Shown: positions 1-64,000 of the stretch, one piece after another | Position numbering within the stretch: position 1 is the stretch's first letter | How the letters are laid out: every line of letters starts with the position of its first letter | Position numbers and translations under genes: made by a program | Assembly: GCA_031082005.1 (NCBI GenBank) | Contig: JAVHLR010000001.1 | Coordinates: forward strand, 873,251 to 937,250 | Direction: 5' to 3' | DNA length: 64,000 bases | Origin: Patescibacteria group bacterium | GTDB taxonomy: Bacteria > Patescibacteriota > Patescibacteriia > 2-12-FULL-60-25 | Notes under the pieces: generated by a model | The model's database searches: none | What the model was told of the DNA's origin: nothing | What the model saw: the letters and a program-made list of their open reading frames with translations, nothing else

Positions 1-731
1 CCCTTGTCGCAAGCCGGATAACCGGGCACCAGATCCAGATTATCGCCTGAACTCGTCTTTCCGTTTCCCGCCGCACTCACCACCAAGACCCCCTGCGCCG
101 CAGCTTCGCTGATCGCATTGTCCAACCCTTGGTTGAAATCACTACCCACGAAACTCAAATTGATGATATCCGCGCCATGCGCCACTGCATATCTTATTGC
201 GTTGATGATGTCCCCGTCCTGCCCGTAACCGTCCTGGCCCAAAACCACCAGCGGCATGATCCTGGTATTCCACGCCACGCCCGAAATTCCGATACTGTCG
301 TTTCCTTTAGCCGCAACAAGCGAAGCGACTGCCGTACCGTGAAGATAGGCTTCCTTGCTGCCGTTGCTCGATCGTCTCGGGCGCACCTCTCCGTCGCCAT
401 ATACGAAATTCCAGCCGTGCACGTCGTCAATATGGCCATCCTGGTCATCATCCCTGCCGTTCCCTGCGATCTCATTCTTGTTCAACCAGATGTTATCCTT
501 CAAATCAGGATGATCGATATCGATTCCGCTATCGATAACGGCTACGACGACATCATCCGTACCGGTCGATACGTCCCAAGCCTGCGGAGCATTTATCGGC
601 TCCAAATACCACTGTTTTCCTGCGAATGTGTCATCAACAACCGCAGCATGGACTGACTGCGTTGAAACAAAAACGAAAAATGCCGAAGCAAGAGCGTAAA
701 AGCAAACTCCAGGGAAAACTACCCTAAACAT
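1..731 (-). CDS. Secreted subtilisin-like serine protease (S8 family), C-terminus outside the window
   Basis: Reading from the ATG at 731 leftward gives an open frame of 243 codons that reaches the window edge without a stop. Residues 1-30 are a signal peptide ending in VHAA. The catalytic Asp lies in VIDSGIDIDHPDL (D67), the catalytic His in HGTAVASL (H131) and the oxyanion-hole Asn in SAAGNG (N223). The catalytic Ser would lie beyond base 1. A short acidic DDDQDGHIDD loop near residue 95 resembles the calcium-binding insertions of secreted subtilases. The protein would act outside the membrane as an endopeptidase. The S8 assignment is firm; the substrate is unknown. It is divergent from the sugar transferase gene at 806. 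A -10-like box only 6 bases before the ATG suggests a leaderless message. Confidence 0.93.
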   Translation of the reverse strand, partial: MFRVVFPGVCFYALASAFFVFVSTQSVHAAVVDDTFAGKQWYLEPINAPQAWDVSTGTDDVVVAVIDSGIDIDHPDLKDNIWLNKNEIAGNGRDDDQDGHIDDVHGWNFVYGDGEVRPRRSSNGSKEAYLHGTAVASLVAAKGNDSIGISGVAWNTRIMPLVVLGQDGYGQDGDIINAIRYAVAHGADIINLSFVGSDFNQGLDNAISEAAAQGVLVVSAAGNGKTSSGDNLDLVPGYPACDK

Positions 732-737
732 GACCTT

Positions 738-766
738 ATGGTAAGTCCTCGGCCAACAACGGGCAA
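738..766 (-). promoter_or_regulatory. Candidate promoter of the subtilase gene
   Basis: Read on the minus strand: -35 TTGCCC (766-761), a 17-base spacer, -10 TACCAT (743-738). Transcription would start within a base or two of the ATG at 731, so the message would be leaderless. Confidence 0.4.
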
Positions 767-805
767 ATGCTGGACGAAACGGCTAAAATTTGACACTCTA
801 ATGCC

Positions 806-2179
806 ATGTTCAACTTCGGACTCAAACTGAAAAGGCTCATCCTCGTAGCCGGCGATTTTGCCGTCTTCCAACTCGCCCTGATACTGACGCTCTTGCTGCG
901 CTATGGACGGATAGAAATCGCGACATGGGAAATGCACGCGCTCCCCTTCACGACGCTGGGTTTCATCTGGCTGCTCGTCTTCTACATCGTCGGCCTGTAT
1001 AACCTCAAACTCGTCAAAGACAACCTGGCGTTTTTCCGCACCTTCCTCGAAGGCATGCTGGCCAACTTAGTCATCGCCCTGGCTTTCTTCTATCTTTTCC
1101 CGATGTTCGGGATCGCGCCTCGCACGAATCTTATTTTGGACTTCGCGCTCATCCTGCTTCTCGGTTATGCCTGGCGTCTGGCTTTCAACCGCTATATCGC
1201 TCCATCTTTGTTCCGCAACCGCATCCTGTTCGTCGGACATGCGAACGACGCCGAACGCCTGCACAGCCTGCTGAAGACCAGTGCCATGGGTTTTGAGCTT
1301 GTGGCCGTTGCCGAGACATCGCCAGGGACGCGCTTCGATGATGGCACCATCACCTGGTACGTCAGCATCGAATTGATCGATTCCATCCTGAAAGAAAAAA
1401 ATATCCATACGATCGTGCTCGGACATCGTACCGAGGAAATCCCTGGATTGCGCGATTCCCTTTATCGGACGCTGTTCACGCCGGTCGCCTTGCTGGATCG
1501 AGCTTCCCTCGAGGAAACGGTCACAGGTCGTGTGCCGTTGGAATACGTGTCACAGACCTGGTTCCTCGAGAATCTGCGCGAACACGACAAAGTCTGGTAT
1601 GACGCCGTCAAACGCGTCGCCGACATCCTGCTCGCCATCCCGTTCGGCATCTTCACCCTGCTCATCTATCCCTTTGTCGCTCTGGGAATAAAACTGACTT
1701 CCCCTGGCACTGTCTTATACTCGCATATCCGCATCGGGAAACACGGCAAACCTTTCCGCATCTGGAAATTCCGCAGCATGCGTCAGGATGCCGAAGCCCA
1801 AGGCAAGCCGCAGTTCGCCACCGCCAACGATCCGCGCGTGACGAAGTTCGGGTCTTTTCTGCGCAAGACACGTCTGGATGAGTTCCCTCAAATCTGGAAT
1901 GTGATACGCGGCGACCTCTCTTTCATCGGACCACGTCCTGAACGCCCGGAGTTCGTGGAAGAACTCACGAGGCAGATGCCCTACTACAATTTGCGTCACC
2001 TGGCGCGTCCCGGTCTCACCGGCTGGGCACAGGTCAATTTTCCCTATGCCTCAACGATCGAAGACAACCTGAAAAAAGTCCAGTTCGATCTGTACTACAT
2101 CAAAAATCGTTCGCCGCTGCTCGATGTCGCCATTTTACTTAAAACGATTGGGATAATTTTGAGACGGCAGGGCACGTGA
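806..2179 (+). CDS. Polyprenyl glycosylphosphotransferase (initiating sugar transferase)
   Basis: This 457-residue membrane protein is expected to start surface-glycan assembly by moving a sugar-1-phosphate from a UDP-sugar onto undecaprenyl phosphate. Four hydrophobic segments lie at about residues 11-34, 47-68, 83-105 and 110-132. A Rossmann-like middle region follows (starting near ILFVGHANDAERL), and then the conserved C-terminal transferase domain from about residue 265. That domain shows the membrane re-entrant segment, WKFRSM, LRKTRLDEFPQIWNV with the catalytic Asp-Glu pair (D358, E359), SFIGPRPE and RPGLTGWAQV. The length fits the WbaP/WcaJ-type family with the extra N-terminal membrane block. 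The sugar cannot be read from the sequence. It is the only plus-strand gene in the first 11 kb and is convergent with the epimerase gene at 2291. A TAAAAT box lies at 784-789, with no good -35. Confidence 0.93.
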   Translation: MFNFGLKLKRLILVAGDFAVFQLALILTLLLRYGRIEIATWEMHALPFTTLGFIWLLVFYIVGLYNLKLVKDNLAFFRTFLEGMLANLVIALAFFYLFPMFGIAPRTNLILDFALILLLGYAWRLAFNRYIAPSLFRNRILFVGHANDAERLHSLLKTSAMGFELVAVAETSPGTRFDDGTITWYVSIELIDSILKEKNIHTIVLGHRTEEIPGLRDSLYRTLFTPVALLDRASLEETVTGRVPLEYVSQTWFLENLREHDKVWYDAVKRVADILLAIPFGIFTLLIYPFVALGIKLTSPGTVLYSHIRIGKHGKPFRIWKFRSMRQDAEAQGKPQFATANDPRVTKFGSFLRKTRLDEFPQIWNVIRGDLSFIGPRPERPEFVEELTRQMPYYNLRHLARPGLTGWAQVNFPYASTIEDNLKKVQFDLYYIKNRSPLLDVAILLKTIGIILRRQGT

Positions 2180-2190
2180 AAAACGTATTC

Positions 2191-2252
2191 AGTATCTAGT
2201 AGCTGGTAGCTAGTATGTCGAACCCAATACCAGCTACTAGCTACTAGATACT
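2191..2252. repeat. Palindromic repeat between convergent genes
   Basis: Bases 2191-2216 and 2227-2252 are inverted copies matching at 24 of 26 positions, with a 10-base loop. The arms are built from variations on TAGCTAGTAGCT. The element sits between two convergent genes and may work as a bidirectional transcription stop, although no T-run follows. A related element lies at 38285-38363 and a half-copy at about 50380-50394. Confidence 0.85.
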
Positions 2253-2290
2253 AGCTACAAAATAAAGACTACCCACTACCAGATGCTCCC

Positions 2291-3211
2291 TTACTCAACC
2301 ACCGCCTCCAACCCCTCCGACTTCAACAGCTCCCTCAAACCATCCACGAACTTGATTTGCGGCGTCCATCCGATCAATTCAGTGGTCAAAGAAATTTCCG
2401 CCAAGGTATCTCGCGCCTCCGCCGGACGGGCTTCGATGTGTACCGATTCGCCGCCGACGATTCCTGCTATCTCGTTGACGCTGTGTTTTTCACCTGCGCC
2501 GACATTGACGACCTCACCCTTCCCGACCTTCGGCGATTCCATGGCCAGCATATTCGCCCTCACGACATCGTAGACGTGTGTGAAGTCACGCGTCTGTCCG
2601 CCGTCTCCCGCGATGGTCAGTTGCTCACCGGCCTTACGCTGCCGCATGAAGACGGCGATGACCGTCACATATGCCCCATCATTCGCCATACGCGGGCCAT
2701 AAACATTGAAATAACGCAACGACACGGTCGGCAGGCCATACAGACGGCTGAATTCCTCGCACAACAATTCACCGACGTACTTGTGCAGAGCATACGGATT
2801 CAACGGATTAGGCCGCATCTCCGGTTTCAGCGGCATTTCCTTTTGATCCCCATAAGCTGACGAGGATGCCGAGTAAACGACGCGCTTGACCTTGGCGTCC
2901 CGTGCCGCCACCAGGACATTCAGTGTCCCCATAACATTCGCCTGCATGGTCTCGATCGGCTGCTCGATCGAAAGAGGTATGCGCGGAATCGCTCCTACAT
3001 GGAACACCCCGTCGATGCCCGCGAAGTGCGGCTTAATTTCATCCAGCTTGGTGAAATCAGCCAAGACGAATTCCGCCGCCGGATTCACGTTGGATCGCTT
3101 GCCCGTGTAAAGGTTATCGAGTACGCGTACTTGGTGGCCAGCTTCGATCAGCTTATCGACAAGGTTCGATCCGATGAACCCGGCGCCGCCGGTGACTAGA
3201 TAGTGTGACAT
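2291..3211 (-). CDS. NAD-dependent sugar-nucleotide epimerase/dehydratase (extended SDR)
   Basis: This 306-residue extended short-chain dehydrogenase has the N-terminal NAD-binding motif TGGAGFIGS (7-15), SASSSAYG (114-121) carrying the catalytic Ser region, and YALHK giving the Tyr140/Lys144 pair. RYFNVYGPRM follows near residue 166. It resembles UDP-glucose or UDP-N-acetylglucosamine 4-epimerases of the WbpP/GalE type. The exact substrate is not readable. It lies 11 bases downstream of the UDP-glucose dehydrogenase gene and is the last gene of a long minus-strand operon, so a UDP-uronate 4-epimerase role is also possible. Confidence 0.88.
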   Translation of the reverse strand: MSHYLVTGGAGFIGSNLVDKLIEAGHQVRVLDNLYTGKRSNVNPAAEFVLADFTKLDEIKPHFAGIDGVFHVGAIPRIPLSIEQPIETMQANVMGTLNVLVAARDAKVKRVVYSASSSAYGDQKEMPLKPEMRPNPLNPYALHKYVGELLCEEFSRLYGLPTVSLRYFNVYGPRMANDGAYVTVIAVFMRQRKAGEQLTIAGDGGQTRDFTHVYDVVRANMLAMESPKVGKGEVVNVGAGEKHSVNEIAGIVGGESVHIEARPAEARDTLAEISLTTELIGWTPQIKFVDGLRELLKSEGLEAVVE

Positions 3212-3222
3212 ATGAAGAAAGA

Positions 3223-4059
3223 TTATTTTTTATCCGGGCTGCCTTCTCTCCATTGAATATCTATCCCTTGGGAAGTCTGCAGCTCATTGTTATATTCCTC
3301 TGCTTTTTTGAGCAGCGTCAGATCCACTCCGATATTCTCCGCCAGCTGGACTATCGAACGCGTATCTTTAGGCAGGCACTTGCCGCCATATCCACGATAG
3401 CCTTTATGGAAAATCTCCAGGTGTGTGTTGTGCGGGTCCCCGACGATCATCGGCTCGGCCTTGGCGCATTCCTTGACCGCATCATAATCCACGCCCATCT
3501 TCTGGCACAGATCGTACATCTGGTTGGCGTATGCGACCTTCAACGCATAAAAAGCATTGCCGAAATATTTCACCATCTCCGCCTCTTTCGCGCTGACAAT
3601 CTTTTCGAACGGCGCGCGCGGCAAAAGCCCCATCACCAGCTCCGCATCGCGTCGGCTCTCCGGCGTATATCCGATGATCTGCCTCTTGGGATGCTGCATG
3701 TCGCTATCCGCCGTCGTTTCGGTCAGGAACTCCGGGTTGAACAATATGCGATGCTGCGGATACATGGCCTGAAAACGCTCCGTCGTGCCTGGCGTGATAG
3801 TCGATTTGAGGACGATCGTCTTTCCCGCTTCGGGGATGGCGTCGATCGCGGCGCGCATGAAAGAATCATCAAAACCCGAACCGTCCAGATAGTAAGGCGT
3901 AGGCACGGCCACGAATATTACTTCGGCGTTGCCTAGGATGTCCGTATCGGATAATCCTTTGGGCGGATCGAACAATCCCGTCTGCATATTCTGCGTCTTG
4001 AAATAGCGTTCAAGCGCTCCCCCGACCATTCCCGTACCCATGATGGCTATTGTTGGCAT
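3223..4059 (-). CDS. Short UDP-glucose/GDP-mannose dehydrogenase family protein
   Basis: The product is expected to oxidise a UDP-hexose to a UDP-uronic acid with two NAD. It has the Rossmann start IAIMGTGMVGG (4-14), FNPEFLTE (108-115), the central-domain segment EMVKYFGNAFYALK (161-174) and the active-site loop YGGKCLPKD with Cys228. At 278 residues it stops shortly after the central domain, whereas typical family members have about 400-450 residues. The C-terminal UDP-binding domain is therefore missing. The stop is clean and the next gene follows after 11 bases, so no frameshift is evident. It may be a naturally short form or use a different substrate. Its product would feed the UDP-glucuronate decarboxylase at 43782 and could be amidated by the asparagine synthase homologues. 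Confidence 0.85.
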   Translation of the reverse strand: MPTIAIMGTGMVGGALERYFKTQNMQTGLFDPPKGLSDTDILGNAEVIFVAVPTPYYLDGSGFDDSFMRAAIDAIPEAGKTIVLKSTITPGTTERFQAMYPQHRILFNPEFLTETTADSDMQHPKRQIIGYTPESRRDAELVMGLLPRAPFEKIVSAKEAEMVKYFGNAFYALKVAYANQMYDLCQKMGVDYDAVKECAKAEPMIVGDPHNTHLEIFHKGYRGYGGKCLPKDTRSIVQLAENIGVDLTLLKKAEEYNNELQTSQGIDIQWREGSPDKK

Positions 4060-4072
4060 ATGTTTGAGATTA

Positions 4073-5461
4073 TCACTTTACCAGATCCAGACAAGCCTGC
4101 GCGACGCGAAGATAGGAGTTCCCGTCCAAAGGACCGCACATCGTCTCACGCAGCGTCCGTCGACCCGCAGCACGGTAAGACGGCTCGTCAACCGATCGGA
4201 TCATCGCTTTCTTCAGCTCTTCCGGATCATGCACTATCTCGACGGCATCGCTCGCGACGACCGGCAGATAATGTTCCATCTTATACAGATTCGACGTCGA
4301 ATCGGTACCGTCCGGTCGGATGAAGGAACCGAAAGATACATTGATGGTCGGCTTATCCAAACAAGCAGCGTCTAACGACAAAGTCGACGCATAACATATT
4401 ACTGCGTCCGCATACTTAAGTTCGCACGCCAATTTAACCATGTCATCCTTGGCCGGATCCCAGTAATCATAAAAGAAGCTGCTCCAACGATATTCGTCGT
4501 CGACGAAAACTCCCGGCAGACCCTTGAACCGCTTATACCTTTCCTTCTGCACATCGCTGAAATGCGGCCGCAGGATGAAAGACACCGGAAACGGAAACTC
4601 GCCGCGATTGCGCATCTCCAGCAACCGTTCGATCACCAAATCGTCTTGCGGAGTCCAGTGGCCCTCCGAACCGAAGAAAAACAGTCGCGTCCCGGGATCA
4701 AGACCGAGTTTGCCGAAAAACTCGTCACGCGTCGGCAAGCCTTGCTGATGAACATAAATATCGAACTGCGGGAAACCCGTCAGCTTAATGTTCGCCTGAT
4801 CGAACCTTTGGACCTGTTGTGACGCTTCAGCCATCAATTTATTCTGCACCAAAAACATTTCCGGGATGACCCTGACCAACTGGCGCTGCAGATTGTCCCA
4901 CCCTTTTTGCATGGTGACAACCTTGGCTTCATGCCTACGGGCGGCCTTGATGATACACGTGTCAAAATTCGAGATGATGGAGCCGGCAAAAACTACCGCT
5001 GGTTTATGGCGCGCGAACAAATCATCGTATTTTCTTATCGGAAAAAGCCTGACATCCCAGTTACGCGCGATCTTCTTGAGCGCGTCGAACCTGGACAAAA
5101 AACCGAACAGCCTCCGATGGATGGGGTACCACCATGCCGGCACGGGCTTGACCTTGGCGCTGCCTTCCCGCGCCAACAAATCCGTGGACTCGGTATAGAC
5201 CAGGTTATTCACGACGGGTTTCCACAAACGTCTGACCCACCTTGATTCGGAAATCTCTTCGATCTCTTCGATGACGATGCGCGGATGATTGAATTCTTCA
5301 CGCAGATATTCCGGCACCCCGCCCTCACGTCGAGGAAAAAGAATCAACACCATGATGCGCGGATCCTTCAACAGTTCCTCAAGCACGCCGGTGCGCAGGA
5401 TGTTCCTGCACACCAATCCTCGACTGACGGCAAATGCGATAGTTATCATTTCTTGTGGCAT
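4073..5461 (-). CDS. GT-B-fold-like surface glycan protein (paralogue of 29342-30733)
   Basis: This 462-residue soluble protein has no family I can name with certainty. It is clearly paralogous to the product of 29342-30733: both start with SRGxxxRNILxTG, share a WDN motif (QKGWDNLQ here, VKSWDNMS there), then TGFPQFDIY or TGVPQFDIY, RDEFFGKLGLDP or RDEFLDTLGLEP, and FFGSEGHWTP or IFGSEGKVTP, and a C-terminal ASTLSLDAACLDKPTINVSF-like segment. The last part resembles the nucleotide-binding half of GT-B glycosyltransferases and CDP-glycerol glycerophosphotransferase-like enzymes. A glycosyl or polyol-phosphate transferase role in the surface glycan is inference. It is separated by one base from the methyltransferase gene upstream. 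Confidence 0.65.
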   Translation of the reverse strand: MPQEMITIAFAVSRGLVCRNILRTGVLEELLKDPRIMVLILFPRREGGVPEYLREEFNHPRIVIEEIEEISESRWVRRLWKPVVNNLVYTESTDLLAREGSAKVKPVPAWWYPIHRRLFGFLSRFDALKKIARNWDVRLFPIRKYDDLFARHKPAVVFAGSIISNFDTCIIKAARRHEAKVVTMQKGWDNLQRQLVRVIPEMFLVQNKLMAEASQQVQRFDQANIKLTGFPQFDIYVHQQGLPTRDEFFGKLGLDPGTRLFFFGSEGHWTPQDDLVIERLLEMRNRGEFPFPVSFILRPHFSDVQKERYKRFKGLPGVFVDDEYRWSSFFYDYWDPAKDDMVKLACELKYADAVICYASTLSLDAACLDKPTINVSFGSFIRPDGTDSTSNLYKMEHYLPVVASDAVEIVHDPEELKKAMIRSVDEPSYRAAGRRTLRETMCGPLDGNSYLRVAQACLDLVK

Positions 5462-5462
5462 A

Positions 5463-6422
5463 TCAGTGCACTATCTTCTTCAGGACGAGCTTTATTTTTT
5501 TTGGGATCATTGGTTTGAGCCTATCCCGCACAAAAAGCCTTAATGACTGCTTTAGATGGCCGCGCTTCACCAGACTTACGACCTTGTCGTAGGGCACGCT
5601 TGTCTTGATCGCAGCTTCCCAGCTCGTTGCCTGTGCCGCTGTCGAGCCGAAAGGCATCGCAACCACAGTCAACGGTTGATCGAAGGGCCCGTGCGCTACG
5701 ACCTTAAAACCATTGCGCCGCAAAAACAAGAATAGGCTGAAGGGCGAAAAATATTGGACATGCGGAAAACGGAAATACATGTTCCGCGGGACCGTCAGCG
5801 CACAGATATTCGGTACGCCGATATACACTGCACCATCCTCGGCACACAGCTTCCGCAGCGCGTCCCCCACCTCATCAGGCTGCAGAAAATGTTCAAGCAC
5901 GTGGTGCATGATGATCAGATCGAATTTCCCGTCTGAAAGGCGGGCGATATGTTCACTCAACACCCCAGGCAACAATTCAAGTCCAAAAACCTCATGCGCC
6001 ACTTTTTGCCCGATGGGATCAGGTTCGATACCCACGACCTCCTGCGCCTGATAGTCATCCCTTAATGCCGCCAAGACATTGCCGTAACCAGCGCCGATCT
6101 CTAAGACCCTCATACCAGGACGGATGTACGGCGTGATGAATTTCAGCAGCCTCGCCGTCTTCGCTTTGTTGCTGTCCGCTAAGGCGACCAGACCCTCACG
6201 ATCGTCGATCTTGTTGAACTCAAGGCTGAATCCGCTGCGGTAGAATTCATCGTACGTCTCTTGCCTGGCTCGCGGATTCAGATACACGTGGCTGCATCGT
6301 CTGCAGATGACGCTGCGCAATTTTTTGCCCGCAGACGACCTCTCATCCAATACCAAGCCGTCATCACTCTTGCAGACTGGGCAACGCACCGGTTCTAGCG
6401 TTCCGTTATCGTTGTTTTCCAT
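5463..6422 (-). CDS. Class I SAM methyltransferase with N-terminal zinc finger
   Basis: The 319-residue protein has an N-terminal rubredoxin-like zinc site, CPVC (C14, C17) paired with CRRC (C40, C43). A Rossmann methyltransferase domain follows with the SAM-binding motif VLEIGAGYGN (106-115), the acidic GIEPD at strand 2, and MHHVLEHF. The C-terminal segment FPHVQYFSPFSLFLFLRRNGF is shared with its neighbours (only part of it is needed to recognise them). It is one of four zinc-finger methyltransferases in the window and the third of a tandem trio in transcription order. The family includes sugar C- and O-methyltransferases, so methylation of a nucleotide sugar or glycan is likely; the acceptor is unknown. 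Confidence 0.85.
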   Translation of the reverse strand: MENNDNGTLEPVRCPVCKSDDGLVLDERSSAGKKLRSVICRRCSHVYLNPRARQETYDEFYRSGFSLEFNKIDDREGLVALADSNKAKTARLLKFITPYIRPGMRVLEIGAGYGNVLAALRDDYQAQEVVGIEPDPIGQKVAHEVFGLELLPGVLSEHIARLSDGKFDLIIMHHVLEHFLQPDEVGDALRKLCAEDGAVYIGVPNICALTVPRNMYFRFPHVQYFSPFSLFLFLRRNGFKVVAHGPFDQPLTVVAMPFGSTAAQATSWEAAIKTSVPYDKVVSLVKRGHLKQSLRLFVRDRLKPMIPKKIKLVLKKIVH

Positions 6423-6423
6423 A

Positions 6424-7392
6424 TCAAAAAGAATCGCCGATCTTACGGATCAGCCGTCTGACTTTGAGGCTTAAAGGCTGGATAAATCGTCCAGGCACGA
6501 CCCTCTCCACCGCTCCTTTTACGCCACGCAACAGGCCATACACCAGCTTCGCCTTCCGAATCACCCGCACCACATCACTTGGCTCGCTCCCGACGGAAAA
6601 AGCACTGGCCTTGACCATATTCTCCGGCTCTTCGAACCTCGTAGCTACGGCCTCCAAGCCGCTCCGCGGAGGCCTCAACCGTGGGTTCAGGCTGATTGTC
6701 TTCAGGCCAGACAGATTCAAAGCATGATTCAAGCTCCAGGGCGAATAACTGACGACGTGCGGATATTGGAAAAACGCCTCGACCGGCTCCTGCAATTCGG
6801 TCACGTTGGGCACGACGATATAAAATTTCCCGCCAGGCGATAATTTTTGCGTCAGCCTCTTCAAAGCCGCGACCGGTTCGCTGATATGTTCCAACACGTG
6901 GTGCATGATGATCATGTCGAATTTACGCCCGTCGGCTTGCGACAAGTAATCGTCCAACAACCCATGGAACACCTCGATCCCATATTCCTCCGCCGCGAAT
7001 TTCCCCGAGACCTCTGACGGCTCGACTCCAAAAACCTGCGCACCGCACTCGTCTTTGATCCTTTTCAAAAAAAATCCGTATCCGCAGCCGATCTCCAAGA
7101 CCTTAGAATCCGCAGACAGAAATCTTTTTATGCTATCGACTGGATATTTCTCCAGACTCTTCTTGTTTTTCGCCCTCTCCCTCGCTTCGTCGACAGACGC
7201 AATATGGTGACGCTCCTGGATGAATTGTTTGTGATAATAACTATCCAAATCCTCTTTCGTCGGCACGGGATCTATATAGACCAAACCGCAGCGACGACAT
7301 ACGACATTGACCAAATCCTCCACATAATCGGCTTTTGTCGCGACTATCTGGGCATCATCCGAGCTGCACAGTGGGCATCTGGTCCTTTGCAT
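6424..7392 (-). CDS. Class I SAM methyltransferase with N-terminal zinc finger
   Basis: Second member of the tandem trio, 322 residues. The zinc ligands are CPLC (C6, C9) and CRRC (C32, C35). The SAM motif is KVLEIGCGYGFF (97-108), followed by FGVEPSE, MIIMHHVLEHI and the YPHVVSYSPWSLNHAL segment typical of this family. It lies one base from the next gene, so the trio is co-transcribed. The pairs differ enough in sequence to suggest three separate methylation steps rather than a recent duplication. Confidence 0.85.
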   Translation of the reverse strand: MQRTRCPLCSSDDAQIVATKADYVEDLVNVVCRRCGLVYIDPVPTKEDLDSYYHKQFIQERHHIASVDEARERAKNKKSLEKYPVDSIKRFLSADSKVLEIGCGYGFFLKRIKDECGAQVFGVEPSEVSGKFAAEEYGIEVFHGLLDDYLSQADGRKFDMIIMHHVLEHISEPVAALKRLTQKLSPGGKFYIVVPNVTELQEPVEAFFQYPHVVSYSPWSLNHALNLSGLKTISLNPRLRPPRSGLEAVATRFEEPENMVKASAFSVGSEPSDVVRVIRKAKLVYGLLRGVKGAVERVVPGRFIQPLSLKVRRLIRKIGDSF

Positions 7393-7394
7393 AT

Positions 7395-8336
7395 TTAACT
7401 CGCTTTCCTTCTCCCTCCCAAACCCAACGGAAATAAACTCTTTATCTTTCGAAGCGCCCTAAACATGTAATGTCTACGATCGTGTCTTTTTATGTAACTA
7501 AACATTTTCTCGGAATCAGAACCTTCCAAGAATTCATTGAATGGCACCGCTTCAAATGGCGCCTCCGCCCTCGTCGCAGCTATCTGCAACTGCATGGCAT
7601 CATCAAAACCCCACTTTACTATCTTCAAGCCGTGGCTGTTCAACAGATGATGGATAGACCAAGGGGTATATGTGAACAGATGCCCGTATTCAAGAGAATG
7701 AGCAAGTTCTCGAGATGCGCGCATCCTGGCACCGTTCGGGAATGCGAGATACAGGGCGCCTTCACTCGTCAGTAGGTTCTTGAGCTGCTCAATCCTTCTA
7801 TGCGGAGATTTCAGGTGCTCTAAGACGTGTCGCAGGATGACCAGATCATAGGTACCCTGATCACGCGAGCAGAAATCATCCAAGAACTCATGCCTAATAT
7901 CAGGAAGTTTAAAAAATTCCCGCGCGACCCGCACGTATAATTCGTCCGGCTCTACGCCCGTGACTTTACCGGTATAACGCTCATGCAAATCAGACAATAA
8001 CGCTCCGGTGCTGCAGCCAATATCCAAAATATCAGTGTCCTTCTTCAATAAAGGCTCAAGAAAACCGATCACACGCAATTCTTTCCGTCCCTCGTTCTTC
8101 TTCTTTCTCTCTGCGCTCAAGACGATTTCTTCATACCCAGCAGCAGTCTTGTCCTGCAAAAACCCACCCTGGTAATACTTTGACAGCTCCTCATCAGACG
8201 GCGCCGGGTCATTAAAAATCAGTCCGCAGCGCATGCATAAGACATTAATCACCTTCCTCGGCTCACCCTTTTTGAGTGCAGCAAGATGGCAAACCTCTCG
8301 GCGTTCCGCAGAACCACAAATCTCACAACGGCTCAT
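7395..8336 (-). CDS. Class I SAM methyltransferase with N-terminal zinc finger
   Basis: First of the tandem trio in transcription order, 313 residues. The zinc ligands are CEIC (C4, C7) and CMRC (C34, C37). The SAM-binding motif is DILDIGCSTGALL (102-114), followed by TGVEPDE and ILRHVLEHL. Its ATG overlaps the stop of the nucleotidyltransferase gene at 8333 by four bases. This translational coupling ties the methyltransferases to the cyclitol-type genes upstream and suggests that the methylated acceptor may be the product of that pathway. The last point is inference. Confidence 0.85.
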   Translation of the reverse strand: MSRCEICGSAERREVCHLAALKKGEPRKVINVLCMRCGLIFNDPAPSDEELSKYYQGGFLQDKTAAGYEEIVLSAERKKKNEGRKELRVIGFLEPLLKKDTDILDIGCSTGALLSDLHERYTGKVTGVEPDELYVRVAREFFKLPDIRHEFLDDFCSRDQGTYDLVILRHVLEHLKSPHRRIEQLKNLLTSEGALYLAFPNGARMRASRELAHSLEYGHLFTYTPWSIHHLLNSHGLKIVKWGFDDAMQLQIAATRAEAPFEAVPFNEFLEGSDSEKMFSYIKRHDRRHYMFRALRKIKSLFPLGLGGRRKAS

Positions 8337-9076
8337 AAATGATTATAAAAGGATGAATTATTGCTTACCTCCTCCGTCGCCCTTGCCAGCTCTTCCGGAA
8401 AATCTACCTCCAGCCACCTTGATCCGCTGATATCGGCGGTTTCGATGCGCTGTCCCATGTCCGCCATCCTCTGCCAAACATGTTCCAGGTTGGCGGAAGG
8501 ACCGAAAACATCCTCAGCCTCCCCGATAGTTTCCTTGACTAGACCGATTAATGACTTGGGGCAATAAGAGAATCCCACGTATCCACAATCGTACTCCTTC
8601 AAGGTCTTGGACAATTTCAACACCCGTCCGTCTCCCGGATCGAGAGAGACTTTCATGTCATCATCGCCCAAGACGCGATCCCGATCGATGAATATCGTCA
8701 ACGATCCGCCGAACTGTCGCTTAGCCCTTTCTGCTATGTCTTTCCTGAAGATATGGTCAGCGGTCATGACCACGAACGACCCATCAACCTTAGCCAAAGC
8801 GCGCTCCAGTGTCGTCGCACTTCCTTTTAGATATTCATCATTATGTATCAACTCGCATTCAGGATCGAATTGACGGACGACCGACGACAGAGCCTCGGCG
8901 CCATAACCTGTAACGACAATCCGTTTCTCGACACCCAAATCCCTCAAAAAAGCCAGACCGAAGCGTATCAATTCCACGCCCGCGACCTGCATCAAAGGTT
9001 TAGGTTTGTCCTGCGTCAGCTCACCCAATCTGACGCCTCTACCGGCTGCCATGATTATTCCAGTCAAGCCTTCCAT
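8333..9076 (-). CDS. Sugar/cyclitol-phosphate nucleotidyltransferase (probably CTP-dependent)
   Basis: The 247-residue single-domain nucleotidyltransferase shows the NTP-binding loop IIMAAGRGVRLGEL (7-20), DKPKPLMQVAG, the metal-binding Asp in VVMTADHIF (D107) and a second acidic site in SRWLEVDFPEEL near the C-terminus. The ADH form of the metal motif and the C-terminal SRWxxVD resemble CTP:inositol-1-phosphate and phosphocholine cytidylyltransferases more than RmlA/GalU. It overlaps the kinase gene at 9064 by 13 bases. With the kinase upstream it would activate a phosphorylated cyclitol or polyol, giving a CDP-linked donor for the transferase encoded at 12970. Base specificity (C versus U or G) is not proved by the sequence. 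Confidence 0.8.
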   Translation of the reverse strand: MEGLTGIIMAAGRGVRLGELTQDKPKPLMQVAGVELIRFGLAFLRDLGVEKRIVVTGYGAEALSSVVRQFDPECELIHNDEYLKGSATTLERALAKVDGSFVVMTADHIFRKDIAERAKRQFGGSLTIFIDRDRVLGDDDMKVSLDPGDGRVLKLSKTLKEYDCGYVGFSYCPKSLIGLVKETIGEAEDVFGPSANLEHVWQRMADMGQRIETADISGSRWLEVDFPEELARATEEVSNNSSFYNHL

Positions 9077-10008
9077 ATCTTTTCGATGGATTTCCTGCTC
9101 TTGGCCAGATCACGATACGCAGCCAAGAAGTGCCGATGGTTCTTCAATGCTTGCTCGGTAGAGAATCGCATGGGCCAATCTAAAGCTTCGCGCAACAACC
9201 TGAAACGGATCAAATCGTAAAAAAGCCGCTTCTCTATCTTCGTCAAAGGCTTCACCGATTCATATCCTGCCAGCAAAGACGATAGCGAACCCTTCACCAA
9301 CTCACCTCCTGGAAAACAGGTCCAGATGATCGTCGTCGCCAAATCGATCAGCAAAGCGTCATCATAGACATTATCGAAATCTATGAAACTGATGGTTCCA
9401 TCATTACCCATCACGATATTGTCCGGTTTAACGTCCTGATGCGTCACACCGGTGGGCAGTCTCTCCAGGTCACCCAGGGTGGCATACTCGGCCGACATGA
9501 AATAGATATCATCGACGCGGATACCGTCACGTAACGCCAAAATACGCTTCACGCCATTCTTCATTATCCACGCGACTTCCGGGAAGCTCCAACGCTCCCG
9601 ATCGACAGACGGAAGTTTCATGCCTTCGGTAGCCATATGCATCTGGCCCAACATCCTACCGACTTGATGCAGAATCTCGGCGTTCCACCTCTTCAGAGGC
9701 TTGCCCGGAATAAAATCCAGAAGGATCGTCGGCTTCCCTTGCCATACCGTCTGGCTCTTGCCGGCCAAGGTCTTACGGACCCTCGGACAACTGAAGCCGT
9801 GCTTCGCCAGACGATCGAGAACCGCTATCTCATACGCGACTTGTTGCGGGTTCCTTAAGGTGTAGCGCTTGAATACGAAATCGCCCTCCTCGGATTTAAT
9901 CCGATGGTTGATGTTGATCATGCCATCATCCAACCCTAAAAGCACCACGGGATGGATCCCGTACTCCTTCATCAGGAAATGCTTAAGGTCTTCAGACGCT
10001 CTCTTCAT
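9064..10008 (-). CDS. APH/choline-kinase-type small-molecule kinase
   Basis: This 314-residue protein belongs to the aminoglycoside phosphotransferase / choline kinase / homoserine kinase II superfamily. The phosphate-binding loop region is GMININHRI, the ATP-site Lys lies in FVFKRY (K48), the catalytic loop is THQDVKPDN (D192, N197) and the metal-binding Asp lies in ISFIDFDN (D210). The superfamily phosphorylates hydroxyls of small molecules. Its position between a sugar-phosphate cyclase gene and a nucleotidyltransferase gene, overlapping both (17 and 13 bases), suggests a cyclitol or sugar kinase. An antibiotic-resistance role is unlikely in this context. Confidence 0.85.
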   Translation of the reverse strand: MKRASEDLKHFLMKEYGIHPVVLLGLDDGMININHRIKSEEGDFVFKRYTLRNPQQVAYEIAVLDRLAKHGFSCPRVRKTLAGKSQTVWQGKPTILLDFIPGKPLKRWNAEILHQVGRMLGQMHMATEGMKLPSVDRERWSFPEVAWIMKNGVKRILALRDGIRVDDIYFMSAEYATLGDLERLPTGVTHQDVKPDNIVMGNDGTISFIDFDNVYDDALLIDLATTIIWTCFPGGELVKGSLSSLLAGYESVKPLTKIEKRLFYDLIRFRLLREALDWPMRFSTEQALKNHRHFLAAYRDLAKSRKSIEKIWKA

Positions 10009-11875
10009 AACTACGGTTGATCGCCTCCCTGATCACATCATCGCCGCATGAGACGAAATAGTGTCCCCGATCGTGCCACATCTCCCCGATCTTCCTGATC
10101 AGCACGAACTTCGCCTCGCCACCATGGAACTTCTTGTTGCACCGCAACAGGTTGATGATGTCATCTGCTTTGATGTCGCGCGGTATGGTCGTGGGCAAAG
10201 CGTAGCGCTTCATGAGATCCACTTGTTGTCGCAACGTCTCTTCGTCGCTTATGCCCATGAGGCAAGCCAATTCCGCCGAAGTCCGCATACCGACAGCTAC
10301 AGCCTCACCATGACCCAACTTGTATCCGGAAAGGTATTCGACTGCATGACCGATCTCATGCCCGTATTGGTAGACCAAAGCCACATTGTCCTCATAAAAA
10401 TCCTTCTCTAACGAATCGATCTTCAGCTTGATGCTCTGCCGAATTGCGTCTTCCAAGAATGGGATATCTTTAGGCTTTCCTTCATGCGCCGCGAAGAAAT
10501 CGAAATACTTCTTATCCTGTGCGAATGCTTGCTTCAGACACTCGCTTAACCCGTCACTCACATACCTGTCATCCAAAGTCGCCAATACATCCGGATCGAC
10601 TAATATCTTCAATGGCGCATAATAACTCCCGATCAGATTCTTTCCGCCCTCGCCGTTCACGCCCTGTTTGAAGCCGATGGCTGCATCACACTGCGCCAAG
10701 ACGGTCGTAGGGATGTGTATCGAACCGACACCGCGATAAAGCGTCGCAGCCAGAAAGCCGGCGATATCCTTGATCACTCCGCCGCCCAGGGACAAGATGA
10801 TGGATTTCTTATCGATGCCTTCACCCAAGATCTGGTTCGCCAAACGTAGATACACATCGACACTCTTTGACCACTCACCCGGGTCGACGACCAGCTTCGA
10901 CATGTTGTAGCCCAACTCCCGGAACTGTGCGAGGACCTTTTCGCCATACAGGCTATCGATGTTCTTGTCGACGATGAGACAATGCTTTGAATAGTAGGAT
11001 TCGTGCGGAATTATCTCGTATTCTTTTATCTTCTCGAGCAAGCCTCGCTCCACGAAGACATCGAAGGATACCGGCTTCTGGTAATTCAAAGTGATCGGCG
11101 AAGTCATGGCGCGTAGCTCGCGAGGCTCCGAACTCTGCTGGGAAGATAGCGAACGCAAGAATAACTCGGCCCTGATGAGCACAGCCGGGGTGTTCACGTC
11201 GAACCATCTGCTGCCGCCATAATCGACGGACCTTACTCTTCCTGTCTCGATATAATCCTTGAGCAAAGTCTCTAAAGAATTTGCAGCCGTACATGTCGCC
11301 GCCTGCTTGAAGAAATCCTGAGCGACTTCCTTGCCCAAATGAAGTATCCCGATCTCATATGCCGACGGCTTCGCCAGATCGACACCGGTCTTGACGATCT
11401 TGTCGTTCTCCAGCTCAACCCGGGCGGTCGCGCCTGAAGCCTCTCCGGACTTCTCATCCGTACCGATTAATACCCGAATCAAACCATCTCCCTCATCTCC
11501 ATGTTCGAATAATGCAAATGGATTCTTTTCAAAAATCAAATCGCACGGCGTGACGAAAAGCGGCCCTTCGGCCCTCCCCGACATCGCCGCGATCGAACCC
11601 AGCATGCTGTTGGATTCGGGATCTTGCTCTACATATTCGATTTCCGCCTTGACCGCAGGCTCACCCAACAAAGCCCGCTTGACCAGAGTGTCCCGAGTCG
11701 GCACGACGACGAATATCTTCTTGATACCGACATCCTGCAGATATTCTATCATCCAAAGAATCAGAGGCTTGCCTCCAAGCCTAACCAGTGGTTTGATGGT
11801 CTCAAAGCCCTCCAGCCTCTTGCCTGGTCCCCCTGCCAGGATCACAGCAGTTTCCGTCACTGTTTTTTCCGCCAT
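9992..11875 (-). CDS. Fused nucleotidyltransferase and DHQS-like sugar-phosphate cyclase
   Basis: A 627-residue two-domain protein. Residues 1-250 are a nucleotidyltransferase: ILAGGPGKRL (12-21), IKPLVRLGGKPL, FVTPCD with metal-ligand D112, and SRWFDVNTP (222-230). Residues 258-627 are a sugar-phosphate cyclase of the dehydroquinate-synthase superfamily: SLGGGVIKDIAGF (362-374), RGVGSIHIPTTVLAQ, GFKQGVN (401-407), GKNLIG, Glu445 in SECLKQ, and the metal-site histidines of YGHEIGHAVE (H506, H510) and LGHGEA (H522). The FKQGVN form has KQ where dehydroquinate synthase has KT; 2-deoxy-scyllo-inosose synthase also has KQ there. The frame continues 28 codons upstream, but the ATG at 11875 has an AAAGGAT site next to it and begins the NTP domain. 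This is the first gene of the operon and is divergent from the dehydrogenase at 11939. Confidence 0.85.
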   Translation of the reverse strand: MAEKTVTETAVILAGGPGKRLEGFETIKPLVRLGGKPLILWMIEYLQDVGIKKIFVVVPTRDTLVKRALLGEPAVKAEIEYVEQDPESNSMLGSIAAMSGRAEGPLFVTPCDLIFEKNPFALFEHGDEGDGLIRVLIGTDEKSGEASGATARVELENDKIVKTGVDLAKPSAYEIGILHLGKEVAQDFFKQAATCTAANSLETLLKDYIETGRVRSVDYGGSRWFDVNTPAVLIRAELFLRSLSSQQSSEPRELRAMTSPITLNYQKPVSFDVFVERGLLEKIKEYEIIPHESYYSKHCLIVDKNIDSLYGEKVLAQFRELGYNMSKLVVDPGEWSKSVDVYLRLANQILGEGIDKKSIILSLGGGVIKDIAGFLAATLYRGVGSIHIPTTVLAQCDAAIGFKQGVNGEGGKNLIGSYYAPLKILVDPDVLATLDDRYVSDGLSECLKQAFAQDKKYFDFFAAHEGKPKDIPFLEDAIRQSIKLKIDSLEKDFYEDNVALVYQYGHEIGHAVEYLSGYKLGHGEAVAVGMRTSAELACLMGISDEETLRQQVDLMKRYALPTTIPRDIKADDIINLLRCNKKFHGGEAKFVLIRKIGEMWHDRGHYFVSCGDDVIREAINRSYEESV

Positions 11876-11880
11876 ATCCT

Positions 11881-11909
11881 TTGACTTTCCTTGCTTATTT
11901 GAGTAATAT
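11881..11909 (+). promoter_or_regulatory. Candidate promoter of the dehydrogenase gene
   Basis: -35 TTGACT (11881-11886), a 17-base spacer and -10 TAATAT (11904-11909). The start codon is 29 bases further, and no Shine-Dalgarno sequence is visible before it. The site lies in the 63-base divergent gap between the cyclase fusion and the dehydrogenase, so both could be controlled together. Confidence 0.55.
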
Positions 11910-11938
11910 CCCTTCTTAAGAATCCAACAGACCTTAAC

Positions 11939-12973
11939 ATGAAAGCCGCACTCATTCAATCACCCGGAAGACTGGAAATCCAAGAAATTCCGGAGCCGAT
12001 TATCGGCGAATACGATGCCTTATGCACCGTGCTTTGCGCTTCCATCTGCAACGGCACGGATCATCACGCCATCCGCGGCGACGCCTTCTTCGATCTCCGT
12101 TTCCCGACCATCCTGGGCCACGAAGGCATCGGGCGCGTGGAAAAGATCGGATCTAAGGTCAAATACATAAAAATCGGCGACCTCATGACACGGGTAGTGA
12201 ACAAACTTCCTTCATCAAGCGGGATCTCCGTCAAACCCGGATGGGGCTCGTTCGCCGAACGCGGTATCGTCGTAGATTGGCAAGCCATGCGTGACGACGG
12301 AGTCCCCGAAGAAGTATGGCGTCCTTTCATGGTCAACCAGCAGTTGCCGCCCGACGCGGATCCCGTCAAATCTACGATGGTCATCACTTGGCGCGAGACC
12401 CTGGCCTTCCTCAACCGACTGGACTTGAAACGGAAGGAAAAAATCCTGATACTCGGGACCGGGGCGAATGCGTTAGCCTTCGTCGAGCACTCGCGCAACA
12501 AAGACGCTGATATCACCGTCTGCGGCAACCCTTCGCGCGAAAGGACATTCCTTCAGGGCGGCACGCACAACTTCGTCTCATATCAATCACCGGATGCGGA
12601 AAAAACGATCGGGTCCTTCGGGCCATTCGATACGATCCTTGATGCGATCGGGGATGCGGCCGGTTTGAACAGACGCTTGGTGCACCTGAAACCCGGAGGA
12701 AAAATCGCCGTATACGGACTGGACGGAGTCACAGACTACAGATTGGACGTTTTCCGCATCCCGCAGGGGTTCGCTTTCTTCAACGGCATCTATTACGAGG
12801 AAGGCACGACGCATGATGAGGTATTACAGTCGATAAAAGACGACCGGTTGTCAGCCGATCTGTACATCTCACCGGAGCACATCTATCCCTTCTCGCGGAT
12901 GAACGAAGCTCTTTCCGCCAGCCGAGACAGAAAAACGCTGAAAAGCGTCATCGATTTCAGGCTCGCCGACTAA
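11939..12973 (+). CDS. Zinc-dependent medium-chain alcohol/polyol dehydrogenase
   Basis: The 344-residue product is a medium-chain (MDR) dehydrogenase. The catalytic zinc ligands are Cys37 (CASICNGTD) and His61-Glu62 (GHEGIGRV), and the NAD(P) site is ILGTGANALAF near residue 175. The four-cysteine structural zinc loop is replaced by a cysteine-free segment (about residues 86-102). Relatives include sorbitol, threonine and 2-deoxy-scyllo-inosamine dehydrogenases. Divergent by 63 bases from the sugar-phosphate cyclase fusion and overlapping the CDP-alcohol transferase gene tail-to-tail by four bases, it fits a step reducing or oxidising a cyclitol. The direction of the reaction and the cofactor are not visible. 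Confidence 0.85.
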   Translation: MKAALIQSPGRLEIQEIPEPIIGEYDALCTVLCASICNGTDHHAIRGDAFFDLRFPTILGHEGIGRVEKIGSKVKYIKIGDLMTRVVNKLPSSSGISVKPGWGSFAERGIVVDWQAMRDDGVPEEVWRPFMVNQQLPPDADPVKSTMVITWRETLAFLNRLDLKRKEKILILGTGANALAFVEHSRNKDADITVCGNPSRERTFLQGGTHNFVSYQSPDAEKTIGSFGPFDTILDAIGDAAGLNRRLVHLKPGGKIAVYGLDGVTDYRLDVFRIPQGFAFFNGIYYEEGTTHDEVLQSIKDDRLSADLYISPEHIYPFSRMNEALSASRDRKTLKSVIDFRLAD

Positions 12974-13740
12974 TCCGCGGCCTGTCCCTCTCCTGGCATC
13001 TTTTTTATCTGTCTCAATTGTCTCCAAAAGACCAAAACCCACAATACAAAATAACCAACTCCGTAGAACGCCACATACCAATGGACCTTGTCGAAGATTG
13101 CAGCAAGCAGAAGCGGCAATATGACTCCGTTGGAAGAAAATATATTGCGCTTCAACCAAGAGATAAAACGTCTCGCGGAGGATCTTTGCGTCAACGACTG
13201 CCGGGAAGCGACCCTTTCTTCATCGCTTACTCCTCGCGGATGGAGCAGCTGCCAATGCCGGATTTCAGCCAGACGCGTCAGCAGCTTACCGACGGACGCT
13301 GCGAAAGCAACGACCATAGGCCAGAGTTCACCGACGAAAACCGAAGCCGCCAAGCCTAAAGGCAAAAACATCAGACCATACTGGATGTCGTGGCTGATAG
13401 GTTCGGCGTATGTACCGCCGACGATACTGCGGATTCGTCTGAATCTCGCGACCTCACCGTCACAGCCATCAAGCACCGTGGCAAAAAACACCAGACAAGC
13501 GCCCAGTATCGACAACTCACGCGACTGGAACAAGAACAGCCCTACCCCCAAAAAGAAAACCAAGACTGAAAGCGCGGTTATCTGGTTTGGGGTTATTGAG
13601 GTGTAAAGAAAAAGTTTGGTGAAATAAATCGAAAAAAAACGCGCTTTTTTACCCGTAAAAGTCTCTCTTTCAGGCGCCGGCGCAGTTGCCTGACAGCGAG
13701 CCCGCAATTCCTTTATGCTGATTCCTTTTGCGCTTTCCAT
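12970..13740 (-). CDS. CDP-alcohol phosphatidyltransferase family membrane protein with an altered active-site motif
   Basis: The 256-residue protein has several membrane segments (about 50-72, 77-90, 118-150 and two near residues 205-235). It carries the CDP-alcohol phosphotransferase signature DGCDGEVAR (91-99), with the first two Asp, Gly, Ala and Arg intact. In the usual motif, eight residues after the Arg come Gly, then Asp three and seven residues further. Here the segment is GGTYAEPISHD (108-118): the two later Asp positions are Glu113 and His117, followed by Asp118. The family moves the phospho-alcohol part of a CDP-activated compound to an alcohol. Here a CDP-cyclitol donor and a lipid or glycan acceptor are likely from the neighbouring genes. 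The altered acid pair could change chemistry or substrate. Confidence 0.82.
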   Translation of the reverse strand: MESAKGISIKELRARCQATAPAPERETFTGKKARFFSIYFTKLFLYTSITPNQITALSVLVFFLGVGLFLFQSRELSILGACLVFFATVLDGCDGEVARFRRIRSIVGGTYAEPISHDIQYGLMFLPLGLAASVFVGELWPMVVAFAASVGKLLTRLAEIRHWQLLHPRGVSDEERVASRQSLTQRSSARRFISWLKRNIFSSNGVILPLLLAAIFDKVHWYVAFYGVGYFVLWVLVFWRQLRQIKKMPGEGQAAD

Positions 13741-13751
13741 ACTGATACTCC

Positions 13752-13780
13752 AATCTAACCGCTTTATCCCCTACCGTCAA
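13752..13780 (-). promoter_or_regulatory. Candidate promoter of the CDP-alcohol transferase gene
   Basis: Read on the minus strand: -35 TTGACG (13780-13775), a 17-base spacer and -10 TAGATT (13757-13752). The ATG at 13740 is 11 bases after the -10, so the predicted 5' leader is about five bases. Confidence 0.55.
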
Positions 13781-14469
13781 CCGAGCACCTTCCAACTATA
13801 CAGCTTCGCTAGATGCCGCAAATAATTCACCGTCTCCCGTGAACCCATCTTGCTCTTGCCGACTTCACGGTTACGGAAGACGTAAGGTACCTCGGCGACG
13901 GAAGTGACTTTGGCCTTCACCAGTATCTCGAGCAAAATCTTATATCCTAACGGCGAAAATTCCGCCCGCTCGAAGACTCTACGACGCAGGAAAAAATATC
14001 CGGACATCGGATCGCTGACCCTGATACCGAGCGGACGCGTCAGCAATGTCGCGAACCAAGACATGAACCGTCGATACCACGGCCACTCTTCGACCTCTCC
14101 GCCTGGGATATTCCGGCTAGCCACGACCAATTCGTTATTCTCCAAACGGCGCAACAGCTCCGGCAGCTTATGCGTAGGGTGCGACAAATCCGCATCAATC
14201 ACGCCGAGCACGTCACCCTCCGCTTCGGCAAAGCCGCGCAATACCGCAGTAGCCAAACCGCGCTCCTTGCGCTCGATCACTTTCTTCGTGAAGCCGGAAG
14301 GCAGAGAGCGCACGATCTCCGGTGTACCGTCGGTCGAACCGTCGTCCACCACAATGACCTCAAACTCCCAACCCGACGGCAGCTCGGCTGCCGCTGAATC
14401 CAAACCACGGAACAGTTCGGATACCGAACCGCTCTCGTTCAAGGTCGGGACGACCAACGATACTTTCAT
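13777..14469 (-). CDS. GT2 glycosyltransferase, dolichyl/polyprenyl-phosphate mannose synthase-like
   Basis: A 230-residue single-domain GT-A enzyme. It shows SLVVPTLNESGSV (4-16), VVDDGSTDGT with D42-D43, the DXD motif in VIDADLSHP (D92, D94), DPMSGYFFLRR and a basic VGKSKMG loop near the C-terminus. This pattern is that of soluble DPM1-like polyprenyl-phosphate glycosyltransferases without the C-terminal membrane domain. The lipid-linked sugar would serve a GT-C enzyme such as the product of 15323. It lies three bases from the methyltransferase gene upstream. Confidence 0.88.
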   Translation of the reverse strand: MKVSLVVPTLNESGSVSELFRGLDSAAAELPSGWEFEVIVVDDGSTDGTPEIVRSLPSGFTKKVIERKERGLATAVLRGFAEAEGDVLGVIDADLSHPTHKLPELLRRLENNELVVASRNIPGGEVEEWPWYRRFMSWFATLLTRPLGIRVSDPMSGYFFLRRRVFERAEFSPLGYKILLEILVKAKVTSVAEVPYVFRNREVGKSKMGSRETVNYLRHLAKLYSWKVLG

Positions 14470-14472
14470 AGC

Positions 14473-15288
14473 TTAAACTTTTTTCCTGGCGCAAATAATG
14501 ATATTCCCTCCAGCCGCGAGAGCCTCCGGTTCATGCAGATCGGACAGGCGTCTGACCAGACGTCGTTTGAAGAATCCCGCCAGCGGCACCCAACCGAACC
14601 GTTTCGCGGGCAAATGTTGCAGATAAGAAGGAATCAACCAGCGTTCCCACTCGCCCAGATTCTTGTCGGTCAGAGTATAGCGCGCTGCGACCAACTCCAA
14701 GCCCACCTCTTCCAAATCCTTCCTCCAAGACTCCGGAGACTGCAGCCAATAGTGTTTGAATTTGCCATTGATGGCACCCGTCCATAGCCTGTTCAACCAG
14801 GTCTTTCTACCTCCCCACGTACCGAACCTCAACCACGGCGTAAAATTCTCCGACGGCGCGCTGAATAGATACACACCTTCTGGCTTCAGGATACGCGCCA
14901 CCTCTTTAATCGTCCCTGCCTTATCTTGGATGTGTTCGACGACGCTGTTCGAAAAAACCATATCGACAGAAGCGTCCGGCAACGGTATGGCGTTGGAATA
15001 CCCCACGATGAGCTCATCATAAATCCCCAACTTCTTCGCTTTTGCTACTTCATGCGCCTGCGGATCCAGACCGATCATCTTAGTCGGCCGGCCAACGCAT
15101 TCCTGCATGAGCTTCATGTAACTTCCGTCTCCGCAACCTAAGTCGAAAGTCGTCTCTTTGAACGGCAAGAAACTCGCCAAAGCGGCAGCTTCGTCGATCC
15201 TCCAGACGCAGTGGGAATAGGGATAGACGGATGAGAACTTTTCCAGGAAAAATTCGACGTGATCCATATTTCGGATATGCCACATCAT
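14473..15288 (-). CDS. Class I SAM methyltransferase
   Basis: 271 residues with the SAM motif TFDLGCGDGSY (47-57), IGLDPQ at strand 2 and VFSNSVVEHI in the motif-II region. The family is Methyltransf_11. No zinc finger is present. The C-terminal third is rich in aromatic and basic residues, as in other glycan-cluster methyltransferases. The first ATG (15288) is followed by a second in-frame ATG seven codons later; neither has a clear Shine-Dalgarno sequence. The substrate is unknown. Confidence 0.82.
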   Translation of the reverse strand: MMWHIRNMDHVEFFLEKFSSVYPYSHCVWRIDEAAALASFLPFKETTFDLGCGDGSYMKLMQECVGRPTKMIGLDPQAHEVAKAKKLGIYDELIVGYSNAIPLPDASVDMVFSNSVVEHIQDKAGTIKEVARILKPEGVYLFSAPSENFTPWLRFGTWGGRKTWLNRLWTGAINGKFKHYWLQSPESWRKDLEEVGLELVAARYTLTDKNLGEWERWLIPSYLQHLPAKRFGWVPLAGFFKRRLVRRLSDLHEPEALAAGGNIIICARKKV

Positions 15289-15322
15289 AAGCTATCTCCG
15301 ATGTGCTGTCGAGCGCGACGAA

Positions 15323-16753
15323 TCAATTTTTCCGCCACACGGCATAGCTCCCCAACAGCTCCGAAACGGCATAATCTGCGGGCAAAACGATAGTTTCGGG
15401 CAAAGGATTGGGCGTCATCAGTATCTCCGCCTCATCATCCATCTCACCCAGACGCAACTTATCGGTGATCCTAAGATATTGCCTGTAATCAGAACCCTCA
15501 TAAAAATAAACCGCTTCCGGTACATTGATGAATGCGATGTTGCCCACAGATTTTTTTCCCTCAAGCCAAGCGTTCATCTTCCTCCAATCCTGTCCGAACA
15601 TCGGAGATGGATCACGCAACAAAGCGAATAGGTTAGCCGACAGAAACATCGCCAAAAACAAAGCTTCGGGCACCCAGCGCTTCGTCTTAAAAAATTTTTC
15701 AGACGTTACTGTCATGAAAATCGGCAACAGGACGAAACACATGATCTGTGCGACGAAAAAATACCTATACCATCCAGCGGTCCGCAGATAGCTAAAAAGC
15801 GTCAACGCGATGACTGTCGACATCGCCATTTCGGTCGCTGATGTCTTACGCCAGCCGCGCAACAGCAGCGCGACCATGATCAGAGCCAGCATGAATAAAA
15901 GATGCAGAGGCGTGCTGTGCGTAAACATCCCGATGAGATTCTGTCGCATCACTGCACCGACGTCATCCAAACCATAAGGATTGACATAGTGATGGAGCAC
16001 GTCGCTTCCAGGGAACCCACCGAATTGAGTCTGCATCCAGACAGCGGACACCAGGACAATCGGTGTAATGATCGCCGCCGCTGATGACCGAGTCGGCCTG
16101 AATCCGCGCCAGAATAGAATCACGATCGCAAACGCCATCGCCGGACCCAAAACCAAAAACGAAGGTTTACTTACGGCCGCCAGACATGCGAAAATCGTAA
16201 GCCAAAAAAAATCCTGCCAATCCCTGGAGCCTTTCTCAATCTTCGTCAAAAAGATCAAAGACACTAGCATCAACACCAAACCGGGTACCTCGCCCATCAC
16301 GTTTTTCCCGTTCGCATACCACGGTCCGAAGCTAGCCAAAAATAAAGCCGTAACCAAACCTGCTTTCCTTCCATATAGACGATTGGTCAAATAGCCACCG
16401 AAAAGAATCCCCAAAACAATCCAAAGTAGCATCGTGCCGCGCGCCGCTAAGAGGGATGCTCCGAAAATCTTAATCGAAAACGCTACCGGCAATATCACCG
16501 GGAATCCCACAGTGACGTATTCCAGACCGACCGTCTGTTGTGGAGAGACACGTAAAGCCCATAGCCCTTCTTGCGCGACATTCTTCGCGACTTGTAGATA
16601 TATCCCTTCATCAAACCACGGTCGCGGGCTATCCAATAAATTTTTCCCTCCCCAGGATAAACCGACGACGGAAATGACGATCAGGCCGACCCAAAACTCA
16701 CGGCCTTTCGACACGGCGTGCCATGACTTAATCGCCTTAGCTACGATTCCCAT
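15323..16753 (-). CDS. GT-C membrane glycosyltransferase (PMT/ArnT-like)
   Basis: This 476-residue protein has about ten membrane segments. After the first helix comes RPWFDEGIYLQVAKN, whose Asp48-Glu49 in the first outer loop is the catalytic acid signature of GT-C (GT39/GT83-like) enzymes using polyprenyl-phosphate sugars. The C-terminal 100 residues are soluble and would face outside. It probably adds a sugar to a lipid-linked glycan or a protein on the outer side of the membrane, using the donor made by the DPM1-like enzyme at 13777. It overlaps the upstream methyltransferase gene by 17 bases. Confidence 0.8.
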   Translation of the reverse strand: MGIVAKAIKSWHAVSKGREFWVGLIVISVVGLSWGGKNLLDSPRPWFDEGIYLQVAKNVAQEGLWALRVSPQQTVGLEYVTVGFPVILPVAFSIKIFGASLLAARGTMLLWIVLGILFGGYLTNRLYGRKAGLVTALFLASFGPWYANGKNVMGEVPGLVLMLVSLIFLTKIEKGSRDWQDFFWLTIFACLAAVSKPSFLVLGPAMAFAIVILFWRGFRPTRSSAAAIITPIVLVSAVWMQTQFGGFPGSDVLHHYVNPYGLDDVGAVMRQNLIGMFTHSTPLHLLFMLALIMVALLLRGWRKTSATEMAMSTVIALTLFSYLRTAGWYRYFFVAQIMCFVLLPIFMTVTSEKFFKTKRWVPEALFLAMFLSANLFALLRDPSPMFGQDWRKMNAWLEGKKSVGNIAFINVPEAVYFYEGSDYRQYLRITDKLRLGEMDDEAEILMTPNPLPETIVLPADYAVSELLGSYAVWRKN

Positions 16754-17624
16754 GTTTCTCCAATGCGTTAAAACGCTTGAGGATCGAAATCTTGTCCTGC
16801 GGCTTGCCTACCGCTTCGATATCTATCATCTCCTCGGACGAACCGAATTTCGTTGCCAGCACTTGCAACGACCCAGGCTTCTCGGCATACATGCGCACGA
16901 TCTTTAACCCGCATCTCGCCAACAACAGCCAAAGCGGAAACGGCGAAAAAGAAGACACGTGCTCGAAAATAAAAAAGTCCTTTTGGCGATCTTTCGGCGC
17001 CGTCACGTTCGGTACGCTGATGAAGAGTTTGCCGTCATCTTCAAGCACACCCACGACACGCTCCAAAAAATCCACAGGTTCGAGGATATGTTCCAGCACT
17101 TGATCCAAGACAATCCTGTCGTATTTCGCAGGGGATCCTTTTGGTTTTTTCTGCGACCAGCGGTCAAACGTCCCGGCAAAAACATTCAAACCTAATTCTT
17201 CCTTACTCAATTTGGCGAAAACAGGTTCCGGTTCGATGCCCCAAACTCGGCACCCGTATTCGTCACGGAGATATTTCAATAACGCTCCGATACCACTCCC
17301 GATCTCCAAGACTTTCGACCCACTCTCCCAATCGCTATCGAACTTAGCCAACTTTTCCCTGCTCCGCCGGACGCGCCACTCCAAGACCTCTTCCAAACCT
17401 TCTTTGCCGTCTTTCAGGCCATAGACGCCAACCGCGTATCCGCTACGGTAGAACTTCTCGTAGGTTTTTGTCGGCTGTCTCGACACGACCCAAACCATGC
17501 CACAAACGCCGCAAATGGCGTTCACATGCGCCCGACCGCGTATACGCCGCTTGTCCAAGATCTCGCGGCTTGCACTGCCGCAAACTGGGCATTGGAATTC
17601 TGTTGTGGTTTTTTTTGTTTTCAT
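16737..17624 (-). CDS. Class I SAM methyltransferase with N-terminal zinc finger
   Basis: Fourth zinc-finger methyltransferase of the window. With the ATG at 17624 it has 295 residues. The zinc ligands are CPVC (C12, C15) and CGVC (C38, C41), the SAM motif is VLEIGSGIGALL (105-116), followed by WGIEPEP and LDQVLEHI. The frame extends 18 codons further upstream, but those codons lie on a dispersed palindrome (17632-17650). An AGGA sits just before the ATG at 17624 and the zinc finger begins right after it, so the shorter form is preferred. It overlaps the GT-C gene. Confidence 0.83.
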   Translation of the reverse strand: MKTKKTTTEFQCPVCGSASREILDKRRIRGRAHVNAICGVCGMVWVVSRQPTKTYEKFYRSGYAVGVYGLKDGKEGLEEVLEWRVRRSREKLAKFDSDWESGSKVLEIGSGIGALLKYLRDEYGCRVWGIEPEPVFAKLSKEELGLNVFAGTFDRWSQKKPKGSPAKYDRIVLDQVLEHILEPVDFLERVVGVLEDDGKLFISVPNVTAPKDRQKDFFIFEHVSSFSPFPLWLLLARCGLKIVRMYAEKPGSLQVLATKFGSSEEMIDIEAVGKPQDKISILKRFNALEKHGNRS

Positions 17625-17631
17625 TTCCTGG

Positions 17632-17650
17632 ATTCCAGCTGCGCTGGAAT
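17632..17650. repeat. Short palindrome of the ATTCCAGC-GCTGGAAT type
   Basis: ATTCCAGC (17632-17639) and GCTGGAAT (17643-17650) form an eight-base-pair hairpin with a TGC loop, flanked by CTGG and GACG. Similar palindromes are common intergenic repeats in many bacterial genomes. It lies between the asparagine synthase and methyltransferase genes and would be transcribed with them. Confidence 0.75.
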
Positions 17651-17674
17651 GACGAACCGACCAAAAGGTCAGAT

Positions 17675-19516
17675 TCAAAAATACATTTTATACCATCGCG
17701 CCAGATTAATCAGCTGCCAGTAGAAAAATGAGTTATTGTCCTTATCGTTCGCGATAAAGCGCCGGAAACTGTCTTGTGCCTTCTCCGCATCGACCATCGG
17801 CAATTCTTTTAATGCCGACGATGACAATTCACGCAGCACATCATCCTTCAGCCGCGTCTTGAACCACGTCGTCTGCGGTGACGACTGCGGACGTTTCTGC
17901 CGCGTACGCAGTTCCTCCGGCACGACGCCACGCATCGCCTCACGCAACATGAACTTGCTTTTACCGCCTCGTATCTTCCATCGATCCTGGAGACTGAAGG
18001 CGAACTCGACGATACGATGATCCAAGTATGGCACGCGCAACTCCAAACCGTGCGCCATCGAGATATGATCGTTGAAACGCAACACTCGCGGCAATTTGGT
18101 ATAGATCGTGTCACGATACAAAGCATTCCTTAGCTCGTCCTCAAAAGGTCGCTCGAATTCAGGTCGAGGGTATTGATTCGCCTTTTCTACCCAACCATCT
18201 TTTAGGCAATCGAACCGTAAAAACTTCGTCCCGTCCTGAAACGCAGATTTGCCGGCGTCGCGCCACGTCCGTCCGAATGCCATCGCCGATTGCATAAGAT
18301 GGAGCGGATTATTGTCTTGAGCGGCACGTCCGATCTCCGCTCCTATCTCACCCACTCTCCCCTGCCTTACGAGGTCGCGGTAATAAGGTCCATAGAAATA
18401 CCTATAGCCTGCCAGAATCTCATCTACACCTTGCCCTTCCAAGACGACGATGACTCCGTTTTTCCGATGGGTCGACATCAAATCGTAATAACCCATGGTC
18501 GCCACTCCGCCGAATGGCTGATCCAGAGCGGCTACCGTCTGGTCTATGGTGCGATTAAAAATCCCTGGTTCGATGGCGGTCCGATGGAACGGCACGCCAC
18601 GCTCTTGCGCCAAGTGCATAATGTCTTCCGTCTCATCATACGCTTTTTCCTCAAAACCCATCGAAAAGATATTCAAGGATTTCAGGTCCATTGTCCGGTT
18701 CAACTCAAAAAACAGGCTCAATGAGTCGATACCGCTCGACAAGTTGATGCCCACCGGGACATCGCTACGCAGATGCAAGCGCAGACTCTGGTCCAACAAA
18801 GCGCGGAAACCATCCACCAGCTCATCATCCGAAAGCGACATCATGGTCTCGACATGCTCCGGCAGATACCACCAGCGTTTGATTTCAGGTTGGTCATCCC
18901 GGAACCTCAACAGATGCCCGCCCCGCAAAACTTTGACACCGCTGAAGAACGTCTCTTCCGAATGATCGTAATAACCTTGTAGGAGATAATGCGAAATAAT
19001 TTTCTCGTTCGGTTCGACTTTGATCCCCGCCGCCAACAAAGCTTTTATCTCTGAAGCGAAAAATAACTTGCCGTCCTGCAAAGCATAAAACAACGGCTTG
19101 ATGCCCAGCCTATCCCGCACGACCGTAACCGCACCTGTACGCTTATCAGTTATCGCGAAGGCGAACATGCCGAGCATCCGATCAAGACATGTCTCACCCC
19201 ATCTTTCCCAAGCGGCCAATATCACCTCCGTATCGGTCTGGGATGAGAATGGATAACCCGTCAATTCCTCACGCAGCTCTTTATAGTTGTAGATCTCTCC
19301 GTTGAACGTGATCGCAAAACGTCCGTCATACGACACCATCGGCTGTTTCCCGGCATCCGACAGGTCGATGATGGACAAGCGACGATGTGCCATTGTCCCG
19401 TTCGACAATTCCAATAATCCGTCGCCATCAGGACCGCGATGCGCCAGCGCATCGATCATGCGCTTGACGACGGCCGAGTCAGCACCTCGTCCGAATGACC
19501 CGGCGATTCCGCACAT
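17675..19516 (-). CDS. Asparagine synthase (glutamine-hydrolysing) homologue
   Basis: 613 residues. The N-terminal class II glutamine amidotransferase domain starts with MCGIAGS, so Cys2 becomes the N-terminal nucleophile, and has AHRRLSIIDLSD, FNGEIYNYKEL and SQTDTEVIL. The C-terminal domain is the ATP-pyrophosphatase synthetase. Its PP-loop reads SSGIDS (260-265) rather than the usual SGGIDS. Such enzymes make asparagine, but in surface-glycan loci they often amidate sugar carboxylates. Three copies in one locus favour the second role here. It lies two bases after the cytidylyltransferase gene. Confidence 0.9.
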   Translation of the reverse strand: MCGIAGSFGRGADSAVVKRMIDALAHRGPDGDGLLELSNGTMAHRRLSIIDLSDAGKQPMVSYDGRFAITFNGEIYNYKELREELTGYPFSSQTDTEVILAAWERWGETCLDRMLGMFAFAITDKRTGAVTVVRDRLGIKPLFYALQDGKLFFASEIKALLAAGIKVEPNEKIISHYLLQGYYDHSEETFFSGVKVLRGGHLLRFRDDQPEIKRWWYLPEHVETMMSLSDDELVDGFRALLDQSLRLHLRSDVPVGINLSSGIDSLSLFFELNRTMDLKSLNIFSMGFEEKAYDETEDIMHLAQERGVPFHRTAIEPGIFNRTIDQTVAALDQPFGGVATMGYYDLMSTHRKNGVIVVLEGQGVDEILAGYRYFYGPYYRDLVRQGRVGEIGAEIGRAAQDNNPLHLMQSAMAFGRTWRDAGKSAFQDGTKFLRFDCLKDGWVEKANQYPRPEFERPFEDELRNALYRDTIYTKLPRVLRFNDHISMAHGLELRVPYLDHRIVEFAFSLQDRWKIRGGKSKFMLREAMRGVVPEELRTRQKRPQSSPQTTWFKTRLKDDVLRELSSSALKELPMVDAEKAQDSFRRFIANDKDNNSFFYWQLINLARWYKMYF

Positions 19517-19518
19517 AT

Positions 19519-20226
19519 CTATTTGTTGAGTTTACGGCGCATCAAAAAATCCGCGATCTCGAAGTCGAGCGGGGTGTTGATGTCGACCGACACATCTTCC
19601 GGCATGACGTAAGCGCGGGAGTCCTTGCCGAACAAATCACTCTGAGCGATAGACGCGACCTTGGTCAGATACACGGCGCAATTACGTTTGAATACGCCGC
19701 CTAGAGCCTGACGCGAACTGCTCTGCGTGCCTTCATCTTCCATCCACGGTTTGATCACGTCGCCCTCCAGCACTTTCAATTTTTTGGCGGCGAAATCCGA
19801 CAGCTTCACCATACTCATGACCGAATCGCAATCCGTACGCCGCATCAGCTCGATGCACGCATCGATGTCTTCAGCCGTGCGGAACGGACTGGTCGGCTGC
19901 AGGATCATCAGCGCGTCATAAGTCTTGCCTTCGTTCTCCTTCATCCAAGCCAAAGCATGCTGCACTACCGCCATACTGGTCGCGGTATCCGTCGCCAATT
20001 CTTCCGGGCGCAGGAACGGCACGGGCGCACCGAAATGACGCGATACGTCTGCGATTTCCTGGTCGTCCGTCGAAACGAAAAAATCCGTCAACAGCTTGCT
20101 GCCCTTTGCTGCTTCGATAGTCCAAGCTATCAAAGGTTTCCCCGCTAAATCTTTTATATTCTTGCGCGGAATCCCCTTCGAGCCTCCACGTGCCGTTATC
20201 ACGGCCAATACTTTCAGATCGTTCAT
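19519..20226 (-). CDS. neuA: Acylneuraminate-type cytidylyltransferase (NeuA/LegF/PseF-like)
   Basis: The 235-residue enzyme has the signature VITARGGSKGIPRKNIKDL (9-27), STDDQEIADV near residue 52, and MILQPTSPFR. It activates a nonulosonic acid (sialic, legionaminic or related) as CMP-sugar. It is encoded with a 2-hydroxyacid dehydrogenase and a NeuC-like epimerase, and a NeuB-like synthase lies 5.6 kb upstream. The exact nonulosonate cannot be read from the sequence; legionaminic acid is as likely as sialic acid. Confidence 0.88.
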   Translation of the reverse strand: MNDLKVLAVITARGGSKGIPRKNIKDLAGKPLIAWTIEAAKGSKLLTDFFVSTDDQEIADVSRHFGAPVPFLRPEELATDTATSMAVVQHALAWMKENEGKTYDALMILQPTSPFRTAEDIDACIELMRRTDCDSVMSMVKLSDFAAKKLKVLEGDVIKPWMEDEGTQSSSRQALGGVFKRNCAVYLTKVASIAQSDLFGKDSRAYVMPEDVSVDINTPLDFEIADFLMRRKLNK

Positions 20227-20232
20227 AAAATT

Positions 20233-21183
20233 TTATCCCTTCAAGGCGTCAACCACGGCTCCAGCGATCGCGTCTTCCGTCATAGCCATCGACTCACGCG
20301 TCGCGCCGCCAATATGCGGAGTCAATATCAGATTATCGTGTTTCGCTGCATATTCCCGCAACGAATTATCCTCAAGGAACTTGCCGTCAGCCGCTTCATC
20401 CTCCAAGACATCCAATGCCGCACCCGCAAGATGCCCTGATTCCAGAGCTGCATACAGGGCAGTTTCGTCGATGACTTGCCCACGCGCCGTGTTTATAAGG
20501 CGTGCACCGGATTTCATCCAAGCGAATTCCTGCGCGCCCAACATATGCGTCGTCTCCGGCGTCAGATAGACATGGACCGAAACGATATCGGATCGCCCCA
20601 AAAAAGTCCGCAAATCCCCCACCATTTCGACACACGCCGGAACGTTGGTCTGATACGGATCATACGCGATGACCTTTGCCCCCATCTTGTCCAAAATCTC
20701 CGCCACGCGATAACCCAAACGACCGCAACCAAGCAGGCCGATCGTCGCACCGCTGATCTCGTGACCGATGAAAAGATTACGGTCCCAACCTCCGCTGACC
20801 ACATGGTTATGGGCGAACGGTATCCTGCGCAACAACGCCAACATGAGTCCGATCGTATGTTCGGATGTGGCGTAAATCTTTTCCGTGACCTCGCGCCAAC
20901 CTTTCAGGCTGATGATGCGTATTCCTCGCTTCTCCGCCTCGATTACATCGATATGGTTCAATCCGGTCGTCGGCGTAGCGATTATCTTCAGTCGCGGTGC
21001 TTTGTCCAAAAAAGCTGCGTCGATATAAAAAGCCAAACGGAGGACAATCACCTCCGCATCATTCAACTCCTTATCCAGCGCATCACCGTCCAAAACCGCA
21101 GAACTGACGCTGCCCAGTTGCGAATATAAAGCAATCGACTTCGGGCTGTAGTTAGTCGGTTCCAAGATGACGGTTTTTGCCAT
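20233..21183 (-). CDS. D-2-hydroxyacid dehydrogenase (phosphoglycerate dehydrogenase-like)
   Basis: 316 residues with the NAD-binding motif GLLGCGRLGYRV (149-160), the catalytic Arg in NTARGQVID (R234), the Glu in DVLEDE (E261) and the His in LTPHIGGATRESM (H290). Family members reduce 2-keto acids to D-2-hydroxy acids. No ACT domain is present, so it is not a full SerA. It sits between neuA- and neuC-like genes with gaps of six and one bases. A role in the nonulosonate branch, such as reducing an alpha-keto acid or making a lactyl-type substituent, is possible but unproved. Confidence 0.85.
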   Translation of the reverse strand: MAKTVILEPTNYSPKSIALYSQLGSVSSAVLDGDALDKELNDAEVIVLRLAFYIDAAFLDKAPRLKIIATPTTGLNHIDVIEAEKRGIRIISLKGWREVTEKIYATSEHTIGLMLALLRRIPFAHNHVVSGGWDRNLFIGHEISGATIGLLGCGRLGYRVAEILDKMGAKVIAYDPYQTNVPACVEMVGDLRTFLGRSDIVSVHVYLTPETTHMLGAQEFAWMKSGARLINTARGQVIDETALYAALESGHLAGAALDVLEDEAADGKFLEDNSLREYAAKHDNLILTPHIGGATRESMAMTEDAIAGAVVDALKG

Positions 21184-21184
21184 A

Positions 21185-22378
21185 TCAATATGTGATGCTT
21201 TTTTGGACTCGGAAGGTGGCTCGCGCCAGGACCTCCGCGATCCTCTCGCCCGCTTTCCCGTCGCCGAACACGGGGTCCGATTCGTAACGTCCGTTCGCCA
21301 GCTGTCTGTTCAAGGCATCGAGAATCGACTGCCTGTCGTGCGGGACCTCCATCATCACGTTCCTGCCGTGCTCGCGACCGTGCTGCCGTGACCCCACGAT
21401 GATCGCCGGCGTCCCCAGGTAACTACCCTCACGGATGAAGGACGAAGAGTTGCCGACGGCGCATGCCGCATTAGCCAAGATCCTGGCATAGGTTTCCGGC
21501 GGGAAATTCTTATAAAAACGTATCGGCACTTCAGGATTGAACTCGCGGAAGATGCGCAGTGCTTTTGAGATCTGGTCTGACCCGGCATCGATGTTAGGCC
21601 ACAAAGCGATCGCCGGCATGCCCGTCATCTTGATGGCTTCTACCGTCTCCATCACCTGATCATGACCCGAGCCATATTCTGTCGTGACCGGATGTTGCAT
21701 CATCAGGATATACGGCTTAGTCACGTCGATCTTCGGACCCACGCCTTGATAACCCAACATCTCGATCTCTTCAGGCCTGAAATTCCGTTCCATCTGCGCC
21801 ACGATGTCTATCGCTGGGCAACCAGTGACATGAATCGTGTCTGGAGATTCGCCCATCTTGATCAGTCGCTCACCGCTCGATTGCGTCGCCGGAAAGTGGA
21901 TATGCGCCAACTTGGTCACTGCATGGCGTACATGCTCATCGATCGAACCCGTCACTTCACCGCCCTGCGTGTGCGCCACCGGTATGTTCATGTATGACGC
22001 TGCGATCGCCGTGGCGATCGTCTCAAAACGATCGGCGATGGTCAACACGACATCCGGCTTCAATCGATTCAGGGCGTTAGTGATCTCCAAGATGCCCAAT
22101 CCGACGGACTTTGCCATGGTCAACGGAGTTTCACCTTCGACCGCCATGTACGCCTCATGATCGACCTCAAAGCCTTCAGCCCGCATCACATCCACGCCTT
22201 TACCATGGCGCTCCAACAACAAAGACGAACCGCCGATTATCTGCAGTTCCAAATCAGGATGTTTGCGGATCGCGTCCAAAGCGGTCTTGATGCGTCCATA
22301 ATTCGCCCGACCGATTATGACGACGCAAACCTTACGCTTCTGCCTCATCCCGGAGTCGATATTCCCTATGTCAGACAT
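21185..22378 (-). CDS. neuC: Hydrolysing UDP-N-acetylglucosamine 2-epimerase (NeuC/LegG-like)
   Basis: 397 residues with a GT-B-like epimerase fold: IIGRANYGRIK near the start, IADRFETIATAIAA, HTQGGEVTGSIDEHVRHA, MQHPVTTEYG, and AVGNSSSFIREGSYLG binding the UDP part. The NeuC-type enzyme releases a 2-epimerised N-acyl hexosamine for the NeuB step. The ATG at 22378 is supported by a GGAGG seven bases upstream. It is the first gene of a minus-strand unit running epimerase, hydroxyacid dehydrogenase, cytidylyltransferase and asparagine synthase. Confidence 0.9.
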   Translation of the reverse strand: MSDIGNIDSGMRQKRKVCVVIIGRANYGRIKTALDAIRKHPDLELQIIGGSSLLLERHGKGVDVMRAEGFEVDHEAYMAVEGETPLTMAKSVGLGILEITNALNRLKPDVVLTIADRFETIATAIAASYMNIPVAHTQGGEVTGSIDEHVRHAVTKLAHIHFPATQSSGERLIKMGESPDTIHVTGCPAIDIVAQMERNFRPEEIEMLGYQGVGPKIDVTKPYILMMQHPVTTEYGSGHDQVMETVEAIKMTGMPAIALWPNIDAGSDQISKALRIFREFNPEVPIRFYKNFPPETYARILANAACAVGNSSSFIREGSYLGTPAIIVGSRQHGREHGRNVMMEVPHDRQSILDALNRQLANGRYESDPVFGDGKAGERIAEVLARATFRVQKSITY

Positions 22379-22395
22379 GATATTTTAGCCTCCAT

Positions 22396-22424
22396 AAACT
22401 ACTTTTATTTCGCGGAAAAGTCAA
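22396..22424 (-). promoter_or_regulatory. Candidate promoter of the neuC-neuA unit
   Basis: Read on the minus strand: -35 TTGACT (22424-22419), a 17-base spacer, -10 TAGTTT (22401-22396). A GGAGG Shine-Dalgarno site follows, seven bases before the ATG at 22378. Confidence 0.5.
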
Positions 22425-22459
22425 TACAGAATCAGCCTCAACCGACCATGCAAACAGAA

Positions 22460-22482
22460 GCCCGCTCTGGAGCAGAGCGGGC
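22460..22482 (-). terminator. Intrinsic terminator after the 22507-23568 gene
   Basis: A nine-base-pair GC-rich stem (22460-22468 with 22474-22482, loop of five), followed in the minus direction by TTCTGTTT. It ends the single-gene unit at 22507. The same tail follows the terminator at 23648. Confidence 0.85.
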
Positions 22483-22506
22483 GGTCGTGACTGTCAGATG
22501 TAGGTT

Positions 22507-23568
22507 TCAGACCAACGAAAGGACGGAATCCGCGACCTCGTCGATCGGGATAGAGCGGAAGACATGTTCCGCGTTTCGCCGTATCACCGGCGCAGCGTCT
22601 CGTGCCAGGGCGATGAGGTCGCAGGGCATATTCAGCTCGACTGCTATCCCCAGCTTGATGCCGGGATACTTGTCATAGGCGACCTGTTCGCCCAACAGAC
22701 GGCGGGTCAGCGCTGTCGAGATGCTCACCGCTGCCCGTCCGTGTTTTGCGGCGTACAGCAGCGCTGTACTCGATCCGGAAACGGTGACGTCGGCCATCGC
22801 CGCCAAAGCGCGCGAATCGGTGGACGCGTCGAATCCGGTATACACGATACCCCGCGTGGTCTTCATGAAGAACTCCGCGACGACGCCCTCCCACAGCGCC
22901 CTGTTCTGCGGGATATCGAGGTACTTGGGATGGAATCTCGGGATGAACGCGTAGGGTTGGCCCGAAGCATCCAGGGAAAGGAGCGTCAACGCCAGGAGCT
23001 CCGTCGTGCCGTCGCCCTCTCCGGCGAACATGACCACTGTGCCGAATTTCGCACGCAAGAGTTCCATATGCGCCTTCATCACAGACGGGACTTGGAATGA
23101 GTTCAACGCCGCGTTCCCCATGATGATGATCTCCGTCTTCTGGAATCGCGGCAGCTCGCGCATGAGATTCTCGCCGTAGCTGTCGAGTGTGAAAGCCATA
23201 TCTGCGGAGCACGGCATGCGTCGCGACGTGCCCCACACATCCTCCATGATGACGAGAGGTATGCCGAGCTCGTTCGCCGCCTGACCGCACTTGGCCTCGA
23301 GGTTGATGGGCGAACCCATCGTGCTGATGACCAGCTCTGCGCCGAGTCTGGTCAGTTCAGCCTTCACATCGACGGCGTACGGCTCCCGCTGGAAATCGAA
23401 GCTCCCCACGAAATCCACCGTATACCCTGCAGCCCCCCATTGGGCCACAGAGACTCCTTCGGCCATGATGGATATTTCATTCCCTCGCCGTTTCAGTTCT
23501 TCGGCAAGCGGGAAAGATACCTCATAACCGCCTTTGTCCTTCGTGACGAACACTATCTTACGAGCCAT
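22507..23568 (-). CDS. GT-B-fold-like protein of unknown function
   Basis: 353 residues from the ATG at 23568, chosen because GGAGG lies seven bases upstream; an open frame extends 20 codons further but crosses the promoter region. The N-terminus (IVFVTKDKGGYEVSFPLAEE) and the C-terminal segment VSGSSTALLYAAKHGRAAVS look like the two halves of a GT-B fold, similar to MurG or UDP-GlcNAc epimerases. No family name can be given with confidence. A single-gene unit with its own promoter and terminator, it lies inside a block that splits the nonulosonate genes. A glycosyltransferase or nucleotide-sugar enzyme role is inference. Confidence 0.6.
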   Translation of the reverse strand: MARKIVFVTKDKGGYEVSFPLAEELKRRGNEISIMAEGVSVAQWGAAGYTVDFVGSFDFQREPYAVDVKAELTRLGAELVISTMGSPINLEAKCGQAANELGIPLVIMEDVWGTSRRMPCSADMAFTLDSYGENLMRELPRFQKTEIIIMGNAALNSFQVPSVMKAHMELLRAKFGTVVMFAGEGDGTTELLALTLLSLDASGQPYAFIPRFHPKYLDIPQNRALWEGVVAEFFMKTTRGIVYTGFDASTDSRALAAMADVTVSGSSTALLYAAKHGRAAVSISTALTRRLLGEQVAYDKYPGIKLGIAVELNMPCDLIALARDAAPVIRRNAEHVFRSIPIDEVADSVLSLV

Positions 23569-23599
23569 GTCCAGGCCTCCTTGGTCAAAGGGACCGCAT

Positions 23600-23631
23600 A
23601 ACGTACTTGATCTGACCGAACGTGTCAAGTA
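23600..23631 (-). promoter_or_regulatory. Promoter with inverted repeat before the 22507-23568 gene
   Basis: Read on the minus strand: -35 TTGACA (23628-23623), a 17-base spacer, -10 TACGTT (23605-23600). The heptamers TACTTGA (23604-23610) and TCAAGTA (23625-23631), centres 21 bases apart, are perfect inverted copies overlapping both boxes. This is a possible operator. Confidence 0.6.
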
Positions 23632-23647
23632 ATACCAAGCAAACAGA

Positions 23648-23679
23648 AATCGCCTGCCGGTGAGGACCGACAGGCGATT
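23648..23679 (-). terminator. Intrinsic terminator after the 23692-24795 methyltransferase gene
   Basis: A nine-base-pair stem (23648-23656 with 23671-23679) with a small inner CGGT/ACCG helix, followed in the minus direction by TTCTGTTTGC. It starts 13 bases after the stop codon. Confidence 0.85.
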
Positions 23680-23691
23680 GAAGAGGTGGGA

Positions 23692-24795
23692 TTACTTGGC
23701 CAGGAAGATGAAATACTGGCCGTGAAGCGGGGTGTCGAGGATCTTGCGATCCTCCGTCGCCTCGAAACGCAGCCTGACCTCGATCTCCTTGGCCAGCGCG
23801 AACTTTGCGTCGAACGGGATATCGAGGTTGCCGAGCACCATGGGCAACCGCACGAACATGAAGTCCAGGGCATCGCCGTAAGTGACCGGCATGACGCGCT
23901 CGAACTGGGCGACGTTCAGGAGGTTCAAGCAGTTACGCCTGAAGACCTCCGACATGTTCTCGAGCGTGAACATGGGCGAAAGCGCCGGCATCTTGCGGTC
24001 GATGTCGTACCGCGTCTTGAGCAAATCGTTGATGCCACGATGCAGGGCGACGAACGCCGGATGATTGGCCAACGCGTGTTCCGCCATGTCCTGGTACGCC
24101 TGGTCGTCCTTCGTGGTGACGAAGTCGATCGGCTCGAGCAACGCCACGATGCCGTCTCGCTTCTTCACCCGCACAAGCGCCTGCAGAGCATCGTCCTGTG
24201 CTTTTGCGAGCGCCCAAATCGGTTCGACGCCCGCTTTGACGTGCTCCGCGCGCCGCTGGTTGACCGGCCAGTGCAGGAAGTTGTTGCCCACGATAGCATC
24301 GACTTCACCACCGAGCATCTCCGAAGTGAGATCTAGCGACGAAGCGAGTACCGTACGGAGCTTGCCGCCACGTCGGACGAAGCGGCTCTCGCGGAACTCG
24401 CGGCGCATGGACTCGAGGAAGGTCACCGTTGGCTCGAAGTACCTTCCGAGCACCTTCTCCGCTTCCACGCTGCGCAGGATCGATTCCAAGCTCTTGCTGC
24501 CGAAGAAGGTATGCTCGAGCAGGTTCAGATGCACCTGCGAGGTATCGGCACAGACAATCTCGGCTGGTGCATGCGCCGCGATAGCGAGTGCCGTCGTGCC
24601 GAACCCGCATCCCACGTCCAACACACGCTTGCCCGCGAGCCCACCAGGACACACCGCGTCAGCACATGCTGCTGCGGCAGTCGACTGGATACGGTACGAA
24701 GGCGCGATTGGCTCGCACGCGGCATACAGGATGCCGGAGAGCCCTTGGAACACGTTGTTCCTCGGATCCTGACCTTGCGTTGTCTGTGTCTGCAT
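23692..24795 (-). CDS. Class I SAM methyltransferase
   Basis: 367 residues from the ATG at 24795. A GGGAG lies seven bases upstream; the longer frame begins at a TTG six codons earlier and is not preferred. The SAM motif is KRVLDVGCGFGTTAL (56-70), with VCADTS at strand 2 and VDAIVGNNFLHWP further on. The protein is longer than the usual 250-residue stand-alone methyltransferases and has a helical C-terminal half. It follows the transporter gene by 14 bases and ends at a strong terminator, so the two form a two-gene unit. The substrate is unknown. Confidence 0.78.
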   Translation of the reverse strand: MQTQTTQGQDPRNNVFQGLSGILYAACEPIAPSYRIQSTAAAACADAVCPGGLAGKRVLDVGCGFGTTALAIAAHAPAEIVCADTSQVHLNLLEHTFFGSKSLESILRSVEAEKVLGRYFEPTVTFLESMRREFRESRFVRRGGKLRTVLASSLDLTSEMLGGEVDAIVGNNFLHWPVNQRRAEHVKAGVEPIWALAKAQDDALQALVRVKKRDGIVALLEPIDFVTTKDDQAYQDMAEHALANHPAFVALHRGINDLLKTRYDIDRKMPALSPMFTLENMSEVFRRNCLNLLNVAQFERVMPVTYGDALDFMFVRLPMVLGNLDIPFDAKFALAKEIEVRLRFEATEDRKILDTPLHGQYFIFLAK

Positions 24796-24809
24796 GACCC
24801 AACTCCCTT

Positions 24810-25745
24810 TCAACCACGTGAAATAAGGATGACTCCGATGCTCATAAGCAAGACCGCGACCAACCGCGAACGGAAGGATTTACGCTCGCGCAAGATGAGA
24901 TAAGCCAATATGACCACGAAGAACGTTTCCGAACGTTTGACGGTCGCCTGATAAGCCACGAACAGAAAGCGGAACGACCACCAAAAGAATCCCGTCGCGA
25001 TAGCGAACAACGCCCCTCCGACCAACGCCGCATACGGCATGCCGCGCCGTCGATCGAAGAACTGGCTTCCCGCGCCTTTGGCTAAAGCGCGAGCCGTGTG
25101 CGCGACGGCAGAGAAGCTGATGACGCAAGCAAGCGCGAAGAGCGGCGGGCCAGCTCGTGAAGCAAGCCCATCGAACGGAATCGCCAGGCAACCGATAGCC
25201 GAGGCGGCGAAAGCCAGACGCACTCCGCGGGATCTCCCTAGCGCCAGCCAGGGTTCCAGGAATGCCCTCCAGGTCCAACGACCGCTATGCAGCTGTTCGA
25301 CCAAACCTTGGATATTCAAGGTGTAAGTACCTGCTACGAGGAGCAGGATACCCACATACCCGAATGCTGATGGACGCTCTCCAACGATGACCCAAGAAGT
25401 CAGGACTACCGCCGCCGGAGTCGTGTCCCTGATCGGTACGACCAACGACACGTCATCTTTGGTCTGTAGTGCTTTGAACCCCAAGTAGCTGATCAATATG
25501 TTCAGCGCTCCAGTGATCGCGACATATTTCCAGAAACCAGGAGCAAGTTCGATCGTGGTCCGCGTAGCGAACACAGTCGCAAAGAGCAGGACGGCCGCGG
25601 TAGCCATGACCCCGCCGTTCAGCACACTTTCTTCCGGCCTTTCTTCCTCGCTTTTCCCTCGATGGAGTAGGGTGCGCAAAGTGATGGCGTAAACAGCCGC
25701 CATCAAGGCACCAATCAATGTCAAAAGGACGCCAAAGAGATTCAT
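24810..25745 (-). CDS. EamA/DMT-superfamily membrane transporter
   Basis: 311 residues with about ten membrane segments in two five-helix halves, separated by a polar linker near residues 150-175. Signatures include NILISYLGFKALQ and VVPIRDTTPAAVVLTSW in the first half and YQATVKRSETFFVVILAYLI with ERKSFRSRL at the end of the second, typical of drug/metabolite transporters and of flippase-like family members. The ATG at 25745 has strong GGAG/GAGG sites before it. Encoded with a methyltransferase, it may move a lipid-linked sugar or a small precursor across the membrane; this is inference. Confidence 0.78.
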   Translation of the reverse strand: MNLFGVLLTLIGALMAAVYAITLRTLLHRGKSEEERPEESVLNGGVMATAAVLLFATVFATRTTIELAPGFWKYVAITGALNILISYLGFKALQTKDDVSLVVPIRDTTPAAVVLTSWVIVGERPSAFGYVGILLLVAGTYTLNIQGLVEQLHSGRWTWRAFLEPWLALGRSRGVRLAFAASAIGCLAIPFDGLASRAGPPLFALACVISFSAVAHTARALAKGAGSQFFDRRRGMPYAALVGGALFAIATGFFWWSFRFLFVAYQATVKRSETFFVVILAYLILRERKSFRSRLVAVLLMSIGVILISRG

Positions 25746-25769
25746 TTTCCTCTCTCCTTGTTCAAGGCG

Positions 25770-25798
25770 TCTTACGCCATTCTGGCGTATTTGTCAAG
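25770..25798 (-). promoter_or_regulatory. Promoter with operator-like palindrome before the transporter gene
   Basis: Read on the minus strand: -35 TTGACA (25798-25793), a 17-base spacer, -10 TAAGAC (25775-25770). Inside the spacer, TACGCCA (25774-25780) and TGGCGTA (25784-25790) form a perfect seven-base inverted repeat with a three-base centre. A CCTTG/CAAGG hairpin (25757-25768) lies next to the Shine-Dalgarno region. Confidence 0.65.
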
Positions 25799-25834
25799 CG
25801 TATCTACCCGCTTTTTCTTCTAAAAAAATTTAAA

Positions 25835-26968
25835 TCACTCTAAATCGCGTCGATCCAGCGGCTCTCCGCCCCTCTTTTGGACGATTACCTTTCTTCCGAT
25901 CAAATTTCCATACTCCTCCGAAGGTAAACCTGGCAAATAAGCCTGCGGCCGCTTTGCATGCAAATGTCGCGCCTCGATGATCGTACCCACCGGCAAATCC
26001 TGCGCTACGACCAGCGTCTTGCGGAACAACGGCCGGAATACCGCCTCCCCCTCATCCATCACCTTCTCTTTCTCCCCCATCCCCTTCTGCACGATTTCGT
26101 TCTGCAATATCTCCGCACGATATCTTGCGTCGCCGGAAATTTTTCTGATGCCCTGCACCAATCCCGTCATTTCCTGGGGCGTCAACGAAACTTTGTGGTC
26201 AGAACCCCAAAAGCCTCTGTCGAAAGAAAAATGCTTTTCGATCACCGTCGCACCCAAAGCGACCGCCGCGATAGATGATTCGATGGTCGTAGAATGGTCG
26301 GAAAAACCGACAGGGACGCCATAGCGTTCACGGAAGAACTCTATCGTCTTCAGATGCAGATCCTCGGGCGGACAAGGATAACGCGAGACGCAATGCAGCA
26401 GCACCACCTTATCCGTTTTTTCCTGCAAAAAAGCCATTGCCTTGTCGACTTCATCCAAAGTACTCATCCCAGCGCTGATGATGATCGGCTTTCCGCTATT
26501 CCTCAAATGATCGAGCATGACGAAATCCAAAATATCACCTGACCCGACCTTCCACAGCTGCGGCTCTACCTGATCGAGCTTATGCGCCGCACCTCGGCTC
26601 ATCGGGGTAGAGAAAAAAGTGATTCCGATCTCGTCGCATACTTGCTTCAAAGGTCTCCAAAAAGTCTCGACCGGCGTCGAAAGGTCATTGCGTTTGACCC
26701 AATTATATCTGTCCGACCCACGGAAGTGCGGAGAGACTACATCGATATTCGCTTGCTCATCTTCAAAGTTATGGGTCTGGAACTTCACCGCATCAGCACC
26801 CGCTTCTTTCGCGGCTTTCGCCAATGCAATCGCGTTCTGGAGATATTCTTCGGTCGATCTTTCGTCTTGCGTCTGGATGAAATTCTTGCCTATCTCGGCA
26901 ATGACAAAAACCGGATGGCCCTCACCCAACCGTCTTTCACCCTCTGGGGAATCAAAGACTATCGACAT
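25835..26968 (-). CDS. neuB: N-acetylneuraminate synthase family protein (NeuB/LegI-like)
   Basis: 377 residues from the ATG at 26968. The N-terminal TIM barrel has FVIAEIGKNF (21-30), DAVKFQTH, FFSTPMS, KVGSGD, IISAGM, LLHCVSRYP, GFSDHS and VIEKHFSFDR. A C-terminal antifreeze/SAF domain (about 310-377) carries RSLVVA-like RKTLVVAQDLPVG. The enzyme condenses an N-acyl mannosamine-type sugar with phosphoenolpyruvate. An upstream TTG at 27004 in the same frame lies in a -35 box, so the ATG is preferred. It is separated from the neuC and neuA genes by a three-gene block. Confidence 0.92.
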   Translation of the reverse strand: MSIVFDSPEGERRLGEGHPVFVIAEIGKNFIQTQDERSTEEYLQNAIALAKAAKEAGADAVKFQTHNFEDEQANIDVVSPHFRGSDRYNWVKRNDLSTPVETFWRPLKQVCDEIGITFFSTPMSRGAAHKLDQVEPQLWKVGSGDILDFVMLDHLRNSGKPIIISAGMSTLDEVDKAMAFLQEKTDKVVLLHCVSRYPCPPEDLHLKTIEFFRERYGVPVGFSDHSTTIESSIAAVALGATVIEKHFSFDRGFWGSDHKVSLTPQEMTGLVQGIRKISGDARYRAEILQNEIVQKGMGEKEKVMDEGEAVFRPLFRKTLVVAQDLPVGTIIEARHLHAKRPQAYLPGLPSEEYGNLIGRKVIVQKRGGEPLDRRDLE

Positions 26969-26975
26969 CAACCCG

Positions 26976-27004
26976 ACATTAATCGAAATAGCGTCCCGAG
27001 TCAA
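26976..27004 (-). promoter_or_regulatory. Candidate promoter of the neuB gene
   Basis: Read on the minus strand: -35 TTGACT (27004-26999), a 17-base spacer, -10 TAATGT (26981-26976). The ATG at 26968 follows the -10 by seven bases, so transcription would start at or next to the start codon. Confidence 0.5.
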
Positions 27005-27029
27005 TCGCGGACGCTATCTTGATGACATC

Positions 27030-27851
27030 CTACTTCTTCTTATCCGCCATTATCTGGATCCAAGCTTCACCGTGGATCAGACGGCTCTGCCAAGTCTCAT
27101 AATCGTAGCGCTCGAATTTGACGCGACGGATATTCTCGAACCCGGCATCCTCGAACCACTGCCTGATTTCTTTCTCGGTGTAGCGATGCGTATATGGCGT
27201 GTAAAGGTTGTCTAGGATGTTGTAGCGCTTGTTCGGCGGGACACCCACGGCTTTGAATACTTTCTCGGTGAAAGTGAACGGCACCCAACGGATCAGGAAA
27301 AAACGGAAGAAATCATTCAATGCCCATTTGAGTCCGCCCTTGCCATACATCGAAAGGAAGATCCTCCCACCCGGTTTGGTCACGCGCACCAATTCGTCGA
27401 AACCTTTCTTCGGCTCCGGCATGAGCAAGAGGACGCCAGAGCAGATGACATAATCGAAATAGCTGTCCACGAAAGGGATGTCACCTGCTGAAGAATTCAT
27501 CAGTTCGACATTGTTCAGCTCTTTGAACCAGCGGCGGTTGCGTCCTGCCTCCAGACCTTTTTCGTTGATATCGACGCCGATGGCTTTTGCCGCACCCAGT
27601 CTGCCCAACGCAGTCACGAACCTACCCTGCCCGCATCCGACATCCAGACACACCTTGTCCTTGAACCATTCCAACGGCACGCCCCATTTCTGCTGGCGCA
27701 TGGGAAACAACTCGACCGATTCCTCGAATCGCTTTTCGTCGTAAGCAGAAAACAGATTGTCGTAAATCTTAGCCGTCGAACCTTCGATATCAGAAGGCAC
27801 GAACTTCCACTCCGGTCTGACCGGTATTTTCAAGATAGGTGTTTCGTTCAT
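27030..27851 (-). CDS. Class I SAM methyltransferase (paralogue of 28566-29345)
   Basis: 273 residues with LDVGCGQGRF (69-78), IGVDINEKGLEA and DYVICSGVLLL. From about residue 30 it aligns closely with the product of 28566: both have AYDxKRFEESVxLFxMRxxKWG, GVPPNKRYN or GIPPNKRYN, and YTEKEIRQW near the C-terminus. It is a recent duplicate, with an unrelated methyltransferase gene (27871) between the copies. The substrate is probably a lipid-linked or nucleotide sugar; which one is unknown. Confidence 0.83.
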   Translation of the reverse strand: MNETPILKIPVRPEWKFVPSDIEGSTAKIYDNLFSAYDEKRFEESVELFPMRQQKWGVPLEWFKDKVCLDVGCGQGRFVTALGRLGAAKAIGVDINEKGLEAGRNRRWFKELNNVELMNSSAGDIPFVDSYFDYVICSGVLLLMPEPKKGFDELVRVTKPGGRIFLSMYGKGGLKWALNDFFRFFLIRWVPFTFTEKVFKAVGVPPNKRYNILDNLYTPYTHRYTEKEIRQWFEDAGFENIRRVKFERYDYETWQSRLIHGEAWIQIMADKKK

Positions 27852-27860
27852 AACCCGGGT

Positions 27861-27889
27861 ATATTAACGATTAACGTCTTATTAGGCAA
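27861..27889 (-). promoter_or_regulatory. Candidate internal promoter of the 27030-27851 methyltransferase gene
   Basis: Read on the minus strand: -35 TTGCCT (27889-27884), a 17-base spacer, -10 TAATAT (27866-27861), nine bases before the ATG at 27851. It overlaps the end of the upstream gene. Confidence 0.5.
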
Positions 27890-28563
27890 TAAGCGATTTT
27901 CCGTGAAAACAATCTGCCGATCCAAGAATTCCCGTCGAAACGCAATTTGCGTCCAAAAACTTTGACATACGCTTCTGAACGATAGACCGTCTTCAACGTC
28001 ACGCTTTCACGCCACAGTTTCCAGAACAAAGCCTTCGTGAACAACGCGATGTGGTTATTTTTCAGGCCATATGTCGGGATGTCCGACGTGAACAGATACT
28101 TCAGACGATTGACGAAACTCGAAGCGTCAGGAATCGATACAAAAATCGTCGCACCCGGCTTTGCAATTCGCAGGATTTCCCTGGCGCAGTGCCAAGGGTT
28201 CTCAAGATGTTCAAGAATCTGCAACGCCAATACCACATCAGCTGTCGCATCAGAAAAGTCTAAGGCGTCCTTCGACAAATCTGCTTTGACGAATTTGATC
28301 GCCGAAGTCTCTTTGCCGGGAAAATCCATGAAATCGTAGATATCAACAGAGCTGATGTTCTTGAATCCCAACCCTAAAAGTTGCCTTTCCGTTTCACCGC
28401 TGCCGCTACCCAAATCGACAATCCTCATTTCCCTGTCCGATGAACCGAATTCTTTTTCCAACAAACCATCACGTAAAACCCAGGACGGCTGACGTTTCAA
28501 CTCGTGACCCAGCCGTTCCTGCCTTTCCGGCATCTGTTCAGTCGTAAGATACTCTAGCCCCAT
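27871..28563 (-). CDS. Class I SAM methyltransferase
   Basis: 230 residues with MRIVDLGSGSGETER (46-60), VDIYDF at strand 2, VVLALQILEHLENPWHCA and a C-terminal half rich in basic and aromatic residues. It lies between the two paralogous methyltransferase genes, two bases after the upstream one. It belongs to the Methyltransf_11/23 group. No specific substrate can be assigned. Confidence 0.8.
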   Translation of the reverse strand: MGLEYLTTEQMPERQERLGHELKRQPSWVLRDGLLEKEFGSSDREMRIVDLGSGSGETERQLLGLGFKNISSVDIYDFMDFPGKETSAIKFVKADLSKDALDFSDATADVVLALQILEHLENPWHCAREILRIAKPGATIFVSIPDASSFVNRLKYLFTSDIPTYGLKNNHIALFTKALFWKLWRESVTLKTVYRSEAYVKVFGRKLRFDGNSWIGRLFSRKIAYCLIRR

Positions 28564-28565
28564 GG

Positions 28566-29345
28566 CTATTTCCTCTTATCCGCGTAGAACTGCAACCAGC
28601 CTGCGCCGTGCATGATGCGCGACCACAGGGTCGAATAATCGTAACGTTCGAACTTCAACCGCTGCGCGTTCTCGAATCCCGCTTCCTCCAGCCACTGCCT
28701 TATCTCTTTTTCGGTGTAGCGATAGCAATACGGGACGTACATGTTATCCAAATAGTTGTAACGCTTGTTCGGCGGTATGCCGATCGCTTTCCACAGCGCT
28801 TCCATCGTCTTGAACGGCACGACGCGAGCGATGAGCCGACCGATATCATTCACCATCCAAACCAGGCCGCCACGTCCGTAAACTGACAGAAACAATTTTC
28901 CACCTGGACGCAATACGCGGACCAATTCATTGAAACCTTTTTTCGGGTCAGGCGTATGGTGGATCACTCCGGAAGAAACGACGTAATCGAATGACACATC
29001 CGGAAAAGGTATCTCCAACACCGAAGACTGCTTCGCTTCGGCCGTACCCACAAACCCTTTTTCCTGTATGCGCTGGTTGGCCGCGGCGACAGCCTCTGCG
29101 CTGATGTCGATACCGACGACTTTCTTCGCACCCAAACGGGACAAAGCGATCAGATATCTGCCTCCGCCGCAACCCGCGTCCAAGCACTCCTTGCCGCGGA
29201 ACCAAGCGGTGTCAATCCCCCATTTCTTGTGACGCATCTCGAACAATGCAACCGATTCCTCGAACCGTTTATCGTCGTATGCAGTGAATAACGAACCGTA
29301 CAAGGATCCTGTCTTTTTTTCGTATGTCGCTGATTTTTCGCTCAT
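28566..29345 (-). CDS. Class I SAM methyltransferase (paralogue of 27030-27851)
   Basis: 259 residues with ECLDAGCGGGRYL (53-65), VGIDISAEAV and DYVVSSGVIHHTPDP. It shares long matching segments with the product of 27030, including AYDDKRFEESVALF and YTEKEIRQWLEEAGFENA. Its ATG overlaps the end of the 29342 gene by four bases. The upstream GT-B-like protein and this methyltransferase are therefore translationally coupled. Confidence 0.83.
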   Translation of the reverse strand: MSEKSATYEKKTGSLYGSLFTAYDDKRFEESVALFEMRHKKWGIDTAWFRGKECLDAGCGGGRYLIALSRLGAKKVVGIDISAEAVAAANQRIQEKGFVGTAEAKQSSVLEIPFPDVSFDYVVSSGVIHHTPDPKKGFNELVRVLRPGGKLFLSVYGRGGLVWMVNDIGRLIARVVPFKTMEALWKAIGIPPNKRYNYLDNMYVPYCYRYTEKEIRQWLEEAGFENAQRLKFERYDYSTLWSRIMHGAGWLQFYADKRK

Positions 29346-30733
29346 AATTCTTTTGAGATTTTTCCTGTTGCCGCAAGTTCCGACAGATAAGCTGCGATAC
29401 GTCCAGCGGCTTTCCCATCGTACCTTCCGGCGAACCGACGCACCAGCTCTCGTCTCTGCGCTTGTCGTGCACCAGGCCTGGCGAGAGCGGCATTCAGGGC
29501 CGCACGAAGCTCCGTAAAATTCCTTACGATCACGACCGCTCCGGTCTTCAGAACGTGGCTATAGTACTCTGTCTCATACCATCGCGCAACCGATTCTCTG
29601 TGCGGAAACATATGATCGCCGTCGAAAGCGACCGCTATGACCGGCACATCGAACATGACCGCATCTATCGCCAAAGTCGATGCCGTGGTCACCATAATGT
29701 CACCTGCCTGCAGGATCTCCGCCAGCCGTAAATAATGCTCCCGCGAGAAATCCCACTGGTCATAAAAGACAGGCCGCGGAGTGTTGAAACGATCGATCGC
29801 CAAATGCGCCTTTCCTGCGACAGGATCGAACTTATCCGCATCATTTTTGTAACCGAAATGCGGTCTGACCAGCACCTGGCACGGCTTGATCAACTCGCCC
29901 TTCTCCATCATCCCGACGATCCCTGCGGCGACTTCGGAATCGTTCGGCGTAACCTTGCCTTCAGATCCGAAAATGATCGTCTTCCTCCGTGGCTCCAGTC
30001 CCAGCGTATCCAAAAACTCGTCCCTCTGTCTCAAACCGTCCCGCGAAAAATAAATGTCGAATTGCGGGACGCCTGTCTCGAAAATCCTGTCTTTCGGATA
30101 GAGCTGATACTTCACAGCCTCCTCTTTCATGTATTCACCCCAGACTAAGACGTAATCCGTCAGTATACGGAAGCTCGTCTTCGACATGTTGTCCCAGCTT
30201 TTCACCAGACCGACAGTCGTGATGCCTAACTGCTTAGCGGCTTTGATGTAGAAGCTGTCCGCGTCCTCCATCGGATTCGTCAAAAATACCAATTCCGGTT
30301 TTTCTTTCCTTAGCTGTTCCAAAATCTCCTGCGGAGCGGGCCGCAATCTTGAATCGAACCAACGCACCAACAAACGCAGCTGCGGGATATATGAAAGCGG
30401 CTTGAAGACAAGCAACTGGACGACATAACGCAACGACTGGAATCTTCCTGATTTATAGATGCCGTACTTTGCCGCGAACCTGACGGTCCCGCTCCATAAC
30501 AGATTATGATGGAAACCGGCTAATCGCCGATCCAGCCATGTCCAGCGCGGAATATGGAACTTGATGATTTTCACGTCAGGACGGGAAAAAGTCTTGACGA
30601 ACTCCGGATCATCGACACCCGGGGTCGCGATGACCAGTTCATTCCCCTCTTCAAGCAACTTGGCGGATATGCCCGTCTGCAGGATATTCCGCGCCAAAAA
30701 CCCCCGCGACAAGGTCATGAAGATCTTTTTCAT
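29342..30733 (-). CDS. GT-B-fold-like surface glycan protein (paralogue of 4073-5461)
   Basis: 463 residues from the ATG at 30733, which overlaps the flippase stop as ATGA; the open frame extends 12 codons further. It shares with the 4073 product the segments SRGFLARNILQTG, SWDNMSK, TGVPQFDIY, RDEFLDTLGLEP, IFGSEGKVTP and a C-terminal ASTLAIDAVMFDVPVIAVAF-like nucleotide-binding region. The pairing with a second copy 24 kb away suggests two related transfer steps. It probably acts in the cytoplasm on lipid-linked glycan; a CDP-polyol-using transferase is an alternative to an ordinary glycosyltransferase. Confidence 0.65.
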   Translation of the reverse strand: MKKIFMTLSRGFLARNILQTGISAKLLEEGNELVIATPGVDDPEFVKTFSRPDVKIIKFHIPRWTWLDRRLAGFHHNLLWSGTVRFAAKYGIYKSGRFQSLRYVVQLLVFKPLSYIPQLRLLVRWFDSRLRPAPQEILEQLRKEKPELVFLTNPMEDADSFYIKAAKQLGITTVGLVKSWDNMSKTSFRILTDYVLVWGEYMKEEAVKYQLYPKDRIFETGVPQFDIYFSRDGLRQRDEFLDTLGLEPRRKTIIFGSEGKVTPNDSEVAAGIVGMMEKGELIKPCQVLVRPHFGYKNDADKFDPVAGKAHLAIDRFNTPRPVFYDQWDFSREHYLRLAEILQAGDIMVTTASTLAIDAVMFDVPVIAVAFDGDHMFPHRESVARWYETEYYSHVLKTGAVVIVRNFTELRAALNAALARPGARQAQRRELVRRFAGRYDGKAAGRIAAYLSELAATGKISKEL

Positions 30734-32085
30734 AACGCGCTTTTTACCCTGAAAACCGCCGCCTGCCAAATCTTCCTGATCGCCTGCTTGTCGTAATCAT
30801 CGACCTTGAACACGTCAGAGACGACGAACGACGTCACTCCGTGCCTATCGCGCAGGCGTTTCTCGCGCAACCAAGAGATCGTCAAAGTGGAAAGATGGCT
30901 CTCCAATATCGCGCCATAGACGCCGAAGACCCAAGTCAAGAACGGCATGACCGTCACGCCTGACACGGTACCGAAGACCGACAGTTTCAGCAGATATTTC
31001 TGCTCATTGTTCGAATACATCAACGGACCATGCGACACCGTCGCCGCATTGATCAGTTGCGAGAACGCCAAGAGATAAAAAGCTGGAATCGCATTCAGAT
31101 ATTTAGGCGCCAAAAGCCAAACGCCCAAAGGCGCACCGACCGCCGAGCCCAGCAGCATCAAGGCAGCCAACCACATCGCATATTTCGACATGCGACGAGC
31201 CAAGACGCTGGCCGATTCGGCTTGCGAGCTCATCCTCGAGACGATCGGATAAAGGATCTGGCGGAACGGGGAAAACTGCGCCAAAAGCGAATTCATGCTC
31301 GAAGCGAAATTATAGATGGCGACCGCTTCCAAACCCAAAAGCCCGGCGACGATCCACTGGTTAAGTCCGGAAAGCAGATTGCCCGAAAGCATCCGGACGG
31401 TTTCCCAAGCGCCCTTCTGCTTGACGAACGAATAAAGGCTTTTTGTCTTCCCGATGAGATTTCCCCATCCGCCCAAATGCCTAAGCGCCGGAAACACCAA
31501 CACGGTCGGGATCCCTTTGGACAAGATATACACCCATAACACGGTGTTGATGTTCAGGCGGCCGAGCAGGTACAGCAACAAAATCATCCCCGCGCGTAAC
31601 GCGCTCTCCAGGATATTCGCCTGGGAAAACCTTTTGAACTTCTCGAACATCTGCGTCACGCCGTCGCCGATCCATCTGATGTTCACGATCCAGACCCAAG
31701 CGATCGCTTGCCACAGGTAACGGTTCACGACCTCAAGATACTGCTCACCCAACAGACTGCGTACGAAAAAAAGCGACGCCGTGATACCGGCTAAGATGAC
31801 GATACGCATGGCGATGAAACCGCCCAGGACGGGCGCGAACTCGGCATATCTTTTTTCTCCACGCGCACGCGCGCCTTGCGACAACAACAAATCATCCAAC
31901 CCTAGACCGCTTATGGCCAATGCCGGCCCCGAGATCGACAACGCCAACGATACGAAACCGTAGTCCTTAAGGCTCAAAGCCCGCAGGATCATGAAATAGC
32001 TGAAAACGGAAAAGAATTTCAACACCAAACGCGACGCCATTATGATGGCCGAATCTTTGGCGATCTGTCGGTATACGCTGCTCAT
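30730..32085 (-). CDS. Wzx-type polysaccharide flippase (MATE/MOP superfamily)
   Basis: 451 residues from the ATG at 32085, which overlaps the stop of 32082 by four bases; the upstream 21 codons of open frame lie inside the neighbouring gene. About 12 membrane segments are visible, starting SAIIMASRLVLKFFSVFSYF. The pattern is that of O-antigen flippases, which move undecaprenyl-linked repeat units across the membrane. It is the only clear flippase in the window and serves the locus as a whole. Confidence 0.85.
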   Translation of the reverse strand: MSSVYRQIAKDSAIIMASRLVLKFFSVFSYFMILRALSLKDYGFVSLALSISGPALAISGLGLDDLLLSQGARARGEKRYAEFAPVLGGFIAMRIVILAGITASLFFVRSLLGEQYLEVVNRYLWQAIAWVWIVNIRWIGDGVTQMFEKFKRFSQANILESALRAGMILLLYLLGRLNINTVLWVYILSKGIPTVLVFPALRHLGGWGNLIGKTKSLYSFVKQKGAWETVRMLSGNLLSGLNQWIVAGLLGLEAVAIYNFASSMNSLLAQFSPFRQILYPIVSRMSSQAESASVLARRMSKYAMWLAALMLLGSAVGAPLGVWLLAPKYLNAIPAFYLLAFSQLINAATVSHGPLMYSNNEQKYLLKLSVFGTVSGVTVMPFLTWVFGVYGAILESHLSTLTISWLREKRLRDRHGVTSFVVSDVFKVDDYDKQAIRKIWQAAVFRVKSAL

Positions 32086-33218
32086 AGGATCGCTTCGACG
32101 ATGGCTTGCGCTCGCGCTTGCCACGTCTGCTTTTGCGCCCGCTGCCACCCTTTCTCCACCCGTCCTCCGTCGTCAGCGCACGCTCGCTCTATTCCCCGCG
32201 CTAAAGCTATCGGGTTATCCGGTTTGACGAACAGTACCTCCTCGTCACCGACGGATTCACGCAAACTCGGTAAGTCGCTCGCCACAATCGGCCGTCGCGC
32301 CGCCAAGTACTCCCACAATTTTATCGGTGAAGTCGTATACATCGAGTTCCACGATTTAGCGGTGTTCGGGATGACCAGACAGTCAGCCGCCGCAAGATAC
32401 GTGAGTACGTCCTTATGCGGAACGTGTGCTATGAGCCTGACTTTCTTGAGGTCGTTCTTTTCCAGATATCCGCGCATCCTCGTCGAATCCTCCGGCGTCC
32501 CGCCGAGCATCACGACGTCATGATCTTGAGGTAGTTCTTTACTCGCGTCAGCCAAGACATAAACCCCTTTCCAGCCATAAAGATGCCCGGTGTATAGAAC
32601 GATCTTCCTGCCCGCATCCAATCCGAGGCTGTTCCTCGCAGCTTCTTTCGTCGGCATCTCGAGATACGGTTTCAGCTCGATGCCATTCTGCAGAGCGATG
32701 ACTTTCCCTTTTATCGATCCACCCCAGCGTTTCAGCATTTCGTTCTTTTTCCACTCGTTGCTCGCGATAAGCAGATCGACACACCGCGCCAACCGCCGAT
32801 GCAACCAAAAAAAACGCGGCGAGATGTCATGTGCTTCGAAAGCCACCCTCCATCCGGGACGCACTAACTGCTTCGCCAGGAACTGATCGCGCGTCATCAC
32901 CAACGCTTCGCTCGACGGTTCACTCCTCGACCACTTCTTCACCGCATTTTTAAACGACCATTCGGTCAAAAGGAAAGCCGGCAACCGTGGGATCCATTTG
33001 ACATCCAAGGCATCCCAAATATTCAATTTAACAATTTTAAAATCTTGCGCAAGCTGATAATAGCTCTGTGCACCCTCTTTGATCGGCGTAACCCTATACG
33101 GCACGACCAGCGTGACATCGTGCCCCAAAGACGCGAAAGCATCGCACATCTTGGCGATTTGCCAACCGTGCGCTTTCTCCGTCGGGAAACGGACGTTCGT
33201 TACGTAATAAATCTTCAT
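32082..33218 (-). CDS. GT4-family glycosyltransferase
   Basis: 378 residues, GT-B fold. The N-terminal half starts KIYYVTNVRFPTEKAHGW. The C-terminal half has IVLYTGHLYGWKGVY, IPNTAKSWNSMYTTSPIKLWEYLA and RPIVASDLPSLRE, the donor-binding signature of Glycos_transf_1 enzymes. It is coupled by four-base overlaps to the flippase gene downstream and the methyltransferase gene upstream. Confidence 0.88.
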   Translation of the reverse strand: MKIYYVTNVRFPTEKAHGWQIAKMCDAFASLGHDVTLVVPYRVTPIKEGAQSYYQLAQDFKIVKLNIWDALDVKWIPRLPAFLLTEWSFKNAVKKWSRSEPSSEALVMTRDQFLAKQLVRPGWRVAFEAHDISPRFFWLHRRLARCVDLLIASNEWKKNEMLKRWGGSIKGKVIALQNGIELKPYLEMPTKEAARNSLGLDAGRKIVLYTGHLYGWKGVYVLADASKELPQDHDVVMLGGTPEDSTRMRGYLEKNDLKKVRLIAHVPHKDVLTYLAAADCLVIPNTAKSWNSMYTTSPIKLWEYLAARRPIVASDLPSLRESVGDEEVLFVKPDNPIALARGIERACADDGGRVEKGWQRAQKQTWQARAQAIVEAIL

Positions 33219-33949
33219 ACCGGCTTCACGAACTCAGACATCACCGTCTGCCCCAACTTCATAACTCCCGGGATCGAACAGACCGTCCTGTCTAAAGCAT
33301 GCAATGGCCCGAACGAAAACCAAAACCGCGGTACGCCATAAAGATGCAACGGCGGGAACATGGTGGTGGCGCGGCTACGTTGGAACTTCAATCCGCTCTG
33401 TTCGACCATCCCGATCCATTTACCGACAGGATATTCGTGTTGATGATCATCTGGATGCCAACCCTCTCGGTGGCTTTTCTTCTTCCGCGTAAAAAAACTC
33501 TTCATCGCCGATAATCCATCGACGAACTTATCGTGCATCGCAGGAAAAGTGATGAGCAGCCTTCCGCCTGGCTTAAGCAATCTCTGTATTTCCTGGAGTA
33601 ATTTTTCTGGATGCTCGACATGTTCGATGATGTCGATGGCCATCACGACATCAAACGAATCGTCAGGTGATCCAATTGATTCCACATTCGACTCTAACGT
33701 TTCGACATCTTGCTGCAACGACTCGCCCAGTTTACGGAATCCGGCCAACCTGTCCGGTATGATATCCACCCCCAGCATGCTCTTGAATCTCCCGGCATAA
33801 ACGGCCATCTGCGGACCTTCACCGCAACCGACGTTCAATATCCGCTCGTCCCCGCGTAAGCTAAAAAACTCGGGGTAAACCCGACTGCTAAGGACTTTCC
33901 CCTCAAGATGCTTGAATTCAGGCGGCAGGTGGGACATACCTCGTACCAT
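33215..33949 (-). CDS. Class I SAM methyltransferase
   Basis: 244 residues with RILNVGCGEGPQMAVY (36-51), LGVDIIPDRL, VVMAIDIIEHVEHPEKLLQE and GGRLLITFPAMHD. It overlaps the GT2 gene upstream by up to 32 bases; a second ATG four codons in (33937) would shorten this to 20. It resembles methyltransferases that act on sugar nucleotides or glycan ends. Confidence 0.83.
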   Translation of the reverse strand: MVRGMSHLPPEFKHLEGKVLSSRVYPEFFSLRGDERILNVGCGEGPQMAVYAGRFKSMLGVDIIPDRLAGFRKLGESLQQDVETLESNVESIGSPDDSFDVVMAIDIIEHVEHPEKLLQEIQRLLKPGGRLLITFPAMHDKFVDGLSAMKSFFTRKKKSHREGWHPDDHQHEYPVGKWIGMVEQSGLKFQRSRATTMFPPLHLYGVPRFWFSFGPLHALDRTVCSIPGVMKLGQTVMSEFVKPV

Positions 33950-34739
33950 AAAGATACTGTTTTAGCCTTTCTTTAACAATAGCCAGATAATATCTTGAAA
34001 ACCTCCATTGATAAGCCCACGGCATGACTTCGGAAGAAAAACCATGACGCACTTCAAGATACGACCACTTCGTCGGCAACCATGCGGCTAAGGTCAAATT
34101 CTTTAAAATCGATTTCAAGGTCCTGAAAAGTGACGGCCGATGAGTCACGGGACGAGAAAAGGCCAAGCTCAAATAATATCTGTCACGCCTTCGGTATTCC
34201 TCCAGACTTTCCCAAGGAGTAAATAAGCTCCCCGATAAATCGACTGTCCCGACACCTTCATCCAAAATCACATGCTCGTGCACCCGCTTGCTCTTCGCCC
34301 AATGCGCAGTCTTTCGATTGACGAGACGGACGATCTTATCAGGCAACAAAGCGCCGTATCTTATGACTCGACCATTAATGATCGGCACCCGTTCGACTCG
34401 GTACGCCGCATTCACATCGCCGCGATCTGCCGCCGCACGCAACTCGGCCAACAGCCGTTCGTCCACATACTCGTCCGAATCGATCCAGAATATCCAATCG
34501 TGCTTCGCCAGCCCGAACGATCTCTGACGTACTTGGGTAAAATCAAAAATCTTTCCCGGCACATCAGACTGCCTCTCGATGCGGACACCGTACTTCTTGC
34601 AGATATCCAACGTCCCATCCGTGCTCCCGCCGTCCAAGACCAACACCTCGTCAAAATCCTTCACCGACTCCAAAGTCTTAGCGACCGTGGCAGCCGAATT
34701 ATATGTCAGTACGGTCACGCTGGCTTGGATTTTTTCCAT
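33918..34739 (-). CDS. GT2-family glycosyltransferase
   Basis: 273 residues, GT-A fold: SVTVLTYNSAATV (7-19), VLVLDGGSTDGT (D36 region) and the DXD motif in WIFWIDSDEYVD (D87, D89). The family pattern resembles WaaE/KdtX-like beta-glycosyltransferases, which have the same short length. The C-terminal part is basic and aromatic (RYYLAIVKERLKQYLYGTRY), suggesting membrane association. Confidence 0.88.
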   Translation of the reverse strand: MEKIQASVTVLTYNSAATVAKTLESVKDFDEVLVLDGGSTDGTLDICKKYGVRIERQSDVPGKIFDFTQVRQRSFGLAKHDWIFWIDSDEYVDERLLAELRAAADRGDVNAAYRVERVPIINGRVIRYGALLPDKIVRLVNRKTAHWAKSKRVHEHVILDEGVGTVDLSGSLFTPWESLEEYRRRDRYYLSLAFSRPVTHRPSLFRTLKSILKNLTLAAWLPTKWSYLEVRHGFSSEVMPWAYQWRFSRYYLAIVKERLKQYLYGTRYVPPAA

Positions 34740-34743
34740 ACGT

Positions 34744-35550
34744 TTATTCTCGTGCCTTCCTGCCGATCGCTATGACGAGATCACCAAAATTCGGAGAAAG
34801 GAAAGATAGACCCTGCGTCACCAGCTGTATCCATTTCTGTGGTTTACGCAGCCACTTCCACTTGAAATATGTCGCACGGGAAAAAACCTTCACCGGTTCC
34901 AACCCACTCCAGACGAACATCTGCTTACACTCATTGACCGTGAATTCACGTATATGACCCGTAAACTCCGTCCCTGATCTGAAATAGTCCTCGAAATCCC
35001 AAAGCGGCGTCCTTCCTACAAAAAAACGCAGACGTTTAAGCAACATCGCGATATTCGGCGTAGTCACTATTACGATACCGCCCGGTGCCAAGACACGTGC
35101 GAATTCCGAAAAAAGATGTTTATGCAGTCCATGTACATGTTCTATTAAGGCGTTACACGTGATCACATCTACCGTACCGTCTGCATAAGGCAACGGATCG
35201 GCGATATCGTGCTTCAGCACCTCCATCCTATTTTCCTGCCACAATTTACGCACTCTCGCGAACTGCTCCGGCGTCATCCTGAACGGATTCTCGAAAGTAT
35301 CCGGAAAGATGAATTTATCCAAACCTTGCGAAGTCTGCGTACCGAAAAACGATGCGGCCAAAGGCATCACGCCGACGGAACTTCCGACGTCAAGAAAACG
35401 CTTGCCCTCCAAACCACCAGAGTGCTCATCAGCCAGGCCGAGCGTCAAGACAAGCCTATTCCATTCAGACCCTTCGTCCCGCGCCGCGTCACCTAATAGG
35501 TCAAAAGATTTGCGCAGCGCTTCGCTGATGTCTTTTTTCGTCCTCATCAT
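34744..35550 (-). CDS. Class I SAM methyltransferase
   Basis: 268 residues from the ATG at 35550, which overlaps the upstream stop as ATGA. The frame stays open 43 codons further but inside the neighbouring gene, so the longer form is rejected. The SAM motif is KRFLDVGSSVGVMPLAASFF, with VDVITCNALIEHVHGL and PGGIVIVTTPNIAML. The GSSVG variant of the glycine motif is unusual but still fits nucleotide binding. Confidence 0.8.
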   Translation of the reverse strand: MMRTKKDISEALRKSFDLLGDAARDEGSEWNRLVLTLGLADEHSGGLEGKRFLDVGSSVGVMPLAASFFGTQTSQGLDKFIFPDTFENPFRMTPEQFARVRKLWQENRMEVLKHDIADPLPYADGTVDVITCNALIEHVHGLHKHLFSEFARVLAPGGIVIVTTPNIAMLLKRLRFFVGRTPLWDFEDYFRSGTEFTGHIREFTVNECKQMFVWSGLEPVKVFSRATYFKWKWLRKPQKWIQLVTQGLSFLSPNFGDLVIAIGRKARE

Positions 35551-36389
35551 TTTTCGAATTCGATCCACGCCGTCTGTCCCCAATGGGCTGCTATCCAATT
35601 CTTCACGAACATCGGAAGATAGCGGCCGAGAGGCAAGCGCCGCATCGGCAAGCTGTCGGCGACTTCCGGACGATCGCAAACTATTACGCGCCGCGTCTTG
35701 AAGATGGAGAACAGCTTTTCGAATTCATCCGGCGTAAAGAATTTCGTCAACATATTGCCGCCCACGTCAGCTCCGTCAGTATAACGGTTCGCGATCTCCT
35801 GCGGCTTCATCTTCAGAAGCTTGCCTTGCAAGACGCCTTTGCCGAACCACAAAGCCCAGCGCCAATGGATCGAATTCTTGTTGTACATCATTGCACCGCC
35901 CTTACCTCCGGTCTTCATCACACGTCTGATTTCGCTGATGGCTTTTTCCGTATCCGGCGTATGCATCAAAAACCCCCATGCCATGACATAGTCGAACGAT
36001 TCGTCGGGGAACGGTAAGCTCTCCGCATCGGCCTCCTGCACCGTCGCATTCAGACCGTAAAGTTGCAGACGCTTTTTTGTCAGCTCGACCGCATTCGGCG
36101 TCAGGTCCACGGCGGTGACTTCGGCTCCGGCACGTACGAATTGCTCAGTCGTCCAGCCTGTTCCGCATGCGATATCCAACACCTTTTTGCCCTTCAAAGC
36201 CTTATAATCCACCAAATTAGACAACAACGGATATTTGGTATGCGCCCACGGCGACATCCACTTCATCACCTTCCTATCCACATTCCGAAAAAACTCCCAA
36301 GAGCCTTCTTCGTCGACACTCAACAGATAAGCGAACGGATTATCGTTCCACCAAGTGCGAACCTTGGCTTTCAATGCATCGTCTTTCAT
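35547..36389 (-). CDS. Class I SAM methyltransferase
   Basis: 280 residues with KKVLDIACGTGWTTEQF, TAVDLTPNAVELTKKR, DYVMAWGFLMHTPDTEKA and GGKGGAMMYNKNS. It is first in a minus-strand unit running methyltransferase, methyltransferase, GT2, methyltransferase, GT4, flippase. A candidate promoter sits just before it. Confidence 0.83.
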   Translation of the reverse strand: MKDDALKAKVRTWWNDNPFAYLLSVDEEGSWEFFRNVDRKVMKWMSPWAHTKYPLLSNLVDYKALKGKKVLDIACGTGWTTEQFVRAGAEVTAVDLTPNAVELTKKRLQLYGLNATVQEADAESLPFPDESFDYVMAWGFLMHTPDTEKAISEIRRVMKTGGKGGAMMYNKNSIHWRWALWFGKGVLQGKLLKMKPQEIANRYTDGADVGGNMLTKFFTPDEFEKLFSIFKTRRVIVCDRPEVADSLPMRRLPLGRYLPMFVKNWIAAHWGQTAWIEFEK

Positions 36390-36400
36390 AGATATGCGCT

Positions 36401-36429
36401 ATGTTACACAAAACTTAAGGAATTGAAAA
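36401..36429 (-). promoter_or_regulatory. Candidate promoter of the 36389-to-29342 methyltransferase/flippase unit
   Basis: Read on the minus strand: -35 TTTTCA (36429-36424), a 17-base spacer, -10 TAACAT (36406-36401), 11 bases before the ATG at 36389. Confidence 0.45.
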
Positions 36430-36430
36430 A

Positions 36431-38278
36431 TCAACTGAAAAATCTCCTATACCACACCTGGAACGTCATAATGCTCCAAACTTGATTCAGACCATACTGT
36501 TTTTTGGATATATGATCGTCTAAAGCCCTTCTCGCTTCAGCTAAATCGACATACTCCCCGCTTCCCGGTGCGTAGCCGTCGCTCAATACCTCACGAGCAA
36601 AATGCTCAAGGTCGCCCCGCAGCCATTTGGCGGCCGGCGAAAAGAAACCCTGTTTCTTCACCTTCAAAATGTGCGGCGGCAAATAGGGACGCATGGCGTC
36701 CACCAAGATACGTTTACCTTGCGACGGTCGGTTCATTTTCCACGTGGACGGAATCCTATACGCCAACTTCCACAGTTCAAGATCCAGGAGCGGTACGCGC
36801 TCCTCCAACGCGTGTGCCATTGTCAATTTATCGGATCTGACCAACGATTCGTTCGGCAACCAAGTCTGTGCATCAATCGCCATGAATTGATTGGTAAAGT
36901 CTTTCCACAAAGGATCGAAATAAGGAGCAAAGACTTGCGCACCAACCCCTGGCATCCTGTAGTTCTCTTTTATAAAACGCGACGCCCGTTCGTCCTTCTG
37001 CCCGATGAACGCAAAAAATCTCTCCATGCCTTGCGGTATCGCTATCTTTTCTGTCAGACCTTTTCTGCCGGATAACTTCTCCACGAGCCGTAAAGCCAAT
37101 TCATGACGCATCGGCGACGGCAACGACCTGACCCGATCGATGAACGAACTCAACCAATACCTGTCATATCCGCCGAATAATTCATCTCCCCCATCTCCGC
37201 CCAAAGCTACCGTGATCTGCGGCTTGGCGAATTTCGCCAAAAGATACGTGGACGGCTGGATGTGGTTCGAGATGGGTTCGTCCATGTGCCAGACGATATC
37301 TTCGAAGCACGCCGCCACATCGCGCCCGCTTATCGTGAACTCATGGTGTTCCGTTCCGAAGAACTCCGCGGTGCGTCGCGCCAGATTCGCGTCAGAATTA
37401 TATTTGTCGCTTTCCTCGGTCGCTTCGTAGCCAACGGAAAAAGTCTTGATGCGACCGACGCCTTGAGTATCGCGCATCATGGCCAAGACCGAAGTCGAAT
37501 CGATCCCCCCGGAAAGGAACACCCCTAGCGGACGATCAGAGACCAATTGTCTGCCCACTGACTCGCGCACGCCATCCCTGACTGCCTGCATCGCCGCCGG
37601 ATACTCCGCGAGATACGGACCTTCCTTCACTTCGCTCCAACGGGTAATCGAGAGATTGCCGGATTTCAGCCGCAAGATGTGTCCAGGCTGCAATTTCGAA
37701 ACGCCTTCTAGCATCGTCCTTGGGCCAGGAACGTACAAAAAACGGAAATACAGATTCAACGCTGTCTTATCGATATGCTTCGGGACACCAATCGCTAGCA
37801 ATGCCTTCACCTCCGACGAAAAAGCTAGCTTTCCGTCGCGCCAAGAATAATACAACGGCTTTACACCAATCGGATCACGGACTAAAAAGAGCTCCGCGTT
37901 TTCCCTATCCCACAATGCGAAAGCGAAGATTCCGTTCAGCTTTGACAAACAGTCCAAACCCCACACATCAAACGCCTGCAACAGCACTTCGGTATCCGAC
38001 TGCGAAACGAATTTCTTTCCTAGCACTTCAAGCTGCCGCTGCAGCTCACGATAGTTGTAGATCTCGCCGTTGAAGACGATCGTATAGCGCCCATCCGGCG
38101 TGGACATCGGCTGGTGCCCTCCCGGCGAAAGATCGATGATGGACAAACGATTATGAGCCAACGAAACGCCATCAATTTCAAAAAGCCCTTCATCATCAGG
38201 TCCGCGATGACGCGTCGCAGCATGCATGCGCCTCAGCAAATCAGAATCTTTGAAATTAAATCCGTTTATTCCACACAT
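36431..38278 (-). CDS. Asparagine synthase (glutamine-hydrolysing) homologue
   Basis: 615 residues. MCGINGF gives the catalytic Cys2; the amidotransferase part has AHNRLSIIDLSPGG, FNGEIYNYREL and SQSDTEVLL. The synthetase PP-loop is intact, LSGGIDSTSV (255-264), followed by ALGGDGGDELFGGYDRY. It probably amidates a sugar carboxylate in the surface glycan, given three copies in the locus; free asparagine synthesis is the alternative. TATACT lies six bases before the ATG, at the edge of a palindromic repeat. Confidence 0.92.
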   Translation of the reverse strand: MCGINGFNFKDSDLLRRMHAATRHRGPDDEGLFEIDGVSLAHNRLSIIDLSPGGHQPMSTPDGRYTIVFNGEIYNYRELQRQLEVLGKKFVSQSDTEVLLQAFDVWGLDCLSKLNGIFAFALWDRENAELFLVRDPIGVKPLYYSWRDGKLAFSSEVKALLAIGVPKHIDKTALNLYFRFLYVPGPRTMLEGVSKLQPGHILRLKSGNLSITRWSEVKEGPYLAEYPAAMQAVRDGVRESVGRQLVSDRPLGVFLSGGIDSTSVLAMMRDTQGVGRIKTFSVGYEATEESDKYNSDANLARRTAEFFGTEHHEFTISGRDVAACFEDIVWHMDEPISNHIQPSTYLLAKFAKPQITVALGGDGGDELFGGYDRYWLSSFIDRVRSLPSPMRHELALRLVEKLSGRKGLTEKIAIPQGMERFFAFIGQKDERASRFIKENYRMPGVGAQVFAPYFDPLWKDFTNQFMAIDAQTWLPNESLVRSDKLTMAHALEERVPLLDLELWKLAYRIPSTWKMNRPSQGKRILVDAMRPYLPPHILKVKKQGFFSPAAKWLRGDLEHFAREVLSDGYAPGSGEYVDLAEARRALDDHISKKQYGLNQVWSIMTFQVWYRRFFS

Positions 38279-38284
38279 ATCTAA

Positions 38285-38363
38285 AGTATATAGTAGCTTG
38301 TAGCTGGTAGCTGGTATTCACGAATTCGATATACGAGCTACTAACTACAAAATACCAGCTACC
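38285..38363. repeat. Second copy of the TAGCTAGTAGCT-type palindromic repeat
   Basis: GGTAGCTGGTATT (38306-38318) pairs with AATACCAGCTACC (38351-38363), and TAGTAGCT (38291-38298) with AGCTACTA (38336-38343). The composition matches the element at 2191-2252. Its left end carries the TATACT box used by the asparagine synthase gene, and its right end runs into the stop of the 38359 gene. Confidence 0.75.
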
Positions 38364-39384
38364 TCCCTTCCCTTATATACTCCGACATCTTCTCGACCAG
38401 GCTCGCCAAGCTATGTTTTTCGTCGATGATTTTCTTCAGCTCCCCGCGGCTCATTAATCTTAAATTCAAGATGTATGCAGCGATATCTTGTGGCTCTTCA
38501 CTCTTCGGTGCCGAAGGCAATCCGATTGCTGCTGCGTGATCGCGCGCCAAGACCGGCGTCAGACCGCAATACATCGCTTCGATCGCGCTCTTATCGATCG
38601 TCCGTGGAACCATATTGCAGATGACGCGATAGCGCGGATAGATCCTCCGCAACTCCGGCATCGGAACAGAACCCATTAGCTTAACCCTGTTCTCTAACCC
38701 GAGCTTTACGATCATGCCCTTGATCTCTGCCTCGAACTTCACGTCGTCTCCCGGATCCTGCGTGCGGCCGTAATGCGTCAACGTATATTCTGCAGGCAAG
38801 AATTCCATCGCCTTGATCAATAAATCAAGACGCTTAGAACGCGAGATACGGTGCACAGCCAATAGATGCGTCGCTGATTCACGCTCCGCTTCAGGCAATT
38901 CCGGCACATCCCAAAACTTCGTATCGATTCCGTGCCCCGTTACGGTCTTACGCGGATCTTTATCGTATTGCGGCAAACTGCCCTGCATCGCACAAAACAT
39001 GCGCTTTACCATGCGTCCGCCGATCTTAAGTGACAACGGCTGCGTGTAATGCGTGTACCAAAAATACGTAGGGATACCGCGCAGCCACCACCACCAACAC
39101 CCGGCACCGAGCATCGGTGCGCTCATATGCACGAACACACGATCGTACTTCAGCCCCATAATCAACCGGAAATAACGCAACAAGGAACGCCATTTTGGCA
39201 AACCTTCTTCCTTACCCATCGAATAGACAGGGAAAGGCAACGAGCTCTCGCCCTTCTCCATGCAAATGGCCGTGACCTCAAAACCTGCATCCGCAAAAGC
39301 ACGCGCCCACAAGCTAGTGAAAGCAAAATCATCGTGCCTCTCATGCACTTTCGGCGTGATGAACAGCAACTTCAGCTTCTTCAT
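38359..39384 (-). CDS. GT4-family glycosyltransferase
   Basis: 341 residues from the ATG at 39384 (ATGA overlap with the upstream stop). It has LLFITPKVHERHDD at the start, THLLAVHRISRSKRLDLLIKAME at the donor-domain start, VKLMGSVPMPEL and YPRYRVICNMVPRTIDKSAIEAM with the EA acid motif. It adds a sugar of unknown type during glycan assembly. Its 3' end falls in a palindromic repeat. Confidence 0.86.
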   Translation of the reverse strand: MKKLKLLFITPKVHERHDDFAFTSLWARAFADAGFEVTAICMEKGESSLPFPVYSMGKEEGLPKWRSLLRYFRLIMGLKYDRVFVHMSAPMLGAGCWWWWLRGIPTYFWYTHYTQPLSLKIGGRMVKRMFCAMQGSLPQYDKDPRKTVTGHGIDTKFWDVPELPEAERESATHLLAVHRISRSKRLDLLIKAMEFLPAEYTLTHYGRTQDPGDDVKFEAEIKGMIVKLGLENRVKLMGSVPMPELRRIYPRYRVICNMVPRTIDKSAIEAMYCGLTPVLARDHAAAIGLPSAPKSEEPQDIAAYILNLRLMSRGELKKIIDEKHSLASLVEKMSEYIREGR

Positions 39385-40457
39385 AACACGCTGATGATGG
39401 CGGCGATCCTCTCGGCCGTCTTGCCGTCCCACAATTCAGGCAACCCGCCCTTCTTCCACTCGCCACGCTGTACACGGTTGAAAGTCTCAAGGATCTTTTC
39501 CTCATCGAGACCGACGATTTCGCTCGTCCCTTCAATCACGGTGCAAGGCCTCTCCGTCTCGGTACGCAAAGTAAGACATGGCACGCCGAGCGCAGTCGTC
39601 TCTTCCTGCAATCCTCCCGAGTCGGTCAATGCACACGCCGCATTCTTAATCAAAGATATCATCTCGGTATAACCTACGGGGTCGATCAATTTGATGCCGT
39701 CACCCAAACCTCCTTCGACCGATTCTATCTTACTTCTCGTGCGTGGGTGTATGGGAAAAACCAAAGTCATCTGTCGCGAAACCTTGCGCAGCGCCGCAAT
39801 CAACGGAATGAATATTTCCGGTCGATCAACATTCTCGGGACGGTGCAATGTCATGATACCGTACTTCCTTGGTTCCAAACCGAGTTTCGCCAAAACGTCT
39901 GACGCATCAGCCGCGGGCTCTATGCTCCTCAAGCTGTCGATCATGATGTTACCGACAAAATGCACCCGTTCATCCGGAATATTCTCGTTCTTCAGATTCT
40001 TCAGACCGTCTTTATCGGACACGAACAGATGGTTGGCATGATGATCCGCGATCATCCGATTCAATTCCTCCGGCATGCGCCAATTGAAGCTACGCAACCC
40101 TGCCTCGACATGCATGACCGGAACACCAAACGCGACCCCAGCCAACGCACCAGCAGCCGTCGAAGTCACATCACCCACCACGACGATTGCCTCATGTCTG
40201 CCGCCCTCAAGCAGAGGTCGAAGCCCGGCGACAATCTTACTGGTCTGCTCGATCCGCGATCCGGATCCGATGCCCAAATTCACATCCGGTTCCGGTATCT
40301 CCAACTCCTTAAAAAAAATATCCGACATCGCCTTGTCGTAATGCTGGCCGGTATGCACCAAAAACAACTCCGCCCCACGCTGTTTCAAGGCACGATACAG
40401 AGGCGCGATCTTGATGAAATTCGGTCTGGCGCCGACAAGAAGCAACAACTTTTTCAT
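39381..40457 (-). CDS. wecB: Non-hydrolysing UDP-N-acetylglucosamine 2-epimerase
   Basis: 358 residues from the ATG at 40457. The frame is open 48 codons further, but those overlap the next gene. It has LLVGARPNFIKIAPLYRAL, LVHTGQHYD, HVEAGLRSFNW, MTLHRPENVD, FPIHPRT, LTDSGGLQEET and LRTETERP, the full set for the WecB/MnaA family. It makes UDP-N-acetylmannosamine, which can be used directly or oxidised. Together with the NeuC-like enzyme, the window has two distinct 2-epimerases. Confidence 0.94.
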   Translation of the reverse strand: MKKLLLLVGARPNFIKIAPLYRALKQRGAELFLVHTGQHYDKAMSDIFFKELEIPEPDVNLGIGSGSRIEQTSKIVAGLRPLLEGGRHEAIVVVGDVTSTAAGALAGVAFGVPVMHVEAGLRSFNWRMPEELNRMIADHHANHLFVSDKDGLKNLKNENIPDERVHFVGNIMIDSLRSIEPAADASDVLAKLGLEPRKYGIMTLHRPENVDRPEIFIPLIAALRKVSRQMTLVFPIHPRTRSKIESVEGGLGDGIKLIDPVGYTEMISLIKNAACALTDSGGLQEETTALGVPCLTLRTETERPCTVIEGTSEIVGLDEEKILETFNRVQRGEWKKGGLPELWDGKTAERIAAIISVL

Positions 40458-40467
40458 ATACGCCAAA

Positions 40468-41508
40468 CTAACACAATTCCCGCCATTTCGCCACTTGAAT
40501 TCGGGCCGTTTGCGCGAAATCATGGACCTCCGTACGGGCCAACCGGCATTCGAGCTGGCCCGCGGCTTTTTCGACGGCTGCCTGAAAATCCCTGAAGTCA
40601 CTCCCGACGATTAGCGCCGCGTTCCGTTCCTCCAACCATCGCGCACATCCCGTATCCGTCATCACCACCGGCACGCCCGCCAACGCAGCTTCCACTGAAG
40701 CGATTCCCCAACCTTCATGTTTTGAGAGCAGCACGAACACCGCAGCTTTCGTCAAAAACGGCGCCGGGTCTCCTGCTCCAGGCAAAAAAACCGACCCAGC
40801 CAATCGCAAATCATCAATCAATCCTTCCAACTTTTTTCTTTCCGACCCTTCGCCGACGATGGTCAGTTTGGCTTCAGGATGTTTTTGCTTGAACGCTGAA
40901 AAAGCGTTTATCAATGAATCAAAATTCTTGACCGAGACCAATCTTCCGACACTGACGACATGAAAAGGCTCCGGCTCACGTTGCAGCTCTGCAAACCTCA
41001 TATCCGCCGCAATCGGTAACAAATAGATTTTTTCGGACAGACCCGACTTCTGCAGAACGTCAAGACTCTTCGGACTGACCGTTCGAATCCTACGAGCCCT
41101 TCTCGCTATTCGCAGAGCAAGGCATGAACGCAAAAACCACAACGGCTCATCCGTTTCTTCCCCGTCAAAAAAACCTCCATGGTCCTGTATTTCGAACGAT
41201 ACTTTCGTTTTGCGCGCTAATAGATAACCGACCAGACCCAATTCGAACGGATCTTGAGCCGTGATGAGATCGTACTTCGTACTGCGTACTGCGTACTGCG
41301 TGCGTAACCATAGCTTGAACCATTTCGTCAAAAAATTCCCTTTGCTTGAAGAGACTGATAACCTGTCCTCCTTCCAATCTCCCGACTTCGACGATGCGAC
41401 AATCACATCTAATTCGGCTCCTGCATCCCGCAACAGACGCCAGCGTTTCGCTGTTCCGGAATTCCTCTCCAGCCCCGCGCCATCGCGACTCAACATCAAG
41501 ATGCGCAT
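40468..41508 (-). CDS. GT4-family glycosyltransferase
   Basis: 346 residues. It starts MRILMLSRDGAGLERNSG and has VVSVGRLVSVKNFDSLINAF, LTIVGEGSERKKLEGLI, FVLLSKHEGWGIASVEAALA (the E-x7-E motif) and GVPVVMTDTG. A 28-base stretch of a seven-base repeat lies in the N-terminal half and codes for the TQYAVRSTKY region. The 41496 gene overlaps its start by 13 bases. Confidence 0.87.
   Translation of the reverse strand: MRILMLSRDGAGLERNSGTAKRWRLLRDAGAELDVIVASSKSGDWKEDRLSVSSSKGNFLTKWFKLWLRTQYAVRSTKYDLITAQDPFELGLVGYLLARKTKVSFEIQDHGGFFDGEETDEPLWFLRSCLALRIARRARRIRTVSPKSLDVLQKSGLSEKIYLLPIAADMRFAELQREPEPFHVVSVGRLVSVKNFDSLINAFSAFKQKHPEAKLTIVGEGSERKKLEGLIDDLRLAGSVFLPGAGDPAPFLTKAAVFVLLSKHEGWGIASVEAALAGVPVVMTDTGCARWLEERNAALIVGSDFRDFQAAVEKAAGQLECRLARTEVHDFAQTARIQVAKWRELC
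41271..41298. repeat. Seven-base tandem repeat inside a glycosyltransferase gene
   Basis: One CGTACTT unit followed by three CGTACTG units, with CGTGCG after them. Seven is not a multiple of three, so gain or loss of one unit would shift the reading frame of the 40468-41508 gene. Confidence 0.9.
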
Positions 41509-42620
41509 ATTTTTTTCATCATCTCAAGATACTCATCCGCGATCTGCCCGAATGAACGGGAAAATTCCGGTTTATTTCGTGGCCGTTCCTTAAGCAAAGC
41601 CTTGACCCATGCATCGATATCCAGATACGACACGACCTCGACGTGGTTCGGAAACAATTCTCTCGTCTCCGGATTCCCGCCCTTGTCGCTGACGATGCTC
41701 GGCAAGCCAACGGACGACGCTTCAGCCACGACGTGCGGAAAACCTTCATAGCCCGACGGCAAGACAAAAACGTCCGCCATCGCATACCATTCGGCGACTT
41801 TTTCACGCGGTTGCTTGCCGGTGAATATGACGCGTCCCTCGACACCGATCTCTTGAACGCGTTTTTTCCATGCCACGAGCGACGGTCCGTCGCCGACGAT
41901 GACGAGCCTGTATTCGTCAGGCAGCTTAGACATCACTTCGCACAAAAAATCCCCATGCTTCCACGGTACGGCACGCACGACGGTCAAAATCACTCTGTTT
42001 GCCCCAAGACCAATTCGTTCACGCAAGGCTTCTCTCGTCTCCGTCTCCGGTAACGGCGGGATGCTGTTATAAATGACGCTAATCTTCTCCGGATCGACAC
42101 CCCAGGCAGAAACAACCGATTTCAAGAAACGACTCGGCGTCACGACAACTCTTGCGCGTCGCGCCGTCCATCTCTCAATCGCCTCAAGCAACCTCACGGA
42201 ACCGCCATGAACATGCTTCACGAATTCATCCAGCAACTCAATATTGCTCTCCGACTTCTGTCGATAAATCTCCCAAGCATAGTCGCCGACGACCTTCATC
42301 ATCGTCGGCTTCCCTGCCAATCTCGCGCCGATAGTCCCGGGCAAACCTTCTGACACGGGCCCCTGTAAAAATACCAAATCTGATTTTTTAACCGCCCGAA
42401 AAACCCGCCAAGCATATCGGCAATACCTCACGAACGCGCCACCCGACCGGCTGACTACGACGACGTCCCAGCCATCGTTCACCGCTGTAGCCCTGTCGCC
42501 ATAACAAACCACACACGGCTCTTGACCGAGCTTTTTGAGCTCCCGCGCCAGCTCACGCGTAAAACTCGCCGGACCTCCAATTTCTGGCGGGTAGATACCC
42601 GTCGCTAAGACGATCTTCAT
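41496..42620 (-). CDS. GT4-family glycosyltransferase
   Basis: 374 residues from the ATG at 42620. Earlier in-frame ATGs (42629 and 42677) overlap a -10-like box or the upstream gene. It starts MKIVLATGIYPPEIGGPASF, has VILTVVRAVPWKHGDF, RVIFTGKQPREKVAEW and VFVLPSGYEGFPHVVAEASS with the catalytic-region acids. It resembles mannosyl- and rhamnosyltransferases of polysaccharide loci. Confidence 0.87.
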   Translation of the reverse strand: MKIVLATGIYPPEIGGPASFTRELARELKKLGQEPCVVCYGDRATAVNDGWDVVVVSRSGGAFVRYCRYAWRVFRAVKKSDLVFLQGPVSEGLPGTIGARLAGKPTMMKVVGDYAWEIYRQKSESNIELLDEFVKHVHGGSVRLLEAIERWTARRARVVVTPSRFLKSVVSAWGVDPEKISVIYNSIPPLPETETREALRERIGLGANRVILTVVRAVPWKHGDFLCEVMSKLPDEYRLVIVGDGPSLVAWKKRVQEIGVEGRVIFTGKQPREKVAEWYAMADVFVLPSGYEGFPHVVAEASSVGLPSIVSDKGGNPETRELFPNHVEVVSYLDIDAWVKALLKERPRNKPEFSRSFGQIADEYLEMMKKICAS

Positions 42621-42628
42621 CTGCACCA

Positions 42629-42657
42629 TTATTACGCGAAATTCAGCTTTCAAGCAA
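42629..42657 (-). promoter_or_regulatory. Weak candidate promoter before the 41496-42620 glycosyltransferase gene
   Basis: Read on the minus strand: TTGCTT (42657-42652), 17 bases, TAATAA (42634-42629), eight bases before the ATG at 42620. The boxes are poor, but the geometry is that of the other promoters here. Confidence 0.3.
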
Positions 42658-43785
42658 TCGCAATAACTGTTTTTCAATGCTTTCGGCGATCGTGACCCAA
42701 GAATATCTTTCCTTAACCAAAGCTAAGCCGTTACGGATGATCCTGTCGTGCATATCCTTCTCGCTAGTCAGAAATTCTACTGCCCGTGCAATCGATTCAG
42801 GATTACGCGGCTTACAGAACACTCCGGTCTCGCCGTCCCGTAAAAAATCAGGAATCCCTCCGACAGGCGTGCCGACTATGGGCAGTCCAGAAGCCATCGC
42901 TTCCAAAAAGGAGTTACCCAGTCCTTCAGACAACGAAGCACGGACGAACACATCAGCTGACTGCAGGATGCCCGGCAATTCATCGTGGCTCCGTTTGCCC
43001 AAAAAAACCACCCGTTCTTTTAGGCCTTTCTGCTCTACAAGGACACGTAGCTTATCCGCATCCTCGCCTTCACCGGCGATGAGCACTTTATGGTTCGATG
43101 GAAGATAGGACAATGCCCTGATCAAGTCATCTACGCCATTCTTGAGCGACAACCGTGAAGCCGTGACCAGCACAACATCGTCTTCCGTGAAACCGAATCC
43201 CTCGCGCAGCTCCGTACGTTTATCCGGCGAGATGCTCCGGGTGAACTTCGCGATATCGACACCGTTCGGTACTACCTCTGGTTTACCTTTGAACCCCATT
43301 TTGGTCGCCCAATCGGCTAAAAAGCGGCTGATTGCGTGCACCGCGTCAGCACGCTGAAAAATCTTCCTATGCAAAAATCCTAGCTTTCCTACGCGCTTCG
43401 CATAATGCTCCAACGGATCTCCTTCCTGCAAGGTCAAGAGCAACTTCGTCCCCGGACGCAACCATGCATACACCAGCGCAGCGAAGCCGCCGTAACTCGC
43501 CATGAGCGACCAGATGCATCCGATGTCTCTTCGCTTTCCTAGACGGAGAGCTCTCCAGACACCTAAGACCGGCAACAGATATTTGTCGTTCGCGGAACCG
43601 AAACCGCAGCGATGTACGGTCACATTGCCTATGCGTTCCGACTCAGCCAAATCCGGCCTGATTTTGGCGCAAACCAAATCAAAACCCCAACCCGGCAGCC
43701 TGTCAGTAATCTCCTTCATCGCTATCTCCGCACCTCCGACAAGGGGGAAATACGTGGTCGCGAAGATGACTACCCGCTTGTTCAT
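42643..43785 (-). CDS. GT4-family glycosyltransferase
   Basis: 380 residues. It starts [21 protein letters not shown], the usual acceptor-domain opening of GT4 enzymes, and continues with [83 protein letters not shown] and [12 protein letters not shown]. It overlaps the UDP-xylose synthase gene upstream by four bases. Confidence 0.9.
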
Positions 43786-44711
43786 ACGACGGACTTGAAA
43801 TACGTTATCGTCTTGGTCAACCCCTCATCAAGTTTTATCTTTGGTTCCCAACCCAATTCAGTCTTGGCTAAGGTTATATCAGCCTGCCGTCTTTTCGGGT
43901 CATGGTCTACTTCGGGCAGATGGACCGTCTCTGAACCGGATCCCGTCATTTTAATGATGAGATCAGCCAGCTCGTTCAGCGTAAACTCACCTGGATTGCC
44001 TATATTGACCGGACCTACGAAACCATCTTGCTGTATCATCTTGAGCATTCCCTCGACCAAATCATCGACGTACTGAAAGGATCGCGTATGGGAACCGTCC
44101 CCATAGATCGTGATGGGTTCGCCGCGTAACGCCTGCAGGATGAAGTTCGAAACGACCCTACCGTCGTTCTGCGCCATGCGCGGACCATAGGTATTGAAGA
44201 TACGGATCACCCTGATATCTACTCCGTATTCCCGATGATAATCGAAACACAACGTCTCCGCGCAACGTTTTCCTTCGTCATAACATCCGCGTCGCGAGAT
44301 GGGATCGACATTGCCCCAGTAAGTCTCCTTCTGCGGATGTTCCAGGGGATCACCATAGACTTCCGAAGTCGAGGCCTGCAAAATCCGCGCGCCTGTGGCT
44401 TTCGCCAATTCTAGCATGTTAAGCATACCCATCACGTTCGTCCTGACCGTCTCGACCGGCTCATGCTGATAGTGTATCGGCGAGGCGGGGCAAGCCAGAT
44501 TGAAAATCCAATCGACTTGGGCGAAAAAAGGCTGCTGTACGTCACGCTCGACGAACGAAAAATTGGGATGGCCAAGAAGGTGTCCGATGTTGGCCTTGGA
44601 TCCCGTAAACAGGTTATCCAAACAGATGACTACATGACCCTCGCCGATCAATCGGTCGCAAAGATGCGAACCGACAAAACCAGCACCGCCGGTAACCAAG
44701 ACTTTTTTCAT
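43782..44711 (-). CDS. UDP-glucuronate decarboxylase (UDP-xylose synthase)
   Basis: 309 residues, extended [35 protein letters not shown] (72-85), [16 protein letters not shown] (112-127), [19 protein letters not shown] with Tyr144/Lys148, and FNTYGPRM. The CPASP and STSEVYGDP segments separate this family from the 4-epimerases. It would convert UDP-glucuronate from the dehydrogenase at 3223 into UDP-xylose. Family members also make UDP-4-keto-pentose intermediates; the exact product is not certain. Confidence 0.9.
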
Positions 44712-44788
44712 AAATCAATTCATTTCTGCTTGTCGCAATGCATTAAATCACATCCAGCGTTTTTTTCAAACACTGGGCCGGATATGTC

Positions 44789-46672
44789 TCAACGATTCTT
44801 ATACAGCCAACTCGACAACGTCAGCAACATCCACAAACGATTTCCGTGATCGAATCCTTTTGCGTTACGGCTAATCAGACGTCTTACCCCTTGCTCGTCC
44901 GCGATCTCACGCAACGGACTATCGACGCCCAGGCATCTCTCCTCGAGCACTTTCGCCATAGGCCCACGGAACCACTGCGCCAGCGGTACCTGGAAACCGC
45001 GTTTCGGCCGGTTCAAGACATCGTCCGGAAGCACCCCGGCCAACGCGCGCCTCAACAATATCTTCTTCTTTCCCTGATTGACTTTGTATTTGAGCGGTAC
45101 GGATAAAGCGAATTTAACCATCTCCTGATCCAAGAACGGCGCCCTTGCCTCCAAGCCGAAACGCATCGTCGCGCGATCCATCTTTGCGTTCAAGTCATCG
45201 GGCAGATAAGACGTCAAGTCGAAGAACATCGCAGCCCCCAAACCAAAACCGCCGTCCATCTGCTTAGCAACGAACTGGACCGCATCGGTGCTTTCCGTCT
45301 TTTCCAGGAAATCCCGCCTGAACACGCTCGGCAACCGCTTAGTCGAAAAATAGGAACCGCAGAACAATTCGCCGTAGGCCAACTCCCTGCAGACATTCAA
45401 AGTCCTGACCGTTTCGCCCATGCGCTTGAAACGCACATCCCGCAAGATCCTTCCGACATATATCGAAGCCGGAGCAGCCATCGACCCGATGATCGGCACT
45501 TCGCACAGACGCAACGCTCTTTCATATGCGCCATACCTGCGATAACCACCGAACAGCTCATCTCCGCCATCGCCATTCAACACTACCTTGATCTCCTTGG
45601 CCGTCTCTTTCGACAGCAACCAAACCGGCAACGCAGACGAATCGGCATAAGGCGCATCATAATGCGCCACGAGTTCATCCAGCAATTCGATCATGTCATC
45701 CGGCCTGGCTTCGAATTCGTAATGGTCGGTATGGAAAAACTTTGCGATTTCCCGCGCCTCGCGCCTCTCATCCAGACGCATCACCGGAAAACCCATCGTA
45801 AAAGTCTGCAAAGGACGCGCCACATGCTTTACCGCCATGGCCACTACCGCAGCCGAATCGATGCCGCCCGATAGGAATGCTCCCACCGGGACATCCGCGG
45901 CCAGCTGGCGCACCTTGACCGAATCCTCCAGTTTCTCGAGTAACATCTTTGCCAATTCGTCTTCGCTCTTCGCCATGCTGCCTTGGTCGGAAATGCGATG
46001 ATCGTTCCAATCGTTGTACTGCGTCATTTCCATCTTTCCGTCATGCCAGACGAAAAAATGCCCAGGCGACAGCTGCCTGACGCCGTCAAAGCCGGTCAAC
46101 GGCGACGGCACATACTGCAAGCCTAAAAACAAACGCACCGCATTCCAGTCCGGGCGTAAAGGCAGGCAATAACCCAAAGCCTTGATCTCGGAGGCAAAAG
46201 CCAAATCTCCGTTCTCCAGCAGCGCATAAAAAAATGGCTTCTTTCCGATCGCATCACGAGCGGCGAAAAGTTTTTTTTCGTGCCCATCCCACAAAGCGAA
46301 GGCGAACATCCCGCGAAATCTCTTGACGCAAGAAGTACCCCAAGCGCGATACGCCTCGATGATCACTTCCGTGTCAGTATTCGTCCTGAATTTCGCACCG
46401 AGCGCAGCCAGATCATCCCGTAGCTCCTTATAATTATATATCTCACCATTGAAGACCAGGGCCAAAGATCCCGTCTCATCAATCATCGGCTGACGTCCAA
46501 AGTCGTTCAGCTCGATTATGGCCAAGCGTCTGTGCACCAGACCGACTCCTGATGACGACCATAGCCCCGAACCATCCGGGCCGCGATGGATGATGCTCCG
46601 CGACATTGACCTAAGCAGCCCCTCTTCTGGAGCGGATCCATCTGTTTTGACGATACCAGCGATTCCGCACAT
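44789..46672 (-). CDS. Asparagine synthase (glutamine-hydrolysing) homologue
   Basis: 627 residues. MCGIAGIVK gives Cys2; further motifs are VHRRLAIIELNDFG, FNGEIYNYKEL and TNTDTEVIIEAYRAWG in the amidotransferase domain, LSGGIDSAAVVAMA in the PP-loop and LNGDGGDELFGGYRRY in the synthetase domain. It is the third copy in the window and is not closely similar to the other two. A glycan-amidation role is inferred as for the others. It has its own divergent promoter. Confidence 0.92.
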   Translation of the reverse strand: MCGIAGIVKTDGSAPEEGLLRSMSRSIIHRGPDGSGLWSSSGVGLVHRRLAIIELNDFGRQPMIDETGSLALVFNGEIYNYKELRDDLAALGAKFRTNTDTEVIIEAYRAWGTSCVKRFRGMFAFALWDGHEKKLFAARDAIGKKPFFYALLENGDLAFASEIKALGYCLPLRPDWNAVRLFLGLQYVPSPLTGFDGVRQLSPGHFFVWHDGKMEMTQYNDWNDHRISDQGSMAKSEDELAKMLLEKLEDSVKVRQLAADVPVGAFLSGGIDSAAVVAMAVKHVARPLQTFTMGFPVMRLDERREAREIAKFFHTDHYEFEARPDDMIELLDELVAHYDAPYADSSALPVWLLSKETAKEIKVVLNGDGGDELFGGYRRYGAYERALRLCEVPIIGSMAAPASIYVGRILRDVRFKRMGETVRTLNVCRELAYGELFCGSYFSTKRLPSVFRRDFLEKTESTDAVQFVAKQMDGGFGLGAAMFFDLTSYLPDDLNAKMDRATMRFGLEARAPFLDQEMVKFALSVPLKYKVNQGKKKILLRRALAGVLPDDVLNRPKRGFQVPLAQWFRGPMAKVLEERCLGVDSPLREIADEQGVRRLISRNAKGFDHGNRLWMLLTLSSWLYKNR

Positions 46673-46684
46673 AACCGTATATTG

Positions 46685-46713
46685 AACTTAGTGAACCCGC
46701 TGAAAAATGTAAA
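46685..46713 (-). promoter_or_regulatory. Candidate promoter of the 44789-46672 asparagine synthase gene
   Basis: Read on the minus strand: -35 TTTACA (46713-46708), a 17-base spacer, -10 TAAGTT (46690-46685), 12 bases before the ATG at 46672. The predicted leader is about six bases. Confidence 0.5.
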
Positions 46714-46746
46714 GCCCGACATTAATTAGCCCCTCGGATGAATCGT

Positions 46747-46775
46747 TTGTGTTTTTTCAGTGATTTAGCTATGTT
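46747..46775 (+). promoter_or_regulatory. Candidate promoter of the plus-strand glycosyltransferase gene
   Basis: -35 TTGTGT (46747-46752), a 17-base spacer, -10 TATGTT (46770-46775), ten bases before the ATG at 46786. An earlier in-frame ATG at 46738 would lie upstream of the promoter and is therefore not used. Confidence 0.5.
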
Positions 46776-46785
46776 AACCCTAAAT

Positions 46786-47958
46786 ATGGCTCACGCCAAG
46801 ATGGAAGAAAATGCCAACCGACGTATTTTGCTCTTGGTCACCCAAGCGGATTGGGGCGGGGTGCAATCTTTTTTGGTGAATTTCGCTAAATCATTGGCAT
46901 TAGATGGTTACGAGGTCATGTTGGCCGCCGGTGGAGACGGTGAATTATGGAAAGCCGCAGAAAAAGCCGGCATCCGGACCTTACGGCTCAAACACATGCG
47001 GCGCGAAATCAACCCCATCCAAGATATCTTGGCGTACAGCGAGATAAAGACCCTTATCGACACCTTCAAACCTCGTGCCATCCATCTCAACAGCTCCAAG
47101 ATGGGCGTCATCGGCAGTTGGGCCGCACAGAAATCGAAAACGAAACCGCGCGTAGTCTACCGCATCGGCGGGTGGTCCTTCCTTGAGCCCATCCCGACAT
47201 GGAAGCGATGGCTCTATCGCACAGCCGAAAAATTCAGCGCGAAGTACAAAGATGTGATCATCACCGTCCACCCCGGCGATGCGGAGTTAGCCGGACACAT
47301 CGGAATCCGACCACGTGAAAACATGACGACTGTCGCCAACGGCTTGTCCGAAAACTTTACCTGCGCCCTACTCGCGCGCGACGTTGCACGCCGACTTTTA
47401 GGCCTTCCGACTGACGCGTATGTCTTCGGCACCGTTGCCAACGCCTATGCGACGAAAAATCTGCTTACCTACCTGGACGCCATAAAACCGATGCATGACG
47501 ATCATCCGGAATGCCGATTCGTCATCATCGGCGATGGACCGGAGCTCGAACATCTGAAAGAAAAACGCAAGGCTCTCGGCTTGGACCGGCTGAACCTGAC
47601 CGGACATCGCGATGATGCCAACACGCTTTACCGCGCCTTCGACGCTTTCGTCCTGCCTTCCGTCAAAGAAGGCATGCCTTGGACTTTATTGGAAGCGATG
47701 GCCTCCGGAATCCCGATTATCGCCACAGATGTCGGCGCGAACCGCTGGATGACCGGACCGCAAAACGAAGCGCCCGCAGCGATCATCACCCCGCCCGGAG
47801 AAACAAAAGACCTCACGACCACAATGGAGTTGATTTTCGGCGATAAAAACAAATCAGCGGAACTGGCGCATGCCGGTCCGCTGATGGTCGAAAAATATTT
47901 CCGTTGGGATAGCACCTATCGCGGCAACCGCGATGCGCTCTTAGGCAGGAAGCCGTAG
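46786..47958 (+). CDS. GT4-family glycosyltransferase
   Basis: 390 residues from the ATG at 46786; the ATG at 46801 is also possible. It has RILLLVTQADWGGVQSFLVN, HLNSSKMGVIGSWAA, TTVANGLSENF, FGTVANAYATKNLLTYLDAI, FVIIGDGPELEHL, AFVLPSVKEGMPWTLLEAMA and GIPIIATDVGAN. It is one of only four plus-strand genes in the window. It is divergent from an asparagine synthase gene and convergent with the polymerase/ligase gene. Confidence 0.89.
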   Translation: MAHAKMEENANRRILLLVTQADWGGVQSFLVNFAKSLALDGYEVMLAAGGDGELWKAAEKAGIRTLRLKHMRREINPIQDILAYSEIKTLIDTFKPRAIHLNSSKMGVIGSWAAQKSKTKPRVVYRIGGWSFLEPIPTWKRWLYRTAEKFSAKYKDVIITVHPGDAELAGHIGIRPRENMTTVANGLSENFTCALLARDVARRLLGLPTDAYVFGTVANAYATKNLLTYLDAIKPMHDDHPECRFVIIGDGPELEHLKEKRKALGLDRLNLTGHRDDANTLYRAFDAFVLPSVKEGMPWTLLEAMASGIPIIATDVGANRWMTGPQNEAPAAIITPPGETKDLTTTMELIFGDKNKSAELAHAGPLMVEKYFRWDSTYRGNRDALLGRKP

Positions 47959-47978
47959 CTGGCTCTTGCCTTCGTCCG

Positions 47979-50348
47979 TTATTTTCTCGGACCCGCACCA
48001 CCTGACGATGGCTGTACAGGCGCACTGCTCGTGGCCAGAGTTTGCGTTTGTGCTGCTTCCGCTGCCGCTTGAGCCGCTGCCTCCGTCAGCCTCAAACTAT
48101 CGTCGATTGACGTAGCTGACCCGTTCTGCAACGGCTCGAGCCTCGGGCTAAGCGTAGGATCAGCCTTCTGCAAAGCGCCCAAGATCAAGTTGCGCTCTTC
48201 CATCAGATCCAATTTTTCGCAAGACCTGGCTATCTCCAGATAATAAGGCACGCTGCCACCGCTAAGATTGGGCAACTTGGGGATCAAAGTCTTCAGACCC
48301 TCCTTATCTCCCATGATCGTATATGCATCCGCAGCAGCCACCGCCTCGCGCACGTCTTTCAGTTGATACGGCGTCCTGACCTTGAACGCTTGGATGATCT
48401 CTCCCGCACCTATTTCACGTTGGCCGAAATCATACAGTTCCGACAGACCTACATACCAATGGCTTTCGCCGATATTCGGGTTGAACTCCAACGCCAGCTT
48501 GAACGTATCCAAGCCTTCTTCTTTACGGTTATTCTCCAGATAGTAACGGGCCAAACTATATTGCAACTGTTGTCGTTTCGGGCTGGTACGCACCGACTCC
48601 AAATATTGCACTTCCGCCTTGGCGCTGTCCTCCGGCACATAGCGCGACATGGCGTGCAAAAACCGCGCATAGATGAAATGCGGATGCGTGTTGTCCGGAT
48701 GGTCTTTCAGGTGCCTCTCATTCAGGTCGATGATGAGGTCATGCCATTCCCGCCAATTCTTGAATTGTTCCAACTGGTTCGATTCGACCAAAGTTATCAG
48801 GTTACGCGACTGCAGGAAGGTCTGTTCATCCAGATAAGGTGTAGGTATCGTGGAAGCTTTCTTGGCGTACACCAGCGCGATGTCAAAACCCCGACCCATG
48901 AAATAATTGTTCGATTTGATCGAATAGTACGATGCCTGCGCCGGAAGGACGGACGTACGATAAACGACGAATAAGGCGACCAGCTGTATCAGACCGTAAG
49001 CGATCCAAGGCACTGCCTTCATCTGCTTCTTGTCCTCGACCTTATCCTCCGCATCATCCTTGATCCCGGCGAATCCGGCATACGTCATGCTGGCGACGAT
49101 CGCGAACATGAGATAGCTCATGGTGAACCCGGCCGGCTGATCGAAGACGAAAAAGTTCTGCATGAAGTATCCGAGCGGCAAACCAATGAATATACTTGCC
49201 GTCGGTACATCTATCCAGCGCTTACGATAGGCGCGCAGAACCGTATAGAATAATGCACCGAATATCGCGAAGTAAGTCAGGAAACCGAAGATTCCGGTCA
49301 TGGCCAACATGTCGATTACGGTGTTATGCGCCCGATCGAACCACGTCTCGTAATACCCGAATTCAAGCGACTTGGGGTTGTAGTTCTTATTGAACAAGAT
49401 ATGGAAGTTATCGAACCCCCAGCCGGTCAACGGCCGTTCCAAAAATCCCTGCCAACCAATCTTCCATGCGATGAAACGTGTCTCCGTGGTGCCCGACAGA
49501 TCGGTGAAACGGCGCAACGGCGTGTTCATGATCAGGGAAGTATCTTTGAGGGCGAAAACAATGCCGTAGCTGACTACAGCGAAAGCCGCCAAACCAAGCA
49601 CGCCGAATTTTGTCTTTTTGTTCGGCGTCAAAAGCGCATACGTGAGGCTGAACACGCCGATGGCTACGAACAGGCCGACCAGAGCGCCACGCGACTGGGC
49701 TGCGATGAACGCCCATGCATCGAGCAAAGCGACGGCCAAGAGGAACAATCTGAACGTCCTATGCTTCATCTTCATCCATAACAAAGCGATGAACATCAGA
49801 TTGAAGATCTGGTAACCGGCCATGTATATAGGATTGTCCAACAGACCTCCGACGCGCGGACCGGCCGGAAATTTCAGAAGCTTCGGATAGACAAGCTGCA
49901 GCAAAGCCACGCTCGCCATGATGCCGGAAAGTACGACCTCGTAAATCAAAACTTTTTTCCATTGGTTCCATGTACGCAGCACGCCCGTCGCCATGGTGAA
50001 CCACAAGAAAAAATGCAGCACCGTAAACAATCCGTTCATGCGCTCCTGATTCCCCCACCAGGCACGTTGTACGTCTGCGGCAAAAATCACGGATAATCCG
50101 ACAGCCACGAAATACGCCAGTACCGCGATATACAGCGGCGACCATCTTGGCCGATACTTAGGTTCAGCCCAGGCCAAAGCGATATACGCCGGAAAAGTCA
50201 ACCCGACCAATACCTGGTAAAAGATCAGTTTCGAGAACACAAAAGGAAAAATCACGACCGGCACGAAGATAAGCGGAATCAACAGCCCGCCGTATATCCC
50301 GATGTAGCTGATTGCCTTTAAAATATTGACTGACGTTTGTCTATTCAT
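47979..50348 (-). CDS. O-antigen polymerase/ligase-like membrane protein (Wzy_C) with C-terminal TPR-like region
   Basis: 789 residues from the ATG at 50348 (an ATG five codons earlier is possible). About twelve membrane segments fill the first 450 residues. The Wzy_C region contains QSRGALVG and, in the large outer loop, FDRAHNTVIDMLAMTG with the conserved Arg-x-His (about 339-342). Residues 550-740 form a soluble tail with TPR-like helices (SPKRQQLQYSLARYYLENNR and FKLALEFNPNIGESHWYVG). The enzyme polymerises repeat units or ligates them to an acceptor at the outer face. The tail ends in an Ala/Gln/Ser-rich segment. Confidence 0.85.
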   Translation of the reverse strand: MNRQTSVNILKAISYIGIYGGLLIPLIFVPVVIFPFVFSKLIFYQVLVGLTFPAYIALAWAEPKYRPRWSPLYIAVLAYFVAVGLSVIFAADVQRAWWGNQERMNGLFTVLHFFLWFTMATGVLRTWNQWKKVLIYEVVLSGIMASVALLQLVYPKLLKFPAGPRVGGLLDNPIYMAGYQIFNLMFIALLWMKMKHRTFRLFLLAVALLDAWAFIAAQSRGALVGLFVAIGVFSLTYALLTPNKKTKFGVLGLAAFAVVSYGIVFALKDTSLIMNTPLRRFTDLSGTTETRFIAWKIGWQGFLERPLTGWGFDNFHILFNKNYNPKSLEFGYYETWFDRAHNTVIDMLAMTGIFGFLTYFAIFGALFYTVLRAYRKRWIDVPTASIFIGLPLGYFMQNFFVFDQPAGFTMSYLMFAIVASMTYAGFAGIKDDAEDKVEDKKQMKAVPWIAYGLIQLVALFVVYRTSVLPAQASYYSIKSNNYFMGRGFDIALVYAKKASTIPTPYLDEQTFLQSRNLITLVESNQLEQFKNWREWHDLIIDLNERHLKDHPDNTHPHFIYARFLHAMSRYVPEDSAKAEVQYLESVRTSPKRQQLQYSLARYYLENNRKEEGLDTFKLALEFNPNIGESHWYVGLSELYDFGQREIGAGEIIQAFKVRTPYQLKDVREAVAAADAYTIMGDKEGLKTLIPKLPNLSGGSVPYYLEIARSCEKLDLMEERNLILGALQKADPTLSPRLEPLQNGSATSIDDSLRLTEAAAQAAAEAAQTQTLATSSAPVQPSSGGAGPRK

Positions 50349-50447
50349 AACGCGCACTAGCATAACATGAGGGGCGAGGTGGTAGCTAGTAGTCAGTTGT
50401 GAGCAGCAAAAACTGACGCCTTACGACGCCAATTCCATCGTTCTACA

Positions 50448-50549
50448 GGCTGTCAGAGATGTTTTTGGAGTGCGAGGACTGTTTGAGCGGTGCATATCCC
50501 AAAATAACACCGCGAGTTCCGCAGCAATCCAAAAACATCTCTGACAGCC
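50448..50549. repeat. Long palindromic element A
   Basis: Perfect 22-base arms (50448-50469 and 50528-50549) enclose 58 bases. The inside begins GTGCGAGGA and ends CCGCAGCAA and holds an inner GCGGTG/CACCGC helix. A C-run (50551-50558) follows directly. The element shares this core and flank with element B 28 bases away, but not the arm sequence. Confidence 0.92.
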
Positions 50550-50577
50550 ACCCCCCCCTCTGTCTTCCCTCTTCCTA

Positions 50578-50671
50578 GAGGGCATCGGAAGGGTGATTTG
50601 TGAAGCGAGGATGTGTTCGAGATAGACTGAAACGAGCCCCGCAGCAAACAAATCACCCTTCCGATGCCCTC
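50578..50671. repeat. Long palindromic element B
   Basis: Perfect 24-base arms (50578-50601 and 50648-50671) enclose 46 bases beginning GAAGCGAGGA and ending CCGCAGCAA. A C-run (50673-50678) follows one base after the right arm, as in element A. The arm sequences are unrelated to those of element A. Confidence 0.92.
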
Positions 50672-50682
50672 ACCCCCCTCCA

Positions 50683-50715
50683 TACCAAAAACCCAGCCTA
50701 AGCCGGGTTTTGGTA
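50683..50715 (-). terminator. Hairpin with a 13-pair stem downstream of the S-layer gene
   Basis: TACCAAAA (50683-50690) and CCC pair with GGG and TTTTGGTA (50708-50715) around a small GC-capped loop with one bulge. It is U-rich on either strand of the stem, and may serve as a terminator or an RNA stabiliser. Confidence 0.6.
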
Positions 50716-50720
50716 GCGTT

Positions 50721-50802
50721 CCCAAGACGAATCTTGGGTGCCATTTTGGATGACGAATCATCCGAAGTCCCTCTGTAAGGGCGACCCGAAGGTCGCCCTT
50801 AC
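50721..50802 (-). terminator. Three consecutive UUCG-loop hairpins downstream of the S-layer gene
   Basis: On the minus (transcribed) strand three perfect stems are each closed by a TTCG loop: seven pairs at 50721-50738, six pairs (extended by wobble to ten) at 50748-50763, and twelve pairs at 50775-50802. The last has the very stable C(UUCG)G form. No clear T-run follows, so blocking 3' nucleases or pausing polymerase is as likely as simple termination. Confidence 0.75.
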
Positions 50803-50820
50803 GTTTTGCCGTTATACGAA

Positions 50821-50835
50821 TCGGGTGAAACCCGA
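50821..50835 (-). terminator. Small hairpin just after the S-layer stop codon
   Basis: TCGGGT (50821-50826) and ACCCGA (50830-50835) with a three-base loop, extended by flanking CGAA/TTCG across one mismatch. It begins eight bases after the S-layer stop. Confidence 0.5.
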
Positions 50836-50842
50836 GTTCGGA

Positions 50843-53800
50843 TTACAGGCTGAGGGTCTGCGACTGGGACAGATCCGTAACGTACAGATCGTTGGTCCAA
50901 TCGCGTGACGTCTGAGCAGCCGACGAATGCGGTATCTCAGAGTTGTCAGACCACACGAACGTGCCGGTGGCGGCCGCAGCAGCGGACGGAGCAGCAGCAG
51001 TATCGATGTGGAAGACGTTGGCGCTGGAGGCAAAGCCGCCGAACGCCGTGCTGTTCACCAGGTAACCGGTGACCAACGGGTTGGTGGAATCACGGTAGAA
51101 CGACAAGGTGACGTTCTGGCCGGAAGCCGCACCGGAAACAGTGGCGTGCAAGGTGTACACGTTGCCGGAGCCGGAGATTGACTCTTCCTGACCCGGTTTC
51201 AACGAGACGACGACGTAACCGCTGTTCACACCAGCTGCGAGGCTGCCGCTTACGAGGTCAGCACCCGAGGTGGCGTTGGTGATAGCGTAGACACCCGTGT
51301 CCAAATCAGTTGCACCGCGGCGCAGTCTGAAGTTGGTGAGGGCGACGGCCGATGACTTGGAGAAGCTGAACGTAGCCTGCTTCCAAGCGACCGAACCAGC
51401 GCTATCTGCCGAGACCTGGAACTTCATCAGATCCTGGTCGATGTTGGCCAAGGTGGTCGACGAGAGCGACTGCTTGGTCACAACCGGCATGGTCTTGCGC
51501 ATGATCATGGCGTTGCCATGTGAAGCACCGGAAGCCGCGTAGACGCGTTCGCCGGAAGCCGCACCTGTGGAGCGCATGTTCATCTTAGCGACGTAGTTGG
51601 AGTCCCAATCGTTGTTCTGGAGACCCGTGTTCACGCCGAGAGCCGGAGCGTGGCCCGAGCGGGCGACGCCTGTGGTGGCACCGCTGACAGAACCGGAAGC
51701 TTGGACGCTAGAAAGTTTGGTCCAAACCTGGAACTGCACGGAACCATCTTTCGGAACGACGATCTTGTTGGCAGTCAAGTCGATGTCCTTGGAGCTTGTA
51801 GCGCCAGAGGACAAGGTGTCCTGACCGACGACTGCACCGTCCTTAGCGATGGCTACGGCCACGAAGTCAGCACTGTCGGCTGACATGCCGTTGGTCGAGC
51901 TGGCCAAGATTGCGATGCGATCGATTTCGATATTTTCGTACTGGGCAGTCGCCTTGTACTGGGCAAACGAGACCCACGCATCCTTGCCGGCCACGACGAT
52001 GTTGGACACCGGGTGGGCATCAGCCTGGACCGTGATGGTACCGCTGTTCAGGATTGTTTGGACGACCGACGGGGCAGCGCCCGTAGCCTGGTTGGTGACG
52101 GATGTATCCAAGGACGGGGTTACCGTGTTGGAATCAGCGTCTTGGGCTGTGATATCAGCCGCCGCAGCCACGCCTACCGCAATCTTGTCATAAGGTGCGG
52201 TGGTGGAAGCCGTGGAAGAGAACGAAGCCTTGACCGTAAGGGTCTTGGACGTGCCCTTGGCGATGGTCAGATTCATGTTAGTGATCTGAGCCTTGCCGGT
52301 TGTGGTATCAGGAGCCTTGGCGAGACCGACCTGGGTATCGCCGTCGAACAAAGCCAACGAGGTCACGCGCTGTGAGAAGTTGGCGAGAGCTGTCGCGGAA
52401 CCGCCAAACGAGTTGACGGAGGCGAGAGCAGCCTGGCCAGCGAGCGTCAGGTTGGTGATGGTGACGTCGGACTCTGCCGAAGCGGAGAGGACGAGACCAG
52501 CCACTGCGACGTTCTGCTGCTTCTTGACGAGCGTGCTGGAGACCGGGTTAGAGGCGAGCGAGACCGTCAGGCGTGAGCTCTTTACAGTCTGGCTGTTGCC
52601 GTTGACCGTCTGGTTCGGGACGATCTTGGTGATATCCAAGTATTCGCCGGTGTCGACCACACGGACATCATTGGTCTGGAATGGCGAGAACGTAGCGCGG
52701 TACTGACAGTTGCCATTGCTGAAGAAATCTCCAGCAGTGTCTTCTGACGACGACAAGTCAGCCACGAAGGCCAAGTTGATCGTCTGACCAGCTGCGATGT
52801 TCTGGGAATCGGTGAAGGTCAAAGCCGTTGAAGCGGCATCAGCCGTCAATTCCTTCGGACCCATCCAGGTTTCTCCGGTGTCAAGATTCTTGATCTTGAT
52901 GTTGCGGAAGTAAGCTGTACCGCTCGAACCGTAGACCTTACACGCACCACCAGTGACATCATCGAGCGTGAAGCGCAAATTGCGGATCTCGAGCGTGTTG
53001 TCCGGTGAGGTCAAGGCGAACTTATAGAGCACAGCGCCCAACTGACCCTTGGACAGGTTACCTGTCGCAGGACCGTTGAACGAGTTGGTCAACTGACCGC
53101 CCTGGGTCGTGACTTCGATGTAGTCAGTACCAGTACCGTCGAAGGTACCGTTGGTAGAGATGTCTACAGCGGCACCGGCATTGTACTTAAGATCCATAGC
53201 GGTCACATCCGTGGTGTATTCCACATAGGTCTTGATGGTACGGCTAGCGCGGCCAGCCACATCAGCCTTGAGTGAGAACACCTTGGTGTTGCCGTTGGCG
53301 ATCGTGTACGCCGGGCTGAACTTCAGGACGATGCGGCCATTGGATTCGACAGCAGCGGCCGAGGCCACCAAAGTCGAGCCCTGGTACAGTTTGAAGTTCG
53401 TCAAGTCGGAATTCGTGATCGAGCCACCCTGGTACAAAGTGACCTGGCTGACTGACACGTCATTCGTGTTTGCCGTGAGCTTGAAGTTGGAGATCTCAAC
53501 TTCCTTGGATCCGATGGTCGGATTGGCAGGAGTTGCACCCTTCGTTACATCCAAGCGGGCGGAAGCCACGCTACCGACAACGAATACGTTGCCGCGTACC
53601 GGGAATGAACCGCCGACTGTGGCTGAACCGCTGACGACCACGGAAGCCGCATCCTGGACTTCGAACGAATGTTCGCCGCCCGTGGAAGCCGGGGAGGAGA
53701 AGTCACCGTAAACGTATACGGACTTCATGCCACCGGCCGGAACCGTGATGGTCAAAGCGTTGAACTCGACGATGTTGGTCGAAGAGTTGATCGTGCGGCC

Positions 53801-54730
53801 AGTGGTCAAGCGGACGCCGTCCTGGTTGTACAGGTAGACGTTAGAGAAATCCGCAGACGCACCAACGCCGACGCGATGGAAGCGCAAACCGGTCACCGTG
53901 ACGTCGGACGAACCGGCGGTCAGGTTGACCTTGACGAGCGGGACAGAAGCGGCGTTGTACGGGACCGTCATGCCAGCCGGGGTGTCGGAGGCCAAAGCCA
54001 CCGTCAAAGCGCCCGTAACCGGAGTCGTGCCCGCGCAGACCGTGTCAGCCAAATCGGCTTCGCGGCCAGCCACGTCTGAACCGTTGCCGTAGGAGATCGT
54101 GGTGGTGATGACGTTCAAGGTGTTGTAGCCGTTGGCAGCGAAGGCTGCGTCAGAGCTGAACTTGCGCTTGGCGCCACTCCAAACCACATATTTGTTCGTA
54201 TCTCCAGCATACGTGATTAACGAACCGTCCGGGTGGACGTTAGTGGAGACCGAGGAACCTACAGTGTAGTTGCTGAAGTAAGCATCCGGCACGTCAACGA
54301 CGCGAGTTGCCCAAGCATCTCCGTAGAGAGCCTTGGCGACTGCCTCGGATTCGAGCCAGTGTAAGGTGCCGCACTTAGTGACGGCGTACACCTTGGGGTC
54401 GGTGGTGATCTTCACCAGCTTGGTACCTGGTCTGATCGTAACGTTGATGCTACCCATTGAGATAGCAGCGAGTTCCGAGTCAGTGATCGTTTTCACCGCG
54501 GAGAAATCGTTATACCAAGAGAAGTAAGTCTTTTCATTCGGGAATACATAGCGCATCCCGTCGGCGGCGTAGTAATACACCGCGGGACCAGAAGCCTTGA
54601 TCAGGTCGCCGGCAGACAAGGTAGCAGCGGAAGCCATGCTAGGCATGACCAACGTGCCGATCCCGACTGACCAGACGATGGTGGTCAAGGAGACAAAGGT
54701 CGAAAAAACCTTTTTAAGCATTTGATTCAT
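50843..54730 (-). CDS. S-layer-type surface protein
   Basis: 1295 residues. The signal peptide is residues 1-35 (SMASAA end). The N-terminal domain holds ASGPAVYYYAADGMRYVFP, WYNDFSAVKTITDSELAAIS, LVKITTDPKVYAVTKCGTLH and a second AGDTNKYVVWSGAKRKFSSD copy, a domain typical of abundant Patescibacteria surface proteins. The rest is a Ser/Thr/Ala/Val-rich chain of beta-sandwich-like repeats with recurring ITNxxLxxG and VxVSxVTLYQG patterns, few Cys and no membrane anchor at the C-terminus (it ends SQSQTLSL). The codon choice is very even (GTC, ACC, GCC), as expected for a highly expressed gene. It lies downstream of a sigma/anti-sigma pair, between a structured leader and a hairpin array. Confidence 0.9.
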   Translation of the reverse strand: MNQMLKKVFSTFVSLTTIVWSVGIGTLVMPSMASAATLSAGDLIKASGPAVYYYAADGMRYVFPNEKTYFSWYNDFSAVKTITDSELAAISMGSINVTIRPGTKLVKITTDPKVYAVTKCGTLHWLESEAVAKALYGDAWATRVVDVPDAYFSNYTVGSSVSTNVHPDGSLITYAGDTNKYVVWSGAKRKFSSDAAFAANGYNTLNVITTTISYGNGSDVAGREADLADTVCAGTTPVTGALTVALASDTPAGMTVPYNAASVPLVKVNLTAGSSDVTVTGLRFHRVGVGASADFSNVYLYNQDGVRLTTGRTINSSTNIVEFNALTITVPAGGMKSVYVYGDFSSPASTGGEHSFEVQDAASVVVSGSATVGGSFPVRGNVFVVGSVASARLDVTKGATPANPTIGSKEVEISNFKLTANTNDVSVSQVTLYQGGSITNSDLTNFKLYQGSTLVASAAAVESNGRIVLKFSPAYTIANGNTKVFSLKADVAGRASRTIKTYVEYTTDVTAMDLKYNAGAAVDISTNGTFDGTGTDYIEVTTQGGQLTNSFNGPATGNLSKGQLGAVLYKFALTSPDNTLEIRNLRFTLDDVTGGACKVYGSSGTAYFRNIKIKNLDTGETWMGPKELTADAASTALTFTDSQNIAAGQTINLAFVADLSSSEDTAGDFFSNGNCQYRATFSPFQTNDVRVVDTGEYLDITKIVPNQTVNGNSQTVKSSRLTVSLASNPVSSTLVKKQQNVAVAGLVLSASAESDVTITNLTLAGQAALASVNSFGGSATALANFSQRVTSLALFDGDTQVGLAKAPDTTTGKAQITNMNLTIAKGTSKTLTVKASFSSTASTTAPYDKIAVGVAAAADITAQDADSNTVTPSLDTSVTNQATGAAPSVVQTILNSGTITVQADAHPVSNIVVAGKDAWVSFAQYKATAQYENIEIDRIAILASSTNGMSADSADFVAVAIAKDGAVVGQDTLSSGATSSKDIDLTANKIVVPKDGSVQFQVWTKLSSVQASGSVSGATTGVARSGHAPALGVNTGLQNNDWDSNYVAKMNMRSTGAASGERVYAASGASHGNAMIMRKTMPVVTKQSLSSTTLANIDQDLMKFQVSADSAGSVAWKQATFSFSKSSAVALTNFRLRRGATDLDTGVYAITNATSGADLVSGSLAAGVNSGYVVVSLKPGQEESISGSGNVYTLHATVSGAASGQNVTLSFYRDSTNPLVTGYLVNSTAFGGFASSANVFHIDTAAAPSAAAAATGTFVWSDNSEIPHSSAAQTSRDWTNDLYVTDLSQSQTLSL

Positions 54731-55013
54731 ATCAACCCTGTTAAGGGTTTGAGTTGTTTTGCGTCAGGGATCCTAGTGGAATCCTTAGACGCTTGGGAGA
54801 TGAATAATTTTGCCATGCCCCCCGACAAGCATCGGGGCCGACCTTTACGGCTGGCTCGAATGTGTGCAAACGAGCGGACGTGTGGAGTTGAATCCTTTCG
54901 AAGCAGGAACGCGGATTACGCGAACGAACTTCTAGAGGCGCATCCCCCGCCCGTCAGGATGGCCGTCAACGAGAGACAGACACCCTGCGAGGCGTAAGAG
55001 CCTACAGTATCGC
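54731..55013 (-). promoter_or_regulatory. Structured 5' leader of the S-layer gene
   Basis: No convincing gene lies here. Next to the ATG, AACCCT/AGGGTT (54734-54749) forms a hairpin whose arm contains the AGGG Shine-Dalgarno sequence. An 11-pair stem spans 54761-54792 (GCGTC with GACGC outside). CCCCGA/TCGGGG (54820-54837) forms a third hairpin. GTGCAAACGAG (54864-54874) is repeated before the sigma gene (56834-56844). No promoter can be named with confidence. Confidence 0.55.
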
Positions 55014-56141
55014 TTACTGACTTTCGGGTGGCGTCCCTGTTTCGCTAGACGAGGGCGCCGTCGCTGTATCGCCGCTGTCCGCAGAAGTCGCCGAACCTGC
55101 ATCCGCGACGCCGCCGTCGGCTTCCGTCACACCCGTCTGGCTCGATGAGGCCGCAGCCAATTGATCCATCGTCTTCTGCAAAGCGAACGCTTGCGTGGTC
55201 TCGTCCTTCATCTTATCCAGGAGCTCCGGCATCTGATCGATCGTCGAGGAAGCAGTGGGTGAATTCGCCAGCATGTTTAGGGTCGATGAAACCATGGACG
55301 GCGTACCGGACGCACCGGTCGCGAACTCCAAAGGCTGATCCAACTGCGTCGCATCTGTCACGGCTTTCGCATGATCCTGCATGGCCTGCGCTAATTCTTC
55401 CGTCGGAATCAATCCTGACGACTCCTGATGTTTTTCTACCAACACCTCGATAGCCTTCGCTCCGGTTTCAGCCGCGGCCGATTGGGCATCAGTCACCTTC
55501 TCCTTCTCCTCCGGCGGCAAGCTGTCTTTAGCCTCGCCTAAAACAGCCATGACTTCGTTCGACTGCTTATCCACCATCTTCGCTGCCGCTGTCGCCGCAT
55601 CAGGAGAAGAATTTTTCGCGACGTCATTCAGCTGTTCCTTCAGGGTCTTGACGTCACGCTTCAGTATCTCGGCGACTTGCACGACCTTCTCTTTCTTGCC
55701 GTCATCCTGCGCACCCACGACTTGCTTCAGTTCATCGATGCGGCGAGAAGTATATTCCGTCTTCAGCTTGAGTTTGTCCTCTTTGGGTCCGGTCAAGACT
55801 ATCCGCGCCTGTTCAGACGCCAACTTAAGACCATACAACAAGTCTCCCGGCATCGATTTTTCCGCAGCCGAAACAGACATCACCGAACCGCCCGCGATCA
55901 CCAACACCAAGGACAACCCAGCCAAGACCGGACGGCTGATCCAGGCGAACATCTCTTGAGGGAAAAGGAATCCGTAGATCTGTTCTAGTCGCTTACCCAA
56001 AGCATCCTTCTTGGTCGGCAAAGTATTCTTGACCTGCATCAGGATCGTAGCTCGGGTATTCCGAACCCAGGCCGCATCCGGTTTGATCGATTGTCTCATC
56101 AGCTTGATCTTATCCAGCTGTTTTGTCGCTTCTTTGTTCAT
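55014..56141 (-). CDS. DUF5667-type membrane protein, probable anti-sigma factor
   Basis: 375 residues: about 70 cytoplasmic residues, one membrane helix (71-92), then a periplasm-side segment with EKSMPGDLLYGLKLASEQAR (94-113), the DUF5667 signature, a long charged helical region with coiled-coil character, and a Ser/Thr/Ala/Gly-rich low-complexity end (about 320-375). Its start overlaps the sigma gene by 32 bases. The pairing with an ECF sigma factor and the single-helix layout suggest an anti-sigma factor that senses the envelope. This is inference: no zinc anti-sigma motif is present in the short N-terminal part. Confidence 0.75.
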   Translation of the reverse strand: MNKEATKQLDKIKLMRQSIKPDAAWVRNTRATILMQVKNTLPTKKDALGKRLEQIYGFLFPQEMFAWISRPVLAGLSLVLVIAGGSVMSVSAAEKSMPGDLLYGLKLASEQARIVLTGPKEDKLKLKTEYTSRRIDELKQVVGAQDDGKKEKVVQVAEILKRDVKTLKEQLNDVAKNSSPDAATAAAKMVDKQSNEVMAVLGEAKDSLPPEEKEKVTDAQSAAAETGAKAIEVLVEKHQESSGLIPTEELAQAMQDHAKAVTDATQLDQPLEFATGASGTPSMVSSTLNMLANSPTASSTIDQMPELLDKMKDETTQAFALQKTMDQLAAASSSQTGVTEADGGVADAGSATSADSGDTATAPSSSETGTPPESQ

Positions 56142-56697
56142 GCTCTTTCAAAGCCTTCAGTGCACGATGGTATATGACCCTTACATTGCCAGGACTCTTC
56201 TCCAGTATCGTCGCTATCAGACCGAACGACAGTCCGTCCACCAGTCTCAAGCTCAATACGTCCCGATAGTCCTCTTTCAAGATGCGTATTTTCCGCAGGA
56301 GCAAAGCCACTTCGGCACCGCTCCTTATGGCATCTTCAGCTGCACCGTGATCACTGTCTTGTGCCTGTAAATATGTAGACGCAACGCCATCATCAAACGT
56401 TACAGACTGGACGCTTATCTCTTTTCCCTTTTGCCGATATTTATCGATAATCAAATTCCTGGCTATCTTGTACAACAGCGCCTTGATATTCAGTATTTCG
56501 TTATTTTCGTTGATGTACTGCCAAGCCTTGGTGAACGTTTCGTGTGTAATGTCTTGGGCGTCCTCCTTACTGGGTAATTTCAAAAAAGCGAAACGATAAA
56601 TCGCTTCCACATATCTGTCATAGATTTTGGCAAACGCTTCCGGATCCCGAGCTATTTTTAGCCGGTACAGCAAGTATTTATCGACTAGATTTGCCAT
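56110..56697 (-). CDS. ECF-type RNA polymerase sigma factor
   Basis: 195 residues. Region 2 spans about 20-85: FAKIYDRYVEAIYRFAFLKL, then SKEDAQDITHETFTKAWQYI, and ALLYKIARNLIIDKYRQK. Region 4 (about 135-185) has YRDVLSLRLVDGLSFGLIAT and a helix-turn-helix ending in NVRVIYHRALKALK. There is no region 1 or 3, as expected for ECF sigma factors. It is encoded with a likely anti-sigma factor and directly upstream of the S-layer gene, so envelope or S-layer control is probable. Confidence 0.92.
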   Translation of the reverse strand: MANLVDKYLLYRLKIARDPEAFAKIYDRYVEAIYRFAFLKLPSKEDAQDITHETFTKAWQYINENNEILNIKALLYKIARNLIIDKYRQKGKEISVQSVTFDDGVASTYLQAQDSDHGAAEDAIRSGAEVALLLRKIRILKEDYRDVLSLRLVDGLSFGLIATILEKSPGNVRVIYHRALKALKEHEQRSDKTAG

Positions 56698-56962
56698 TTA
56701 ATGGTTTGGTGGACTTACATCATTTTACGCAAAGCAAGTTAAAACGAGCCGCTCTACGCAGATATACCTGAAGCAGAGCGAGCGGCGCAATTTCGGGCAA
56801 GGCAGCGCGTTGATGACGAAAGTCCTGTTTACGGTGCAAACGAGGTAAAGGTGGTACTAATACTAGCCCAACAACCTTTTTTTTTCAAGCCTAAACAGCC
56901 TGTTTCCGACGCCTTTTAGACACACTAAAGATACTTTTTCGCCTAACGTTCGCTTCTCCTCA
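56698..56962. other. Intergenic region with hairpins between the sigma and HTH genes
   Basis: No gene is seen. GCCGCTC (56748-56754) and GAGCGGC (56780-56786) form a hairpin. GTGCAAACGAG (56834-56844) matches the S-layer leader. A plus-strand terminator-like element follows at 56847-56885. TAAAAT boxes occur before the sigma gene but without a good -35. Confidence 0.5.
56847..56885 (+). terminator. Terminator-like hairpin with a T-run and no gene before it
   Basis: AAAGGTGGT (56847-56855) and ACAACCTTT (56871-56879) pair with one mismatch, and the T-run extends to 56885. No plus-strand coding gene lies upstream for over 8 kb; the sigma gene is on the other strand. Confidence 0.5.
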
Positions 56963-57009
56963 ATTTTGTCCACACTACTGTTGACAAAATAACACTATTC
57001 ACCTACTCT
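56963..57009 (+). promoter_or_regulatory. Promoter and operator-like inverted repeat of the HTH gene
   Basis: -35 TTGACA (56981-56986), a 17-base spacer, -10 TACTCT (57004-57009), 13 bases before the ATG. ATTTTGTC (56963-56970) and GACAAAAT (56983-56990) are perfect inverted copies with centres 20 bases apart; the right half covers the -35. Autoregulation is plausible. Confidence 0.6.
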
Positions 57010-57022
57010 AACCAACAAAGAT

Positions 57023-57295
57023 ATGCCGACCGACAATGCCGTACGCGTCACTATCTCCGAAGCAGCAAGACTGTTTGGCGTAAACCCGCGAACAATCCGA
57101 CGAGCCATAGCTACAGGAGAAATCCGCTATATCGTTGTCCAGGGCAGATACAAAGTATTATTCGAGTCACTCGTGACTTGGTCTCAACGTAAAACCAGCG
57201 TACGCAACAAAACCAACTCTCACGGCATCGGCCAATGGGTCGATCAATGGAAAATAAAGAACGCAAGATATTCCCCGCGTCCTCCGGCAGAATAG
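57023..57295 (+). CDS. Small helix-turn-helix DNA-binding protein (excisionase/MerR-like)
   Basis: 90 residues. VTISEAARLFGVNPRTIRR (9-27) is a HTH_17-type helix-turn-helix, followed by AIATGEIRYIVVQGRYKVLF with the short beta-wing of excisionase-like proteins. The C-terminal 40 residues are basic and Trp-containing with no recognisable domain. Such proteins in Patescibacteria are often stand-alone regulators rather than phage excisionases; no integrase is nearby. It is encoded next to the ECF sigma gene, on the other strand. Confidence 0.83.
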   Translation: MPTDNAVRVTISEAARLFGVNPRTIRRAIATGEIRYIVVQGRYKVLFESLVTWSQRKTSVRNKTNSHGIGQWVDQWKIKNARYSPRPPAE

Positions 57296-57318
57296 TCCTG
57301 CCGGCCATCGAAATCTTT

Positions 57319-58974
57319 CTACCGCTCGACGACCCCTTTGTCCTGCGCTTTTTCGTCAGCCGTCAAATTCGTATCCACGTTTTTCGCCGTCACCTGGACT
57401 ACTTCACCGAATTCGTCCGTGGCTTCGACCGAACTATCCGACAGCAAATCAGCATACAGACCCTCCTGGGTCTCATCCGGCCGCAATTCGACTTCAAACC
57501 CAAAAGTTATTTTTCCTGATCCCGCCAGCCCGATCTCATCAGCCGACATCTCGACGTTCGTTCCGGAGAAAGAAAAATCCAACGGTATCGTCGAAGCGAA
57601 CTGTCCTGTCGCACTGACGTTCTTCGCCAACTTCGCCTTATACACCAGGTCGCGCAAAGAACGATCGAACGGACCGAGCGTCCACAGGATCCAATATCGC
57701 GTCTTCTCTCCGACGACGGGCGGCAACGGCCCCAACCCCAACTGATCGCCGCTCTGCGTGTAGTAACGTGCCTGCACATCGAACGGCAGACGCGCGGGCT
57801 CGGCCTCGACCGCGCGACCGGACAAAAAATAATCCGTCCCATCGAACCGCGCTGCGAAAATCAATCTGCCGGATGCTGGATCCTCCGGTTCTTTGAGCGG
57901 TACCTCTCCTTGGCCCTCCTGCAGATCTATCGCATCGAAGAAGATTTGTCTGAAGGCAGACGTTTCTTTTTCGACGACGACAAGACGTGCACCGGACCGC
58001 GCTTCAGAGTACTGGACAGTCTTCCCTTCAGCCGAAGCCGTCTGGCGTATCCCATCTATCACGACAGGAACAGTCACATCTCGGACCAGATCCAGTTCAA
58101 GCTGATCCACTTTACGGCCGCCTGATTGCAGATGGAGCATGAAATTCAGTCGGTCTTTTTCCAGACTATCGCCTACATCCAGGAACACGATCTTTTGGCT
58201 CTTTGCCGGAAGTCCCTGCAGAGAATAGACGCCATCTTCGCCCAATGATGCGCGCGACGCACCCGTCGATCCGGCCAAGACGATGCTTATCGGGCTGCTC
58301 GTGGCCGTCGATCGATTCTCGATGACGACCGGGATCTGCGCATCTTCAGAAACCCCACCGACAGGGAACAGGGTCCTCAACCTAAGCGCGGACGAGTGGA
58401 CACTCCGCGCATCGCTGCCGATCAAAGTCTGCTCGAACAGGATCGGGTGATACTGGCTAAGCGAAAAACCCAAAGCCACGCGCGTATTGATTGTCGCATC
58501 CAGATGCACCAACAGTCTTTGCGTGACGACCTCACCTGGAGATAGGCTACCGATCGTCCATGTCCCGTCGTTTGCCGCAGCCGGCCAAGCTTGAATCAGA
58601 TCCATTTCTTCCGGCAGGCGCAATCCTACCTTCACCCCGGTGTGCGTCCGTCCATCAGTCACCCGCACCTTAAGCTCCAAAGGGATCACGTCCGCCGTCC
58701 TCAATTCAGGCGTCGCGAAAGAGACCTCCAGACCCGGATCAGCCGTCTGCATTCCCCGAAAAATCAGGACCAGATTGAATATCAGCAAAGTACCGAGGAT
58801 CGCCAGCAGGAAAGCATCGAATGCAAAAACCAAGCGCGCGAAACGATAACGCCCCGCGTACCTCCGCCTGAACACGTGCCTGACGTGCGAGGTGACGGCG
58901 CGGGCAGGCGCAGCAGCGACCTGACTCGAAGAAGCGATCAACCCGCTGCCATAATTTTTTTTCTGCTTTCCCAT
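57319..58974 (-). CDS. Single-pass membrane protein with extracellular beta-sandwich-like domains
   Basis: 551 residues. A basic cytoplasmic tail (1-48) is followed by one membrane helix (about 49-72) and a long outer part. That part contains segments resembling DUF11/CARDB-type repeats (VIPLELKVRVTDGRTHTGVK; EDAQIPVVIENRSTATSSPI) and no enzymatic motif that I recognise. It follows the glycoside-hydrolase-like gene upstream by 13 bases with an AGGA site, so the two are probably co-transcribed. A cell-envelope scaffold or adhesion role is possible. Confidence 0.65.
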   Translation of the reverse strand: MGKQKKNYGSGLIASSSQVAAAPARAVTSHVRHVFRRRYAGRYRFARLVFAFDAFLLAILGTLLIFNLVLIFRGMQTADPGLEVSFATPELRTADVIPLELKVRVTDGRTHTGVKVGLRLPEEMDLIQAWPAAANDGTWTIGSLSPGEVVTQRLLVHLDATINTRVALGFSLSQYHPILFEQTLIGSDARSVHSSALRLRTLFPVGGVSEDAQIPVVIENRSTATSSPISIVLAGSTGASRASLGEDGVYSLQGLPAKSQKIVFLDVGDSLEKDRLNFMLHLQSGGRKVDQLELDLVRDVTVPVVIDGIRQTASAEGKTVQYSEARSGARLVVVEKETSAFRQIFFDAIDLQEGQGEVPLKEPEDPASGRLIFAARFDGTDYFLSGRAVEAEPARLPFDVQARYYTQSGDQLGLGPLPPVVGEKTRYWILWTLGPFDRSLRDLVYKAKLAKNVSATGQFASTIPLDFSFSGTNVEMSADEIGLAGSGKITFGFEVELRPDETQEGLYADLLSDSSVEATDEFGEVVQVTAKNVDTNLTADEKAQDKGVVER

Positions 58975-58987
58975 ATTTTTCCTGCAG

Positions 58988-60997
58988 TTAAATCGCCGAC
59001 ATTCCCCCCACTAAAATCTCATCGATCCCGTCGCCATTCAGATCCGCTGCACCGACGTCTATCCCGTTCGCCGTTTGTTGCTCGCCTAAATCGATTTCTC
59101 GCTTAAGATTACCGCGTGCGTCAAAAATACGCACCCTGGGTTTCGCTCCACGTCCTGAACCGACGACGACCTCATCTTTCCCATCCCCATCGACGTCCCC
59201 GGAAGCCACCGACGCACCGCCGGCATCGTTCGGATTGAATGCGAAAAACGAACCACCCCAAGGCTTGCCGTCGGTTTTCCAAATACGTATATGCGGTCCT
59301 CCGCCAGGTCCGGCTGCAGTGATCACCTCGCGCATCCCATCCCCATCCAAATCCCCCATCGCCACGCGCACGCCTCCGCCGAAAAGCGGCATGTATGCCG
59401 ACCAACGGACAAGCTCTTTGCCGTTCCAGGCGAAAATCCGCGTTTCAGGCGGTTTGCCTTCACGACCGATCACGATCTCCAAAGCCGTATCGCGGTTTGC
59501 GTTGCCGACAGCCAAATAAAGCGTTCCTGAATAAGCAGAACCGAAGGGCCTGAAGACCACCGGCTTGCGCGTTCCGCCGAAACTCACCGTGATCGTCCCC
59601 TTCAATGCAGAGACCACATCGTCTAATCCGTCACGATCCAGATCCGCGATATGAAGAGTCGCCCCACCCTGCTCATCCCCGCGCTGCGCAAAAAATCCGT
59701 TTTGCGTCTGTTGCCCTCCCATATCGTAAGCTCTGATGAAAGCACCATTCAAAAAAGAAGTACCGACGATATCGCTTGTCTCCAAGCGCTTGATCAGCAA
59801 GAGACCGTCCTGCGCGGCAAGAGTCACGCTGTTCACCACCGCACCGTCATTTGTCTTCTTGTCCTGCGAGCCGCGCAATTTCTCGTACACGCCAGGTAAT
59901 GCGACTTTTTGCGCTTTCGTCGTGCTGTTCACCAAGACCAGACCGTTATCATAACTCCGCATCCAAACCGCAGGCACGGAGCCTTTGCCTGTCGCCGCAG
60001 ACAGAATGCGCGGCCCGCCCTTTGCCCGACCTAGCGGGACTTCATATTCGTCGTACCACCAGACGACATGATGGTTGTAATCGCCTTGATCGAAGGAATA
60101 TAAACTACCCGCGGTCAACGCGCTCCCCAACCCGAAACGCATCAAGCGATAATCTTTCTGGTCGGGACGATTGTCCGTATTCACGTTTATCGCGGTGTAC
60201 GCCGGCGTCATGTTCTTGGACAGCGTATCCCTGACCTCTTGGAAATTCGGGCCCCAACTCCAACTCGGGAAATGCTCGAACATCACGCCATGCAACTGAT
60301 CGGCATACGCAGCGCCGCCATTCCCGAGCAGGATGGCATTGGGGCTATACTGCCTGATCAAACGCAGCATCTTCTTCATGCCGGCGTTCCACGCCTTATC
60401 CGCCGTCGCTTTATCGTCGGCTTTGCCGTTCCGATCCAAGTCGTAGCTCGATTTCGCGAAATGCGAGATGCCGTCGAACACGTTGTCCAAAAATATCCCG
60501 TCCCACATCCCGCTCGCCATGATTTCGTCACGGATAAAACGGGGGAAATACTCATTCCATTTTTCGCCTGATTGGCCTTGATCGGTCACGTTCAGCATAG
60601 GCTGACCTGGCCAAAAATAGACCCGCTCGCCACTCGGTCCCGCAACCCACCAATCGCTTCTGATGGCCGCACCCAAACGCGCGAACGGGTAATTCGCCGG
60701 CTCTGAATAATGCGCCACCGCATATTCCTCGGTCGGCAGATAGGCCAATATCTTGATCTTCGGGTTCATCTGACGCAGACGCAAAATCTTATCCGGATAA
60801 CGCGCCTGCTGGTTGGCGTCCAGCACCACCACGTCCCATCGAGCCAAAGTCGCTAGATCCTCATCACGTATCTGCCAATCAAGATAAAGATTGATGATCG
60901 TCGGCGATCCCGACACATCGCTTGCCGCATCTACCGGAATGGCAGCCTGCCACACCAGGTAGGTTGCCATGACGGACAAAAGTATGATGCGTCTCAT
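58988..60997 (-). CDS. Secreted glycoside-hydrolase-like protein with FG-GAP repeats
   Basis: 669 residues with a signal peptide (1-24). Residues 30-330 look like a TIM-barrel glycosidase of the putative GHL family: IINLYLDW, KILAYLPTEEYA, WDGIFLDNVFDG (acidic D166, D171), AILLGNGG and FEHFPSW. Residues 440-669 carry FG-GAP/VCBS repeats with calcium-type motifs DLDRDGLDD, DLDGDGMRE, DVDGDGKDE and DLNGDGIDE. The protein would be exported and may bind or trim surface glycan. The substrate is unknown; the barrel call rests on pattern rather than a strong family match. Confidence 0.72.
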   Translation of the reverse strand: MRRIILLSVMATYLVWQAAIPVDAASDVSGSPTIINLYLDWQIRDEDLATLARWDVVVLDANQQARYPDKILRLRQMNPKIKILAYLPTEEYAVAHYSEPANYPFARLGAAIRSDWWVAGPSGERVYFWPGQPMLNVTDQGQSGEKWNEYFPRFIRDEIMASGMWDGIFLDNVFDGISHFAKSSYDLDRNGKADDKATADKAWNAGMKKMLRLIRQYSPNAILLGNGGAAYADQLHGVMFEHFPSWSWGPNFQEVRDTLSKNMTPAYTAINVNTDNRPDQKDYRLMRFGLGSALTAGSLYSFDQGDYNHHVVWWYDEYEVPLGRAKGGPRILSAATGKGSVPAVWMRSYDNGLVLVNSTTKAQKVALPGVYEKLRGSQDKKTNDGAVVNSVTLAAQDGLLLIKRLETSDIVGTSFLNGAFIRAYDMGGQQTQNGFFAQRGDEQGGATLHIADLDRDGLDDVVSALKGTITVSFGGTRKPVVFRPFGSAYSGTLYLAVGNANRDTALEIVIGREGKPPETRIFAWNGKELVRWSAYMPLFGGGVRVAMGDLDGDGMREVITAAGPGGGPHIRIWKTDGKPWGGSFFAFNPNDAGGASVASGDVDGDGKDEVVVGSGRGAKPRVRIFDARGNLKREIDLGEQQTANGIDVGAADLNGDGIDEILVGGMSAI

Positions 60998-61003
60998 GTT
61001 TAG

Positions 61004-61032
61004 AACTTAGCAGAATCAAGATGGTTATTCAA
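61004..61032 (-). promoter_or_regulatory. Candidate promoter of the glycoside-hydrolase-like gene
   Basis: Read on the minus strand: -35 TTGAAT (61032-61027), a 17-base spacer, -10 TAAGTT (61009-61004), six bases before the ATG at 60997. The message is predicted to be leaderless. Confidence 0.5.
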
Positions 61033-61035
61033 CGT

Positions 61036-62256
61036 TTACGCACCTGCTTTGCGATAGATAGATTCCAGCTCCGCCAGATGTTTTTCCCAACCGAAAACAT
61101 CGCTTGCGCGTTCCTTCGATGCCCTCGACATCTTTTCCCATTCTCCTCGCCCTTCTGCCAGGACAGCCTTCAAGGCAGCGACCCACGCATCGACGTCTTG
61201 CGCCGTGACGAGCCAACCTGTCTTGCCCTCATCCACCAGCTCCGGCAGACCGCCGATACGCGAAGCGATCACGGGCAAGCCATGTGCCATCGCCTCCAGC
61301 ACCGCCAGTGGCGCATTTTCATACCACACAGACGGCACCGCCATGGCGCGAGCGTTCTTACGTAGTTCTTTCAGCTGTTCCTGACGTAAAAAACCAAGAA
61401 AAGAGACATTCTCCGCCTTCAACGACTTGGCCAATTCTTTCAGCGCATTCTCCTGCGGACCTGCACCGGCAATTTTAAGTTCCAACTCCGGCACACGTGC
61501 CGCCGCCCGTATCAGGACGTCTACACCCTTCTCTTCCGACAGACGTCCGATGAACAGTATGAAATCTTCCCCACCCTCGACCGTATCAGACGAAGCATCA
61601 ACCGGATTATGCACCACCACCGTCTTCGACGGAGGCTCTCCCCACTCCCTCATCTTCCGCGCCACGAAATCTGTCGGGCAAATGAAAAACTTCACGCTCC
61701 GTTCATACGCTTGGGTGAACTTCGTCATCCCCATCTCACAAGCGGCTAAGATATTCGGGGCAAAAGATGCACCCAGACAATGATGCCTGACAGCTTCCAG
61801 ATAATGCCCGCCCTTGCATCGCTCGCAAGGCGCACCTTCGGTGAACATCTTATAGTTAGGACAAGCCAACTTATAGTCATGCAACGTCTGCACACAAGGG
61901 ATGCGTCTCCGTCTGACCGGTTGCAGGACCGAAGTCGTCAGATGATGGTAGATGTTGTGCAGATGGACCAGATCAGGCTTGTATTCGTCGAGGGCTTTAG
62001 CCATGGCCGCCTTCGCTTCGCGATTCCAGATGAAATTCATGGCTTTCCCCACGTCCCTCTCGAATCCCTCGCTGCGCGAAAAATCATGACGTCTCACGAA
62101 CAGGCGGCTGTCCGGAGTTTCGATGTTCTTTTCGGATGCAGTCGCCATGATATGCGCATCGTGGCCGGCCGCTGCCTGTTTTTCCATCAGCCGGTGGATG
62201 TAAATATCGGTGCCATCCCGGAAATCAAAGAATTTATTCACGTGGAGTATTCGCAT
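61036..62256 (-). CDS. GT4-family glycosyltransferase
   Basis: 406 residues from the ATG at 62256, which has AAAGG eight bases upstream; the ATG three codons earlier is too close to it. It has RILHVNKFFDFRDGTDIYIH, HLHNIYHHL, QTLHDYKLACPNYKMF, CERCKGGHYLEAV with a Cys cluster, VVVHNPVDAS, FILFIGRLSEEKGVDVLIRA, VPSVWYENAPLAVLEAMAHG and GLPELVDEGKTGWLV. The HDYKLACPNY segment is common in GT4 enzymes of O-antigen loci. Confidence 0.91.
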   Translation of the reverse strand: MRILHVNKFFDFRDGTDIYIHRLMEKQAAAGHDAHIMATASEKNIETPDSRLFVRRHDFSRSEGFERDVGKAMNFIWNREAKAAMAKALDEYKPDLVHLHNIYHHLTTSVLQPVRRRRIPCVQTLHDYKLACPNYKMFTEGAPCERCKGGHYLEAVRHHCLGASFAPNILAACEMGMTKFTQAYERSVKFFICPTDFVARKMREWGEPPSKTVVVHNPVDASSDTVEGGEDFILFIGRLSEEKGVDVLIRAAARVPELELKIAGAGPQENALKELAKSLKAENVSFLGFLRQEQLKELRKNARAMAVPSVWYENAPLAVLEAMAHGLPVIASRIGGLPELVDEGKTGWLVTAQDVDAWVAALKAVLAEGRGEWEKMSRASKERASDVFGWEKHLAELESIYRKAGA

Positions 62257-62257
62257 A

Positions 62258-64000
62258 TCATTCACCTTTCAGATAACGAAAAAGATCGTACAGCCCAGCG
62301 TACCTGCCCACCATCTCTGCGACAGAAAATTCGTGACGCACGCGATAGCCCAAGACCGCGCTGCGTCTCAAGGCGGCAGGATAATCGGACATCGCTTGCT
62401 CCAGCGCACGCGCGAACGCGGCGTCGTCTTGCGGCAAGGCGAACAAAGCCTCACCCTTGCCAACGACTTCGTAAGCTTGCGGGATGTCCGGCAAGACCAG
62501 CGGCACATCAGCCGCCGCAGCTTCGACATAAGTCAAAGCCAAACCTTCGTAACGCGACGTCGAGACGAAAATATCGGCCGCTGCCAATAGCTCCGGTACA
62601 TCATCACGGAAACCCAAGAACCTGACTTTCCCTTCCAAACCGGCTTCGGTCACTTGCTGCTTCAATTCCGCTTCAAGCTCTCCGTTCCCGACAATATCCA
62701 GGACGAAATCATGTTCGAGCCTGCCGACTGCCTTGATCAAGGTCGCGAAATCTTTTTGCTTCGACAACCGACCGACGGCCAACAGTCTCGGGACGGCAGA
62801 CAGTGCTCGATTACCGCGACGCCTCACCTTCTTCATGTCGATGCCGTTCGGAATGACGAAGATCTTGCGTTCAGGCAAGTGCTCCTTCTCCTGCATGAAT
62901 CCTTTGACGGTTTCCGAGACAGCGACGAACGCGTCGGTACAAGGCGAAAGGATCCATTTGACCGTGCGCATGAGACCACCGTCATCTGCATTCACGTTAT
63001 GCTCGGTGGAAAGCACTATCTTGCGCCACGTCAATTTCGCCGCCAGACGACCCCACACGTCGGCGCCGAACAGATGCGTATGCACGATGAGCGGCTTGTC
63101 GCGCAAGAAGAGACGGATCAAACGGAAAAAACCCATGACGTTGAACGGACCGCGTCGCTCGAAGACCGTGACATCGATACCGCGTCCATCCGCCTCTCGT
63201 TTCAATTCACCTCCGCCATACAACGCCACGACCTTGCTCGCGTAACCATGCGTCGCCAAACGCTGCGCCAGATCCAGTACCAACTTCTCCGCACCGCCGG
63301 GCATCAAGGTGGGTACGATCTGATAGACCAAACGCGACTTATTCCTGCGATCCAACTCCGATCTATACAGACCGGCGTACGCGTCGACGAACTTCTCCAG
63401 ATCCAATTCGACCCGCAACCGATCGCCGCAAGTCTGCGCAAAACGCAAAGCCTCATCCGGATTTTCCAACAATGAAGAAATCGCTTTTGCCCAAGCCGGA
63501 ACGTCGCACGATTCGACGAACACGGCCTCGTCCTGACGCAAAAATTCGTGCATCACCGGCAAATCCGAGACTATCAACGGTATGCCTGCAGCCGCCGCCT
63601 CAAGTACGGCCAAACCCTGACCTTCCCAACGCGAGGGGAAACAGAAAATGTCCGATTCGTGGATCAACGACGGCACATCATCGCTAAAGCCCAAAAACTC
63701 GACGCGTGATTCCAACCCGAGCCGTTTAGCCAGCTGCTTCAACTCTTCCTCCGCTTCACCTTGGCCAGCAATACGGAGAATCCATTCATTTTTCACTAAC
63801 GCCAACGCTTTAAGCAAGACATCGAAGCCTTTTTGGCGCGATAAACGTCCGACCGCCAAGAGGACCGGAACGTCTTTGAACTGGCGGCGTTCGCGCGTGA
63901 CGATGCGTGAAAAATCCAACCCGTTCGGTATGACCGTCACTTTATCCTCCGCGGTATTTTCGGAAACGCGCAGATACTCCTTAACAGTACGTGAAACGGC
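62258..64000 (-). CDS. Two-domain tandem GT4 glycosyltransferase, N-terminus outside the window
   Basis: The frame is open to the right edge without a stop: before the GTG at 63940 it reads VSRTVKEYLRVSENTAEDK, normal GT4 sequence, so the gene starts beyond 64000. The first domain (partial) has VTVIPNGLDFSR, VLLAVGRLSRQKGFDVLLKA, IFCFPSRWEGQGLAVLEAAA and GIPLIVSDLPV. A second, complete GT4 domain begins near LVYQIVPTLMPGGAEKLVLD and has VIPNGIDMKKVRRRG, LLAVGRLSKQKDFATLIKAV and IFVSTSRYEGLALTYVEAAA. The fusion could add two sugars in sequence. It abuts the next gene by one base. Confidence 0.88.
   Translation of the reverse strand, partial: AVSRTVKEYLRVSENTAEDKVTVIPNGLDFSRIVTRERRQFKDVPVLLAVGRLSRQKGFDVLLKALALVKNEWILRIAGQGEAEEELKQLAKRLGLESRVEFLGFSDDVPSLIHESDIFCFPSRWEGQGLAVLEAAAAGIPLIVSDLPVMHEFLRQDEAVFVESCDVPAWAKAISSLLENPDEALRFAQTCGDRLRVELDLEKFVDAYAGLYRSELDRRNKSRLVYQIVPTLMPGGAEKLVLDLAQRLATHGYASKVVALYGGGELKREADGRGIDVTVFERRGPFNVMGFFRLIRLFLRDKPLIVHTHLFGADVWGRLAAKLTWRKIVLSTEHNVNADDGGLMRTVKWILSPCTDAFVAVSETVKGFMQEKEHLPERKIFVIPNGIDMKKVRRRGNRALSAVPRLLAVGRLSKQKDFATLIKAVGRLEHDFVLDIVGNGELEAELKQQVTEAGLEGKVRFLGFRDDVPELLAAADIFVSTSRYEGLALTYVEAAAADVPLVLPDIPQAYEVVGKGEALFALPQDDAAFARALEQAMSDYPAALRRSAVLGYRVRHEFSVAEMVGRYAGLYDLFRYLKGE

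Follow-up and report, generated by a model that had tools for sequence, protein, structure and literature searches.

The juxtaposition of genes for a sugar-phosphate cyclase (SPC), a dehydrogenase, a kinase, nucleotidyltransferases (NTases), and a CDP-alcohol phosphotransferase (PT) in a Patescibacteria genome raises the question of whether these genes constitute one pathway and what such a pathway would produce. The analyzed stretch of DNA (the window) comprises 64,000 nt of contig JAVHLR010000001.1. An earlier note had placed the five gene families at positions 8333-13740 of the window, and Pfam matches located all of them there. Taken jointly with the route proposed below, the five genes probably represent a single pathway cassette inside a surface-glycan locus.

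Composition of the Cassette

The cassette includes an SPC-NTase fusion, a Zn alcohol dehydrogenase, an APH-type kinase, a second NTase, and a CDP-alcohol PT. The cyclase and one of the two NTase domains belong to a single protein (9992..11875, minus strand), with an NTase similar to CTP:inositol-1-phosphate cytidylyltransferase (IPCT) in the N-terminal part and a cyclase, tentatively assigned to the 2-deoxy-scyllo-inosose synthase (DOIS) clade as argued below, in the C-terminal part. Its open reading frame (9992-11959, minus strand) opens at TTG 11959, and ATG 11875 is the likelier start, yielding a protein of 627 aa. In the long, 655-residue version, the NTase occupies approximately residues 35-270 and the cyclase approximately residues 300-655; the Pfam matches are NTP_transf_3 (E 2e-15), DHQ_synthase (E 4e-35), and DHQS_C (E 2e-28). 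The structure model of the fusion has a pLDDT of mostly 85-98 in the cyclase domain, and its NTase half is too uncertain to be read.

The Zn-dependent medium-chain alcohol/polyol dehydrogenase (11939..12973, plus strand, 344 aa; PF08240, E 8e-9), whose solved relatives are mostly alcohol dehydrogenases, is encoded on the opposite strand, divergently from the fusion gene. The APH/homoserine-kinase-like small-molecule kinase (9064..10008, minus strand, 314 aa; PF01636, E 2e-25) retains intact catalytic motifs HxDxKPxN and IDFDN and has homoserine kinase 2ppq as a solved relative (E 3e-27).

The second NTase (8333..9076, minus strand, 247 aa; NTP_transf_3 PF12804, E 3e-13) shows the NTP transferase fold, including GxGxR..K and the acidic residues that bind metal, and is nearest to IPCT, its best solved relative being 2xme (E 4e-15). 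The fused NTase departs slightly from this pattern, reading IKP instead of PKP in the window and GRGQK in genome G429, and the three best NTase matches of the fusion profile are 4jd0, followed closely by 2xme and 4mnd. Both NTases resemble IPCT, and they would use CTP.

The PT (12970..13740, minus strand, 256 aa) is a membrane protein that matches CDP-OH_P_transf (PF01066, E 2e-7) with a score over the cut-off. Its best solved relative is AF2299 (4o6m, E 4e-14), followed by the archaeal fusion protein IPCT-DIPPS (4mnd). The first half of its motif, DGCDGEVAR-x8-G-x4-E-x3-H, is intact with respect to the canonical Dx2DGx2ARx8Gx3Dx3D, whereas Glu, shifted by a one-residue insertion, and His stand where the last two Asp would be; because of these two replacements, the activity of the PT is not certain. 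Genomes G335 and G143 share the His at the final catalytic position.

Conservation of the Cassette

The co-occurrence of the five families in other Patescibacteria, a check on which the earlier proposal could have been refuted, came out in its favor, with the set observed in two genomes. In G003, from the same genus, the full set is present in identical order. In G429, which belongs to a different family within the class, homologues of all five genes are contiguous in a different order and are 27-44% identical to those of the window (dehydrogenase 44%, fusion 37%, PT 37%, second NTase 31%, kinase 27%), the value for the second NTase referring to the NTase domain of an NTase-TylF fusion. Since all five recur together in G429 and G003, their grouping is not a matter of chance, and the gene set looks real because the same genes adjoin, reshuffled, in a distant relative. 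G335 has a parallel set in which an AroB-like cyclase, a CDP-alcohol PT, and an NTase are again present; its dehydrogenase and kinase come from different families.

The window genome, G003, and G429 all retain the NTase-cyclase fusion, which was found in none of the other Patescibacteria genomes searched. A scan of genome contigs with the cyclase alignment, run on poor peptide patterns, matched nothing but the public record of G003; a scan of viral contigs gave no match. Nor was an NTase fusion seen among the annotated feature names under the plasmid tblastn matches, which served as the source of the reference sequences for 3-dehydroquinate synthase (DHQS), DOIS, sedoheptulose-7-phosphate cyclases, and EboD. 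In the open-licence literature, no paper was found on SPC-NTase fusions or on a CDP-cyclitol surface pathway, which is weak evidence of novelty.

Type of the Cyclase

The type of SPC had been left open in the earlier note. Membership in the SPC superfamily is evident from the PF01761 and PF24621 matches, and alignment of the active site demonstrates that the catalytic E/H/H metal ligands are kept. The cyclase model has TM-scores of 0.87-0.90 (normalised by target) to the top SPC structures; the fold search ranks DHQS structures first, and DHQS and DOIS are not separable by fold. Where DHQS has its arginine in the alignment, four positions ahead of the Asn in LN-x-GH, this clade has Ala, and the stretch GFKQ, bearing the DOIS-type KQ motif, stands against GGK[TV] of DHQS. 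The DHQS Asn position is taken by Gln in this clade and by Glu in DOIS, and GHT is changed to GHE; therefore, the product could differ from that of DOIS (DOI). Counted along the 655-residue version of the fusion, the Gln and Glu concerned are Gln531 and Glu535. In trees with few reference sequences, the cyclase groups with DOIS (support 96/92 to 99/98), and two other placements are not rejected by the AU test, one beside DHQS (p 0.087), the other beside sedoheptulose-7-phosphate cyclases and EboD (p 0.23). Altogether, the residues and the trees point to the DOIS branch. Among family models, TIGR04425 (AroB-related sugar phosphate phospholyase) scores 216-218 bits, under its curated cut-off of 400 bits.

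Competing uses of the cyclase and the PT were considered at the level of the genome. Neither chorismate synthase nor another AroB-like gene was found in the complete genome, hence a shikimate role does not apply to the cyclase. The inositol-phosphate synthase MIPS was likewise not found in the genome, so the canonical inositol route does not feed the PT. The single CDP-diacylglycerol synthase family searched, CTP_transf_1 (PF01148), was not found either, and thus CDP-diacylglycerol from that family does not feed the PT, which disfavors its participation in phospholipid synthesis. Accordingly, the cassette is unlikely to serve the shikimate, classical inositol, or CDP-diacylglycerol routes.

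Proposed Pathway and Alternatives

We consider it fairly probable that the cassette leads from glucose-6-phosphate to a (deoxy)inosose and, via reduction, phosphorylation, and CMP-activation, to transfer onto a surface acceptor. The cyclase domain would convert a hexose phosphate into a cyclic inosose ketone with loss of phosphate; glucose-6-phosphate, as in DOIS, is favored slightly as its substrate. The Zn dehydrogenase would reduce the ketone to a deoxyinositol, which the APH-type kinase would re-phosphorylate. One of the two IPCT-like NTases would then form CDP-cyclitol from CTP and the cyclitol phosphate, and the membrane PT would pass the cyclitol phosphate to its acceptor, a hydroxyl group on a surface glycan or lipid precursor. 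The core of the route suggested in the earlier note, an SPC-derived cyclitol that is nucleotide-activated and handed over by the CDP-alcohol PT, thus gains support from family co-occurrence, the metal ligands, the IPCT-like NTases, and the absence of competing enzymes, whereas the cyclase substrate, the order of steps, the use of CTP, the acceptor, and methylation are what we infer.

Three other explanations compete with this route. The least credible, a stray DHQS beside unrelated surface-glycan genes, would account for the TIGR01357 aroB match (E 3e-86, though under the cut-off of that model) and for the DHQS structures leading the fold search, but it is very hard to reconcile with a complete genome without chorismate synthase, with the replacement of the DHQS arginine and KT/KV motif, and with a five-gene set conserved in G429; the AroB identity was rejected on the same residues, the missing chorismate synthase, and the model score. 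It is also unlikely that the cyclase makes a C7 cyclitol of the valiolone type from sedoheptulose-7-phosphate, with the cassette being a surface-glycan cousin of the acarbose and validamycin routes. Those C7-cyclitol pathways do use cyclase, dehydrogenase, kinase, and NTase types as in the cassette, and the grouping with sedoheptulose-7-phosphate cyclases and EboD is not rejected by the AU test. However, the aligned sedoheptulose-7-phosphate cyclases have lost the second active-site His (GHT-[FW]-SP) and have no KQ motif, while this clade keeps GHxxGHA and joins DOIS in the best trees; moreover, the acarbose and validamycin routes use a sedoheptulose-7-phosphate cyclase without that second His, and they end in a glycosyltransferase-like step and not with a CDP-alcohol PT.

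The kinase could instead act on an unrelated alcohol in a LicA-like manner. In the third explanation, the locus holds two routes, the cyclase and dehydrogenase making a free or glycosidic cyclitol and the kinase, second NTase, and PT activating and transferring another alcohol of the choline, ethanolamine, or amino-alcohol type (LicA/LicC-like). The number of NTases, the APH/choline-kinase/homoserine-kinase superfamily of the kinase, and the presence of LicC (1jyk) among the weaker matches of both NTases are in line with such a split. We nevertheless regard it as improbable, since IPCT is a better match than LicC for both NTases, the whole five-gene set stays together in G429, and the other NTase forms one protein with the cyclase.

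Comparison With Known Systems

The cyclase shares with DOIS the fold, the metal ligands, the KQ motif, and the loss of the DHQS arginine, and DOIS is its nearest clade in trees, but it differs in Gln for Glu, GHE for GHT, and the NTase fusion. DOIS-type cyclases are known from the making of aminoglycoside antibiotics, whereas the window cyclase has a surface-glycan context. In known DOIS pathways the ketone is aminated, and inspection by eye noted no aminotransferase among the window ORFs, which counts against the DOIS-pathway reading.

The NTase and CDP-alcohol PT families of the cassette are common to archaeal IPCT-DIPPS (2xme, 4mnd) and AF2299 (4o6m), and CDP-polyol chemistry is likely shared. 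In IPCT-DIPPS, IPCT is fused to the CDP-inositol phosphotransferase, whereas the fusion partner of the NTase in the window is the cyclase. The inositol phosphate of the archaeal route comes from MIPS; the window has an SPC, a dehydrogenase, and a kinase instead, and a PT with Glu and His for the last two Asp.

The second NTase, to which the earlier note gave no role and for which the proposed route offers no step, a point against that route, has a close precedent in phosphonate tailoring (Pnt) loci, which contain a PEP mutase-NTase fusion and a second NTase (PMC6697681). As in the cassette, the first committed enzyme carries a fused PF12804 NTase, with a further NTase one or two genes away; G143 is a Patescibacteria example of a phosphonate locus, also with a CDP-alcohol PT. 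Unlike those loci, the cassette has an SPC and a kinase for PEP mutase, and no C-P bond chemistry. EboD of the ebo operon (PMC5133447) is likewise a non-DHQS SPC clade with a product not known and a place in a conserved gene set, but it forms a separate clade from the window cyclase in the tree, and its partners are different (a TatD-like hydrolase, a UbiA-type prenyltransferase, and EboE).

A broader proposal, which we put forward tentatively at somewhat short of even confidence, is that the cyclase represents a new SPC subfamily which, joined to a cytidylyltransferase, supplies a CDP-(deoxy)inositol route not described before. This route would place cyclitol phosphodiesters on the surface glycans or lipids of Patescibacteria, would follow the two-NTase plan of phosphonate tailoring, and would have arisen in at least two versions, a G429-type and a G335-type. 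If true, cyclitol chemistry would extend to cell-surface decoration in ultra-small bacteria without a shikimate or inositol pathway, and fusion of an NTase to the first committed enzyme would be suggested as a general plan. For genes that databases label AroB, it would also offer a prediction of substrate and product that can be tested.

Adjacent Methyltransferases

Three class I SAM methyltransferases are encoded next to the cassette on the minus strand (7395-8336, 6424-7392, and 5463-6422; PF13489, E 1e-20, 3e-19, and 5e-21, respectively), each with an N-terminal Cys-rich stretch. Their conservation does not extend beyond the genus (G003); in G429 they are not found beside the cassette, and their assignment to it is tentative. 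G429 has a different methyltransferase, of the TylF type, in one protein with the second NTase, and this is a hint, though no proof, of methylation.

Gene Content and Conservation of the Cassette

The five genes at 8333-13740 are located as in the earlier note, and Pfam and NCBIfam assign them as follows: a nucleotidyltransferase (NTase) and a DHQ-synthase-like cyclase fused in a single protein, a zinc alcohol dehydrogenase, encoded by the plus strand and transcribed away from the fusion, an APH-type kinase, a second NTase, and a CDP-alcohol phosphotransferase (PT). The probable start codon of the fusion is ATG 11875, not TTG 11959, since its homologue in G003, a genome of the same genus, starts at almost the corresponding place. 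Three class I methyltransferases (5463-8336) come next after the cassette; methylation of its product is at most hinted at.

The proposal was to be refuted if relatives of the five genes were never linked elsewhere, and such linkage was found. Across overlapping Patescibacteria samples (relatives, class, phylum, two orders, and one further class; genome handles to at least G872), the NTase-cyclase fusion occurs in three genomes: the window's, G003, and G429, the last from another family of the class. The G003 set is 87-88% identical to the window's, with gene order unchanged. The five G429 homologues adjoin one another on a single strand, in the order dehydrogenase (44% identity), kinase (27%), PT (37%), fusion (37%), and second NTase (31%), the latter fused to a TylF-type O-methyltransferase. 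Chance grouping is thus very unlikely, as the set stays linked although its sequences have diverged and its genes have been reordered. In the samples searched, the set is absent from the rest of the genus and family; because it is rare and its distribution does not track family, the cassette was probably gained by horizontal transfer. When the PT alone was searched in 362 genomes of the phylum, the only hits besides itself were two weaker ones, one in G335 and one in G143.

The best solved relative of the second NTase is the CTP:inositol-1-phosphate cytidylyltransferase (IPCT) 2xme. For the fusion profile, 2xme and 4mnd are within the three best NTase hits, after 4jd0, which bears only the name nucleotidyl transferase. 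For the PT, the nearest relatives are AF2299 and IPCT-DIPPS. In the window's PT (12970-13740) and in those at L084:14947-15702, L112:11938-12696, and L113:8952-9716, His occupies the position of the final Asp in the CDP-alcohol PT catalytic motif.

Cyclase Type and Competing Pathways

The cyclase domain retains E473, H534, and H550 (655-residue ORF numbering), the Glu/His/His metal ligands. In the dehydroquinate synthases (DHQS) compared, including those of Patescibacteria shikimate clusters, an Arg that binds the DAHP carboxylate precedes the Asn of 'LN-x-GH' by four residues. At the Arg and Asn positions the window cyclase clade has Ala and Gln, and 2-deoxy-scyllo-inosose synthases (DOIS) have Gly and Glu. 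Where DHQS has 'GGK[TV]', the clade reads 'GFKQ' or 'SLKQ', matching DOIS 'S[IL]KQ'. The clade groups with DOIS in three tree builds (support 99/98, 96/92, and 97/97), a placement supported but not settled, since the AU test rejects grouping neither with DHQS (p 0.087) nor with sedoheptulose-7-phosphate cyclases and EboD (p 0.23). The structure model, confident across the domain, matches sugar-phosphate cyclase structures in a way that does not discriminate between DHQS and DOIS. A DOIS-clade cyclase of G163, a further Patescibacteria genome (L087:9190-10299), has no NTase fusion and has its second active-site His replaced (GHTTGK); its neighbours resemble a small-molecule locus.

Four competing genes were not found in the window's genome, whose completeness is rated 100%: chorismate synthase (control search positive in 14/14 genomes), a second AroB-like gene (11/14), inositol-3-phosphate synthase (5/14), and a CTP_transf_1 CDP-diacylglycerol synthase (13/14). 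The first two absences rule out an aromatic amino acid role for the cyclase, the third means that inositol phosphate is not produced by the usual enzyme, and the fourth makes it unlikely that the PT is supplied with CDP-diacylglycerol from that family.

Proposed Pathway and Related Loci

A cyclase-dehydrogenase-kinase-NTase-PT route is the most likely mechanism; the direct observations are gene content, conserved residues, and co-occurrence, and the step order is deduced from the chemistry typical of each family. The cyclase would convert a hexose phosphate, probably glucose-6-phosphate, to an inosose, which the dehydrogenase would reduce and the kinase phosphorylate; one NTase would activate this product with CMP, and the PT would pass its cyclitol phosphate on to a surface acceptor.

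That the same logic was put together more than once is suggested by G335, where an AroB-like cyclase, an SDR, a DUF4147/MOFRL protein (glycerate-2-kinase type), an IPCT-like NTase, and a CDP-alcohol PT lie within 6 kb (L112:6833-12696). Its dehydrogenase and kinase are from families non-homologous to the window's, and its long-branched cyclase falls apart from the window's in the tree.

Two NTases have a parallel in phosphonate clusters, where PEP mutases are frequently fused to PF12804 NTases and, in some clusters, another NTase lies one or two genes off (PMC6697681); in the window cassette, the cyclase replaces PEP mutase. A phosphonate-type locus of G143 (L113:4184-9716) has this two-NTase plan, comprising a PEP mutase-NTase fusion, a TPP-enzyme-like protein (by eye a phosphonopyruvate decarboxylase), an Fe-ADH, a second NTase, and an adjoining CDP-alcohol PT. 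Its fused NTase lacks parts of the signature, whereas the window's cyclase-fused NTase retains most.

Judged by eye, the remaining window ORFs resemble a surface-glycan locus, with glycosyltransferases, a polyprenyl-phosphate sugar-phosphate transferase, and flippase-like and O-antigen-ligase-like proteins. Within it are three asparagine-synthase-like (amidotransferase) genes (17675-19516, 36431-38278, and 44789-46672). The region 19519-27004 resembles, also by eye, a CMP-nonulosonic-acid gene set, with a CMP transferase (19519-20226), a NeuC-like epimerase (21185-22378), and a NeuB-like synthase (25835-27004). Putative glycosyltransferases at 4073-5461 and 29342-30769 look related to each other, the former weakly matching the BFO_1060 family with no Pfam hit.
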